Below are positions 1 to 44,165 of a stretch of 44,165 nucleotides of DNA, in pieces; the first letter of the stretch is position 1, and every line of letters starts with the position of its first letter. Made by a program: the position numbers and the translations under genes. The DNA is from an uncultured Erysipelotrichaceae bacterium (GTDB lineage Bacteria; Bacillota_I; Bacilli_A; RFN20; CAG-826). The DNA is taken from positions 1-44,165 of the forward strand of contig CADCNT010000013.1 of NCBI GenBank assembly GCA_902802905.1. Reading direction: 5' to 3'. The notes below the pieces were generated by a model. It worked only from the letters and a program-made list of their open reading frames with translations. It was not told where the DNA came from and searched no databases.

Positions 1-16
1 CCAGCATATGCGTTGC

Positions 17-55
17 AATATAAAACCCCACATCAATATAAAGTTGACATGGGGT
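17..55 (-). terminator. Rho-independent terminator ending the surface/glycan operon
   Basis: Read on the minus strand, ACCCCAUGUCAA pairs with UUGAUGUGGGGU around a 7-nt loop, giving a 12-bp stem with two G-U wobbles, followed by UUUAUAUU. On the plus strand the same two positions are C-A mismatches, so the structure is much better for minus-strand transcripts. It lies about 80 bases past the stop codon at 134. Confidence 0.65.
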
Positions 56-133
56 ATTAGGCTTTTTTTGAACTGTCTATTTTCGCTTGACTAGTTCAGG
101 GTTTCCCATGCCTTATTTGATGAAATTGTCTTA

Positions 134-646
134 TTATTTTTCTTTGCTGACAAGTGCGCTGACGAGTAAGAGAACACCGTAAACAGCAACAAGAACACCG
201 ACAATAATCCAGAAAGCAGTTCTAAATTCAGGTAAGAGAATGTAGAGAATGCCAACAGTAATAGCAGCTGCACCGACAACGATTTGTCCGATACCTGTAA
301 ACATTAACTTCTTTGTAATTGAATAGACACCAAAGAAGATAAGGGCGCCACCAAAAGCGATGATTAATAAAACTAAGGTATAAATGAGATAACCAATGCT
401 GTAGTAGCTAACAAGTAAGCAGATGCCAATAACTAAAGAAGCAAAGGAAGCAAATAATAATCCAAAGCTTAAGAGTTTAGTTCTAACCAAAGCAGTAATC
501 ACAACCGCTAAAAGGGCTGCACCAGCGATCACAAATAAAACACCAAAGTAGATATCTAAAACGGCTTGGCCGCCAAAGATAGCGATAAGAACACCTAATA
601 CGATAGCAATAGCGCCTTCTAAGATTCCTAATAACTTTTTATTCAT
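134..646 (-). CDS. small multi-pass membrane protein, HdeD/DUF308-like
   Basis: This 170-residue protein is almost entirely hydrophobic, with about six predicted membrane segments, and ends in a short charged tail (SKEK). The alternating short glycine-rich helices (GVLIAIFGG, GIGQIVVGAAAITVGIL) resemble HdeD/DUF308 membrane proteins, whose molecular role is poorly known. The start is supported by an AAAGGAG ribosome site about 10 bases upstream. It is the last gene of the minus-strand operon and sits 49 bp after another membrane protein of similar design, possibly a diverged tandem duplicate. Family assignment rests on general pattern only. Confidence 0.6.
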   Translation of the reverse strand: MNKKLLGILEGAIAIVLGVLIAIFGGQAVLDIYFGVLFVIAGAALLAVVITALVRTKLLSFGLLFASFASLVIGICLLVSYYSIGYLIYTLVLLIIAFGGALIFFGVYSITKKLMFTGIGQIVVGAAAITVGILYILLPEFRTAFWIIVGVLVAVYGVLLLVSALVSKEK

Positions 647-695
647 AAAATAAATCTCCTTTCGCGGGAGATTATATATCTATTTAAAATAAATT

Positions 696-1226
696 TTAAG
701 CATTTTGTGCTTTTCTACTTCTTCGCTTCTTATGTATTTCAAAAAGCAAAGGAGATAAACCATTAATTATGAATTCAGGAATTAATAAATATACGTGTGT
801 TAAAGCATGATGCTCTGTAGCGTATAAAAGAAGCATAATCGAGAACACAATTTCCGTAATAGATAAGGCGACTGACAAAACAGCTGGGAACCTATGGAAG
901 AGTTTATGAGCAATCTCATACAAGTCAAATGCTTCTCTAACAATGGTCCAAGTCGCCCATATAATACAAACGTAATCAAATACATGAATAGATGTAAGAA
1001 CTACAATGCCAAGGATCAAATCAACAATGCCTAAAAAGAATTGCGCTTCTTGGAGTACTTTCTTTTTTGCCTTAATTGTCCAAATGAACATTCCTTCCAC
1101 ACCAAAAAGCACCATTACTGCACCAACTAGATAAGATAAGTAGTCTAAAAGTTGATGAGAAAATACACCAATAAGCACTGCCACAGCGGTGTAAAAAACT
1201 AATCTAATAGAGTAGTAAATTTTCAT
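696..1226 (-). CDS. small multi-pass membrane protein, DUF308-like
   Basis: A 176-residue protein with about six hydrophobic segments and a very basic C-terminus (HKKRRSRKAQNA), which would lie in the cytoplasm by the positive-inside rule. It resembles the following gene in size and topology, although close sequence identity is not obvious. It starts 3 bp after the ROK kinase stop, so it is almost certainly co-transcribed with that gene. No catalytic motif is visible and no function can be assigned. A role in membrane or envelope stress, as for HdeD-like proteins, is only a guess. Confidence 0.55.
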   Translation of the reverse strand: MKIYYSIRLVFYTAVAVLIGVFSHQLLDYLSYLVGAVMVLFGVEGMFIWTIKAKKKVLQEAQFFLGIVDLILGIVVLTSIHVFDYVCIIWATWTIVREAFDLYEIAHKLFHRFPAVLSVALSITEIVFSIMLLLYATEHHALTHVYLLIPEFIINGLSPLLFEIHKKRRSRKAQNA

Positions 1227-1229
1227 CCT

Positions 1230-2180
1230 TTATTTATCAAAAACCAAGCAGGCCGCCCCTATTTTTCCAGAATCATATCCTAAGGAAGCAACCTTAACTT
1301 CCACTTTTGGAGAATGCACCATGCCATAGTCAAAACTCTTAATATAAGCTCTAACTCTTTCTAATAAGTACTCTCCTTCATTAGCAACACCACCAGAAAG
1401 AATGACGACTTCTGGTCTAAAGATATTACAAATATTTAAGATACCCTCAGAAAGATCTCTAATATAATTACGCACAACACGAATTGCACCTTTATCTCCG
1501 CGTCTAGCGGCTATGAAGGCCACTCTAGCGTCACATTTGCCTAATTCTTTTGTGACTTTATGCATTTCAGAATCTGGGTTTCTTTCCATTTCTTTTTTAG
1601 TTTCTCTAATTAATGCAGTCGCAGAAGCATATGTTTCTAAACATCCTCTTCTACCACATCCACATTTATGTCCATTAACTCTAATGACCATGTGACCAAG
1701 TTCAGCGCCTTGATGTAAGTTACCATCATAAATCTTTTTATTAAGAATGATACCACTACCAACACCGGTACCTAATGTGAGCATAACAACATTGTTATAT
1801 TCTTTGCCACTTCCAAAAACAGATTCGCCTAATGCAGCGACATTCGCGTCGTTTCCTAGTTTGACTGGCATATGAATACGAGATTCCATGAAATCTCTAA
1901 TTTTAAAATGTTCCCATGTTAATAGATTAGGGGATGATTTGACTTCTCCTTTTTCTAAATCTAAAACACCTGGAGAGCCAATACCAACTCCTGCAATTGG
2001 TTCATCATAATGATGTTCTTTTAAAAATTGATTAATAACATCACAGAGATCACCAATAGTTTTCTCTGGCATATCATTTTTATCAACTTCACAAGTAAAT
2101 CGATCAAGGATTTCACCTTTGTCAGTTATTGACGCCCCTTTAATTGAGGTTCCACCAATATCTACACCAATCGCAATCAT
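1230..2180 (-). CDS. ROK-family sugar kinase (glucokinase or N-acetylhexosamine kinase)
   Basis: This 316-residue protein has the ROK/ASKHA architecture. The phosphate-binding DIGGT loop is at residues 7-11 and the catalytic aspartate is in GNDANVAALGE (Asp111). The zinc site comprises a His in GAELGH plus CGCGRRGC (Cys173, Cys175, Cys180). The LETYASA that follows the zinc motif is typical of glucokinase-type ROK enzymes, so ATP-dependent phosphorylation of glucose or an N-acetylhexosamine in the cytoplasm is expected. Its ATG overlaps the TGA of the preceding PQ-loop gene (ATGA), and its GGAGG ribosome site lies inside that gene's last codons, so the two are translationally coupled. With a GH84 hexosaminidase in the same operon, an amino-sugar substrate is plausible but unproven. 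Confidence 0.88.
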   Translation of the reverse strand: MIAIGVDIGGTSIKGASITDKGEILDRFTCEVDKNDMPEKTIGDLCDVINQFLKEHHYDEPIAGVGIGSPGVLDLEKGEVKSSPNLLTWEHFKIRDFMESRIHMPVKLGNDANVAALGESVFGSGKEYNNVVMLTLGTGVGSGIILNKKIYDGNLHQGAELGHMVIRVNGHKCGCGRRGCLETYASATALIRETKKEMERNPDSEMHKVTKELGKCDARVAFIAARRGDKGAIRVVRNYIRDLSEGILNICNIFRPEVVILSGGVANEGEYLLERVRAYIKSFDYGMVHSPKVEVKVASLGYDSGKIGAACLVFDK

Positions 2181-2494
2181 ATTTTTCCTCCATGTTCACA
2201 TTCCTGAGCTAAAACTTTTTCTCTATTTCGATTTATAAAATACATCACTAAGTCGGCACTTACAAAAGAGAAATTAATAACATAGAACATAAATACCCAC
2301 CAATCAGTGGTCCAGTTAAATGTTTTAGAAAAGATTTTAGATAACATTCCTGCTACATAGCCACAATCGATAAGGATTAAGAATATCAAACTCTTTCCTT
2401 TTGTGCTCTTACTTCTAATTGATTTAATCAATGCAAACGGCCAACTTAAGCCAAATAGAACTAGCATTGATACTTCTAAAATTTTTGCAACCAT
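2177..2494 (-). CDS. PQ-loop / SemiSWEET-like three-helix membrane protein
   Basis: A 105-residue protein with three hydrophobic segments (about residues 4-25, 35-55 and 65-88). The first helix ends in WPFALIKSIRSKSTKGKS, which resembles the P-(Q)...K-S-x-x-G-x-S pattern of PQ-loop/MtN3-type proteins, with Phe where the signature Gln would be. Bacterial SemiSWEETs have this size and three-helix layout and transport sugars as dimers. Translational coupling to the ROK sugar kinase (4-bp overlap) fits a sugar uptake role. The gene has no obvious ribosome site of its own and starts 11 bp after the upstream discoidin protein's stop. A generic PQ-loop membrane protein is the alternative. Confidence 0.6.
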   Translation of the reverse strand: MVAKILEVSMLVLFGLSWPFALIKSIRSKSTKGKSLIFLILIDCGYVAGMLSKIFSKTFNWTTDWWVFMFYVINFSFVSADLVMYFINRNREKVLAQECEHGGKI

Positions 2495-2505
2495 AAAGCT
2501 TACTA

Positions 2506-4812
2506 TTATTCTTTTGCTTTCTTACTACGAATGTAAACAAAGCTTAAAACAAAGATAATAGCGGAAACTGAAACAATAGCAATAACCACAGAGATTTGTT
2601 TATCATCAGCTTTGCTTGAAATATTGAGGCCATTATTATTGCTATAACTAGTCTTTGTTCTAGCATACTCGATGGCCGCAGAAATAAGCATGTCGTTTCC
2701 ATCACTATCTTCAAATGTCATTGCATCAAGCAAGTCTTTTTCGCCTGAAGATAGACAGTTATCATAGCGATAAATTAACTCATTCATTTTGTCCCCGCTA
2801 ATTGCAGAGCAAATTGAACCATTTACGAGTAAAGCTTCAAATTCATCTTTAAAATTATCAGCGGTGTCTTGCACTGTCATAGTGGTTGTAACATCAACTG
2901 GATTATAAGCAGCATTACCTTCACTAAAAAGCTTAACTTCATATTTAGAAATCTCAGTTGGAATAGCACTACTAGCAACTGCGTTAGTTCTTAAATTTTT
3001 ATATGTAATAGATAAGTCCAAACCATAAGGAAGTCCATCATAGCCCTTGTATGTTTCTGATGAGAAACTAGGATTTGAAATAAATGATGCAGTAATATCA
3101 TGCTTAACATAGTTAATGTCAAATTCTCTAAATGCTGCACCTGTCCCACTAGCAGTACCACCAGTATAGGTATAGCGGATATATTTCAATTCAACAGGTG
3201 AAACGAATTCATGGAGAATATTTAGTTCACCACTATAATCTGCAACTTTTGTCCAAGATGAACCGTTTAGCGAGTATTCTAATTTTGCAGATGAGAAGCA
3301 GTCTGCAGTTTCTCCGTTTGAGGTATATCCACCTTGCAAAACAACGACGTTATTAGCAGTAATAGGATTTGTATATTCGACTTGAATATATGATCCAACA
3401 GCAAAGTGCCAATCACTCCAGAATGTTGTGTCTAAATCATTATCAACAACGTCATTTAAATCATCGTTCCCACTAACTGGAACTAATCCGCTTTGTGTTA
3501 CATACTTTGTTGTGGCTTTTGTGACATTGAAAATTCTAATTGCTGTCCATCCAGTATTTGTGTTCACCAATTTGATATAACGAGCTTGAAAATCTAAGCC
3601 GGCAAATGATTGTATATCTTGTCCAGAAATATTTACTGCTTTAGTCCAACTACTGCCATCGCATGAATATTGAATTTCGCCAATCATGTAATCACCATCA
3701 TTATTAACTTTACCGGTTTGTAACTCTATAGCGCTAACTTGATATACGTCTCTTAAGTCATAAATTAATGACGAAACATTTGAGTTAAACCATGCATGAG
3801 TGCTACTACTATTATCAAACATATTAGCGAAGCAACCTTGGTTTAATCCAGTAGGACCAGTGACACTAACCTTGTAGTAATCATTAGGAATAGTGTTGAT
3901 GGAGATATCTGCGATTTTTACCCAGCCTTTATAGCCTAAAACAGTCAATTTGATATATTGAGCAGTAACTGGATTGTCTCTAACATCAACATATTGAGCA
4001 GAATAGTTATTTCCTATGAACGAACTATAATTATCAAATGGAACATATGCTGCCACACCATCGATGCTATAAGAGAATTGTCCTTTATAGAAACATTCAT
4101 CATCATTGTCTTCAAAAAATTTAAAGCGAATACTGCTAATTTCAACAGCTTCTTTTAGCTTAATGATAATGTGATCATTATTATTTGGACGGTGGAATCT
4201 TGTGTATGTATCATCATCCCCATCAAACATATATCCGTAAAGTGCATTTGCTTCTCTTCCTTGAGTAAAGTTTTCAGAAACGCCCTGAATCAAATCACCA
4301 GCAAATTGACCATCGTTATAGCCAATTTCAGTAATTTGCACCCAGTTGTTTTTGAAGGAAGTTAAATTAGTTAGTTTTATAAACTTAGCTTCAACACCAT
4401 AGCATTTAACACAGGCAGTGTCGTTATAACTAAGCTCAAATGATCCTGCTAAATAGTAAGTAGGGTCTACTGGATCACTATAATAATAGAAATCACCACT
4501 AGTCAAGAAATCAGACCCTCCAGCAAATTTGATAAAGAGGTCATCTAAAAACACTGGGCTAGTGAGTTCAATTGTAATAGAGGAACTCGCGCTTGGATTA
4601 TATAACCACGCCTTTGTATCTTCGTCAGCGTCAAACATGTTTGATAACGGGTAATTCTCTTCTTGATAGATTGTCCAGTTGGAGACACTGGCTTTTTCAA
4701 CATTGCCACCAAAATTCTGCCTTGAAATTTTTATGTTTCCTTTTGTTTCGTTGGCAGGTGCCATAGCAAAAGAAGCAAATAATAATGGTAAGAACAATAA
4801 TCCAAGTTTCAT
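2506..4812 (-). CDS. surface-anchored protein with tandem F5/8 type C (discoidin) domains
   Basis: This 768-residue protein has an N-terminal signal peptide (hydrophobic residues 3-18, then a probable cleavage site). Next come about four discoidin-like carbohydrate-binding modules. Each contains the recurring N/D-x-x-D-x-D-T or similar acidic motif followed by an aromatic, seen around residues 60, 195, 330 and 460 (for example FDADEDTKAW and FDGDDDTYTRF). A C-terminal region of about 160 residues precedes one membrane helix (about 737-760) and a basic RSKKAKE tail. No catalytic domain is recognisable. An AGGAGG ribosome site supports the start. It lies directly downstream of the GH84 enzyme, whose C-terminal modules it resembles, and probably binds host or dietary glycans at the cell surface. 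Confidence 0.82.
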   Translation of the reverse strand: MKLGLLFLPLLFASFAMAPANETKGNIKISRQNFGGNVEKASVSNWTIYQEENYPLSNMFDADEDTKAWLYNPSASSSITIELTSPVFLDDLFIKFAGGSDFLTSGDFYYYSDPVDPTYYLAGSFELSYNDTACVKCYGVEAKFIKLTNLTSFKNNWVQITEIGYNDGQFAGDLIQGVSENFTQGREANALYGYMFDGDDDTYTRFHRPNNNDHIIIKLKEAVEISSIRFKFFEDNDDECFYKGQFSYSIDGVAAYVPFDNYSSFIGNNYSAQYVDVRDNPVTAQYIKLTVLGYKGWVKIADISINTIPNDYYKVSVTGPTGLNQGCFANMFDNSSSTHAWFNSNVSSLIYDLRDVYQVSAIELQTGKVNNDGDYMIGEIQYSCDGSSWTKAVNISGQDIQSFAGLDFQARYIKLVNTNTGWTAIRIFNVTKATTKYVTQSGLVPVSGNDDLNDVVDNDLDTTFWSDWHFAVGSYIQVEYTNPITANNVVVLQGGYTSNGETADCFSSAKLEYSLNGSSWTKVADYSGELNILHEFVSPVELKYIRYTYTGGTASGTGAAFREFDINYVKHDITASFISNPSFSSETYKGYDGLPYGLDLSITYKNLRTNAVASSAIPTEISKYEVKLFSEGNAAYNPVDVTTTMTVQDTADNFKDEFEALLVNGSICSAISGDKMNELIYRYDNCLSSGEKDLLDAMTFEDSDGNDMLISAAIEYARTKTSYSNNNGLNISSKADDKQISVVIAIVSVSAIIFVLSFVYIRSKKAKE

Positions 4813-4849
4813 CTTGAAATTCCTCCTAAAACAATGTGTTTTATCTATT

Positions 4850-7800
4850 CTACAACGTATTGACGTTGAATTCAGTAATTAATATCCAATTAAACAATTC
4901 CCAGTTAGAAACAATCTTAATATATCTAGCGCTGATGCTTTGTCCAGATAAGTCTAAATTGACATCGTTAATATCGTGATATGTGCTTTCTCCAACTGGA
5001 GTAAAGCTGTCGTTATCACCTGAAACAAAGATTGAATAATCAACGAAAGCATCGCTTGTATGATCACTATCGCCTTGTTTAAAGACGATGTTATTAATGG
5101 TTTGAACTTGTCTGATATCTAAGATGATTGACGCTCCAGTATATGGGGATGGTCCCTTGGAGAAATGTACGTATGTAGAATCATCGTTATCCCAAAGGTT
5201 TGCATAAGCGCCCTCTTCAAACACCATTTGTGTGACACTATAAGAATATTCGTTAGGGTCTTTGACATTAAGCATAACATCAGTAATGGCAACCCACCCC
5301 GACCCTTCACTAGGAGCGTACATTCTTAAGTATCTTAAAGTAAATGGATTATCCCTATAATCAAGTTCGACAAGCAAACTATTCATTGAACAAAGTGTGG
5401 TCCAATTAGAGCCATCCAATGAATACTGTAATTGACCAGTGAATTTATCATTTGACCCTGGCTTACCAAAAATAATTTTAATGTCATTAACCGTCTTAAC
5501 TTGTAGATAGTCGATTAAAACATATCCACCTTGAGACACGTTGCTAGAGAACCAGCAATAAGTCGAGGTGTCATTATCAACGATATTGCTCAAACTACCT
5601 TGGTAGATTCCCGCTAAACCAGAATAGGCAACAACAGGGTCATCAAAACTCAGCACATTAAATCTTATTTCTCTGATCGCCACCCAGTGCGTATCTTCAA
5701 CGGAACAATATAGTCTTAAGAATCTAGGAGAAACTGGATTACTCCTAACATCGACAACACATCTTTGTGAATTAATAGAGCCAAGTGTAGTCCAACTCTT
5801 TGCGTCATCACTAACTTGCACTTCTCCTCTAAGGTAATCTTGGCTTTCATCATTTAAGCCCATGATAACTTCAACACTTGAAACAGGCTCAGTTCTATTT
5901 ATTAAATCGAGTCTAATATAGTTACCGATATTATTTGATCCCTCAAACCAACAGTATGTAGATTCATTATCATCAAACATGTTGGCAATTGATCCTTCAT
6001 AGATTTGGTTGAAGCCATGATATTTAACACCTGTATCAATATCCAATCTAATACAGATTTCATCGCTAATGAGTGCGTCTAAATAATCCATAAATGGTTG
6101 CAATACCATTTTCCCAACATATGATGGTTGGTCTTTGACCGCAAATAAGCCAGACATTAACACTGGGTGCATTTGTGATTTAGATTCTTCAATGTAATCA
6201 AGCAATAAATTATATTGCGCCAGAAGTTCACTATCGCTTAAAGAGTTGATGTTCTTTATGAGATATAAATATTGTTTAACTGCTAGACATGTATATCTAA
6301 GAGCGATAACCCATGGACTAATCTCATCCACTAGTTTTCTATTACCAGCGTTAGCAATAAAGTTAATCGTATCGTCTTTCAAATCTTCAAAATAATCAAC
6401 AAGCGCTTGCATTTCATTATCATAACTGCCAGCTTGATATGCTGTTTTGAAGCTAGTGATAAGCGGTTTAACAGATTCTGACTCTTCAAAATATGTATCG
6501 TTAAAGGCTGACGCAATTACCATGTGCTCCGCTAAATGTTGATAGGAACTTGTCTCTTCACTTTCGATGTATTTGAATGAGTCCATGTATGACTTATCCA
6601 TATCAAAATCTTTAGTGTTCCATGCATAATCCGCTGTTGCCCAAATAGATAATTTTGAAGCTTCCGCAAATTGCATTGGGTTAGTGACTATGCCAGAGAA
6701 CTCCACATCTTCATCATTATTGTATTGAACGTTATAAACTTCGCCTTTTCCTAATAGGAGATAATTAACGCAGTAATCGTTAACTGGCCAGTTCATCCAT
6801 ACAAATGGTTTTCTACCAGTAAAGCCGTTAAAATCATCAAAGGCCATGTTAGACATGAGTGAACACACTTTTTCACCAGTCCACATGATAGAGATGCTTT
6901 CATCTAACCCATCCATTAACGCCCCAAAATAGGTAGCTTGGCTAACTTCACTTTCAATCATTGAATATGTTGTTGGAACAAACACTAAATTATAGCAATC
7001 ACTCTTTGCTTTAAGGTGCTCTGCTAATGCGTTAGCAACATCTCTATGCAAAGTTGCGTCTTCTGGAGTAATAGAGACATCATCCGCAGAGAAGACAAAT
7101 TGTCTTACTCCGGCGTTATAGATTTGATCAAACTTATCTTTGATAATCTGTAAATCAGTGTTAAATGTACTTCTTGTAAGTGGTTTATTCATAAATGGAT
7201 GAATTGCCCACGCTAATCTAGTTTTGGTAACTCTACCAGTCTCTACTTGCTCTTTTAAAATTTTTAAATCTTTTTGAGAATACAAACTTCTCCAACTAGT
7301 TGAATGATAGACATCATCTTTAGGAGCGTAGATATAGATATTGGTTTTAACTCTACTACCAAATCTCATAAGTTCTTGTCTTTGTTTGCTAGTCCAAGGT
7401 ACTCCATAATATCCTTCAATAAATCCCCTTAATTGAGACTGAGAATAGTCTTTAATCTTTAAGGTTCTTACATAATCATCACTTTGTTCAAAAATGAATT
7501 GTAATGAAGCTAGTCCATAGAATAAGGAGTCGCTATCTTTTGCAGTTAAGAAAATATCGTGATTAGTAATTTCTAAATAATAGGCATCAATCTTAGAAGT
7601 AATGTAGCTCAAATCTTCGCTCACTAACGAAGTGACAAAAGCAGATTCGTCATAGACTTCTAAGATGATATTAATTTTTGAATTATCAATATTATCGCCG
7701 ACAGAAGACAAGACATTTTTAAGAGATAATACGTCGTAAGCCCTCTCTTTTGTGTATTTATCAACATGGTCAGAAAAGATGAAATTAACTTCTTTGTCCA

Positions 7801-7960
7801 TGCTTAAAGTATCATTACCATATTCGATATTTCTCACAATTGGATAAATCTCATAGGTATCACTAGAAGCGTCTCTAAATGATTTAGCTGGAGAAGATTT
7901 GGTGGCGCCTGTAAACACCATTGAAATAAGTAGGAACAATCTAACTAATAGTTTCAACAT
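4850..7960 (-). CDS. secreted GH84 beta-N-acetylhexosaminidase (hyaluronidase/O-GlcNAcase type) with discoidin modules
   Basis: A 1036-residue protein. A signal peptide covers about residues 1-22 and a GH20b-like N-terminal domain about 35-165. The GH84 catalytic barrel starts at LRGFIEGYYGVPW (from about residue 177). The adjacent catalytic Asp pair of GH84 is visible in FSADDVSI (Asp293-Asp294). A helical region (about 460-620) and about three F5/8 type C modules with AxMFDxxxSTYCWF motifs reach the C-terminus. GH84 enzymes remove beta-linked GlcNAc by substrate-assisted catalysis, typically from mucin, hyaluronan or O-GlcNAc proteins. There is no LPXTG motif or C-terminal membrane helix, so it is probably released or held by partners. 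A GAGGGG ribosome site and 1-bp spacing from the LRR gene indicate an operon. Confidence 0.92.
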   Translation of the reverse strand: MLKLLVRLFLLISMVFTGATKSSPAKSFRDASSDTYEIYPIVRNIEYGNDTLSMDKEVNFIFSDHVDKYTKERAYDVLSLKNVLSSVGDNIDNSKINIILEVYDESAFVTSLVSEDLSYITSKIDAYYLEITNHDIFLTAKDSDSLFYGLASLQFIFEQSDDYVRTLKIKDYSQSQLRGFIEGYYGVPWTSKQRQELMRFGSRVKTNIYIYAPKDDVYHSTSWRSLYSQKDLKILKEQVETGRVTKTRLAWAIHPFMNKPLTRSTFNTDLQIIKDKFDQIYNAGVRQFVFSADDVSITPEDATLHRDVANALAEHLKAKSDCYNLVFVPTTYSMIESEVSQATYFGALMDGLDESISIMWTGEKVCSLMSNMAFDDFNGFTGRKPFVWMNWPVNDYCVNYLLLGKGEVYNVQYNNDEDVEFSGIVTNPMQFAEASKLSIWATADYAWNTKDFDMDKSYMDSFKYIESEETSSYQHLAEHMVIASAFNDTYFEESESVKPLITSFKTAYQAGSYDNEMQALVDYFEDLKDDTINFIANAGNRKLVDEISPWVIALRYTCLAVKQYLYLIKNINSLSDSELLAQYNLLLDYIEESKSQMHPVLMSGLFAVKDQPSYVGKMVLQPFMDYLDALISDEICIRLDIDTGVKYHGFNQIYEGSIANMFDDNESTYCWFEGSNNIGNYIRLDLINRTEPVSSVEVIMGLNDESQDYLRGEVQVSDDAKSWTTLGSINSQRCVVDVRSNPVSPRFLRLYCSVEDTHWVAIREIRFNVLSFDDPVVAYSGLAGIYQGSLSNIVDNDTSTYCWFSSNVSQGGYVLIDYLQVKTVNDIKIIFGKPGSNDKFTGQLQYSLDGSNWTTLCSMNSLLVELDYRDNPFTLRYLRMYAPSEGSGWVAITDVMLNVKDPNEYSYSVTQMVFEEGAYANLWDNDDSTYVHFSKGPSPYTGASIILDIRQVQTINNIVFKQGDSDHTSDAFVDYSIFVSGDNDSFTPVGESTYHDINDVNLDLSGQSISARYIKIVSNWELFNWILITEFNVNTL

Positions 7961-7961
7961 A

Positions 7962-9908
7962 TTAGATACCCCTCGCTTTCACATTGGCTAGGCCGGCGTT
8001 ATTACTTCCGATTGTAATCAAATCATACTCATTAATAGAGCCATAAAATTCAACACAAGAAATGGTTAATCCGTTAAATACGTAATCTCCAATACCAGTA
8101 ATCGAAGATGATAAAACAAGTCTATTGATATGTGGTTGTCTTTCTATCAACGATGATGGATAGAATAAGCAAGACGGGATATATTCCACTCCATATTTGA
8201 AAAACACTAACAAATTATTTGCGTTCTTTCCTAAAGCTAAGAAAACTTTATTGTTGTTTCCTAAGTCAGATATATGTCTACTTCTAATCACCAAAGTAGA
8301 AACATTTACTAGCCCTTCAAAAGCAGAATTCCCTAAAACAGATAAGTCTCTTCCTAAGTAAATATAGGAAACTGATGTATCATCTTTAAACGCACTGCTA
8401 CCAATACTTGTGACTGTGTCAGGAACATTGATTGAAATCAAAGATGAACATGAAGAAAATGCTCCTTCGCCAATTGAAAGTAAAGTAGAAGGCAGTTTCA
8501 TGTAATTAAGTGATTCTGAATGCGCAAAAGCATCATCACTGACACTGGTTAAACTAGTGATAGATAAATCTAGGTCGATTAAAGAAGAATATTGGAATGC
8601 TCCTTCGCCAATACTAGCTAAGCTAGAAGGGAACCTCACATAAGATGCTTCCGAAAACATAAAGGCGAAATTACCGATTGATTTTAATGATGCTGGTAAA
8701 TCAAATTCATCAACACCTGTGCTATAGAAAGCATAATCACCTATAGTCTCAATAGTGTCTGGTAAATAAATGGAAGAAACTCCATTCACTCCATAGAAAG
8801 CATAATCACCTATAGAAGCGACTTTTGAATTCTTGCTGAAAGAAACACTATGGACAACTGGTAGTTTTGTAGGATCCATCGCTGTTGGATAAAGTAATCT
8901 AGCAGGGATATGCTCAACATCTGGTCCAAAGACCAAATCAATATTTTGCACAATATGTTCAGGAGAGAAAGTGTTTTCTTCTTGAGGATAGAAGATTGCG
9001 TTTCTAGGAGCAAAATCTTCACAGTTTCTTGCGTTCCAATAGATTTTAGTCAATCCAACTTGTTCAAACGTTTCATTTTGGATGCATTCAATGTTGCTAG
9101 GAATATAGATGCCAGATATCCACCATCTTTCCATAAAACCTTTATTGCCAATTTCTTTAACTGGTAGATCATTATAGGTATTAGGGAAAACAATAATATC
9201 GTTTGTGGCTTCTATATCCATTGTGTTCCAATAGTTATCAACGATGTAATAAGTTCCATCGTCACTCAGTGTATAAGTTAGACCTGGGGTGACTGTATCA
9301 AACGTTGGGAAATCCACGAATTCTTTTTGATGATATTGATGCTCAGCATTTGGATTAACTGGCTCTTCTAATTCTTTATAAGGATTAACAGATGCTTCGC
9401 AAGAATATTTGATAGTGAGTGAAGTAATGACGCATCTATCAGTTACACCAATTTTAAAGAAAGATGGGTATTCTTGATTAAAGAGATAAGTTCCATTCTC
9501 GCTTAAAGAAGAAGATGAGTTTTCATATTCATCAACGTTCCAACCATATTCAACGGTAAATGAGCCGTTGCTAATTACATAATCGATAGAAACTAGCCCG
9601 TTCAAAGCAGAAGTGCTTTTGATATAAGAAGTGTTATCTTCTAAAACTGTGAAAGCACCGTTACTGGCAGAAACGTTATTATAAGCAAAAATAATATTGT
9701 TATTGTTTTGTGTTTTATAAGTTTTGTTTCCTGTTTGATGAGAACCATCAGTTAATGGATTCCCACTGCTCATTAATAATTGATAAGTTGGATATGTCCT
9801 AGATGCAGAAACAATGTTGCTTCTAGTGGCAATTAAAGTAACTATTAAAGTTAGAGGCAACAATAAAGCACCTACACCTATAAAAACAAATTGTTTTTTT
9901 ATGCGCAT
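7962..9908 (-). CDS. BspA-like leucine-rich repeat surface protein
   Basis: A 648-residue protein from the ATG at 9908; a TTG 21 bases further upstream would add seven residues. Residues about 10-30 form a signal anchor. About 250 residues without an assigned domain follow. Then come LRR_5/BspA repeats of about 23 residues with the cadence IGDYAFYG-(x)-SSIYLPDTIETIGDYAF (from about residue 285). Such proteins occur on the surface of gut and oral bacteria and often mediate adhesion. No ribosome site precedes the ATG. A TATAAT lies about ten bases upstream, so the transcript may be nearly leaderless. It heads the glycan operon, with the GH84 gene following 1 bp later. No C-terminal anchor is visible. 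Confidence 0.82.
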   Translation of the reverse strand: MRIKKQFVFIGVGALLLPLTLIVTLIATRSNIVSASRTYPTYQLLMSSGNPLTDGSHQTGNKTYKTQNNNNIIFAYNNVSASNGAFTVLEDNTSYIKSTSALNGLVSIDYVISNGSFTVEYGWNVDEYENSSSSLSENGTYLFNQEYPSFFKIGVTDRCVITSLTIKYSCEASVNPYKELEEPVNPNAEHQYHQKEFVDFPTFDTVTPGLTYTLSDDGTYYIVDNYWNTMDIEATNDIIVFPNTYNDLPVKEIGNKGFMERWWISGIYIPSNIECIQNETFEQVGLTKIYWNARNCEDFAPRNAIFYPQEENTFSPEHIVQNIDLVFGPDVEHIPARLLYPTAMDPTKLPVVHSVSFSKNSKVASIGDYAFYGVNGVSSIYLPDTIETIGDYAFYSTGVDEFDLPASLKSIGNFAFMFSEASYVRFPSSLASIGEGAFQYSSLIDLDLSITSLTSVSDDAFAHSESLNYMKLPSTLLSIGEGAFSSCSSLISINVPDTVTSIGSSAFKDDTSVSYIYLGRDLSVLGNSAFEGLVNVSTLVIRSRHISDLGNNNKVFLALGKNANNLLVFFKYGVEYIPSCLFYPSSLIERQPHINRLVLSSSITGIGDYVFNGLTISCVEFYGSINEYDLITIGSNNAGLANVKARGI

Positions 9909-9962
9909 ATATACATATATTATAGACAAAACTAGTGTTATATAAATCTTTTTGATTTTCTA

Positions 9963-9991
9963 TTGAAAATAGATAACGATTTCTTTATATT
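9963..9991 (+). promoter_or_regulatory. sigma-70-type promoter for the P-loop kinase
   Basis: TTGAAA (9963-9968) and TATATT (9986-9991) are separated by 17 bases, a good match to a housekeeping promoter. A GGAG ribosome site at 10017-10020 and the ATG at 10028 follow. The divergent LRR gene starts on the other side of the same 119-bp gap. Confidence 0.6.
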
Positions 9992-10027
9992 GGAAACATA
10001 TTAATTCGTTGATATCGGAGATGAATT

Positions 10028-10501
10028 ATGAAAACACTCATTATGTTAAGCGCGATACCCGCTTCTGGGAAAACAACCTGGGCTAAAGAGTATCAAAAAA
10101 ATCACACTAATTGTTATATCGTTAACAGCGATGATGTGAGAATGGAAATCACTAACGGAAACTATCAAGACCACACTAGACAAAAAGAAGTCTGGGAGCT
10201 CTTTGAAAGAAGAATCCATGAATATGCTTTAAAAAGCGATGATGTGACCGTTATCCTTGATGCATTAAATGACACTAATGAAGTGAGGCTTAAATATTTA
10301 AGCACCACTCCTGAATTTGATAAAAAAATCTTAGTGCTCTTCCCATCTACTTATGAAAAAAGCAGCAAATATAATGGACAAAGAGACGCCAATTGTAGAG
10401 TTCCTGAAAACATCTTAGTGGGACTAGTAAAAAAATTTGAGGAACCTAACGAAGAAGTCCTCAAATATGTAGATGAAGTAATCACAATAAACTGGGATTG
10501 A
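10028..10501 (+). CDS. P-loop nucleotide kinase of the AAA_33/polynucleotide-kinase-like type
   Basis: A 157-residue soluble protein. The N-terminal AIPASGKTTW (residues 9-18) is a Walker A motif in which the usual first Gly is Ala. A lid-like basic segment (YNGQRDANCRVPENIL, from about residue 114) includes the Arg and V-P-E pattern seen in T4 Pnk-like and zeta-like kinases. A phosphate acceptor pocket may be formed by NSDDVRMEI (about residues 33-41). It probably transfers phosphate from ATP to a small molecule or nucleic acid end, but the substrate cannot be told. It is monocistronic, with its own promoter, ribosome site and terminator, between two minus-strand operons. Confidence 0.72.
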   Translation: MKTLIMLSAIPASGKTTWAKEYQKNHTNCYIVNSDDVRMEITNGNYQDHTRQKEVWELFERRIHEYALKSDDVTVILDALNDTNEVRLKYLSTTPEFDKKILVLFPSTYEKSSKYNGQRDANCRVPENILVGLVKKFEEPNEEVLKYVDEVITINWD

Positions 10502-10506
10502 TTGCA

Positions 10507-10530
10507 AAAAAAGACCTTAAGGTCTTTTTT
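10507..10530. terminator. bidirectional rho-independent terminator
   Basis: Perfect palindrome AAAAAAGACC-TTAA-GGTCTTTTTT. The A and T tracts flank the stem, so it can terminate both the plus-strand P-loop kinase (stop at 10501) and the minus-strand operon ending at 10532. Confidence 0.9.
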
Positions 10531-10531
10531 A

Positions 10532-11197
10532 TTATTTTAATCTAGGAGCATCGCCATAATTCTCAATATTGGTTAGTGTCCTATCGATTTTATAAATTTT
10601 AAAGTCATTAGTGACCACTGTGAATAAACCGCAGTTTTGAATATCAATATGACGATACTTATCAGTGTCTTCAGGATGATTTCCCATTAAATAGTTTGCT
10701 AATAAAATAAATAACGAATTAGAACAAACCATAACTGAGTCACAGTCTCTTGGTAAGTTGTTTATTAATGCTTCTCCGCGTTTCCAGAAATCCATATAGT
10801 GTTCCATATCAGGAACTTTTAGTTGCTTAATTTCAATTTCTTTTCTTCTCCAAGAATCCAATAACGCGGCGGAAACCGGGTCTTTTTTATTTAGCTCTTC
10901 TCTACTGAGTCCATCCGCGATACCTAAATAGAGTGGTTTAAAATCAAACGGCTTTTCCAATACAAGATTTAAATCTTTACAGATAACATCTGCTGTTAAT
11001 CTAGTGTGAATGCTTGTAGAAGCAAATATTCTAAGGCGTTTTAAATCAAGATTGCCTTTAAAAAACTGTGCCACTTGATGGCATTGTTCTATACCTTTTT
11101 CGGTTAAATCTTCACCCTTTCCACCATGAATATCTTTGAGATTTTTAGTGGACTGAGCATGACGGAGCAAAATAATTCTAGATGGTGTATTTGTCAT
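10532..11197 (-). CDS. histidine phosphatase superfamily protein lacking the second catalytic His
   Basis: A 221-residue protein. It begins with the superfamily signature LLRHAQSTKN (Arg12, His13) and contains the downstream phosphate-binding Arg in FASTSIHTRLTAD. Phosphoglycerate-mutase-like phosphatases carry a second essential His in a V-x-H-G-G block. The equivalent segment here reads SVMVCSNSLFILL and has no His. It may therefore be inactive, use another residue, or bind rather than cleave a phosphoester. It is last in a six-gene operon and overlaps the end of the alpha/beta hydrolase gene by 20 bp. Confidence 0.78.
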   Translation of the reverse strand: MTNTPSRIILLRHAQSTKNLKDIHGGKGEDLTEKGIEQCHQVAQFFKGNLDLKRLRIFASTSIHTRLTADVICKDLNLVLEKPFDFKPLYLGIADGLSREELNKKDPVSAALLDSWRRKEIEIKQLKVPDMEHYMDFWKRGEALINNLPRDCDSVMVCSNSLFILLANYLMGNHPEDTDKYRHIDIQNCGLFTVVTNDFKIYKIDRTLTNIENYGDAPRLK

Positions 11198-11942
11198 CCG
11201 TTAATAACTCTCCAACTTTTTTAATAAGATCTGGTTTGGCTTCTCTGAAATTATGGTCGCCATCCATCTCGATTACGTTCGCATATTTGGCCTGTCCAAA
11301 TATCCTGCGATTATCATCTAATGGGATGAATTCATCTTGAATCGGAATAATTAAATTAACCATGACCTTGACTGAATTAATCCTTTCGATAACTGCTTTC
11401 TCCTCGTTCTTTTCAAAGAAAGATCTATGAGCGTAAAGCCCTTTTCTCTTTGTGAAACCATATTCATGAAGCTGATCCACTAAAGATTCTTCTTTGAAAA
11501 AACCATTTAATACTCTTTCATTGGTGTAGAACGGAGCAATCAAAATGATTTCACGATAGATATCATCTTTCTTTAAAATGTTTGCTAAGGCATAGTTGCA
11601 ACCTAGACAATGCGCAATCAAGCATACTTTATGTCCAGGGTGCCTACTTTTCACAAATTCAACAATTCTTCCTAAATCATCTACATGGTCATCAAATACT
11701 GTGTTATCAATTTCACCATCACTCTCACCCATGCCAGATAGATCAAAACGATATACTTCAAATCCTCTTTTAGTGAGATAATCCGCCATTTCCACAAATA
11801 AACGTTGTGGCCCATTTCTTTGAGCAGAAAAATATCCATGACAAATAATCACTGGTTTTGGATTCTCATCTTTAGAATGATGCACCACTCCCCTAAGAGT
11901 TGGCTTATCTAAGGTTTTTATTTCTAAATATTCAAGCTTCAT
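11178..11942 (-). CDS. alpha/beta hydrolase with Cys in the nucleophile position
   Basis: A 254-residue protein from the ATG at 11942; a TTG two codons upstream is less likely. It has the alpha/beta-hydrolase order: oxyanion region VIICHGYFSAQ, then YRFDLSGMGESDG, the nucleophile elbow IAHCLGCNYA, an acid region IPIQDEFIPLDD, and a terminal GDHNF His. The elbow, normally G-x-S-x-G, here is A-H-C-L-G, so Cys112 replaces Ser. The codon is clearly TGT. Cys nucleophiles are known in dienelactone hydrolase but are rare elsewhere. It resembles serine aminopeptidase S33/acyl esterases; the substrate is unknown. It overlaps both operon neighbours. Confidence 0.8.
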   Translation of the reverse strand: MKLEYLEIKTLDKPTLRGVVHHSKDENPKPVIICHGYFSAQRNGPQRLFVEMADYLTKRGFEVYRFDLSGMGESDGEIDNTVFDDHVDDLGRIVEFVKSRHPGHKVCLIAHCLGCNYALANILKKDDIYREIILIAPFYTNERVLNGFFKEESLVDQLHEYGFTKRKGLYAHRSFFEKNEEKAVIERINSVKVMVNLIIPIQDEFIPLDDNRRIFGQAKYANVIEMDGDHNFREAKPDLIKKVGELLTDDKYTI

Positions 11943-12639
11943 AATCAATCAACCTCGTCGCCCAGGTAGGCATATTTTGAGTTCTATAATTTTCTTTATC
12001 GTTTTTTGCAAGCAACAACTCTAGTCTTTCTTCATTAGAGAAAATGTATGTTTCATCAGCAAAAGACATCACAGTTGGGAAATAGCGGATTACTTTTTCA
12101 TATCTATCTTTAATGAAATCGTTCTCCACAATATTTCCATCTAGTTGTTCTCTAATCTTGTTACGTCTTAAGGCGGTTTCTAACTCAGTTCCAACATGTA
12201 GTACCACTATCTTATAGTTATTATCTTTTAAAGATTTTAGAGCATCAATTTTCTTATCTTTTGAAAACACTGTTTCCCAAATGAACGAAGAATGATTTTT
12301 GATTAATAAAGCAATTGCATTATCAGTAAAATCTCTAGCCTTATTGTAATTGAAATCAAAAATCTCACCTTGATTTTCAAAATATACTTCGTGAATTGTG
12401 TCATTACCTAGAAATGGTAAATCAACTTTTTGGAAGTGCTTTAAAAAGTTATAAGAAAGAGTGCTCTTACCCGCTGATATGCCACCAGAAATAATGTATA
12501 CAACTGGATGCTTATCACTCGGATAAACTTTGTTTGGGTTGTACACTATCGCATGTAAAAATTTCTTAGTGGTTAGATAATCAGCGCTTGTTTGATTTTT
12601 TACAACATCACTTATTATCTCAAGAGATGTCTTTATCAT
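11932..12639 (-). CDS. zeta-toxin-like P-loop kinase
   Basis: A 235-residue protein with a Walker A motif in VVYIISGGISAGKSTLSYNF (about residues 47-66). A substrate pocket (FLGNDTIHEVYF), a central FIWETVFS segment typical of zeta/AAA_33 kinases, and a basic lid rich in Arg and Lys (RRNKIREQLDGNIVENDFIKDRYEKVI) follow. Zeta kinases phosphorylate UDP-amino sugars, but many chromosomal relatives have other substrates. No antitoxin-like small gene is adjacent, so a toxin role is not supported. The gene overlaps the Nudix gene upstream by 4 bp and the hydrolase gene downstream by 11 bp. It ends in TGA. Confidence 0.72.
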   Translation of the reverse strand: MIKTSLEIISDVVKNQTSADYLTTKKFLHAIVYNPNKVYPSDKHPVVYIISGGISAGKSTLSYNFLKHFQKVDLPFLGNDTIHEVYFENQGEIFDFNYNKARDFTDNAIALLIKNHSSFIWETVFSKDKKIDALKSLKDNNYKIVVLHVGTELETALRRNKIREQLDGNIVENDFIKDRYEKVIRYFPTVMSFADETYIFSNEERLELLLAKNDKENYRTQNMPTWATRLIDYEA

Positions 12640-13277
12640 ATAGCGAGATATTTTTCACCTTTGAAGTAGCGATCTGCCATGATAAAGATCTTTAAATAAT
12701 ATGGATCTAAACGGAAGATAAAATCATCTGCTTTAATCTTCATTGTAGTGATACGTTTTACTCCGTTTTCTTCAATTAAGGCATTGCCTTCCACTTCTTC
12801 TACTTCTTTAGCAAAAAGTTTTAAGCCATCTTCAACTTCAACTTCCACTAAAGCAGAAACTTCTTCTTCTTGTAAGTTGTGGTCGATTAATGGAGTGTTG
12901 TCTTCTAAAAGAACAACATTGCAAAATTCACGATTGCATTTCACTCCAGGAGTGCCACTAGAGGAAATACGGATTCCTAAATCAATTAATCTAGAAGACT
13001 CGACAGAGATGCCTAATTCTTCTTGTACTTCTCTTATGCCATCTTCTTTAGTTTCGCCAGCTTGTAAATGTCCCGCTGCAGAAATATCCAATTTTCCTGG
13101 TGCGGTTTTCTTTGCTAACGCTCTTTTTTGGACAAGGACAAAGTTCTTTCCATCATGTTGGGTAAGAATCCAGCAATGGAATGTTTGATGCCAATATCCT
13201 TCTTTGTGGACTACATCGCGGTCCTCTTTTCCAATCCATTCATACTTTTCGTTAAAGATGTCAATTATTTCTCCCAT
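12636..13277 (-). CDS. Nudix hydrolase, IDI-like, with a one-residue-short Nudix box
   Basis: A 213-residue protein. The N-terminal segment DIFNEKYEWIGKEDRDVVH and WHQTFHCWIL match the IDI-like/YfcD Nudix subgroup. The Nudix box is at residues 69-90 (Gly69, Glu75, Arg82-Glu83, Glu86-Glu87, Gly89). Six residues lie between Glu75 and Arg82 where the consensus has seven. The metal-binding REVQEE core is intact. Such enzymes hydrolyse nucleoside-diphosphate derivatives; the substrate here is unknown. It overlaps the end of the unknown membrane protein gene by 13 bp. Confidence 0.82.
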   Translation of the reverse strand: MGEIIDIFNEKYEWIGKEDRDVVHKEGYWHQTFHCWILTQHDGKNFVLVQKRALAKKTAPGKLDISAAGHLQAGETKEDGIREVQEELGISVESSRLIDLGIRISSSGTPGVKCNREFCNVVLLEDNTPLIDHNLQEEEVSALVEVEVEDGLKLFAKEVEEVEGNALIEENGVKRITTMKIKADDFIFRLDPYYLKIFIMADRYFKGEKYLAI

Positions 13278-14878
13278 GACTTTATTTCTCCTTTTCTAAC
13301 TAATTCTTTACGCCATCGTTTATATCTTCTACTGCGTTCTTTGCAGCTTCTTTCCATAATAGAGTCAACGCCATGAAGCCGCTCGCGAGTTTGCATCAAG
13401 ACTTCATTCATATCTAATTCCATCTTATCCAATTCATCTAAGACAACTTCAGTTTCATATGATTTGTTTTTATATGTCTTCCTAAACAACAATTCTCTTA
13501 GAGATATTACATTCTTTTGAGCTGATTCATAAATCTCATTTCTATCAATTTCTTGAGCCGCTTTTACAGTCTCTGCCATAATCTCCATCGCATCTTCAAA
13601 TTCATCATATGCTTTTGCAACATATCCGAGTAAGCGCATAGCTTTAACCATTCTTTCTGGTTCTGGTTTGCGTTTGCTCTTTTCTCCTTCAGGTGGAACT
13701 TCAGGATATTCTTGCTTTAACGCTTCAAAATCATCTTTAAATATTGTTCCAGCAAAAACATCAAGTCTTCTATCGCTATCACAATATCCAACCATCATAA
13801 TTTCTGCATAGGTTTTTGCTTGTTCAAGATAGAAACAGCAATCTTTAGTCCTACTCTTGTCTATTGAATGAGCAAGATAGTATCTTCCTTCATAATACCT
13901 AGCAAGTGGATTACAGGTCTTATATCTATATTTAGGGTCTTCATCAAACTTTTTGGAGCAAAATTCCCTCATTCTTCTTAAGTGCTCAGTAGGATGTTTA
14001 GATTCATCATTGATTAACTTAGAAAAATACTCAAATACACTTTCTTCTGCACTGTCCATTGCTTTTTGAATATGATCAGGGTCTTTATATTCGATGTTTT
14101 GAATCCATTTTCCATAGATATATGGTACATATCTTCCATACTTAATAATCTCATTTAAGTAATTATGAGCATATGTATAATTTGGATCGTTCTTTTTCTT
14201 TTTTCTTTTATATCTTTTGGAAAGAAGATCTCTTTGTTTGGCGATATTATCAGTTGTAAATCCTAAAAGATGAGAAAAAGCTTTTCCTAAAATTTTATAT
14301 AATTCTTCAGGATCGCCTCTAGATGCATCCAAATCATCAATAATGCATTTAATTACTTTGATAACTTCATTTCTTGCTATCGAAGCGTTATTAATCTGAT
14401 TAGTTTTAAAATATGACCAACCTAAAAAATCGATTCTAGTTAAATAAATAACTTCATCTATTGGCTTGTTTCCTTCAAAAGTTTCAACAGTTGTTTTGCC
14501 TTCTCTTTTTAGTTCGCGAAGAGCATTTTGCAAAACTTTCCCGATTTCATGTTTGATATCAAAACGATTAGCGATAGTAAGCGGTCTATCAAGTGCAGTT
14601 GCAATTCTTACTATTTCGGTATATCTTCTCTTGTTTAAATTTTCTCTCAGGATTTTAACGATACTGTCATCGCGATTAAGAATTAAATACGTAATCCAGG
14701 CAATTAAACCAAAAAACAGTGCTCCGCCAATAATAATTCCTGCTAAAACATACTTACCATTAAAAATACGATCAATGCCAAGACCGACAGCGCCAACAAC
14801 TAAAGTACCAAGAACGCTTAGAATACCGGCTTTGAAGCCAGGGTGCTTATATACTCTTTTTTCCTTTTTTGTTTTCAT
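13265..14878 (-). CDS. unknown protein with two N-terminal membrane helices and a long helical cytoplasmic domain
   Basis: A 537-residue protein that I do not recognise. It starts with a basic segment, then two hydrophobic helices (about residues 17-40 and 43-67). About 470 hydrophilic, charge-rich residues follow, dominated by predicted helices with repeated aromatic/Ala spacing (YIYGKWIQNIEY, ARYYEGRYYLAHS, LLGYVAKAYDEFEDAMEIM) suggesting TPR-like repeats. The C-terminus is strongly basic (RSRRYKRWRKELVRK). It could be a membrane-tethered scaffold for the enzymes encoded around it, which is speculation. An AAAGGA ribosome site precedes the ATG, 3 bp after the upstream stop. Confidence 0.7.
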   Translation of the reverse strand: MKTKKEKRVYKHPGFKAGILSVLGTLVVGAVGLGIDRIFNGKYVLAGIIIGGALFFGLIAWITYLILNRDDSIVKILRENLNKRRYTEIVRIATALDRPLTIANRFDIKHEIGKVLQNALRELKREGKTTVETFEGNKPIDEVIYLTRIDFLGWSYFKTNQINNASIARNEVIKVIKCIIDDLDASRGDPEELYKILGKAFSHLLGFTTDNIAKQRDLLSKRYKRKKKKNDPNYTYAHNYLNEIIKYGRYVPYIYGKWIQNIEYKDPDHIQKAMDSAEESVFEYFSKLINDESKHPTEHLRRMREFCSKKFDEDPKYRYKTCNPLARYYEGRYYLAHSIDKSRTKDCCFYLEQAKTYAEIMMVGYCDSDRRLDVFAGTIFKDDFEALKQEYPEVPPEGEKSKRKPEPERMVKAMRLLGYVAKAYDEFEDAMEIMAETVKAAQEIDRNEIYESAQKNVISLRELLFRKTYKNKSYETEVVLDELDKMELDMNEVLMQTRERLHGVDSIMERSCKERSRRYKRWRKELVRKGEIKSWEK

Positions 14879-14881
14879 GCT

Positions 14882-15676
14882 CTAGCGATCCTTTCTTAAT
14901 AATTTGTCAGCTGCGGAATTAGCTTTTTCATAAAATTCTTCAATAGTTATTTCACCATAGAATTCTTTTCTATCCATATAATAGGTTTCTAACGTTAAGT
15001 TCAGGTTTGGATTTTTCTTTTTCAATATTTGTAGCCACGATTCAATATCAATTGTTCCCATGTACGGAATTAGATGGCTATCTCTAGTTCCATCATTGTC
15101 GTGGATATGCAGACAATGAACTTTATTCAAAACCTTATCCCATACTTCGAATCGTAAATTTTTGGTAAATGTATTCGCGTGGCCTATATCGAAGCATAAT
15201 CTCACATTGTCAAAGTCATCTAAATTGTCTAATAGGTATTCTAAGTGGCTTAAACATTTATTGTTTTCTAAAGCTAAAATAATACCTTTTTCTTTACAAT
15301 ACTCCGCTATAACACGATAGTTTTTTAGTCCACATTCATTTGGTCCAGGACAGTTATATCCACTAACGGTGTGGAGAATCACTGTTTTCACTTGATTTCG
15401 GTAGGCAAAATCAATACCTTCTTTAAGTTTGCTAATACATCTTTCAGCGTCTTTATCTTCACTCCATAAATCAGTAACTAATCGATTACTATATGGCAAA
15501 TGAATAGTTTCAACATCTAAGCCGAGTTTTCTAGCAAACTCTATATGTTCATCTTCTAATCCTTCGTATTCCAAAGTAAAAAAGACTCCTTCAAAACCAG
15601 CTTTCTTAATAGCGAGCAGGTTGTCATTGATTGAACATGTAAATCCACCAGGCTGGGCTAGTACATACTTTTTCAT
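14882..15676 (-). CDS. sugar phosphate isomerase/epimerase-type TIM-barrel protein
   Basis: A 264-residue xylose-isomerase-like TIM barrel (AP-endonuclease family 2 fold). Candidate metal ligands fall at the ends of successive strands: Glu137 in ALENNK, Asp163 and His166 in CFDIGHA, the HIHDNDG block (residues 190-196), and Glu230 in LTLETY. These enzymes isomerise or epimerise ketoses or inositols, and some are endonuclease IV-like, but the short HIHDNDG and lack of endonuclease-IV-specific loops favour the sugar isomerase side. It heads a six-gene overlapping operon. No ribosome site is visible before the ATG. Confidence 0.75.
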   Translation of the reverse strand: MKKYVLAQPGGFTCSINDNLLAIKKAGFEGVFFTLEYEGLEDEHIEFARKLGLDVETIHLPYSNRLVTDLWSEDKDAERCISKLKEGIDFAYRNQVKTVILHTVSGYNCPGPNECGLKNYRVIAEYCKEKGIILALENNKCLSHLEYLLDNLDDFDNVRLCFDIGHANTFTKNLRFEVWDKVLNKVHCLHIHDNDGTRDSHLIPYMGTIDIESWLQILKKKNPNLNLTLETYYMDRKEFYGEITIEEFYEKANSAADKLLRKDR

Positions 15677-15733
15677 GAAACAAATCTAAATATATTTTTA
15701 CACATAAGCGCAATTAAATGCACGTATAAGTAT

Positions 15734-15771
15734 GAGATTTTTATTGCAACAATCTCTTATATCGGTATCAT
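15734..15771 (+). promoter_or_regulatory. udk promoter with an overlapping inverted repeat
   Basis: TTGCAA (15744-15749) and TATCAT (15766-15771) are spaced by 16 bases. GAGATT (15734-15739) and AATCTC (15751-15756) form an inverted repeat flanking the -35 box, which could be an operator. A GAGG ribosome site at 15782 and the udk ATG at 15794 follow. Confidence 0.5.
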
Positions 15772-15793
15772 TATTGTTAATGAGGTAATAACC

Positions 15794-16411
15794 ATGCAAA
15801 AAGTTGTGTTAATAGGCGGTGGATCCGCAAGTGGAAAAACATATGTTTTAAGAAAAGTTTTAGAAAAACTCCCAAAAGACAAAGTGACAGTTATTTCACT
15901 TGATGACTACTACAAAGATTTCTCAGTCCTCCCTATGGAAGAAAGAGCGAAGATTAACTTCGATCATCCAAAAGCATTTGATTGGAAATTAATGAATGAA
16001 CAATTAAGCGCTCTTAAAAGAGGAGAAACAATTGAAAAACCAATCTACGACTTCACAATTCATGGAAGAAGTCCTAAAACTGAAACCGTTGAACCAAAAG
16101 ATTTAATTATCATCGAAGGCATTATGGCGTTAGTGAATAAAGACTTACGCGCAATTGGAGATTTAAAAGTCTTCATCAATGCTTCAAGAGAAAGAAGACT
16201 AGTAAGAAGAATTGATCGTGATATGAAAGAAAGAGCGAGAACTTACGAAAGCATTATCGAACAATACTTCACAACCGTCTTACCAATGTTTGAAGAGATT
16301 ATTGCCCCATCTCAATATTATGCAGATTTAATTATCAATAATGACGGAGGTAGCACTCACTCAATCGATGTTCTTGCTTCCGTTTTGCAAACAATGATTG
16401 ATAAAAACTAA
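15794..16411 (+). CDS. udk: uridine kinase
   Basis: A 205-residue enzyme, the usual length for the family. Walker A GGGSASGKT is at residues 8-16. The uridine-binding SLDDYYKDFS is in the high 30s to mid 40s, NFDHPKAFDW and KPIYDFTIHGR follow the family order, and IIEGIMAL is the Walker B region. The DRDMKERARTYES lid carries the Arg residues. It phosphorylates uridine or cytidine with ATP or GTP in pyrimidine salvage. GAGGT lies 7 bases before the ATG. It is monocistronic, with its own promoter and terminators. The late sequence QYYADLIINNDG also matches Udk. Confidence 0.93.
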   Translation: MQKVVLIGGGSASGKTYVLRKVLEKLPKDKVTVISLDDYYKDFSVLPMEERAKINFDHPKAFDWKLMNEQLSALKRGETIEKPIYDFTIHGRSPKTETVEPKDLIIIEGIMALVNKDLRAIGDLKVFINASRERRLVRRIDRDMKERARTYESIIEQYFTTVLPMFEEIIAPSQYYADLIINNDGGSTHSIDVLASVLQTMIDKN

Positions 16412-16417
16412 ACAGAG

Positions 16418-16452
16418 ACCCCTTATTTTCAAAATTTGGGGTTTTCTTTTTT
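16418..16452 (+). terminator. rho-independent terminator of udk
   Basis: ACCCC (16418-16422) pairs with GGGGT (16438-16442), with an additional inner ATTTT/AAAAT pairing, followed by TTTCTTTTTT. It begins 7 bases after the udk stop. Confidence 0.75.
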
Positions 16453-16455
16453 AAC

Positions 16456-16489
16456 AAAAAACTGATGGATTTCTCCACCAGTTCTTTTT
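16456..16489. terminator. bidirectional terminator ending the purine operon
   Basis: AACTG-A-TGGA (16460-16469) pairs with TCCA-C-CAGTT (16474-16483) around TTTC. A5 lies on one side and T5 on the other. It ends 15 bases from the last stop of the minus-strand purine cluster (16504) and also backs up the udk terminator. Confidence 0.72.
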
Positions 16490-16503
16490 AGTTTTGCTAT
16501 TAA

Positions 16504-17154
16504 TTAGAATTCTCTAGTTTGTGGTAAGAAGCTATAGAGGATAAGTCCGCCAAAGCAAGAAATGCCAATAACTAAGCCCATAATGCTGAGCCAGTTAGCG
16601 TTACCGCCACCTAAGAAGCCAGATGTACCACCACCGATAAAGTAGTAGCATAAGCCAAAGATGGCAAGTCCACTACCGATTGTGGTTAAGATAGCTCTAG
16701 CTAACTTACCTTCGTAGTTACTGGATTTGGCTATGCCAACAAGAATGATAGCTAAACCAAAGACAACAGTTGGGATAATTAACATGCTATCTTTGCCAAA
16801 GAATAATTGATTCCAATCAACTTGATAGCCAGATGCGACAAATACCAAGATGATGACAATAATAGAAACTAAGAATTTTGCTAAAACGATTAATGCACAG
16901 TTAGCAATAGCCTTAAATGGATCATATTTTCCAGATAAAACAAGGAAGAAACCAATCGTTGGCAAGGCAATCAATAAGACATCAACCACAATAAGCATTA
17001 AATATAATAATGAGATTTTTGCGGCATCCCAGGTTTTAAAACCAAGTTGATTTAAACCAGCAAATAATTCTCTTTCGTCAATCGTTACAAGAACGCCAAA
17101 GGTGACGACTGCTAAGACGAAGATAATAGCAAATAATTGCTTAAAGCCTTTCAT
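16504..17154 (-). CDS. unknown six-helix membrane protein at the end of the purine operon
   Basis: A 216-residue protein I do not recognise, with about six membrane helices (about 5-25, 45-73, 83-110, 122-142, 150-172 and 185-208). A glycine-rich stretch GGGTSGFLGGGN lies between the last two. It starts 2 bp after the ygeW stop, so it is in the same transcript. It is shorter than known purine permeases and lacks their motifs. It could be a small transporter component or an envelope protein carried by read-through. No other transporter is present in this operon, which makes it the only in-operon transport candidate. Confidence 0.6.
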   Translation of the reverse strand: MKGFKQLFAIIFVLAVVTFGVLVTIDERELFAGLNQLGFKTWDAAKISLLYLMLIVVDVLLIALPTIGFFLVLSGKYDPFKAIANCALIVLAKFLVSIIVIILVFVASGYQVDWNQLFFGKDSMLIIPTVVFGLAIILVGIAKSSNYEGKLARAILTTIGSGLAIFGLCYYFIGGGTSGFLGGGNANWLSIMGLVIGISCFGGLILYSFLPQTREF

Positions 17155-17156
17155 AA

Positions 17157-18167
17157 TTATCTTCTATCTCCTGGAAGCTTGTCATGGACGAATAAAGCCA
17201 TAACTGCTTTTGCGGTATGAATTCTATTTTCTGCTTCTTCATAGACAACAGATTGTGGCCCATCGATAACTTCATCAACAACTTCGTTGACTCTATCTGC
17301 TGGAAGAGCATGCATATATCTACATGTTGGTTTGGCTAATGCCATTTTGTCTGGTGTACATTTCCAACCCTTTAACGCTAATAATGCATCATCGACAACA
17401 GTTGTGGATTGATTGGTAACCCAGCTACCCCAGTTCTTAGGGAAGACGACGTCTGCATCTCTATATGCGGCATCCATATCATGGGTGATGGTAAGAGAGC
17501 CACCATGTTCAGCAGCGTTCTTTCTTGCTTTTTCAATAACCCAGTCTGGTAAATCATATCCTTCTGGATAGGCTAATGTAACATCAATTCCGTATCTTGG
17601 GAATAATAAGACTTGAGAAACTGGAACCGAAATTGGTTTCTTGTGAGTTGTGGCCATAGCCCAAATAACAGAGACCTTTAAGTGTTCGGTGTGACCAAAT
17701 TCATCTTCGATGGTCATTAAGTCTGCTAAAGCTTGCATTGGGTGATATAAGTCACATTGTAAGTTGATGATTGGGACTGTTGACCATTTAGCCATTTCTC
17801 TAATGTACTTGTTTCCTAAACCCCAGTTACAGTATCTACAAGCAATCATGTGACCAAAGCTTGATAAGATAACAGCGGTGTCTTTAGCACTTTCCCCATG
17901 AGCAATTTGCATCATAGAGGTGTCTAAGAAGGTAGCGTGTCCACCTAATTGAGCCATACCACTTTCAAAGGAGTTTCTGGTTCTTGTGGATTGTTCGAAG
18001 AACATTAAGAATCCGGTTTTGTTTGTTAGCCAGTCTGTTTGTTCATTCGCGTAGAAAGCATCTTTTAATTCACGAGATACTTTAAGCATGTAGTCGATTT
18101 CTTCTTTAGTGAAATCTTCTAAGGTAATTAAGTGTCTGCCTGCAAAGCGAGGAGCAATTTTTTCCAT
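17157..18167 (-). CDS. ygeW: YgeW-type knotted carbamoyltransferase
   Basis: A 336-residue aspartate/ornithine carbamoyltransferase-fold enzyme. The carbamoyl-phosphate loop STRTR is at residues 60-64, the HPMQ block at 142-145, and a C-terminal MHALPADRVNEV replaces the OTCase HCLP. The ATTHKKPISVPVSQ insertion and the neighbours (YgeY, PLP enzymes, SsnA, hydantoinase, molybdenum hydroxylases) identify it as YgeW rather than ArgF. In purine/urate clusters it is thought to act phosphorolytically on a ureido intermediate, giving carbamoyl phosphate for carbamate kinase, which is encoded at 34895. The ribosome site AAAGGA lies 14 bases upstream, a long spacing. A biosynthetic transcarbamylase is the less likely alternative. 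Confidence 0.85.
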   Translation of the reverse strand: MEKIAPRFAGRHLITLEDFTKEEIDYMLKVSRELKDAFYANEQTDWLTNKTGFLMFFEQSTRTRNSFESGMAQLGGHATFLDTSMMQIAHGESAKDTAVILSSFGHMIACRYCNWGLGNKYIREMAKWSTVPIINLQCDLYHPMQALADLMTIEDEFGHTEHLKVSVIWAMATTHKKPISVPVSQVLLFPRYGIDVTLAYPEGYDLPDWVIEKARKNAAEHGGSLTITHDMDAAYRDADVVFPKNWGSWVTNQSTTVVDDALLALKGWKCTPDKMALAKPTCRYMHALPADRVNEVVDEVIDGPQSVVYEEAENRIHTAKAVMALFVHDKLPGDRR

Positions 18168-18194
18168 ATTTAATTTTTATATCCTTTCTAATAA

Positions 18195-19409
18195 TTATTT
18201 CTTTAAGTTTTCTAAATAGAGAGATGGCATAACTGCATATAATGCAGCACAGATAACCAAGTCTTCTTTTCTTGTCTTTTCATTTGGTGCGTGTGCTTCT
18301 TTTTCATCACCAGGACCAAATCCTAAGCAAGGAATGCCGTATCTACCCATAATGGAAACACCATTAGTGGAGAATGTCCATTTATCAATGATAGGGGCTT
18401 TTTTGAATAAGCCTTCATAACCTTGTTTCATGGATTGAACAAAGATACTTTCTTCTGGAATAACCCAGGTTGGGAAGTAACATTCTGTTGGATAGAGCAA
18501 ACCAGTATAACTTGGTCTTTCATAGCGATACATCTCAACTTTAGCGTTAGCGGCTTTAACACCTGGTAAAGCTTCAATTTCCGCGATGGAGGTCTTGTCG
18601 TTTTCACCAACAGTTAATCTTCTATCAAGAGAAATCCAGCATCCATCAGCGACTGCACATCTAGATGGTGATTTATGGAAGATCTCACTAATAGTGACTG
18701 TGCCTTTGCCTAAGAATGGGTCATAGGCTAAGCCTTTTTCATTGAGTTCTTTAACTTGCTCAATGATTGGCGCCATCTTATAGATTGCGTTATCTCCTCT
18801 TTCAGGAGCGGAGCCGTGACAGGAAATACCTCTAACAGAGACTTTGATTTCCATTCTTCCACGATGGCCTCTATAAATACGGCAACTAGTTGGTTCAGTA
18901 GAAACGACGAATTCTGGTCTGACTTTATCTTCTTCAATGATGTATTGCCAGCAAAGGCCATCACAGTCTTCTTCTTGGACAGTACCAGTAATCACTAAAG
19001 TGTAGTCGTCTTCTAAACCTAATTCTTTAATGATTTTAGCAGCGTAGACCATTGAGGCCATGCCACCTTCTTGGTCAGATGTACCACGTCCACCGATATA
19101 GACATCATCTTCGAATCCTTTATAAGGATCGAATGTCCAGTTTTTGATTTCGCCAATACCGACTGTGTCGATATGAGCGTCCATACCAATGAGGTGTTTG
19201 CCGTGTCCGATATAGCCTAAGATGTTTCCCATTGGGTCGATCACGACTTTATCAAATCCGACTTTTTCCATTTCTTCTTTAATACGGAGCACTACTTCTT
19301 TTTCCTGACAGGATTCGGAAGGAATAGCGACCATATCGCGGAGGAATTTGACCATATCAGCCTTATAGGCTTGGGCCTTTTCTAATACTTTTTCAAAAGG
19401 GACTTTCAT
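18195..19409 (-). CDS. ygeY: YgeY-type M20 metallohydrolase of purine/selenium-linked clusters
   Basis: A 404-residue M20/ArgE/DapE-family hydrolase. Metal ligands are visible in order: His79 in MDAHIDT, Asp112 in GTSDQEGG, the Glu146-Glu147 pair in VQEEDCDG, Glu in VSTEPTS, and a late His in [12 protein letters not shown] dimerisation domain lies between. In purine clusters YgeY is expected to hydrolyse an amide or ureido bond of a ring-opened purine intermediate, though a peptidase-like activity cannot be excluded from sequence. Its ATG overlaps the TAA of the upstream PLP gene (TAATG), so the two are translationally coupled. Confidence 0.9.
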
Positions 19410-20779
19410 TATTTTAATTCCTTTCCTCTCATCTCTTTAATCTTCTTATCATATTCATGAATCTTGTTGTACTCTTCATCCCAGAAGGACATAGATTTCA
19501 TGCTATCAAGATATTTCTTGGTATAGCCAAATGGTAACCAGTCTTTTTCTTTTTGTTTGAATAAGGCTTCTTTGGCTTCTTTACCACGGGTGTCTAAAAC
19601 CATGTTAGTATCTGCGCCCATAAAGACATCTTCAAACCATCTTTCAAGAACATTAGGAGTAACTTCTAATTCTCTTTCTTTTAAGTTTTGGATAACTGAG
19701 TCATATCTATCAAAGCTATCAGTAGCGATAGTGACCACGTTATCATCTGGTCCTAATTTAAGATATTTAGCCATCTTAATCGAGCCTAAGATATTACAAA
19801 TACCAGAGACACCAAATAAGTTAACCATTTCTTTAGCAACTTTCTTATCCACTCCGTGTTTTTCAAGGATTTCACTACCTTCATGGATAACTTCAAGTCC
19901 ACGGACACAGTCATCATCAACGATTTGAGTGATGAAGTCAGTAGTTAAGACGTTATGGATTAATGTACACATCTTATCGCCAATACCTTCAATACGGTGT
20001 TGTCCACGACCACCATTGGTGAGCGTAGAACATTCATGTGGCTCTAAAGCAACAATTTTACATTCTGGGAAAACAGCTTTAATTTGATCACCAGCCGCTA
20101 ATGTACCAGCACTACCAGGTGCGCTACAGAAAGCAGCAACACGGCCGTTACCGATACCTTTAACAGCTTCGATACAGCTATTACCAGTGACGTGTCTATG
20201 GAAACGATAGTTTGGTAATAATTCGAATTGCGCTAAGGTTCTATTCTTTGGATCCTTCTTTAATTCATATGTTCTTTCAAGAGTCAAGATAACATCGGAT
20301 TCACTACCTGGAGTTAAGTCCAACTTAGCACCATATTTTTGAATTCTTTCATATCTCTCTTTGGACATATTGTCTGGCATGATAACAATAGCGTCATATT
20401 TCATTAAGTTAGTAATGTAGCTAACGCCGATACCAAAGTTACCAGTACTTGGTCCTAAAATGGTGTGTTTTCCTGGAATGATTTCTCCATCCACACAACC
20501 TTCGATTAATGTGGAATAAGCAGGGCCAACCTTATGGCTTCCACTTGGGAAATATTTTCCAAGTAAGACGACGATGTTTGCGTCCACGCCTGTTAAGGCT
20601 TTTGGAAGAACAATCTTATTCACTTCGTCTTTTTCGTTTTTCCAGGTGATATTAAAGAGATTGATAGGATCGAGTTCATTCTCTTTTTTAGCTTTTAAAG
20701 CTTTTTTTCTCACTTCTGGATCTTGATGATTTGGGTTCAACATTTCGTCATATGTTGGACCAAATGGGATTTTTGACAT
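19409..20779 (-). CDS. fold-type II PLP enzyme of the purine cluster (ammonia-lyase-like)
   Basis: A 456-residue PLP enzyme of the cysteine-synthase/TrpB fold. The Schiff-base Lys is probably Lys83 in [12 protein letters not shown], and the phosphate-binding loop is [13 protein letters not shown] (about residues 218-230). It is longer than typical YgeX diaminopropionate ammonia-lyase and does not show the YgeX-type KDESKRFGLNAFK motif. A role in deaminating diaminopropionate or a ureido derivative, releasing ammonia and pyruvate, is inferred from position. An AAGGAG ribosome site precedes the ATG, and the gene starts 2 bp after the other PLP gene. Confidence 0.78.
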
Positions 20780-20781
20780 AT

Positions 20782-22026
20782 TTAAATTACTCCTTTTCCT
20801 TTTAAGTAAATGTCTAACTTGTTAATGTCGGCCTCCATTAACTCTGGTTTAACGATGGCCTTTTGAGCGTTGTTTGGATCTTTAAGTCCATTACCAGTAA
20901 CGATGATAGTCACTGATTCATCTTTAGAGATAATACCTTCTTCAAGCGCTTTACGAAGTCCAGCGACTCCAGTAACACCTGCCGGTTCTCCAAAGATACC
21001 TTCATGTTTTCCAAGTAAGCTCATTGCTTCAATAATTTGTTCATCAGGAACACTAATCCAAGCACCTTTAGAGTATTCGATAGCTCTTAAGGCTTTGATT
21101 GGATTTCTTGGAATACCAACTGCGATAGAATCAGCAATGGTGTTCTCTTCGCACTCTTTGAGTGGTTCATGATTTTTGCTAGCGACCACAAATGGTTCAC
21201 AACCTGTGGATTGTACACCCAAGATACGCGGAACCTTTTTAATTAGTCCTAGCTTGAATAATTCATTGAAGCCTTTATAAACTCCACCGACAGTGCAGCC
21301 ATCACCAACAGAGACGACCACCCAATCAGTCGGTTTAAAATTAAGTTGTTCAGCAATTTCTAAAGAAACAGTTTTCTTTCCTTCCACCATAAATGGATTA
21401 ATTGCTGCGTTACGGTTATACCAACCATATTTATTAATTGCATCCTTTGATAATTTAAAGGCTGCTTTATAATCTCCATCCACCACAACAAGGGTGGCGC
21501 CATATAAGGAGATTTGTGTTAATTTTCCAATAGGAGCACGTTTTGGAACAAAGATGACTGCTGGTAAACCCATATGCGCAGCGTGACAAGCACAGCTACT
21601 AGCAGCGTTACCAGTTGAAGAGCAGGAAATAACTTTCGCTCCCGCTTCAATAGCTTTTAAAACTGCCACGCCACTGGCTCTATCCTTGCTACTGCCGCTA
21701 GGATTGAGACCATCATCTTTAATGTAGAGTTCTTTTAATCCTAATACCTTGGCTAAGTTATGAGATTTTACAAGTGGAGTCCATCCAATTCTTAACATCT
21801 CATCGATATGGTCTTCTTTGATACCCATCATAGGAGCGTATCTCCACATCGAATAGTTATTATTGTTCTTAAAATAGTCTAATGTCAGAACTTTTTTGAG
21901 AGCTTCATAATCATATTCAACGTCCAAGATACCTTTTTCACCACATTCTGGGCAGGTTAAAAGAGCGTCTTTTGTTTCAAAGAATTTTCCACATATTGTG
22001 CATCTATATCCTTTGATATAATTCAT
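20782..22026 (-). CDS. threonine-synthase-like PLP enzyme with N-terminal zinc ribbon
   Basis: A 414-residue fold-type II PLP enzyme. An N-terminal rubredoxin-like zinc ribbon (Cys9, Cys12, Cys25, Cys28) precedes the PLP domain, with Lys114 in NPSGSSKDRASG and a following SSTGNAASSCACHAA typical of threonine synthase. It is annotated by resemblance only. Threonine synthase genes normally sit with thrA/thrB/hom, which are absent here. Its location between a molybdenum hydroxylase and the second PLP gene implies a purine-catabolic substrate such as a 2,3-diamino acid or its ureido derivative. It may act with, or as an alternative to, the downstream PLP enzyme. Confidence 0.78.
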   Translation of the reverse strand: MNYIKGYRCTICGKFFETKDALLTCPECGEKGILDVEYDYEALKKVLTLDYFKNNNNYSMWRYAPMMGIKEDHIDEMLRIGWTPLVKSHNLAKVLGLKELYIKDDGLNPSGSSKDRASGVAVLKAIEAGAKVISCSSTGNAASSCACHAAHMGLPAVIFVPKRAPIGKLTQISLYGATLVVVDGDYKAAFKLSKDAINKYGWYNRNAAINPFMVEGKKTVSLEIAEQLNFKPTDWVVVSVGDGCTVGGVYKGFNELFKLGLIKKVPRILGVQSTGCEPFVVASKNHEPLKECEENTIADSIAVGIPRNPIKALRAIEYSKGAWISVPDEQIIEAMSLLGKHEGIFGEPAGVTGVAGLRKALEEGIISKDESVTIIVTGNGLKDPNNAQKAIVKPELMEADINKLDIYLKGKGVI

Positions 22027-22043
22027 TCCTAGCCTCCTTTAAT

Positions 22044-22886
22044 TTATTTCACTTGTCTAAGGAAATCTCTAAGCAAGTTTTTGGCGACCACTGTACGATA
22101 TTCTTTGGTTGATCTTTGATCAGTAATAGGTCTGATCTCATGGTCATATTCATTGATAATATCATCGATTCTCGCTCTTAACTCATTTGTGGAGATTCCT
22201 GTATATTTCTCTTCAATCCAGTGGTTTTTGACGACTTTTGTGGAAATACTTCCGAAACAAATTCGTAAATCTTTGACCTTTCCACCTTCAACTTTATAGC
22301 CACCCATAAGAGAAACTTTAGTGATGGTTTCAGCCTTACGACTTCCCACTTTTTTATAATAGAATTTCAAATCTGCAGGTGGGACAATTACCTCAGTGAT
22401 AAGCTCATCTTTTTCACGGTCAATCTTTTTAACACCTTGAATAAAATCTTGAACAAGTACAGTTCTTGTTCCTCTTTTACTTTGTAAGACGACTGATGCA
22501 TTAAATAGGTTAAGTGGCACAATTGAATCTCCAGCAGGAGACGCGTTTGCGATATTGCCCACTAAAGTGGCGGTGTTTCTAATGTTTGGAGAAGCGATTT
22601 CTAGGAAAACAGTCTTAAAGATATCTGGTACGAGTGGTGAATTGATTAATTCGCAGAACCTGGAGATTCCACCAATATGTAAATTGTTTTGGGAATCTAC
22701 TTTAATGTAATCGAGTTCTTTTAAATTCATCACATACAAAATATCTTTATCGAATGCAGGAAGTAGACCACTACTCTTATGCTTTTGCACCATTAAATCA
22801 GTACCACCAGCAAAGATGTAACAATCATGCTCTGAGAGAATATCTAAAGCTTCTTTAAGTGTTTTTGGAACAAAATGATTAATCAT
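22044..22886 (-). CDS. molybdenum hydroxylase FAD-binding subunit, set 1 (XdhB/CoxM-like)
   Basis: A 280-residue flavoprotein subunit of the xanthine dehydrogenase family. The FAD-binding FAGGTDLMVQ is at residues 25-34. The second flavin motif is IRNTATLVGNIANASPAGDS (about 101-120), with the typical AGD signature. It moves electrons from the Fe-S subunit to NAD or another acceptor. Its ATG overlaps the Fe-S subunit TGA (ATGA). Together with the next two upstream genes it forms a complete heterotrimer. Confidence 0.9.
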   Translation of the reverse strand: MINHFVPKTLKEALDILSEHDCYIFAGGTDLMVQKHKSSGLLPAFDKDILYVMNLKELDYIKVDSQNNLHIGGISRFCELINSPLVPDIFKTVFLEIASPNIRNTATLVGNIANASPAGDSIVPLNLFNASVVLQSKRGTRTVLVQDFIQGVKKIDREKDELITEVIVPPADLKFYYKKVGSRKAETITKVSLMGGYKVEGGKVKDLRICFGSISTKVVKNHWIEEKYTGISTNELRARIDDIINEYDHEIRPITDQRSTKEYRTVVAKNLLRDFLRQVK

Positions 22887-23350
22887 AATTTAATTCCTTT
22901 CTCACTTGCGACTTTAACTGCGTCTATGATTGCTTGATAACCAGTACAACGACATAAGTTACCGGATAAAGCAAATCTAATTTCCTCTTCGCTTGGATGA
23001 GGATTCTTTTTTAATAAGGCATAGGTAACAAGAATCATTCCTGGAGTGCAGAAACCACATTGGCTTCCACCTCTATCAGCGAATGCATCAGCAATGATAC
23101 GATATTCTTTTGTTTCTCTAAGCCCTTCAATGGTCATAACATCCCTATCGGCAACATTGATAATTGGAGTTAAGCAAGAATTGACTGGTTCGCCTTTTAC
23201 TAAAACTGTACAGGCTCCGCATTCTCCTTCTCCACATCCTTCTTTTGTGCCTGTTAAATGAAGTTCATTTCTAATGACGTCCAAAAGACGCATTGATGGA
23301 TCGACATCAAGTGTGACTTTATTGTTATTAATCGTAAAACTAATCTTCAT
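22883..23350 (-). CDS. molybdenum hydroxylase [2Fe-2S] subunit, set 1 (XdhC/CoxS-like)
   Basis: A 155-residue protein with two [2Fe-2S] clusters. The plant-ferredoxin-type set is GCGEGECGACTVLV with a later Cys in VNSC. The helical-domain set is QCGFCTPG and NLCRCTGY. All eight cysteines expected for the family are present. It relays electrons between molybdopterin and FAD. It starts inside the molybdopterin subunit gene (11-bp overlap) and ends in TGA within the FAD subunit start. Confidence 0.93.
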   Translation of the reverse strand: MKISFTINNNKVTLDVDPSMRLLDVIRNELHLTGTKEGCGEGECGACTVLVKGEPVNSCLTPIINVADRDVMTIEGLRETKEYRIIADAFADRGGSQCGFCTPGMILVTYALLKKNPHPSEEEIRFALSGNLCRCTGYQAIIDAVKVASEKGIKL

Positions 23351-25430
23351 GGTTCATTAACTCCATAATATATTCAGGTGTTGCAGGGATATTGTGAACT
23401 TTATGTTTGATTGCTTGCTCTAACGCTAAAGCAAAAGCAGGAGCACCACCAACAAATGTTAATTCGCCTGCTCCTTTTGCACCGAAAGCACCATACTTAA
23501 ATGGATTATCAATAATCTCAGTTTCCATAGGTGGTAAATCCATAGAAGTAGGAATGGCGTAGTCTGCTAATGCTTTTTGTTTAAACATGCCATCTTCTGC
23601 AACTTCTTTTTCTAAATATGCCCAACCTAAAGCTTGCGCTAATCCGCCATCAGCTTGTCCAAGTAAAATTCTTTCATCTATCGCGTGACCGACATCATAA
23701 GTAGACCAGCAGCCTTCAACAGTAGCTTCATATGTAATTGGATTGACTGATACTTCAACAACATTCACACCCCATGCATATCCTGGGTAAGCATCACCTT
23801 GCATAGTGGCTTCATCCCATTTGATATAACTTGGTCCAACGTAAGGTTCTACAATTTCTTGTTCTTCTCCGTCTTTCCAAATGGCTTTTAAGTGCTGAGC
23901 TGCTTTAGCCGCTAATCCGCCAACAATAATGATGGTTCTACTAGCGGCAGTTGGACCGGTAGACAAAGTCTCGTTGGTGTCTGGTGCGCCATATATAACA
24001 TGGTCTTCAGGAATTCCTAAAGTATCAACAACAATACGTTTTAATGTAGTTCTATTGCCTTGGCCGAAATCAACTTGAGAAGTATAGAAAGTAACGATGC
24101 CATTCTTATCTTTTTTAATTCTTAATTTGGCCTTAATTAAATCGCTTTCTCCACTACCAGTAAATCCACATCCATGTAAGAACATTGATAAGCCGATACC
24201 TCTTAATGAACCTGGTTTAGAGTAGAGTTTGACTTTACGTTTATAATCAGACATCTCCATCGCTTTTTCAATAAGTGGTTCAAGGATAATTGGATCTCTA
24301 AAGATGCCGCTTGTGGATGTAACATCGTTGGTCTTAACAAGGTATTTCATTCTTAACGCCATGCGGTCAACTTTAAGATAGTCTGCTAGATGGTTAATAA
24401 ATAATTCCATAGCGAAGATAGATTGAGGAGAACCAAATCCTCTAAATGCGGCACTTGGAACTTTATTTGTACAATAAGCATCGCCAGAAATAGCAACGTT
24501 AGGGAAAGTATATGTATTCGTGGCAGCAATTAACGCTCTAGAAAGAACAACCATAGAGCAACCGATATAAGCACCACCATCAATGCCAACATGAATCTTC
24601 ACACCGATGATATTATCTTTCTTATCCATATAGGCTGAAATTTCAGTTTTGGATGGATGTCTTTTGGTTGTGTATGTAATGTCTTCTCTACGATCGAAGA
24701 ACATCTTGATTGGTTTTTTAATTTTTACAATTGCGGTAGCAAGTTGCGCAGCCATCAAAGATGGATAATGTTCTTTGCCACCGAAAGCACCACCAACAGC
24801 AGGTTGAATTACTCTCACTTTGTCTTCGGTAACACCTAAGGTTCTACAGATAGCCTTATGGATATAGAAAGGACATTGCATTGATGCTTTAACAACGATT
24901 TGATCGTTTTCTAAATACATCAACATTGCTTGTGGTTCTAAATAGATTTGTTCTTGATATCCAGTAGTAAATTCTTCAGAGAAAACTTTAGCAGCATCCT
25001 TAAATAAAGAGACATCACCTTTGGTGAATTCTTTATGAACATAAGAATTTCTCATATCAAAGACAGGTTCTAAATCTTCATAGATGCCTTTTACTTGTTT
25101 TGATAAATCAATACATTTCTCTTTATCAGGACCAATAATTAAACCAATTGTCTCACCGATATAATTGACCTTCTTATCTGCAAAGACCGGCCAATCTGAA
25201 GCAATGATATTCACTACATTTTCTTTAACGATATCTTTGGCGGAAATGAAATAATAATTCTTTGGAAGTTTAGGCACTTCAATTCCCTTAAGTTTAGCGT
25301 GAGCCTTTTCGCTTCTAACATTGATAGCAAAATAAGCGTTATCCATACGAATATCGCCAGTGAAAATGGCTAATCCCGCCATCTTCTCTTCGTTATCTAC
25401 TTTTGTGACTGATGTATCGAACTTTTTCAT
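23340..25430 (-). CDS. molybdenum hydroxylase molybdopterin subunit, set 1 (xanthine dehydrogenase family)
   Basis: A 696-residue molybdopterin-binding subunit, somewhat shorter than the usual 750-780. The family blocks are in order: VGGAFGGKEHYPSL, PSAAFRGFGSPQ, the DFGQGNRTT cofactor loop, and the active-site Glu in GAKGAGELTFVGG near the C-terminus. It would hydroxylate a purine or related heterocycle, using water as oxygen donor. Substrate (urate, xanthine, hypoxanthine or an opened ring) cannot be read from sequence. The second set differs clearly (AYRGYG instead of AFRGFG), so the two probably act on different substrates. Confidence 0.88.
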   Translation of the reverse strand: MKKFDTSVTKVDNEEKMAGLAIFTGDIRMDNAYFAINVRSEKAHAKLKGIEVPKLPKNYYFISAKDIVKENVVNIIASDWPVFADKKVNYIGETIGLIIGPDKEKCIDLSKQVKGIYEDLEPVFDMRNSYVHKEFTKGDVSLFKDAAKVFSEEFTTGYQEQIYLEPQAMLMYLENDQIVVKASMQCPFYIHKAICRTLGVTEDKVRVIQPAVGGAFGGKEHYPSLMAAQLATAIVKIKKPIKMFFDRREDITYTTKRHPSKTEISAYMDKKDNIIGVKIHVGIDGGAYIGCSMVVLSRALIAATNTYTFPNVAISGDAYCTNKVPSAAFRGFGSPQSIFAMELFINHLADYLKVDRMALRMKYLVKTNDVTSTSGIFRDPIILEPLIEKAMEMSDYKRKVKLYSKPGSLRGIGLSMFLHGCGFTGSGESDLIKAKLRIKKDKNGIVTFYTSQVDFGQGNRTTLKRIVVDTLGIPEDHVIYGAPDTNETLSTGPTAASRTIIIVGGLAAKAAQHLKAIWKDGEEQEIVEPYVGPSYIKWDEATMQGDAYPGYAWGVNVVEVSVNPITYEATVEGCWSTYDVGHAIDERILLGQADGGLAQALGWAYLEKEVAEDGMFKQKALADYAIPTSMDLPPMETEIIDNPFKYGAFGAKGAGELTFVGGAPAFALALEQAIKHKVHNIPATPEYIMELMNHED

Positions 25431-25434
25431 TTTA

Positions 25435-26520
25435 TTAAAACTTTATTGCCTTAACTGGACATTTAGATGCACATAATCCACATCTAAAACATTTATTTGC
25501 ATTGAATGTTGGGCAGTTATCTTCACCCATACTAATTGCAAAATAAGGACAATTTCTTTCACATAATTTACAGTGTGTGCATTTTTCTTTATTCACACTT
25601 GGCATCTCATGTTCATAAGTCACTCTATTTGTAAGCTGAGTATCAATAACTTCTTGAACAGAGGAGAAACCATATTTTTCTAACTCTTTTGGAAGATCCG
25701 CAATAACTTTGGCGTATAATTCTTTTCCTCTTAACATTGGAGCGGAAAGCATACCAACTGCGCTAGCTCCAGCTAATAAGAATTCGATAACGTCTTTTGC
25801 GGATGCACAGCCACCAACACCGATAACAGTTAATGATGGTTCTGCTTGTTTAATGGTATAGACAGTAGCTAAAGCAAGTGGTTTAACAACCGGGCCACTC
25901 ATCCATACAAAACCCTTATCATTTGAGCAAGCCATTTGACGCTTTTCGACATCAATAACCATACTAGGGCCCAGTGAATTAATAGCAACAACACCGTTGG
26001 CGCCATTTTCTTTAATCACTCTAGCAAAACCTGCTGGATCAGGAATGTGTGGTGAAATTTTCATATAGAAAGGCTTAGAGGTAAGTCTTCTAATAGTTCT
26101 TACAGTTTCTCCAACTTTTTCATGGTCAGTGCCAACATAGTGACAGCTCACTTCAAAGGCATCAGCGAATTTATCTAATAATGGAATAAGCACTTCCATA
26201 TCTTCTTTGGTATAGCCAACAGAGATGATAAGAGGTGTATCTCCTTTTTTAGCAACGAGTTCTGGTAAGAATTCATCAATCCATTTTTCTTTTGGATATT
26301 CAGTCCATAATTCACAGTTAAAGATTGCGTTTTGCCCTTCACCAATAATACATGGGTGTGGGATGTGAGCATCTTTTGTGGAAATGGTCTTGGCCACTAA
26401 TGCACCTAATCCTTGGTCTTTAAGCCATAACATTTTTTCAGCATCACCAACTAAAGGACCTGCTGCAGGCATTAAAGGATTCTTAAGCACTAAGCCATCA
26501 AATTTTGTCGAAAGATCCAT
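25435..26520 (-). CDS. PreA-like dihydroorotate-dehydrogenase-fold flavoprotein with two [4Fe-4S] clusters
   Basis: A 361-residue FMN barrel of the dihydroorotate/dihydropyrimidine dehydrogenase family: LKNPLMPAAGPL, FEVSCHYVG, YMKISPH, VVAINSLGPS and IGVGGCASAKD. A C-terminal bacterial ferredoxin domain carries CTHCKLCERNCP and CFRCGLCASKCP. E. coli PreA works with the NAD-binding PreT, but no PreT is visible here. In this operon it may reduce a C=C bond of the purine ring or of an opened pyrimidine-like intermediate, which is inference. It is separated by 4 bp and 1 bp from its neighbours. Confidence 0.86.
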   Translation of the reverse strand: MDLSTKFDGLVLKNPLMPAAGPLVGDAEKMLWLKDQGLGALVAKTISTKDAHIPHPCIIGEGQNAIFNCELWTEYPKEKWIDEFLPELVAKKGDTPLIISVGYTKEDMEVLIPLLDKFADAFEVSCHYVGTDHEKVGETVRTIRRLTSKPFYMKISPHIPDPAGFARVIKENGANGVVAINSLGPSMVIDVEKRQMACSNDKGFVWMSGPVVKPLALATVYTIKQAEPSLTVIGVGGCASAKDVIEFLLAGASAVGMLSAPMLRGKELYAKVIADLPKELEKYGFSSVQEVIDTQLTNRVTYEHEMPSVNKEKCTHCKLCERNCPYFAISMGEDNCPTFNANKCFRCGLCASKCPVKAIKF

Positions 26521-26521
26521 C

Positions 26522-27820
26522 TTATTTCTCCTTCACTCTCTTCCAGAGTTCTTTACTATATTTTCTTGATTCTAAAAGTTCAGTTTTTGCCTTTTTAGAA
26601 ACTAGTTCGTAATTCTTTACTAAACGTGCACCGTCAACATAGACATCGCAAGGTTTAAAGTTAGGGAATAAGCCATAGAAGATATGCCCAAATGCATTAT
26701 CACCATTCATTTCGGTAAATGGAGTATAAGGAAGTAACATAAAATCAGAGACATATCCTTCTTTAATCTTGCCAATCTTAATGTTGAGTCGACGTCCAAC
26801 ATAGTCATAAGCGTTGTTGATACAATCAAGAATATGACCAATATTCATCGCGGTTGGTGATTGATTCTTTAAGTGAGTCAGATACATGGCGTTTAAATAC
26901 TCAGTAGCCATAGAACTTGATAAACCATCATTACCAATCATCACTGGAATCTTTTTATCCATGAATTTTTTAATATCCGTAATACCAACTGCGTTATTTA
27001 AGTTGCTAGTGGTGTTAACAACCATATAGGCTTTACGTTCTTTAACGATATCTAATTCTTTATCAGAAAGGAAAACACCATGGACGATAAGAGAGTCCTT
27101 ATTAATCAAATTATGTTTGTCTAACCTTTCAATAATTGAAGTATGATATTTGGCTACGCAATCAGCTTCATCCATATCACTTTCCGCAACGTGGATATGA
27201 ATTGGTAAGTCTTTTAGTTTTCTAGAAATTTTCTTTAATGTCATTTCACTAAGCGACATAGAGGCATGCATACCAAATAAACCTGTTACATGGTCAGTGT
27301 GATATCGTTTAGCAAAGCTAACATTCTCTTTAATACACTCATCAACTGGATAACGGTCACTAGTTTCAAAGCAAAGAATACTTCTAAGATGTAAGGTGTT
27401 ATCTAAAGCTTTCTTTAAAGAAGTTAATGAGCCAAGGATTTCAGTACCTGATGCATGATGATCAATAATTGTAGTCACACCGTTTAAAAGGAATTCACTG
27501 CCAGCAGCAATACCAGAATAATAAGTGATTGGATTATCAATCTTTGAATCGAGCTTCCACCACATCTGATCCAAAATCTCTTGGAAGTTAAGCGGATTAA
27601 ATGGAAGAGCTAGTCCACGAGCAAATATTGAATAGATGTGAGAATGTGCGCAAACAAAGTTAGGCATTAAAAGTTGACCCTTGCCGTCTATAACTTGATA
27701 GCCATCGTTTTTAAATTCGGACATCTTTCCCACTTTAAGAATAGTTTTGTCAAAAACAACAAAACCATTTTCAATGTAGTTTTGATAGTCAAAAATTCGA
27801 ACGTTAATTAATGCTTTCAT
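26522..27820 (-). CDS. ssnA: SsnA-like aminohydrolase (amidohydrolase family)
   Basis: A 432-residue metal-dependent amidohydrolase. It has the CAHSHIYS metal motif, HIHVAESD, IVHGVFL and the IGNDGLSSS aspartate, all in the order of the ATZ/TRZ-SsnA subfamily. SsnA is a constant member of bacterial purine/urate clusters and is expected to open or deaminate a purine-derived ring. The exact step is not certain from sequence. It is 2 bp after the hydantoinase and 1 bp before the PreA-like gene. Confidence 0.87.
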   Translation of the reverse strand: MKALINVRIFDYQNYIENGFVVFDKTILKVGKMSEFKNDGYQVIDGKGQLLMPNFVCAHSHIYSIFARGLALPFNPLNFQEILDQMWWKLDSKIDNPITYYSGIAAGSEFLLNGVTTIIDHHASGTEILGSLTSLKKALDNTLHLRSILCFETSDRYPVDECIKENVSFAKRYHTDHVTGLFGMHASMSLSEMTLKKISRKLKDLPIHIHVAESDMDEADCVAKYHTSIIERLDKHNLINKDSLIVHGVFLSDKELDIVKERKAYMVVNTTSNLNNAVGITDIKKFMDKKIPVMIGNDGLSSSMATEYLNAMYLTHLKNQSPTAMNIGHILDCINNAYDYVGRRLNIKIGKIKEGYVSDFMLLPYTPFTEMNGDNAFGHIFYGLFPNFKPCDVYVDGARLVKNYELVSKKAKTELLESRKYSKELWKRVKEK

Positions 27821-27822
27821 AA

Positions 27823-29124
27823 CTATTTCTCACAGTTTACTAACTTACCAGTTGTCTTATAGAATTTTCCATCTTTTAAGGCGAATTTCCCTCTGACTAA
27901 AGTGGACACAATTGTGTTACTTAAATGAATTCCTTCATAGATAGAGTAGTCGGCTTTACCATGTGGTTTCTTAATCACTTGAGGATCACTAGACATAACC
28001 ACCAAATCGGCGTAATTTCCAACTTTTATACCATTTTTGTTGGCAAATCTTTGAATTTTTGCCACATTTTTACACATTTTATCGATAACTTTTTCACCAA
28101 AAATTTCATACATTGTAAGGAAACTTGTTTCGATTCCACCAACACCTAAAGGCATGCCTTTTAGTAAGGTATGGGATTCTTTATCTTCTTTATTAAATGA
28201 GCAATGATCAGTGCCAATGCATGAGATATAATCGAAATATTCCCAAAGCAATTTTCTTGATTCTTCATCTCTTAGAGGTGGGGCAAAGGTATATAGGTAA
28301 CCATTGTCTTTTTTGAGCACTTCATTACTATAAACAAAGTATTGAGGGCATGATTCAATGATGATGTATTTGCCAATATATTTTTCGTATCTTTCTACAA
28401 TAGCCTTCAAAGTGCGTCCACTAGAACAATGAACCATATATAGATGCCCTCTAGTGCTAACTGCATACTTACAAAGTTTTAGCGCTTCTTCAGTTTCTGC
28501 TTGTTCACATCTTGCTTCAGGAAGGTCTTTATACGTTAAGTTCTCATCGTGTTTAATTAATTCATCCTTTTCAATATGTGCTTCCACAATGAAGTGATAT
28601 CTACGGGATAGCTTAAGTAATTTAATGATGTCTTTATCATATGTTCTTCGATGGGTTTCTGAATATGTGGTGAATAATTTAATGGAATTAATTCCTAACT
28701 CTTTCATTTTTAAAACATATTCTTCTAAATCGCCATTAGGTTCTTTAATGCAAGCATGGAAATGGTAATCCACTCCACACTTCTTTGCTAAGGCAAGTCT
28801 AGCTTTATATGTCTCCACTAGTTCTTTAGCGTTTCTACTTGGATCAAGGAAATCGATGATTGTAGTCACTCCACCATAAGCAGCGGTCTTGCCACCATAA
28901 TAGAAATCATCCCTAGAGGTAATCGTGCCACAATAAAGTTCAAAATGAACATGAGGATCGATAAATCCAGGAAGAATTCTGGAGTGTTTTAAATCAATCG
29001 TTCTTTTCGCAGGAACTTTTTCTTTACCAATATAAGATATCTTTTCTTCGGTGATGCCGATAGAAACATCACGATATCTTCCATTGATATAAGCAAAACC
29101 ATTTACTAAAAGTAAATCGACCAT
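27823..29124 (-). CDS. hyuA: dihydropyrimidinase/hydantoinase-like cyclic amidohydrolase
   Basis: A 433-residue cyclic amidohydrolase. Metal-site motifs in order are GFIDPHVHFEL, the Lys in INSIKLFTTYSE that would be carbamylated, VEAHIEKDE, YMVHCSSG and the IGTDHCSFN aspartate. Hydantoinases open five- or six-membered ureide rings, which suits cleavage of a reduced purine or hydantoin-like intermediate. It stands 2 bp from both neighbours, in the heart of the operon. Allantoinase is a possible alternative, but the anaerobic cluster context favours hydantoinase. Confidence 0.87.
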   Translation of the reverse strand: MVDLLLVNGFAYINGRYRDVSIGITEEKISYIGKEKVPAKRTIDLKHSRILPGFIDPHVHFELYCGTITSRDDFYYGGKTAAYGGVTTIIDFLDPSRNAKELVETYKARLALAKKCGVDYHFHACIKEPNGDLEEYVLKMKELGINSIKLFTTYSETHRRTYDKDIIKLLKLSRRYHFIVEAHIEKDELIKHDENLTYKDLPEARCEQAETEEALKLCKYAVSTRGHLYMVHCSSGRTLKAIVERYEKYIGKYIIIESCPQYFVYSNEVLKKDNGYLYTFAPPLRDEESRKLLWEYFDYISCIGTDHCSFNKEDKESHTLLKGMPLGVGGIETSFLTMYEIFGEKVIDKMCKNVAKIQRFANKNGIKVGNYADLVVMSSDPQVIKKPHGKADYSIYEGIHLSNTIVSTLVRGKFALKDGKFYKTTGKLVNCEK

Positions 29125-29126
29125 AT

Positions 29127-31454
29127 TTATTTCTTTAATTCCTTAAGTCCTTTTAAGATCTTTTCTGGGGTGATTGGTAATGTGTGTACACGTACACCTG
29201 TCGCATTATAAATCGCGTTACAAATAACAGCTGGAGGTGTATCAATACCAATTTCGCCAACTGATTTTGCACCAAATGGACCAGTAGGTTCATAAGAATC
29301 AGCAAACTCAGATGTAAGTTTATGAATCTCTTTATGAGTTGGGATGTGATAGCTAAGGAAATTATTACTTAGTAAATTGCCTTTCTTATCATATTTCACA
29401 TCTTCAAAACACGCCATACCTAAGCCTTGAACGACACCACCTTCAACTTGTCCTCTAGCAAGCATTGGGTTAATTGTGGTTCCAGAGTCGGTTACTGTTA
29501 CATAATTGAGTATTTCATATTCACCTGTTTCTAAGTCAACTTCCACTTCAGCATATGCTGCCATGAATGGAGGTGGAGAAACATGGCCGAAATATGATTC
29601 AGTAACACTGACTTGATGTAAGTCTTTGTTATATAACCATTGAACGCTTAAATCATATAAGCTGACATGTTTATCTTTCGCTGTAAATAATTTGCCGTCG
29701 AATTCAACATCGTCTTCTTTAACACCTAAGAAGGCCGCTGCTTCTTTAATTAGTCTTGCTCTCATCTTTTGAGCAGCTTTCCATGCAGCGTTGCCACTGA
29801 TGTAAGTTGTTGAAGAAGCATACGCTCCGCAGTCAAACGGAGTTAAATCTGTATCTGAAGAATAAACGAGAATATCTTCGAGTGGGACTTCTAATTCTTC
29901 AGCAACAATCTTAGCGATTAATGTGTCACTGCCTTGACCAATATCGGTAGCGCCAACTAAAACATTGAAGCTACCACCATCGTTGAGTTTAATAGTGCAG
30001 CTACCCATATCCATAAATGGAATACCGCTACCTTGCATAGCAATAGCCATGCCATATCCTCTAACTTTATTTTCACCAACAACTTTTCTTGGCCAATTCT
30101 CTTTCCAGTTAATTAATTCAGCACCACGCTTAATACAATATGGAAGTTTACATGATTCCATAATCATCGCAGTACCTTTGGTACCTTCACCCATAATTTC
30201 AAAGATTGGGGAAGTCTCTTTCTCTCTCATCGAATTCTTTTCACGGATTTCTTTTGGATTCATGCCAAGCTTCTCCGCTAAGATATCGATTGTGGCTTCT
30301 AAAGCATAGTTACCTTGAATCGCACCATATCCACGATAGGCACCTGCTGGTACGTGGTTTGTATAAACAACTTGTCCGCCAAACTTAACTGCGTCAACTT
30401 TATTATATAAAGGTAACACTTTACTACCAACAATCATAAAGACAGTTAATGAGTGTTCACCATATGCACCAGTGTCAGATAATGAACGACAATCAATCGC
30501 GTTAATTCTGCCATCTTTCATCGCACCAATACGCATACGGATACGCATTGGGTGACGTGTATAACTAGCCCCAAAGACTTCTTCTCTTGTATAGACCATC
30601 TTGGATGGTTTGCCCGTTCTTAATGTAGTTAAAGCACAGAAGAATTCTCCATGGAACGCTTGTTTACCACCAAAGCCACCACCAACGCGTGGTTTGATAA
30701 ATCTAATCTTCGAAACTGGTAACCCTAATGTGGTTGCCATAATTCTTCTCATATGGAATGGGGTTTGTGTGGAAGAATAAATCACTAAACGATTATGTTC
30801 ATCTAGTCTAGCGTTACTAGAGTGCGTTTCAAGCATTGCGTGTGCTTGTGCTTGCGAATAAAATGTTTCATCAACAATAACGTCGGATTTCTTTAATTCT
30901 TCTTCGACATTGCCAACTTCCATCTCATAAGATGCAGCAACATTCTTTTTTGGATCAAAGCCAATTGGGAACATTTCGCAAATGCCATCTTCTGGATGGA
31001 TAACGGATTTATTTTCAAACGCTGTTTCAAAATCTAAAACAGGTTCTAAAACTTCATATTCAACTTTAATTAATTTGAGTGCTTCTTCAGCAGTTCTTTC
31101 ATCTATTGCCGCCACCATAGCGACTTCGTCACCAACATAGCGAACATACTCATCAAGAATGAATTTGTCATGTGGTGATGGCTCTGGATATCCTTGTCCT
31201 GCTCTTGAGAAAGAGACATGTGGAACATCCTTATAAGTTAAAACCAGGGCCACTCCGTTGAGTTTTTGCGCTTCAGAGACATCGATTGACTTGATGTGTG
31301 CAAAAGCGTGAGGTGATCTTAAAATCTTAATTACTAAACTATTTTGTTCTGCTAAATCGTCAGTGTAGAAACTTCTACCTTGCATGAGACCAACGCCATC
31401 AATGGAGTGAGTCTTATGATTAACGACTCTGAATTTCTTTTTATCGTATGTCAT
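29127..31454 (-). CDS. molybdenum hydroxylase molybdopterin subunit, set 2 (xanthine dehydrogenase XdhA/XdhD-like)
   Basis: A 775-residue subunit of canonical length. It contains RVGGGFGGKQAFHGEF, VPAGAYRGYGAIQGN, the DIGQGSDTLI cofactor loop, CGAYASSTTYISGNA and the active-site Glu in SVGEIGIDTPP. AYRGYG rather than AFRGFG is usual in the selenium-dependent and nicotinate-type branches of the family, so a selenide-containing cofactor is possible but cannot be seen from sequence. AGGAG lies 9 bases before the ATG. Its Fe-S and FAD partners directly precede it. Confidence 0.9.
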   Translation of the reverse strand: MTYDKKKFRVVNHKTHSIDGVGLMQGRSFYTDDLAEQNSLVIKILRSPHAFAHIKSIDVSEAQKLNGVALVLTYKDVPHVSFSRAGQGYPEPSPHDKFILDEYVRYVGDEVAMVAAIDERTAEEALKLIKVEYEVLEPVLDFETAFENKSVIHPEDGICEMFPIGFDPKKNVAASYEMEVGNVEEELKKSDVIVDETFYSQAQAHAMLETHSSNARLDEHNRLVIYSSTQTPFHMRRIMATTLGLPVSKIRFIKPRVGGGFGGKQAFHGEFFCALTTLRTGKPSKMVYTREEVFGASYTRHPMRIRMRIGAMKDGRINAIDCRSLSDTGAYGEHSLTVFMIVGSKVLPLYNKVDAVKFGGQVVYTNHVPAGAYRGYGAIQGNYALEATIDILAEKLGMNPKEIREKNSMREKETSPIFEIMGEGTKGTAMIMESCKLPYCIKRGAELINWKENWPRKVVGENKVRGYGMAIAMQGSGIPFMDMGSCTIKLNDGGSFNVLVGATDIGQGSDTLIAKIVAEELEVPLEDILVYSSDTDLTPFDCGAYASSTTYISGNAAWKAAQKMRARLIKEAAAFLGVKEDDVEFDGKLFTAKDKHVSLYDLSVQWLYNKDLHQVSVTESYFGHVSPPPFMAAYAEVEVDLETGEYEILNYVTVTDSGTTINPMLARGQVEGGVVQGLGMACFEDVKYDKKGNLLSNNFLSYHIPTHKEIHKLTSEFADSYEPTGPFGAKSVGEIGIDTPPAVICNAIYNATGVRVHTLPITPEKILKGLKELKK

Positions 31455-31457
31455 CTT

Positions 31458-31907
31458 TTACTCCTCCTTTAAATATGCTTTGATAGCGTTAAGTTGGCTT
31501 TGCATGCCACTACATCTACATAAGTTGCCAACGATGTAATCTTTAATTTCATCATCGGTTGGATTTTTGAGTTCTCTTTTTAAAGCATAGATTGTTAAGG
31601 CATAACCTGCGTTACAGAACCCACATTGATCTGCACCTTCTTCACCAAAGAAATAAGCAATTCTAGCAGCTTCTTCTTGAATACCTTCTACTGTAGTAAT
31701 GTGTTTGCCTTCAATAGAAGCAGATAATATACCACAGGACATGGCTGGTCTATTTTCTAAAAGAACAGTACAAGATCCACATGAAGTCTCATTACATCCA
31801 ACTTTAACGGATTTAACACCATGACTTCTAAGAGTTTCGGCTAAATATTCATCTGGCCTGACATCATAAGAAACACGAACGTTATTTAGATAAAATGTAA
31901 CTAACAT
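31458..31907 (-). CDS. molybdenum hydroxylase [2Fe-2S] subunit, set 2
   Basis: A 149-residue subunit with GCNETSCGSCTVLL plus MSC for the ferredoxin-type cluster and QCGFCNAGY with NLCRCSGM for the second cluster. It is clearly diverged from the set 1 partner (NETS instead of GEGE, NAGY instead of TPGM), so this is an independent trimer rather than a recent duplication. It overlaps the FAD subunit stop by 1 bp. Confidence 0.93.
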   Translation of the reverse strand: MLVTFYLNNVRVSYDVRPDEYLAETLRSHGVKSVKVGCNETSCGSCTVLLENRPAMSCGILSASIEGKHITTVEGIQEEAARIAYFFGEEGADQCGFCNAGYALTIYALKRELKNPTDDEIKDYIVGNLCRCSGMQSQLNAIKAYLKEE

Positions 31908-32701
31908 TATTTATTGACCTCCTCTAAGCCTCTTCTCACATAAACTTTAGCGAGATCGATACGATATTCTTTAGAAGCATCTTTATTATCTAAGAACGAT
32001 AATTCCTCAACAGCCATTTCTGCCGCTTTAGCAAAATCTTCCTTAGATGGATTTTTCAAAGAATTAATATATTCCATTGCTTTAAGTGCTAAAGAGGCAA
32101 CTGCAGGACGTGCTCCAACAGCGATACGATATTGGCCGTTAACTCTACTAACCGCAATATTGACAATTGGGAAATCAAGGGCGGTTGTTTTAACTTTTTT
32201 ATAGAAACCTTTACCTTGTCCTTTTTTAATATGGATAGCTACTAAAATAGCGTTCAATTTTCCTTTGTAGGAAAGATAATCTTCAAGAAACATAGTTTGT
32301 TTTGGATAGAATTCCAATTCAACATCATAGGGGAGTAAACCTGTAATCACATCGGAGAATGGATATCTACCCATAATAGAGCCACCAATAGTGGCGAGGT
32401 TTCTAAAATTAACACCCATTACTTCACGAGTGGAAAAGGCAATCGCATCATTAAATAAAGCTTTTACAACTGGAGAATTCTCAAAATCTCTTTGGCTGAC
32501 CATTGATCCTACTACTACTTCGTTTTTAGAATCCTTGATTTCGTTTAAACCTAAAGAAGAGATGTCGATTAAAGTTTCATGACTTTGGCCAATTTTCTTC
32601 AGCCATAAGCCACCACCTAAAATCGTATTTCTTGGATTTTCTTGAAGTTTAGAATATGCATCTTCAAGACTCGATGCACGGTAGTACTTGTTAACTATCA
32701 T
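31907..32701 (-). CDS. molybdenum hydroxylase FAD-binding subunit, set 2
   Basis: A 264-residue FAD subunit. The first flavin loop is ILGGGLWLKKIG (about residues 27-38), a variation on the usual AGGTDL. The second is VNFRNLATIGGSIMGRYPFSD (about 96-116), where the family's ASPAGD is replaced by GRYPFSD. Flavin binding may therefore differ from set 1. The C-terminal CO-dehydrogenase flavoprotein domain (IAVGARPAVASLAL) is recognisable. It sits 1 bp after mocA. Confidence 0.84.
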   Translation of the reverse strand: MIVNKYYRASSLEDAYSKLQENPRNTILGGGLWLKKIGQSHETLIDISSLGLNEIKDSKNEVVVGSMVSQRDFENSPVVKALFNDAIAFSTREVMGVNFRNLATIGGSIMGRYPFSDVITGLLPYDVELEFYPKQTMFLEDYLSYKGKLNAILVAIHIKKGQGKGFYKKVKTTALDFPIVNIAVSRVNGQYRIAVGARPAVASLALKAMEYINSLKNPSKEDFAKAAEMAVEELSFLDNKDASKEYRIDLAKVYVRRGLEEVNK

Positions 32702-32702
32702 A

Positions 32703-33266
32703 CTATCTTCCTTTCAAACTAATATCGATATTAGCGAAATCGTTAATATCGTTCAGATTCATGATTATGTTTTTATCTTCAACATTAATTATTTCACACT
32801 TTTTACTGTCGCGAAACATTTTTAGATTATTATCTAAGCCATAATTGAGTAATTCGTTTTTATATTTCTTTGATATATAAAGTGGATGACCTTCTTGACC
32901 GTGATAAATAGGATATCGGATATCTTCTTTAGAAGATAATATTGCTTCAAAAGTACTCTTTTGGATAAACGGACAATCTCCTGGAAGGACAAAAAAATCT
33001 TCTTTAGTTTCTTTCACTCCAGTAAGAACACTAGAAAACATTCCTAGTTCATAATCCTTGTTATAAACAAAGGTAACATCAAGATTGCCTAAAGCTTCTT
33101 TTATCTCTTTATCATATCGGCCAGTAACCACTATTACACGTGATACAAAAGGGGCAACGCTTTGAATTGTGTGCCACAGTAAAGGATGACCTTTGTAATC
33201 CAAAAGCATCTTGTTTGTTCCCATTCTAGTGGACTTGCCACCTGCAAGGATTATCGCTTCAGCCAT
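32703..33266 (-). CDS. mocA: molybdenum cofactor cytidylyltransferase (MocA family)
   Basis: A 187-residue nucleotidyltransferase. The N-terminal LAGGKSTRMGTNKMLL (about residues 7-22) is the NTP-binding signature, VLPGDCPFI is the metal-binding Asp motif, and GHPLYISKKY matches MocA/MobA-like proteins. MocA adds CMP to molybdopterin to make MCD, the cofactor form used by xanthine-dehydrogenase-type hydroxylases, which fits the two trimers downstream. It is first in the purine operon. No ribosome site precedes the ATG; TATAAT ends 6 bases before it. Confidence 0.85.
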   Translation of the reverse strand: MAEAIILAGGKSTRMGTNKMLLDYKGHPLLWHTIQSVAPFVSRVIVVTGRYDKEIKEALGNLDVTFVYNKDYELGMFSSVLTGVKETKEDFFVLPGDCPFIQKSTFEAILSSKEDIRYPIYHGQEGHPLYISKKYKNELLNYGLDNNLKMFRDSKKCEIINVEDKNIIMNLNDINDFANIDISLKGR

Positions 33267-33272
33267 ATGATA

Positions 33273-33278
33273 ATTATA
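33273..33278 (-). promoter_or_regulatory. perfect -10 box six bases from the mocA start codon
   Basis: TATAAT on the minus strand is followed by TATCAT and then the ATG, which would place the transcription start on the A of the start codon. No convincing -35 box (TACCCA at 17-bp spacing) and no Shine-Dalgarno sequence are present. Read-through from lgt/CPBP is also possible. Confidence 0.4.
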
Positions 33279-33317
33279 CTTATATAATTACATAATGGGT
33301 ATAAAAATAAATGAAAA

Positions 33318-34076
33318 CTATTCGCGGAAATATCTATTGTTACGTTTTAAAACAAATAGATAAATCAAAACAATATAAATGGCTAAAATAGCAGCAATCA
33401 CTACTGCAGTTAAATAGAAGGTAAAATCAGTAACAAATAAGTTACACCCAAGATATTGGTAGATAACTGTATTCAATAAATTGAATGTGAAATGTAAAAC
33501 AATAGCGGCTGGTAAAGAATAAGTATATTCGTACACGAATCCTAAAAGGATTCCTAAACCAAAGTTATACGCTACTTGGATAGCAACATTGATTAATCCA
33601 TCAACTGTGGAAACATTAACGATGTTTAAAAGATGGAATAACGCAAAAATAGCGGCGGAGAACATTATTCTTTTAAGTGAACTGGCGTTAACTAGTGCGT
33701 TTTGGATGAATAATCTGAACAAAAACTCTTCCACGATTGCCCCTAAAAAATGGAAGATAATCATAAGGGACAAAATGTCATTTGAGTATGTGACAATTCC
33801 AGTAAATGCTCCATCAATTCCAGCTGCGATTAAATTAGAGCAACACGCTAAGAAAAATGGAATGAAAAGAATAATTCTTTTAAGGTTATAAAATTTAAAG
33901 ATATTTATTCTATTTCTAACACAGATATAAATGTAGTAAACCAAGATGAGTAATCTAAGTCCGATTCTAATGATTAACTGCCAAAAAAGACTAATGTGAA
34001 ATAACTCCACTGGGAATGCAGAAACAAAAATAAATAATAAGATGAAAATCAATAGATCAGTTACTCGAAATTTCAT
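33318..34076 (-). CDS. CPBP-family intramembrane metalloprotease
   Basis: A 252-residue protein with about seven membrane helices. The CPBP/ABI signature is complete: VEEFLFRLF (EExxR), FALFHLLN (FxxxH) and LHFTFNLLN (HxxxN/B). Family members process prenylated or other membrane peptides and often give bacteriocin self-immunity; no bacteriocin gene is visible here. It overlaps the lgt end by 20 bp, and 51 bp separate it from mocA without a terminator. Confidence 0.88.
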   Translation of the reverse strand: MKFRVTDLLIFILLFIFVSAFPVELFHISLFWQLIIRIGLRLLILVYYIYICVRNRINIFKFYNLKRIILFIPFFLACCSNLIAAGIDGAFTGIVTYSNDILSLMIIFHFLGAIVEEFLFRLFIQNALVNASSLKRIMFSAAIFALFHLLNIVNVSTVDGLINVAIQVAYNFGLGILLGFVYEYTYSLPAAIVLHFTFNLLNTVIYQYLGCNLFVTDFTFYLTAVVIAAILAIYIVLIYLFVLKRNNRYFRE

Positions 34077-34827
34077 TATTCTTTTCCTTAAACATTATAT
34101 TTTTTAAGAAGAAATAAAGAGGTATAGTTCCTACTAACAAGATTATACACCAATATTGTGATGGAGATAATCCGATGAGTTGACCTCTTTCATCCCCTCT
34201 AAAGAACTCAATTATAAATCTAAATGTCCCATATGAAAGCATATAGACAATGAAGGTGTATCTAGTAATTTTCTTAAACGCTAAGAAAGCTAAAACACCT
34301 GCCAAAATGAATAAAAATGTCATTTCATAAAGCTGAGTTGGTAGATAACTATGATTATGAATCGGGAAAAATACATCTAAAGATGTATGTGTTTCTATTC
34401 CATAACAGCACCCACTAAGGAAACAGCCAATTCTTCCAAAAGCGTGTCCTAAAGATATGCAAGCTGGAGCAATCACTAAAATTTTTATAAAGATTGGCTC
34501 ATTACTTTTTAAATAGAAGAAACGATACATCAAAATAAATGTAATCACTCCACCAAATAAGCCACCATAGAAGGTCATGCCCCAAGTCCAATGAGCATAT
34601 TCTCCGTTAATTGCATGCTTGATAGCCTCATAAATATTTTCGAATAATATCGCAAACACTATTCCGAATAGAACAGTAACAATAACCACTATCATTAAGT
34701 CGAGATACGAAATCCTTTTCCCTGATTTTTTTAAGTAGATAAAAAATAAAATTCCAGCAGCAAGTACTCCAAGTAGAATCATTGCCACCATTGAAAAGCC
34801 TTCGATACCGAACAAATTTGGATACAT
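34057..34827 (-). CDS. lgt: prolipoprotein diacylglyceryl transferase (Lgt)
   Basis: A 256-residue polytopic membrane enzyme that moves a diacylglyceryl group to the lipobox Cys of prolipoproteins. The Lgt signature region reads GHAFGRIGCFLSGCCYG (about residues 128-144), the Cys-rich variant, with the essential His/Arg/Gly pattern retained. Later YLPTQLYEM and FRFIIEFFRGDERG match the family. No ribosome site is seen before the ATG. It starts close to the divergent carbamate kinase promoter. Its substrate class is represented in the window by the lipoprotein at 35884. Confidence 0.9.
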   Translation of the reverse strand: MYPNLFGIEGFSMVAMILLGVLAAGILFFIYLKKSGKRISYLDLMIVVIVTVLFGIVFAILFENIYEAIKHAINGEYAHWTWGMTFYGGLFGGVITFILMYRFFYLKSNEPIFIKILVIAPACISLGHAFGRIGCFLSGCCYGIETHTSLDVFFPIHNHSYLPTQLYEMTFLFILAGVLAFLAFKKITRYTFIVYMLSYGTFRFIIEFFRGDERGQLIGLSPSQYWCIILLVGTIPLYFFLKNIMFKEKNNEISSN

Positions 34828-34846
34828 GGCAATATATTACTATTTT

Positions 34847-34875
34847 TTGCGATTTAATTCATTAAGGTATATTAT
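34847..34875 (+). promoter_or_regulatory. sigma-70-type promoter of carbamate kinase
   Basis: TTGCGA (34847-34852), 17-base spacer, TATTAT (34870-34875). The ribosome site GAGG is at 34883 and the start at 34895. Confidence 0.6.
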
Positions 34876-34894
34876 TCTTACTGAGGTAAAAACA

Positions 34895-35812
34895 ATGTCT
34901 AGATATGTAGTAAGTTTAGGCGGAAATGCACTTGGCAATAACGCCGAAGAACAAAAGGTTTTAGTGAGTAATGTTGCTAAATACATTGTGAAGTTAATGA
35001 AAGATGGCCATGAAGTTGTTATCGTTCACGGAAATGGTCCACAAGTTGGCATGATCAACAATGCATTCAATGATGCGAAATCAGTACCAGATATGCCATT
35101 CCCAGAATGTGGAGCAATGTCACAAGGTTACATCGGCTTCCATCTTCAAAATGCTTTGCAAAACGAATTAAAAGCGCAAGGCGTTAAAAGAAATGTCGCA
35201 ACAGTTGTCACACAAGTCCTAGTGGATAAAAACGATCCTTTATTCCAAAATCCAAGTAAACCTGTAGGCGGATTCATGTCAAAAGAAGAAGCTGAAAAAG
35301 TAGCAAAAGAAAAAGGATGGACTATTAAAGAGGATGCAGGAAGAGGTTACAGAAGAGTAGTTCCTTCACCACTTCCAATCGACATCGAAGAAAAAGAAGT
35401 TATATCTCAATTAGTTAAATCTGGTAATGTCGTCATATGCGCTGGTGGAGGCGGTATCCCTGTAATTAAAGAAGGTAATAAATTAGAAGGCGTGGCCGCA
35501 GTTATTGATAAAGACTATGCTTCCGCGTTAGTGGCAGAACTAGTTGACGCTGATTATTTAGTAATCCTTACTGCAATCGACAATGTTTGTATCAACTATA
35601 AACAACCTAACGAAATCAAATTAGAAAAAGTCTCATTAGATGAGATTAAGGAATACTTAAAAGGTGACTATTTTGCAAAAGGTAGCATGTATCCAAAAGT
35701 GAATGCGTGCGTTAAGTTCTTAACAAAGGCACCCGGAAAAACCGCGATTATTGCTGCTCTAGAAAATGCTGCTTTAGCCTTTGAGGAAAAGAGCGGAACA
35801 ATCATTAAATAA
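34895..35812 (+). CDS. arcC: carbamate kinase
   Basis: A 305-residue amino-acid-kinase-family enzyme. SLGGNALG lies at residues 6-13, IVHGNGPQVG (about 44-53) binds substrate, and GGGGIPV, AVIDKDYASALVAELVDAD and the GSMYPKV Lys motif follow in family order. It makes ATP from carbamoyl phosphate and ADP. The start is the ATG at 34895 with a GAGG site 8 bases upstream; the reading frame is open 69 bases further upstream, but that region carries the promoter. It sits beside the purine cluster without arcA or arcB, so carbamoyl phosphate from YgeW is the likely source. Confidence 0.94.
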   Translation: MSRYVVSLGGNALGNNAEEQKVLVSNVAKYIVKLMKDGHEVVIVHGNGPQVGMINNAFNDAKSVPDMPFPECGAMSQGYIGFHLQNALQNELKAQGVKRNVATVVTQVLVDKNDPLFQNPSKPVGGFMSKEEAEKVAKEKGWTIKEDAGRGYRRVVPSPLPIDIEEKEVISQLVKSGNVVICAGGGGIPVIKEGNKLEGVAAVIDKDYASALVAELVDADYLVILTAIDNVCINYKQPNEIKLEKVSLDEIKEYLKGDYFAKGSMYPKVNACVKFLTKAPGKTAIIAALENAALAFEEKSGTIIK

Positions 35813-35826
35813 GATTTTGAAAATAT

Positions 35827-35864
35827 AAAAAGAGCGGGTCTCCGTAATGGAAATCCGCTTTTTT
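35827..35864. terminator. bidirectional terminator between arcC and the lipoprotein gene
   Basis: AGCGG (35833-35837) pairs with CCGCT (35855-35859), with inner TCC/GGA, flanked by A5 on one side and T6 on the other. It serves the convergent arcC and minus-strand lipoprotein genes. Confidence 0.8.
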
Positions 35865-35883
35865 GTTATAAATTAGTTTGCTA

Positions 35884-37200
35884 TTATCCGGCAGCTTCTT
35901 CAGATTGAGTGAGATAGATAACAAATATAACCAAGCCAGCGAGTGATTGAGTAATATCTTCATAATCTTTAATTTCTTCACTGGTTGGGAATGGTAATTG
36001 TACTTGTTCGCCGTAAACTGCATCAAGAGCAAGTTTCGCGCTAAGGGAAGCGCTAACCATTTCTTCAACATTGATCTTTAATTCAGCAGCGATAACTAAT
36101 TCTTCTAAAGCAATACTTGAAGCACCAGTTTCAGTACCGACAGTTAATAATAAACCGAGGTTACCACTAACAGGAAGTGTTCCTTGTTCTTCTTCATTGA
36201 TGAATTTGTCAGCAATTTCTTTAACTGTAGTGTTTAATACTGCAGAAGCTTTAATCACTTTACCATCTTCATTAAATTTTGCACCTAATTGAACATTGAA
36301 TGCAGTTAACAAAGCATTGATTGTAGTAATGGTTTCAGCAGGAATCATTTGTGTAGCCATGACTAGTAAGCCATAAAGAGCTGTTACAGGTGAAGAAATG
36401 AAGGCAGCTGGAATTGGTCCTTTATCTTCTGAATCATCTGGATCAATTAAATAATTGTTTACAGTAGTTAAAACGGTAGTAAGATTAGCAACTACTTTAC
36501 CGCTTCTAGAATATGGAATATATTCACCGGAAGCATCTTTTTGTCTTTCACCTAAGATTGCATCAAGAATTGTTTCAGCATCAATGATTTCAGGAAGTTT
36601 AACAAAACTTGTTAAAACTGTGCTTAATAATTCTTGTAAACTTGCAGAAGAGAAATCACCGATGAGAATAGCACCATCTGGGGTATCAGCAGCGAGTAAA
36701 CTAAAATAGATGTTCTTGAGATTTAATTTGGAGTTTTCAACACTGTACTCGATGGTAGATTCACCTGATTCACTAGTGTCTTCAGTAAAGACAGGAATGT
36801 TTACATCAACAGTTAAACTTAAATCCTTAACGCCGAGGTATGCTCTTGAACCAACAAAATCAACACCTTCGTAAGTGACAGAATCAAATCCAAAGTAAGC
36901 TTCGCCATGAGCACATACTTTTTCGCTTAATTTAGTGGTCTTTCCTTCTTCAAGTTGAACATTAATTTTTGCACTCGCATCAACATCAACTTTTACATGA
37001 TATAAAGCAGATAAGGAATTGAATGTGAGAAGTCCATTGGTAATAACAGGAAGAATCTCTTGATATTGTTCATCCTTATTGCTGATGGCTGTTTCATCTT
37101 TTGGTAAAGATTGTTTTACTTTAGCAGCAGCGCTTGGTGCTGAATTACAGCTAGCTAATAAAGCTACTAAAGGTAATGTAAGAAAATATTTGAATTTCAT
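35884..37200 (-). CDS. lipoprotein of unknown function
   Basis: A 438-residue protein with a lipoprotein signal peptide (hydrophobic residues 6-16, lipobox LLASC, Cys18). The rest is rich in Ser, Thr, Val and Leu with repeated TV..NL and KLNLKN-type segments suggesting beta-rich repeats. I recognise no domain. A strong AAAGGAG ribosome site and its own promoter upstream indicate monocistronic expression. It may be a cell-surface protein of repeated beta units; function unknown. Confidence 0.8.
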   Translation of the reverse strand: MKFKYFLTLPLVALLASCNSAPSAAAKVKQSLPKDETAISNKDEQYQEILPVITNGLLTFNSLSALYHVKVDVDASAKINVQLEEGKTTKLSEKVCAHGEAYFGFDSVTYEGVDFVGSRAYLGVKDLSLTVDVNIPVFTEDTSESGESTIEYSVENSKLNLKNIYFSLLAADTPDGAILIGDFSSASLQELLSTVLTSFVKLPEIIDAETILDAILGERQKDASGEYIPYSRSGKVVANLTTVLTTVNNYLIDPDDSEDKGPIPAAFISSPVTALYGLLVMATQMIPAETITTINALLTAFNVQLGAKFNEDGKVIKASAVLNTTVKEIADKFINEEEQGTLPVSGNLGLLLTVGTETGASSIALEELVIAAELKINVEEMVSASLSAKLALDAVYGEQVQLPFPTSEEIKDYEDITQSLAGLVIFVIYLTQSEEAAG

Positions 37201-37221
37201 ATATTTCTCCTTTCATAAGTA

Positions 37222-37249
37222 ATTGTAACCTTAATTTATTAAGATGCAA
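37222..37249 (-). promoter_or_regulatory. lipoprotein promoter with a palindrome in the spacer
   Basis: On the minus strand TTGCAT (37249-37244) and TACAAT (37227-37222) are spaced 16 bases. The spacer contains the perfect palindrome CTTAAT-AA-ATTAAG (37230-37243), placed where a repressor could block RNA polymerase. Confidence 0.55.
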
Positions 37250-37283
37250 ACAAACATTTTTATAAACTATAAAATAAATTAGT

Positions 37284-37310
37284 AAAAAAAGACCCACTTA
37301 AAATGGGTCT
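37284..37310 (-). terminator. terminator of the gdhA-serA operon
   Basis: On the minus strand AGACCCA pairs with TGGGTCT around a TTTTAAG loop and is followed by TTTTTT. It lies 24 bases past the serA stop. Confidence 0.85.
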
Positions 37311-37333
37311 AATTCATTAATTATTTTTGATAT

Positions 37334-38488
37334 CTATTTTGAATAAACTCTAATGACTTCTGGTAGTTTTTTAAGTTCTTCTAAACAGTCATCAACTTTA
37401 TCTAATTCGATAATCGAAGCACCAAATTGTCCTTTTGATCCAGTGACAAACTTGCTAATTTTGTGTCCGTGTTTTTTAAGCAATTCGATTGCTTTATCGC
37501 ACGCATCCCCACTATTTTTGTGCAACACAACAATTCTTGGAGATGATTTTTTTCCTAAATCTAAGTTAGGGTAGTTCACTGAATTAACAATATTTCCGTT
37601 TTCAATAAAGTTCACAATTTGGTTGGCCGCCATCATCGCACAGTTGTCTTCTGCTTCTTCAGTAGAAGCTCCTAAGTGAGAGATAGCAACTACGCCATCC
37701 ATATTAGCGGATTTAAAGTTAGGGAAATCAGTGACATAACGTCTAACTTTTCCAGACTCTAATGCTTCTTTCATATCATCATCATTCACTAATGCATCTC
37801 TTGCAGCGTTAATAACAATGACTCCGTCTTTACATTTTGCTAAAGCAACTTTATTAATCATTCCACGTGTTGCGTCAAGAAGCGGGACATGAACAGTGAT
37901 ATAATCACTTCTTTTCAGAAGTTCATCCAATTCAACAAATTCAACGGAACCTAATAAGTCTTTATATTTTTCTCTAGTTGCCATGCTTGGTTCAGAACCA
38001 AGAACCTTCATACCGAGTTTAGAAGCTGCATCGGCCACTAAAGCGCCAATCGCACCGCAGCCAATTACGCCTAAAGTTTTGCCCATGATTTCAGTGCCAG
38101 CAAATGCGCCTTTGGCTTTTTCCATAGATTTATTGATTTCTTGGTCTTCTTTATTTGCCTTTACCCATTCCATGGATCCACGAATATCACGTGCTGCTAA
38201 AAGCATCATTGCAATTGTTAATTCCTTAACAGCATTTGCGTTTGCGCCAGGAGTGTTAAAAACAACAATCCCTTTTTCCGCATATCTATCTAAAGGAATA
38301 TTGTTAACACCAGCACCAGCTCTAGCAACGGCCACTACTGATTCTGGTAAATCCATCTCATGCATTGCAGCGCTTCTAACTAAAACTGCATCTGAGCCTT
38401 CAAGTTCTTCTACTACTTTGTAGCTAGAAGGAAGGACACCTAAACCTACTTTAGAGATTTTATTTAAACAATAAATTTTTCTTTCCAT
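37334..38488 (-). CDS. serA: D-3-phosphoglycerate dehydrogenase with ACT domain
   Basis: A 384-residue enzyme from the ATG at 38488; a TTG seven codons upstream is in frame but overlaps serC. Family motifs in order are VARAGAGVNNIPLD, GVIGCGAIGALVAD (NAD site), NAARDALVNDDD with catalytic Arg, and ISHLGASTEEAE with catalytic His. The last about 70 residues form an ACT domain (PRIVVLHKN...), so serine feedback is possible. It oxidises 3-phosphoglycerate in serine biosynthesis. It starts next to the serC stop, and the ribosome-site-like GAGG lies inside serC. Confidence 0.92.
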   Translation of the reverse strand: MERKIYCLNKISKVGLGVLPSSYKVVEELEGSDAVLVRSAAMHEMDLPESVVAVARAGAGVNNIPLDRYAEKGIVVFNTPGANANAVKELTIAMMLLAARDIRGSMEWVKANKEDQEINKSMEKAKGAFAGTEIMGKTLGVIGCGAIGALVADAASKLGMKVLGSEPSMATREKYKDLLGSVEFVELDELLKRSDYITVHVPLLDATRGMINKVALAKCKDGVIVINAARDALVNDDDMKEALESGKVRRYVTDFPNFKSANMDGVVAISHLGASTEEAEDNCAMMAANQIVNFIENGNIVNSVNYPNLDLGKKSSPRIVVLHKNSGDACDKAIELLKKHGHKISKFVTGSKGQFGASIIELDKVDDCLEELKKLPEVIRVYSK

Positions 38489-38489
38489 A

Positions 38490-39575
38490 TTATTTATGAG
38501 CATCCTCAAATTCTTTCATATATTTCACTAAAGCTTTTACGCCTTCCATCGGCATAGCGTTATATAGTGAGGCTCTTAATCCACCTGTGGAACGATGTCC
38601 TTTAAGGTTAGTGAATTTATACTTTTTAGCGCCTTCTAAGAATTCAGCGTCTAATTCGTCGCTTGGAGTTCTAAATGTCACATTCATTAATGAACGTGAA
38701 TCTTTATCAACGTATGGGCGATAGAATTTAGAAGAATCTAAATAGTCATAAAGAATCTTTGCTTTTTCTTCATTGATTTCTTGTCTTCTCTTTAATCCAC
38801 CAGTTTTAAGCAACCATTTAAAGACTTTACCACAAATGTAAATGCCATAAGTTGGTGGGGTATTGTACATTGAGCCGTTCTCTACATGGGTATTGTATTT
38901 AAGATAGATAGGAAGTTGTAACTCTTTTGAGCGTTCCACTAAATCATCTCTAATAATGATAATGGTAACACCAGCAGGGCCAACATTCTTTTGCGCACCA
39001 GCGTAAATCATGCCAAATTTCTTAACATCGATTGGTTCACTTAAGAAACAAGATGACATATCACAAATAAGTGGAACATTGCCTGTTTCTGGATATTCTT
39101 TAAATTTAGTTCCATAAATAGTGTTATTGTCACACATATAGACATAGTCTGCCTCTGGATCTAACTTCAAGTTATGGACATCTGGAACATGTTTGAATTT
39201 ATCTTCTTCACTGCTACCAGCAATGTTCACTTGACCAAAGAACTTCGCGTCATTCATTGCTTTCTTGGTCCAAACACCAGAATGGATATAGTCGGCTTTT
39301 TTATTCACTGTCATTAAATTCATCGGAATCATTCCAAATTGTAAGGTAGCACCACCTTGAAGGAATAAAACACGATAGTTATCAGGAATACCCACTAATT
39401 CTCTTAAATCTGCTTCTGCTTCATCAATGATTTGTTGATAAACCTTACTACGGTGAGACATCTCCATAACAGACATGCCACATCCACGATAATCAAGCAT
39501 TTCTTCTTGTGCTTCTTTTAAGACTTCTTCCGGCAGCATAGCTGGACCAGCAGAAAAGTTAAAAATTCTAGCCAT
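38490..39575 (-). CDS. serC: phosphoserine aminotransferase
   Basis: A 361-residue PLP enzyme of standard length. It starts with FNFSAGPAMLPEEVL, carries the GGATLQFGMIPMNL phosphate loop, the Schiff-base Lys in IYAGAQKNVGPAGVT, and the C-terminal NLKGHRSTGGLRASLYNAM. It transfers the amino group from glutamate to 3-phosphohydroxypyruvate. Its upstream neighbour gdhA can supply the glutamate. An AGGAG site precedes the start, 11 bp after DUF1015. Confidence 0.95.
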   Translation of the reverse strand: MARIFNFSAGPAMLPEEVLKEAQEEMLDYRGCGMSVMEMSHRSKVYQQIIDEAEADLRELVGIPDNYRVLFLQGGATLQFGMIPMNLMTVNKKADYIHSGVWTKKAMNDAKFFGQVNIAGSSEEDKFKHVPDVHNLKLDPEADYVYMCDNNTIYGTKFKEYPETGNVPLICDMSSCFLSEPIDVKKFGMIYAGAQKNVGPAGVTIIIIRDDLVERSKELQLPIYLKYNTHVENGSMYNTPPTYGIYICGKVFKWLLKTGGLKRRQEINEEKAKILYDYLDSSKFYRPYVDKDSRSLMNVTFRTPSDELDAEFLEGAKKYKFTNLKGHRSTGGLRASLYNAMPMEGVKALVKYMKEFEDAHK

Positions 39576-39586
39576 ATTTTTCTCCT

Positions 39587-40804
39587 TTATAATGTTATCT
39601 TTTTGGCTTCTAAATAATATCTTTTTTCATTAGCGTGTCCCATTGAGAAAGATTTTCTTGGTAACACTTTTCCAGTCGCTAAATAATCAAACAAATCTTC
39701 TTTGGTTAACGCAGGCATTGCAATAGCAACACTTCCTGGATTTTTATCTGTAACTGCAAGTAATTCATCTTCATCATGAATGAAGTCAATCTTGCTATCT
39801 TTATGCTCGGCTAAATATTTATCTAAAAAAGTTTGCACTTGGTAATACGCCATCGGAGCATTTTTAGGAAGCAGCAATTCTTCCTTACCGTTTTCACTAG
39901 TGTAGATAAATGACTTAAACTCTCCAGAGCACACTTTCTTTAGTTCATTTTTGAATTCTTTATCAACATTAAATAAGACACGATGAATAGGTTCAAAAAT
40001 GATTCCTTCATCATATAAGTTATTAGCTTCTACTAACGCAAATCGCGCAGGGTGCGTCTCTTTTTCTTTTTCTGAAAGATTTTGTTTAACCAAATCCCAA
40101 TGCGCTTTCGCAGTAGCAAGCGAGTGATTTCCATCGCCAACAATGAATAACAATCCGTTATTGTTTCTCAAAAACAAATTATCAAATTGCCTAATTACTT
40201 TTTCTGTGTCTATTACTATGTATCCACGAATATGACCACCATTTTTGTTAAGTTCAAAGTCATATACTTTTTCTAATTTGTCCCTTTGAGAATATAAAGA
40301 TTCCACTATTTCTTTTTTAGGATCATCGAACAACACTAAAACATGTGGTAGCTCAATTGGAGAATCTTTTCTAATCTTCAATCTTGGAGGAATTCTTTCA
40401 ACAATTGTGGCTTCGCTAGCACGTATATATGCTTTTGTTCCTTTTTCATATGAGTAATCTTCTAAATCAATAGACAAGACTAGGCCAAGCCTTCTTACTC
40501 CATATGAAGTTACTCTTTCCACAAGGATAAAACATTCCCCAATGTCTTTAAGATCACCATTATTTAAATATCTAGAGATGTTTTTATTAATATCTTCGAT
40601 ATATTCATTGTTATTTGTTGTTTCTAAATACGCTTCTGGATAAATCATATTAAAAGTAGAAACAGAATTGCCAATCTCTGCTTTTAAAGAATCCCAATAA
40701 TCTAAATTGGATGTATATTGGTCACACGCTATAACAGAGTATTTAGACATATCAACTCCTTGTCTTGGGAGTAAAATATGTGGAGCCTTTATGGTTTTAA
40801 TCAT
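39587..40804 (-). CDS. DUF1015-family protein of the serine operon
   Basis: A 405-residue protein from the ATG at 40804; a TTG two codons upstream is less likely. ILLPRQGVDMSKYSVIACDQYTS at the N-terminus and FIVGDGNHSLATAKAHW in the middle are characteristic of DUF1015. Such genes often adjoin serA/serC in Firmicutes. The biochemical role is unknown. Its ATG overlaps the gdhA stop by one base (TAATG), so it is translationally coupled to gdhA. Confidence 0.85.
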   Translation of the reverse strand: MIKTIKAPHILLPRQGVDMSKYSVIACDQYTSNLDYWDSLKAEIGNSVSTFNMIYPEAYLETTNNNEYIEDINKNISRYLNNGDLKDIGECFILVERVTSYGVRRLGLVLSIDLEDYSYEKGTKAYIRASEATIVERIPPRLKIRKDSPIELPHVLVLFDDPKKEIVESLYSQRDKLEKVYDFELNKNGGHIRGYIVIDTEKVIRQFDNLFLRNNNGLLFIVGDGNHSLATAKAHWDLVKQNLSEKEKETHPARFALVEANNLYDEGIIFEPIHRVLFNVDKEFKNELKKVCSGEFKSFIYTSENGKEELLLPKNAPMAYYQVQTFLDKYLAEHKDSKIDFIHDEDELLAVTDKNPGSVAIAMPALTKEDLFDYLATGKVLPRKSFSMGHANEKRYYLEAKKITL

Positions 40805-42150
40805 TAACAAACACCTTGAGCAAGCATTGCGTCATAGACTTTTAAGAATCCAGCAATATTAGCACCTAAAGCTAAATTGCGTGGTTGTCCAAATTGAACA
40901 GCAGTGTCATGGCATGCTTTGAAGATTTTCTTCATGATTTCTTCTAATTTTTGGTCTACTTCTTCAAAAGTCCAACTTAAGTGCATAGCGTTTTGGCTCA
41001 TTTCTAATCCAGAAACAGCTACACCACCAGCATTACTGGCTTTGCCAGGAGCAAACAAAACATCATGTGAATTGAAATATCTAATAGCCTCAACATCAGT
41101 TGGCATATTTGCGCCTTCCACCAACATGTAGCAGCCATTTTTCTTTAATAGTTCAGCTTCTTTTAAAGCAATTTCACCTTGGGTTGCACATGGTAAAGCG
41201 ATTTCACATGGTACAGACCATAATCCTCTAGGTCCTTCCACGAATTTAGCGCCTTTATGGGTTTCAGCATATTCTTTGGAGAACATGCCTTTTTTCTTAC
41301 TTAATTCAACGATATAAGGAACATCTAATCCATTTGGATCTGCAACATAACCATCAATATCACTCATGCCAACAAGGATTGCACCTAATTGATGTGCTTT
41401 TTCAGCAGCCATTCCACCGACTTTTCCGCATCCAGAAATAATAATCTTTTTGCCTTTGAAGTCAGTGTTAAAATATGTCTTTAACATTTCTCTAGCATAA
41501 TAAAGTAAGCCGTAACCAGTTGCTTCTGGTCTAGCAAGAGATCCACCATAGGAAACATTCTTTCCAGTGAAAACACCAGACCACTCATTTTGAAGTTTTT
41601 TATACATACCAAACATATAACCAACTTCACGAGCACCAAAGCCTAAATCACCAGCTGGTACATCAGTGTCAGGACCAATATGGCGATATAGTTCAGTCAT
41701 AAATGACTGGCAGAATCTCATAACTTCGCCATCACTCTTACCACGTGGATCAAAGTCAGCGCCGCCTTTGCCACCACCCATTGGTAAACCGGTTAAGCTA
41801 TTTTTAAAGGTTTGCTCAAAACCTAAAAATTTCAAAATAGATAAGTTAACTGATGGATGAAATCTCATTCCACCTTTATATGGTCCAATCGCCGAATTGA
41901 ATTGAACACGATAACCAGTGTTAACTCTAATCTTTCCAGAATCATCAACCCAAGGAACTCTCATTTGAATAACTCTTTCAGGAACGATGAGTCTTTCTAG
42001 GATTGAAAATTGTTCGATTCTTGGATCTTTTTCAACTAAGAAATCCATCGAATCAAAAAACTCTTCAACAGCAGCAACAAATTCTGGCTCATTGCCGTAT
42101 CTTCTTTTCACATCTTCTAATAGATTATTTAAATATGAACTTTTATACAT
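40804..42150 (-). CDS. gdhA: NADP-type glutamate dehydrogenase
   Basis: A 448-residue hexameric-type GDH. Substrate and catalytic motifs are GPYKGGMRFH, LPMGGGKGGADFDP (catalytic Lys), DVPAGDLGFGAREVGYM and SLARPEATGYG; the dinucleotide fold is IISGCGKVGGMAA. Length and motifs fit the biosynthetic E. coli-type enzyme. It assimilates or releases ammonia. A TCCTCC complement (AGGAGG) lies 3-9 bases before the ATG. A large inverted repeat lies in its leader. It heads the gdhA-DUF1015-serC-serA operon. Confidence 0.95.
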   Translation of the reverse strand: MYKSSYLNNLLEDVKRRYGNEPEFVAAVEEFFDSMDFLVEKDPRIEQFSILERLIVPERVIQMRVPWVDDSGKIRVNTGYRVQFNSAIGPYKGGMRFHPSVNLSILKFLGFEQTFKNSLTGLPMGGGKGGADFDPRGKSDGEVMRFCQSFMTELYRHIGPDTDVPAGDLGFGAREVGYMFGMYKKLQNEWSGVFTGKNVSYGGSLARPEATGYGLLYYAREMLKTYFNTDFKGKKIIISGCGKVGGMAAEKAHQLGAILVGMSDIDGYVADPNGLDVPYIVELSKKKGMFSKEYAETHKGAKFVEGPRGLWSVPCEIALPCATQGEIALKEAELLKKNGCYMLVEGANMPTDVEAIRYFNSHDVLFAPGKASNAGGVAVSGLEMSQNAMHLSWTFEEVDQKLEEIMKKIFKACHDTAVQFGQPRNLALGANIAGFLKVYDAMLAQGVC

Positions 42151-42169
42151 ATGTCCTCCTAAAGACCAT

Positions 42170-42208
42170 AGTTAAAATTGCGTTATAAAAACACAATATA
42201 TTTTAACT
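42170..42208 (-). promoter_or_regulatory. 39-bp inverted repeat in the gdhA leader
   Basis: AGTTAAAAT (42170-42178) and ATTTTAACT (42200-42208) are perfect 9-bp inverted arms. In the minus-strand RNA, an additional TGTGT/ACGCA pairing extends the stem around a TTTTATA loop. It ends 10 bases before the AGGAGG ribosome site. It could be an operator or an RNA leader structure; I see no tail of U residues, so it is not a simple terminator. Confidence 0.6.
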
Positions 42209-42263
42209 AAGGTTCAATTATGTTCATCGACATCTATAAGACTATCACAATAAATTGTATTTA

Positions 42264-42302
42264 CAAGTAAAAGAAAAGTGAGCCATTTGGTTGACTCACT
42301 TT
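42264..42302 (-). terminator. terminator of the glycosyltransferase-guaD operon
   Basis: On the minus strand AAAGTGAG pairs with CTCACTTT, extended by CA/TG across one mismatch, with loop ACCAAA. It is followed by TCTTTTACTT. It lies 8 bases past the guaD-like stop. Confidence 0.72.
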
Positions 42303-42309
42303 CAATAAA

Positions 42310-42765
42310 CTAATAAATAGTGTGGTTTAATCGAGAGTATTCTTCGTATAACTTGAGGCATGCTTTTCTATCGAGTTCAACGACTAATTTTGCACGTTCT
42401 TCAGGCTCTTGCATTTTGTAGAACACAGCATCACGGAATCCAATTTTTTCTGTATCAAAAATGTTGCATCCATAATAGACCTTTTCTATATTGGCCCATA
42501 AAATTGCCGCCATACACATTGGGCATGGATCACCAGTCGTGTAAATTTCGCATCCTGATAAATCATATGTACCTAAATTTTTGCATGCTTTATGGATTGC
42601 CATAATCTCACCGTGGCATGTAGGGTCATTGTTTTTTAAAACTTGATTATGTCCTTTACCAACAACTACACCATCTTTAACAACAACTGCTCCGAAAGGA
42701 CCACCGTGTCCAGCTCTAATGCCTTTTCTAGCTTCGGCAATAGCAATTTTCATATATTTATTCAT
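42310..42765 (-). CDS. guaD: guanine-deaminase-like cytidine/deoxycytidylate deaminase family protein
   Basis: A 151-residue zinc deaminase. The zinc site is CHGEIMAI (His51, Glu53) and DPCPMC (Cys81, Cys84). GGPFGAVVVKDG, NNDPT.H, KACKNLGTYDLSGCEIYT and AAILWANIEKVYYG follow the Bacillus subtilis GuaD order rather than TadA. It is therefore expected to convert guanine to xanthine, the entry compound for the purine cluster in this window, although it lies 9 kb away. HGE replaces the usual HAE. A GAGG ribosome site precedes the ATG, 15 bp after the glycosyltransferase stop. TadA-type tRNA deaminase is the alternative. Confidence 0.76.
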   Translation of the reverse strand: MNKYMKIAIAEARKGIRAGHGGPFGAVVVKDGVVVGKGHNQVLKNNDPTCHGEIMAIHKACKNLGTYDLSGCEIYTTGDPCPMCMAAILWANIEKVYYGCNIFDTEKIGFRDAVFYKMQEPEERAKLVVELDRKACLKLYEEYSRLNHTIY

Positions 42766-42780
42766 AAAAATACCTCGTTC

Positions 42781-43830
42781 TTATTTTATCTTTTTAAGAT
42801 TCTTTTGGGAAACCCATTTCTCGTAAACTCTGAAATAATAATCTTTCCAAGTCTTGCTTAAAACATCTTTATTATAAAAATTTGAAATAAATTCTGAATT
42901 CATAGATTGAGTAGCATAGTAGGTTGCATCAATCATAAGCTTATTTAATTCTGAGGAGAACTCTGTAACACTATTTCCCTTACAATATTTAGAAAACAAA
43001 ATAGGTTTGTACAAATCAAGATCTCTGACCAAAAATGGTTTATGAACATTGCAAGCTTCGAGGATTGTCATAGGAAATAATTCGATAAATGAAGGCATGA
43101 AAAGTACATCTGAAAGATTAAATACCTCATTCATATATTTTCTTTCAATAATTTGTAAATGAAGCATATTTTGAGGAAGGTTTTCCAACATTTTCTTGTA
43201 TTTTTTATATCCATGCATAATTCTTCCAAAAGAAAATCCGCCTGCCCACACGAAAAACATTTCCGGATTTTGGCGAGCTGTTTCTACAAAATCATCAAAC
43301 CCTTTTCTTGTTTGAATCTGCCCACAGCCCAAAACAATAAATCTATCTTGTGGGATTCCGTATTTATTTTTTAATTCAATGATTTTGTCCCTTTCAATTG
43401 GACAGAATTCATTGTGATCAACATAGTTAGGGATATAGGTTATTTTATCACGCGAGATTTTTAGCCTTTCCAAATCATTTATAAAACATGGATTGACCAC
43501 TATTAGTTCATCAGCTTTTCTGTATGTGCTTTCAACATATTTTTTAAATATCCAGTTTGCTAATTTTGGTAATTTAATGCTTCCATCATTCCTAGAAGGG
43601 ACAAAATGTACATACATTATATTCAAATGTTTTTTATTCATGCGAATTTTGTATTTTGGATCCACTGTATGTATATGGTAAATATCAAATTCAGAAGATT
43701 TTGAATTAATTTGCACATCAAAATCATCTTTTAAGTCAGAAACTAAAGCTACTTGTTCATGAAATGCACTGGCAACTCCTTGACCTTTTGCAGCCTCAGC
43801 GTTACTAAGCATATTAATTCTCAATTTCAT
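42781..43830 (-). CDS. GT4-family glycosyltransferase
   Basis: A 349-residue GT-B enzyme. The N-terminal INMLSNAEAAKGQGVASAFHEQ is an acceptor-domain start seen in some glycolipid-type GT4 proteins. The C-terminal domain has VLGCGQIQTRKGFDDFVE and the donor-binding PSFIELFPMTILEA (E-x7-E). A diglucosyl-diacylglycerol-synthase-like role is a possibility, not established. The IS element end lies 16 bp upstream of the ATG and likely removed or supplied part of its promoter. No ribosome site is visible. Confidence 0.78.
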   Translation of the reverse strand: MKLRINMLSNAEAAKGQGVASAFHEQVALVSDLKDDFDVQINSKSSEFDIYHIHTVDPKYKIRMNKKHLNIMYVHFVPSRNDGSIKLPKLANWIFKKYVESTYRKADELIVVNPCFINDLERLKISRDKITYIPNYVDHNEFCPIERDKIIELKNKYGIPQDRFIVLGCGQIQTRKGFDDFVETARQNPEMFFVWAGGFSFGRIMHGYKKYKKMLENLPQNMLHLQIIERKYMNEVFNLSDVLFMPSFIELFPMTILEACNVHKPFLVRDLDLYKPILFSKYCKGNSVTEFSSELNKLMIDATYYATQSMNSEFISNFYNKDVLSKTWKDYYFRVYEKWVSQKNLKKIK

Positions 43831-43846
43831 CGCTATATTATTTTAT

Positions 43847-43984
43847 GTGACATCCTCCCCCACTTATAGAAGATGGGGGCTTCCCACTCAAGAAATCCTG
43901 TGATTTCAGTATCAATGGGCTATCCCCGAGAGTCCCTCGGTTAAGGATATTTTATATCAAGACATCCAACTTGTTTATAAATGT
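43847..43984 (-). ncRNA. IS200/IS605 right-end / TnpB omega-RNA scaffold
   Basis: This segment between the tnpB stop and the element end contains two stem-loops. CCGAGGGACTCTCGG lies near 43925-43939, and CCCCC...GGGGG near 43856-43877 just before the terminal GGATGTCAC. This is the layout of IS605-type right ends that form the omega-RNA; the guide would be the flanking bases beyond 43847. The end is inferred from the GTCAC motif. Confidence 0.68.
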
Positions 43985-44165
43985 TTAATTAGAAGGATTA
44001 AGAACCATTCTCATTCCTTCTTTTTTGATGTTAACCGCGGCATTATGGTCACGGTTATGCTTGACACCACAATTTGGGCAAATCCAAGTTTTGTTTTTAA
44101 GCAGCAAATCGGTTTTACGATATCCACATTCTGAACATAATTGGCTAGATGGGAAATATCTATCA
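43985..44165 (-). CDS. tnpB: TnpB RNA-guided nuclease, C-terminal 59 residues (partial)
   Basis: Partial frame with no start in the window; codons run from 44164 down to a TAA at 43985-43987. It contains the TnpB zinc ribbon (LCSECGYR and WICPNCG) and the RuvC-III motif HNRDHNAAVN with its catalytic Asp, then EGMRMVLNPSN. This is the end of an OrfB/TnpB protein. The zinc ribbon and RuvC-III Asp are intact, so the visible part shows no decay. Confidence 0.9.
   Translation of the reverse strand, partial: DRYFPSSQLCSECGYRKTDLLLKNKTWICPNCGVKHNRDHNAAVNIKKEGMRMVLNPSN

Follow-up and report, generated by a model that had tools for sequence, protein, structure and literature searches.

A predicted UacX-type yanthine reductase in a near-complete reductive urate operon of an uncultured Erysipelotrichaceae bacterium

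An open reading frame on the minus strand (25435-26520) of a 44,165-nucleotide stretch of DNA from an uncultured Erysipelotrichaceae bacterium (contig CADCNT010000013.1, referred to here as the window) encodes a 361-residue protein with the fold of a dihydroorotate dehydrogenase (DHOD). The locus raises the question of which ring such an enzyme reduces and where its electrons come from. Pfam placed a DHO_dh domain (PF01180) at residues 3 to 280 (E 2.3e-29), together with 4Fe-4S domains, and found no FAD or NAD domain in the protein. The FMN-binding barrel is followed by a C-terminal domain with two CxxCxxCxxxCP motifs, the first [4Fe-4S] motif being CTHCKLCERNCP (residues 314 to 325; 25546-25581, minus strand) and the second CFRCGLCASKCP (residues 344 to 355; 25456-25491, minus strand). 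A gene for an SsnA-like amidohydrolase lies 1 bp upstream and one for the large subunit of a molybdenum hydroxylase 4 bp downstream. The first-pass annotation had described a two-[4Fe-4S] flavoprotein of the DHOD fold between SsnA and a molybdenum hydroxylase, and the open reading frame, Pfam domains, cysteine motifs, and neighboring genes all confirmed that description.

Family models for known enzymes of this fold matched the protein below their cutoffs: 130.3 bits against NCBIfam PreA (equivalog cutoff, 335) and 157.6 and 152.3 bits against the pyrD models NF005574 and TIGR01037 (about 270 required). An AlphaFold model (mean pLDDT 79.5, weak at residues 54 to 71 and 200 to 211) found its best fold matches in pig dihydropyrimidine dehydrogenase (DPD) and DHOD B, with an rmsd of at least 8.7 Å in the rows listed; because the superposition was poor, no active-site geometry was taken from the model.

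A published pathway offers an identity for the protein. In the reductive urate pathway, XdhD converts urate to yanthine (2,8-dioxopurine), yanthine is reduced by YgfK, or by UacX in Clostridioides difficile, and SsnA opens the ring to give ureidomethyl-hydantoin, after which HyuA, YgeW or UacY, YgeY, and YgeX act (PMC12507026). A commentary gives the same pathway and leaves the order of ureido cleavage open (PMC12990295). UacX was described in 2025 by Li et al. in C. difficile (UniProt Q181U4); together with E. coli SsnA it turned yanthine into ureidomethyl-hydantoin in vitro, the single enzymes were inactive on yanthine, and product was detected only once SsnA had been added (PMC12507026). 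The donor in that assay was reduced methyl viologen, ferredoxin being the donor proposed for the cell, and E. coli YgfK likewise acts on yanthine in vitro (PMC12507026). We consider it very probable that the product of 25435-26520 is a yanthine reductase of the UacX type, a reading that rests on gene order, co-occurrence, the exclusion of YgfK, the replacement of YgfK in place, and kinship to the UacX of a C. difficile relative.

The gene belongs to a tightly spaced run of minus-strand genes (33266 to 16504; intergenic gaps of −11 to 27 bp) that makes up a near-complete urate operon of the reductive type. The run begins with a MocA-like molybdenum cofactor cytidylyltransferase (32703-33266) and continues with the FAD subunit (XdhB/YgfM-like; 31907-32701), the [2Fe-2S] subunit (31458-31907), and the molybdenum subunit (29127-31454) of an XdhD-type enzyme, a predicted urate-to-yanthine reductase. 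The molybdenum subunit is 37.8% identical to E. coli XdhD and 34.1% identical to E. coli XdhA, and it carries the insertion that holds Glu606 of E. coli XdhD, here Glu423 (30186-30188). Next come a HyuA-type hydantoinase (27823-29124; 27.2% identity to E. coli HyuA, with D-hydantoinase the best NCBIfam match at 214 bits, below its cutoff of 393) and the SsnA-type amidohydrolase (26522-27820; 28.9% identity to E. coli SsnA and 354.5 bits against NCBIfam SsnA, below the equivalog cutoff of 444), for which ring opening of dihydro-yanthine is predicted. Downstream of the reductase lies a second hydroxylase, a presumed xanthine dehydrogenase, whose large subunit (23340-25430) lacks the Glu606 insertion and is accompanied by a [2Fe-2S] subunit (22883-23350) and a FAD subunit (22044-22886). 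The minus-strand run goes on with a threonine-synthase-like enzyme (20782-22026) and a CysK-like enzyme (19409-20779), both pyridoxal phosphate (PLP) enzymes and candidate substitutes for YgeX; a YgeY hydrolase (18195-19409; 682 bits against a cutoff of 321.5, 71% identity to E. coli YgeY); and a carbamoyltransferase (17157-18167). The last is 35.5% identical to E. coli YgeW, and its role as YgeW is presumed; its best NCBIfam match is ornithine carbamoyltransferase (257 bits; cutoff, 281), and it reaches 191 bits of the 453 set for the YgeW model. A carbamate kinase in the role of YqeA is encoded on the plus strand (34826-35812; arcC, 386 bits, above the cutoff; 52.6% identity to E. coli YqeA).

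Several other genes of the window were noted in passing. Open reading frames at 16504-17154 and 35884-37200, which flank the operon, have no Pfam or NCBIfam match and show low similarity (28 to 39%) to their counterparts in the few matching relatives. Farther off, 2506-9929 holds two proteins with F5/8 type C domains, one of them a GH84 beta-N-acetylglucosaminidase, as well as a BspA-type leucine-rich-repeat protein, which are likely to serve host glycan or surface interaction. At 37334-42150, a 2-hydroxyacid dehydrogenase, a class V aminotransferase, a DUF1015 protein, and a glutamate dehydrogenase follow one another in a cluster resembling one for serine biosynthesis.

Co-occurrence was examined in a sample of 392 genomes of the phylum, with UacX called at E ≤ 1e-140. 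Close homologs of the window protein (at least 60% identity) were present in 22 of these genomes, the next homolog having an E value of 6.4e-37, and in all 22 an SsnA match ended within 30 bp of the UacX match. SsnA matched at E ≤ 1e-60 in 32 of the 392 genomes, in 28 of them with at least 299 bits. YgfK (TIGR03315, 835 bits) rose over its cutoff in none of the 22 UacX genomes, and the genome of the window had none either. Conversely, all six SsnA genomes (at least 299 bits) without UacX had YgfK; it was over the cutoff and adjoined SsnA in five, and in the sixth (G255) it was a fragment at a contig end. Four SsnA-like rows of one family (f11, 204 to 219 bits), with neither UacX nor YgfK, were read as other amidohydrolases and left out of the count.

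One genome, G343, shows the exchange in place. Its operon (L188) runs XdhD-type enzyme, yqeB-like gene, HyuA, SsnA, YgfK, second hydroxylase trimer, ThrC-like enzyme, CysK-like enzyme, and YgeY, so that a full-length YgfK (42% identity to E. coli YgfK) occupies the exact slot of UacX between SsnA and the second hydroxylase. Three genomes of the same family (f31) as G343, namely, G330, G331, and G394, carry UacX. Among the computational results, this natural swap speaks most strongly for the two enzymes carrying out the same step. The first-pass annotation had proposed that the protein reduces a purine ring and so opens it to hydantoinase-type cleavage, and had put forward co-occurrence with YgfK, absent from the window, as a check; reduction of a purine ring before SsnA and HyuA act and the replacement of YgfK are both supported.

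A scan of genome contigs gave 179 confirmed stretches with relatives of the gene, of which the best 80 were compared. SsnA was the nearest matched gene upstream in 79 of the 80 loci and the second hydroxylase lay downstream in 76; in the exceptions (one upstream and four downstream), UacX stood at a contig edge. The loci were labeled as metagenome-assembled genomes or strains of Bacilli, Bacillota, Mycoplasmatota, and the like, several of them Izimaplasma or Izemoplasma, and came from goat, buffalo, other rumen, horse, and sediment. Nothing among the literature matches listed dealt with urate or purine degradation in Izemoplasma. Three of the 80 loci were labeled Clostridia (L098, L108, and L115), and UacX matches at E ≤ 1e-35 occurred in 15 of 341 sampled genomes of the class of L115 (Clostridia by title), 10 of them close (57 to 64% identity) and 5 more distant (31 to 40%).

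In these comparisons C. difficile UacX was represented by that of a close relative, G718 (locus L218), one of the five genomes with more distant matches, and not by the C. difficile sequence itself. An RpoB fragment of G718 differed at about 10 of 707 positions, counted by eye, from PDB chain 7l7b_C, which we take to be from C. difficile. The UacX cluster of G718 includes a PF07969 protein that fits UacY, and its XdhD shares 25.3% identity with that of E. coli, against a published 25.63% for C. difficile XdhD (PMC12507026). The window protein was 35.4% identical to G718 UacX and 29% identical to the PreA of its own genome. A tree of 43 rows joined the window-type UacX with the C. difficile type in one group (93/92, below the starred support level), from which PreA (100/100) and DHOD (100/100) stood apart; a second paralog clade, with the second copy of G718 and that of G602, also fell outside the group. 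In this UacX2 clade (L219:9171-10256 and L220:9108-10241), ELVSY replaces ESTHYVG, and its genes adjoin SsnA-like proteins and molybdenum hydroxylases. The locus of G602, another Clostridia genome (L220:9108-19500), has a YgfK-like open reading frame of 549 residues and a UacX2-type gene near SsnA-like genes, possibly as a double or transitional cluster.

We infer that the window protein does what C. difficile UacX does. Both combine an FMN domain with a two-cluster ferredoxin domain, have no FAD module, and are encoded beside SsnA in a reductive urate cluster, and the E-x-S-T-H-Y-V-G type of signature, discussed below, was seen in the close relative (L218). The two differ in sequence, at about 35% identity by the G718 proxy, and in having Cys at position 126 of the window protein, and their clusters differ as well: in the window, both a FAD subunit and the Glu606 insertion belong to the XdhD-type enzyme, UacY gives way to a carbamoyltransferase and a carbamate kinase, and where YgeX is missing a different pair of PLP enzymes is found.

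As for the electron supply, no PreT or Pyr_redox protein was found among 40 scanned open reading frames (38 by Pfam and 2 by NCBIfam only) of the 47 in the window of at least 90 residues; the 40 comprise all frames of that length but seven on the plus strand that overlap larger minus-strand genes. The earlier remark that no PreT lies beside the gene holds. A PreT does occur elsewhere in the genome (G000:C9:1552-2655), yet it adjoins its own PreA (G000:C9:347-1513; the pair at L189:347-2655) and is distant from the urate operon. Furthermore, four UacX genomes (G333, G256, G245, and G397) that are 95 to 96% complete, and so 4 to 5% incomplete, gave no match better than 1e-17 to the NAD module of YgfK/PreT and no PreA at E ≤ 1e-15, and a fifth (G021, 82% complete) also gave none better than 1e-17 to the YgfK NAD module; at PreT-like places in the genus, such matches lie near 1e-51 to 1e-60. 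Because there are UacX genomes without a clear PreT, dependence of UacX on PreT is unlikely. Pyruvate:ferredoxin oxidoreductase (PFOR) was found in every one of 23 genomes searched (22 with UacX and one other), so that reduced ferredoxin should be available; it is the likely electron donor, though the evidence is indirect here as in the published work (PMC12507026). A precedent is PydAc of Clostridium chromiireducens, a FAD-less uracil reductase that accepts reduced ferredoxin or methyl viologen as donor (PMC7332683); it is encoded in a Pyd cluster and, by its published description (PMC7332683), differs from UacX in acting on uracil.

The alternative is that yanthine is reduced with electrons from NADH, delivered through the adjacent hydroxylase trimer or the distant PreT and not by ferredoxin, and the FAD subunits nearby (22044-22886 and 31907-32701) and the PreT at G000:C9:1552-2655 would make this feasible. 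We nevertheless judge it unlikely. The trimer is kept beside YgfK in G343 (L188), although YgfK has a NAD(P)H module of its own, and the main UacX cluster of G718 (L218) has no open reading frame matching the FAD-subunit references, though the second G718 cluster (L219) does have FAD subunits; both observations speak against the trimer as donor, and the four nearly complete genomes without a PreT-like match better than 1e-17 speak against PreT. Of the two electron sources named by the first-pass annotation, ferredoxin or the hydroxylase trimer, the low-potential, ferredoxin-like one is the likelier and the trimer an unlikely donor.

At the active site, the protein departs from its relatives of the same fold. 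In PreA and DHOD, the barrel carries an N-x-S-C-P catalytic loop, in which Cys671 of pig DPD is the proton donor (PMC8097209). At the signature position, E-x-N-x-S-C-P was present in all four PreA and all six DHOD rows, and the N-x-S-C-P loop was found in none of 95 UacX rows (from 92 distinct loci, as three from Clostridia were entered twice). The window protein has EVSCHYVG instead (residues 123 to 130; 26131-26154, minus strand), and the pattern E[VIL]S[TCA]HYVG was matched by 95 of 95 UacX rows, 0 of 4 PreA rows, and 0 of 6 DHOD rows. The spacing from this Cys or Thr to a conserved Lys was 28 in UacX (7 rows) and 27 in YgfK (3 rows), against 37 in PreA (3 rows) and 35 in DHOD (2 rows); the Cys671-type loop is shortened in UacX. 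Cys126 of the window protein was considered as a conserved catalytic cysteine and rejected: of 81 rows (the window and the best 80 of the 179 loci), 62 have Thr and 19 have Cys at position 126; all 10 further Clostridia rows, including 3 that repeat loci of the 80, have Thr, as do three of the 4 C. difficile-type rows, the fourth having Ala. Cys is found in the genus of the window and Thr in most rows, and because the position is mostly Thr, a conserved catalytic cysteine is not a trait of the UacX family. His127 and Tyr128, invariant in 95 of 95 rows, are candidates for catalysis.

These features bear on whether the protein is a dihydropyrimidine dehydrogenase of the PreA or PydAc type, acting on uracil or thymine and present in a purine operon by chance. 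It shares with PreA of PreAT the DHOD barrel, two [4Fe-4S] clusters, and an N-x-E motif, its NCBIfam match to PreA reaches 130 bits, and pig DPD is its best fold match. PreA, however, works with PreT and keeps the N-x-S-C-P loop, and it is 29% identical to the window protein, whose score lies far under the cutoff of 335; a separate PreA-PreT pair is present in the genome, and chance placement would have to account for an SsnA adjacency of 22 of 22, the exclusion of YgfK, and the in-place YgfK swap. The absence of the catalytic loop, the weak match to PreA, and the gene context led us to reject a uracil reductase, which we consider highly improbable.

The UacX signature has a likeness in YgfK (TIGR03315), an enzyme of about 1,000 residues with its own FAD/NAD(P)H module and remote similarity to UacX, which acts at the same step of the pathway and holds the same operon slot in G343. 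The window protein has PHPCI at residues 54 to 58 (26347-26361, minus strand), of which PCI is also found in YgfK and was seen in none of the printed PreA or DHOD rows, and NCELWTE at residues 68 to 74 (26299-26319, minus strand), in which N-x-E is common to PreA and YgfK and the nearby Trp is shared with YgfK only. The N-terminal domain of YgfK has PCI and S-T-x-H, along with the short spacing to the conserved Lys, and its Trp near N-x-E stands one residue before the UacX position; N-x-E and Trp were read from alignments, as a pattern search for N-x-E..W missed YgfK. A YgfK profile of 7 rows (6 distinct) matched UacX at 93.0% (E 3.5e-7) over the N-terminal 430 residues and at 86.0% (E 5.1e-6) over the whole of YgfK, and it matched the four C. 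difficile-type rows alone at 93.5% (E 2.3e-7). Controls gave 0.1% for reversed UacX, at most 1.9% for 20 column shuffles, 0.3% for SsnA, 0.2% for HyuA, 0.1% for the ThrC-like enzyme, 3.1% for PreA, 0.4% for DHOD, and 0.6% for the UacX2 clade; PreA and DHOD together reached 47% (E 2e-4), in the C-terminal half only. The S-T-H of UacX was placed on S-T-x-H in the alignment with the C. difficile type and not in the first UacX-YgfK alignment. We tentatively propose that UacX and the FMN domain of YgfK form one purine-specific DHOD branch without the catalytic-Cys loop, with PCI, the Trp near N-x-E, and S-T(C)-(x)-H as a candidate yanthine site. The odds of this proposal, which we put at somewhat below even, are lowered by the disagreement of the alignments, the Trp offset, the presence of N-x-E in PreA as well, and the small number of YgfK rows. 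The loss of the catalytic-Cys loop in UacX and the motifs common to YgfK are apparently new; in the main text of the UacX report (PMC12507026), in which the words "cysteine" and "threonine synthase" are absent, shared motifs could stand in the supplements.

The Glu606 insertion of XdhD has been linked to yanthine formation (PMC12507026). Of 54 XdhD-type rows of at least 700 residues, 52 have it and the remaining two start at a locus edge; none of the 68 rows of the second hydroxylase has it. E. coli XdhA lacks it, and so does the XdhD of the C. difficile relative. The XdhD-type trimer with its FAD subunit (29127-32701) is most likely the urate-to-yanthine reductase, leaving the second trimer as a presumed xanthine dehydrogenase. 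This assignment is made less sure by the XdhD of the C. difficile relative, with no insertion, and by G753 (L215, 19.5 kb), in which the sole hydroxylase found near UacX is of the second type. Yanthine, and not urate or xanthine, the compounds that the first-pass annotation had put forward for an assay, is most likely the substrate of the window enzyme: direct reduction of urate or xanthine without prior dehydroxylation would suit a gene in a urate operon and is chemically reasonable, but it is highly improbable given an XdhD-type gene with the Glu606 insertion in the operon and a slot shared with YgfK, since E. coli YgfK, whose homolog fills that slot in G343, and C. difficile UacX both use yanthine in vitro. 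An assay of the window enzyme on urate or xanthine could therefore give a false negative.

The end of the pathway probably differs from the published one. A search for YgeX (TIGR03528, E ≤ 1e-20) found it in none of 24 UacX Bacilli genomes and in one of 5 YgfK-type genomes. Of the 80 loci, 56 extend more than 7.5 kb downstream, and in all 56 ThrC-like and CysK-like PLP enzymes were found and YgeX was not; the same pair occurs in two YgfK-type operons (L188 and L190). The pair is a candidate for a new last step, as a lyase plus a racemase or as two lyases. UacX operons without YgeX and with two other PLP enzymes are apparently a new observation.

Taken together, these results suggest the following route. 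Urate would first be reduced to yanthine by one of the operon's molybdenum hydroxylases, most likely the XdhD-type enzyme (29127-32701). In UacX, two low-potential electrons, whose source is most likely reduced ferredoxin, would travel by way of the two [4Fe-4S] clusters to FMN and serve to reduce a ring C=C bond of yanthine. SsnA would hydrolyze the dihydro product to ureidomethyl-hydantoin and so draw the reaction onward. From there, HyuA, YgeY, and the carbamoyltransferase together with the carbamate kinase would take the breakdown as far as diaminopropionate.

An enzyme of this kind was already in print as UacX (2025), and the idea of the first-pass annotation proves largely right. The loci described here add Bacilli of rumen and gut, and sediment bacteria resembling Izemoplasma, to the range of the pathway, and they show a hybrid form of operon in which a FAD-bearing XdhD stands together with a FAD-less UacX. 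The absence of YgeX points to an uncharacterized last step. If the common branch is real, the two yanthine reductases would share one catalytic domain, to which YgfK adds a NAD(P)H module. The YgfK/UacX swap and the common motifs suggest a sequence test to tell enzymes that reduce purine rings from those that reduce uracil, and they single out residues for mutation.
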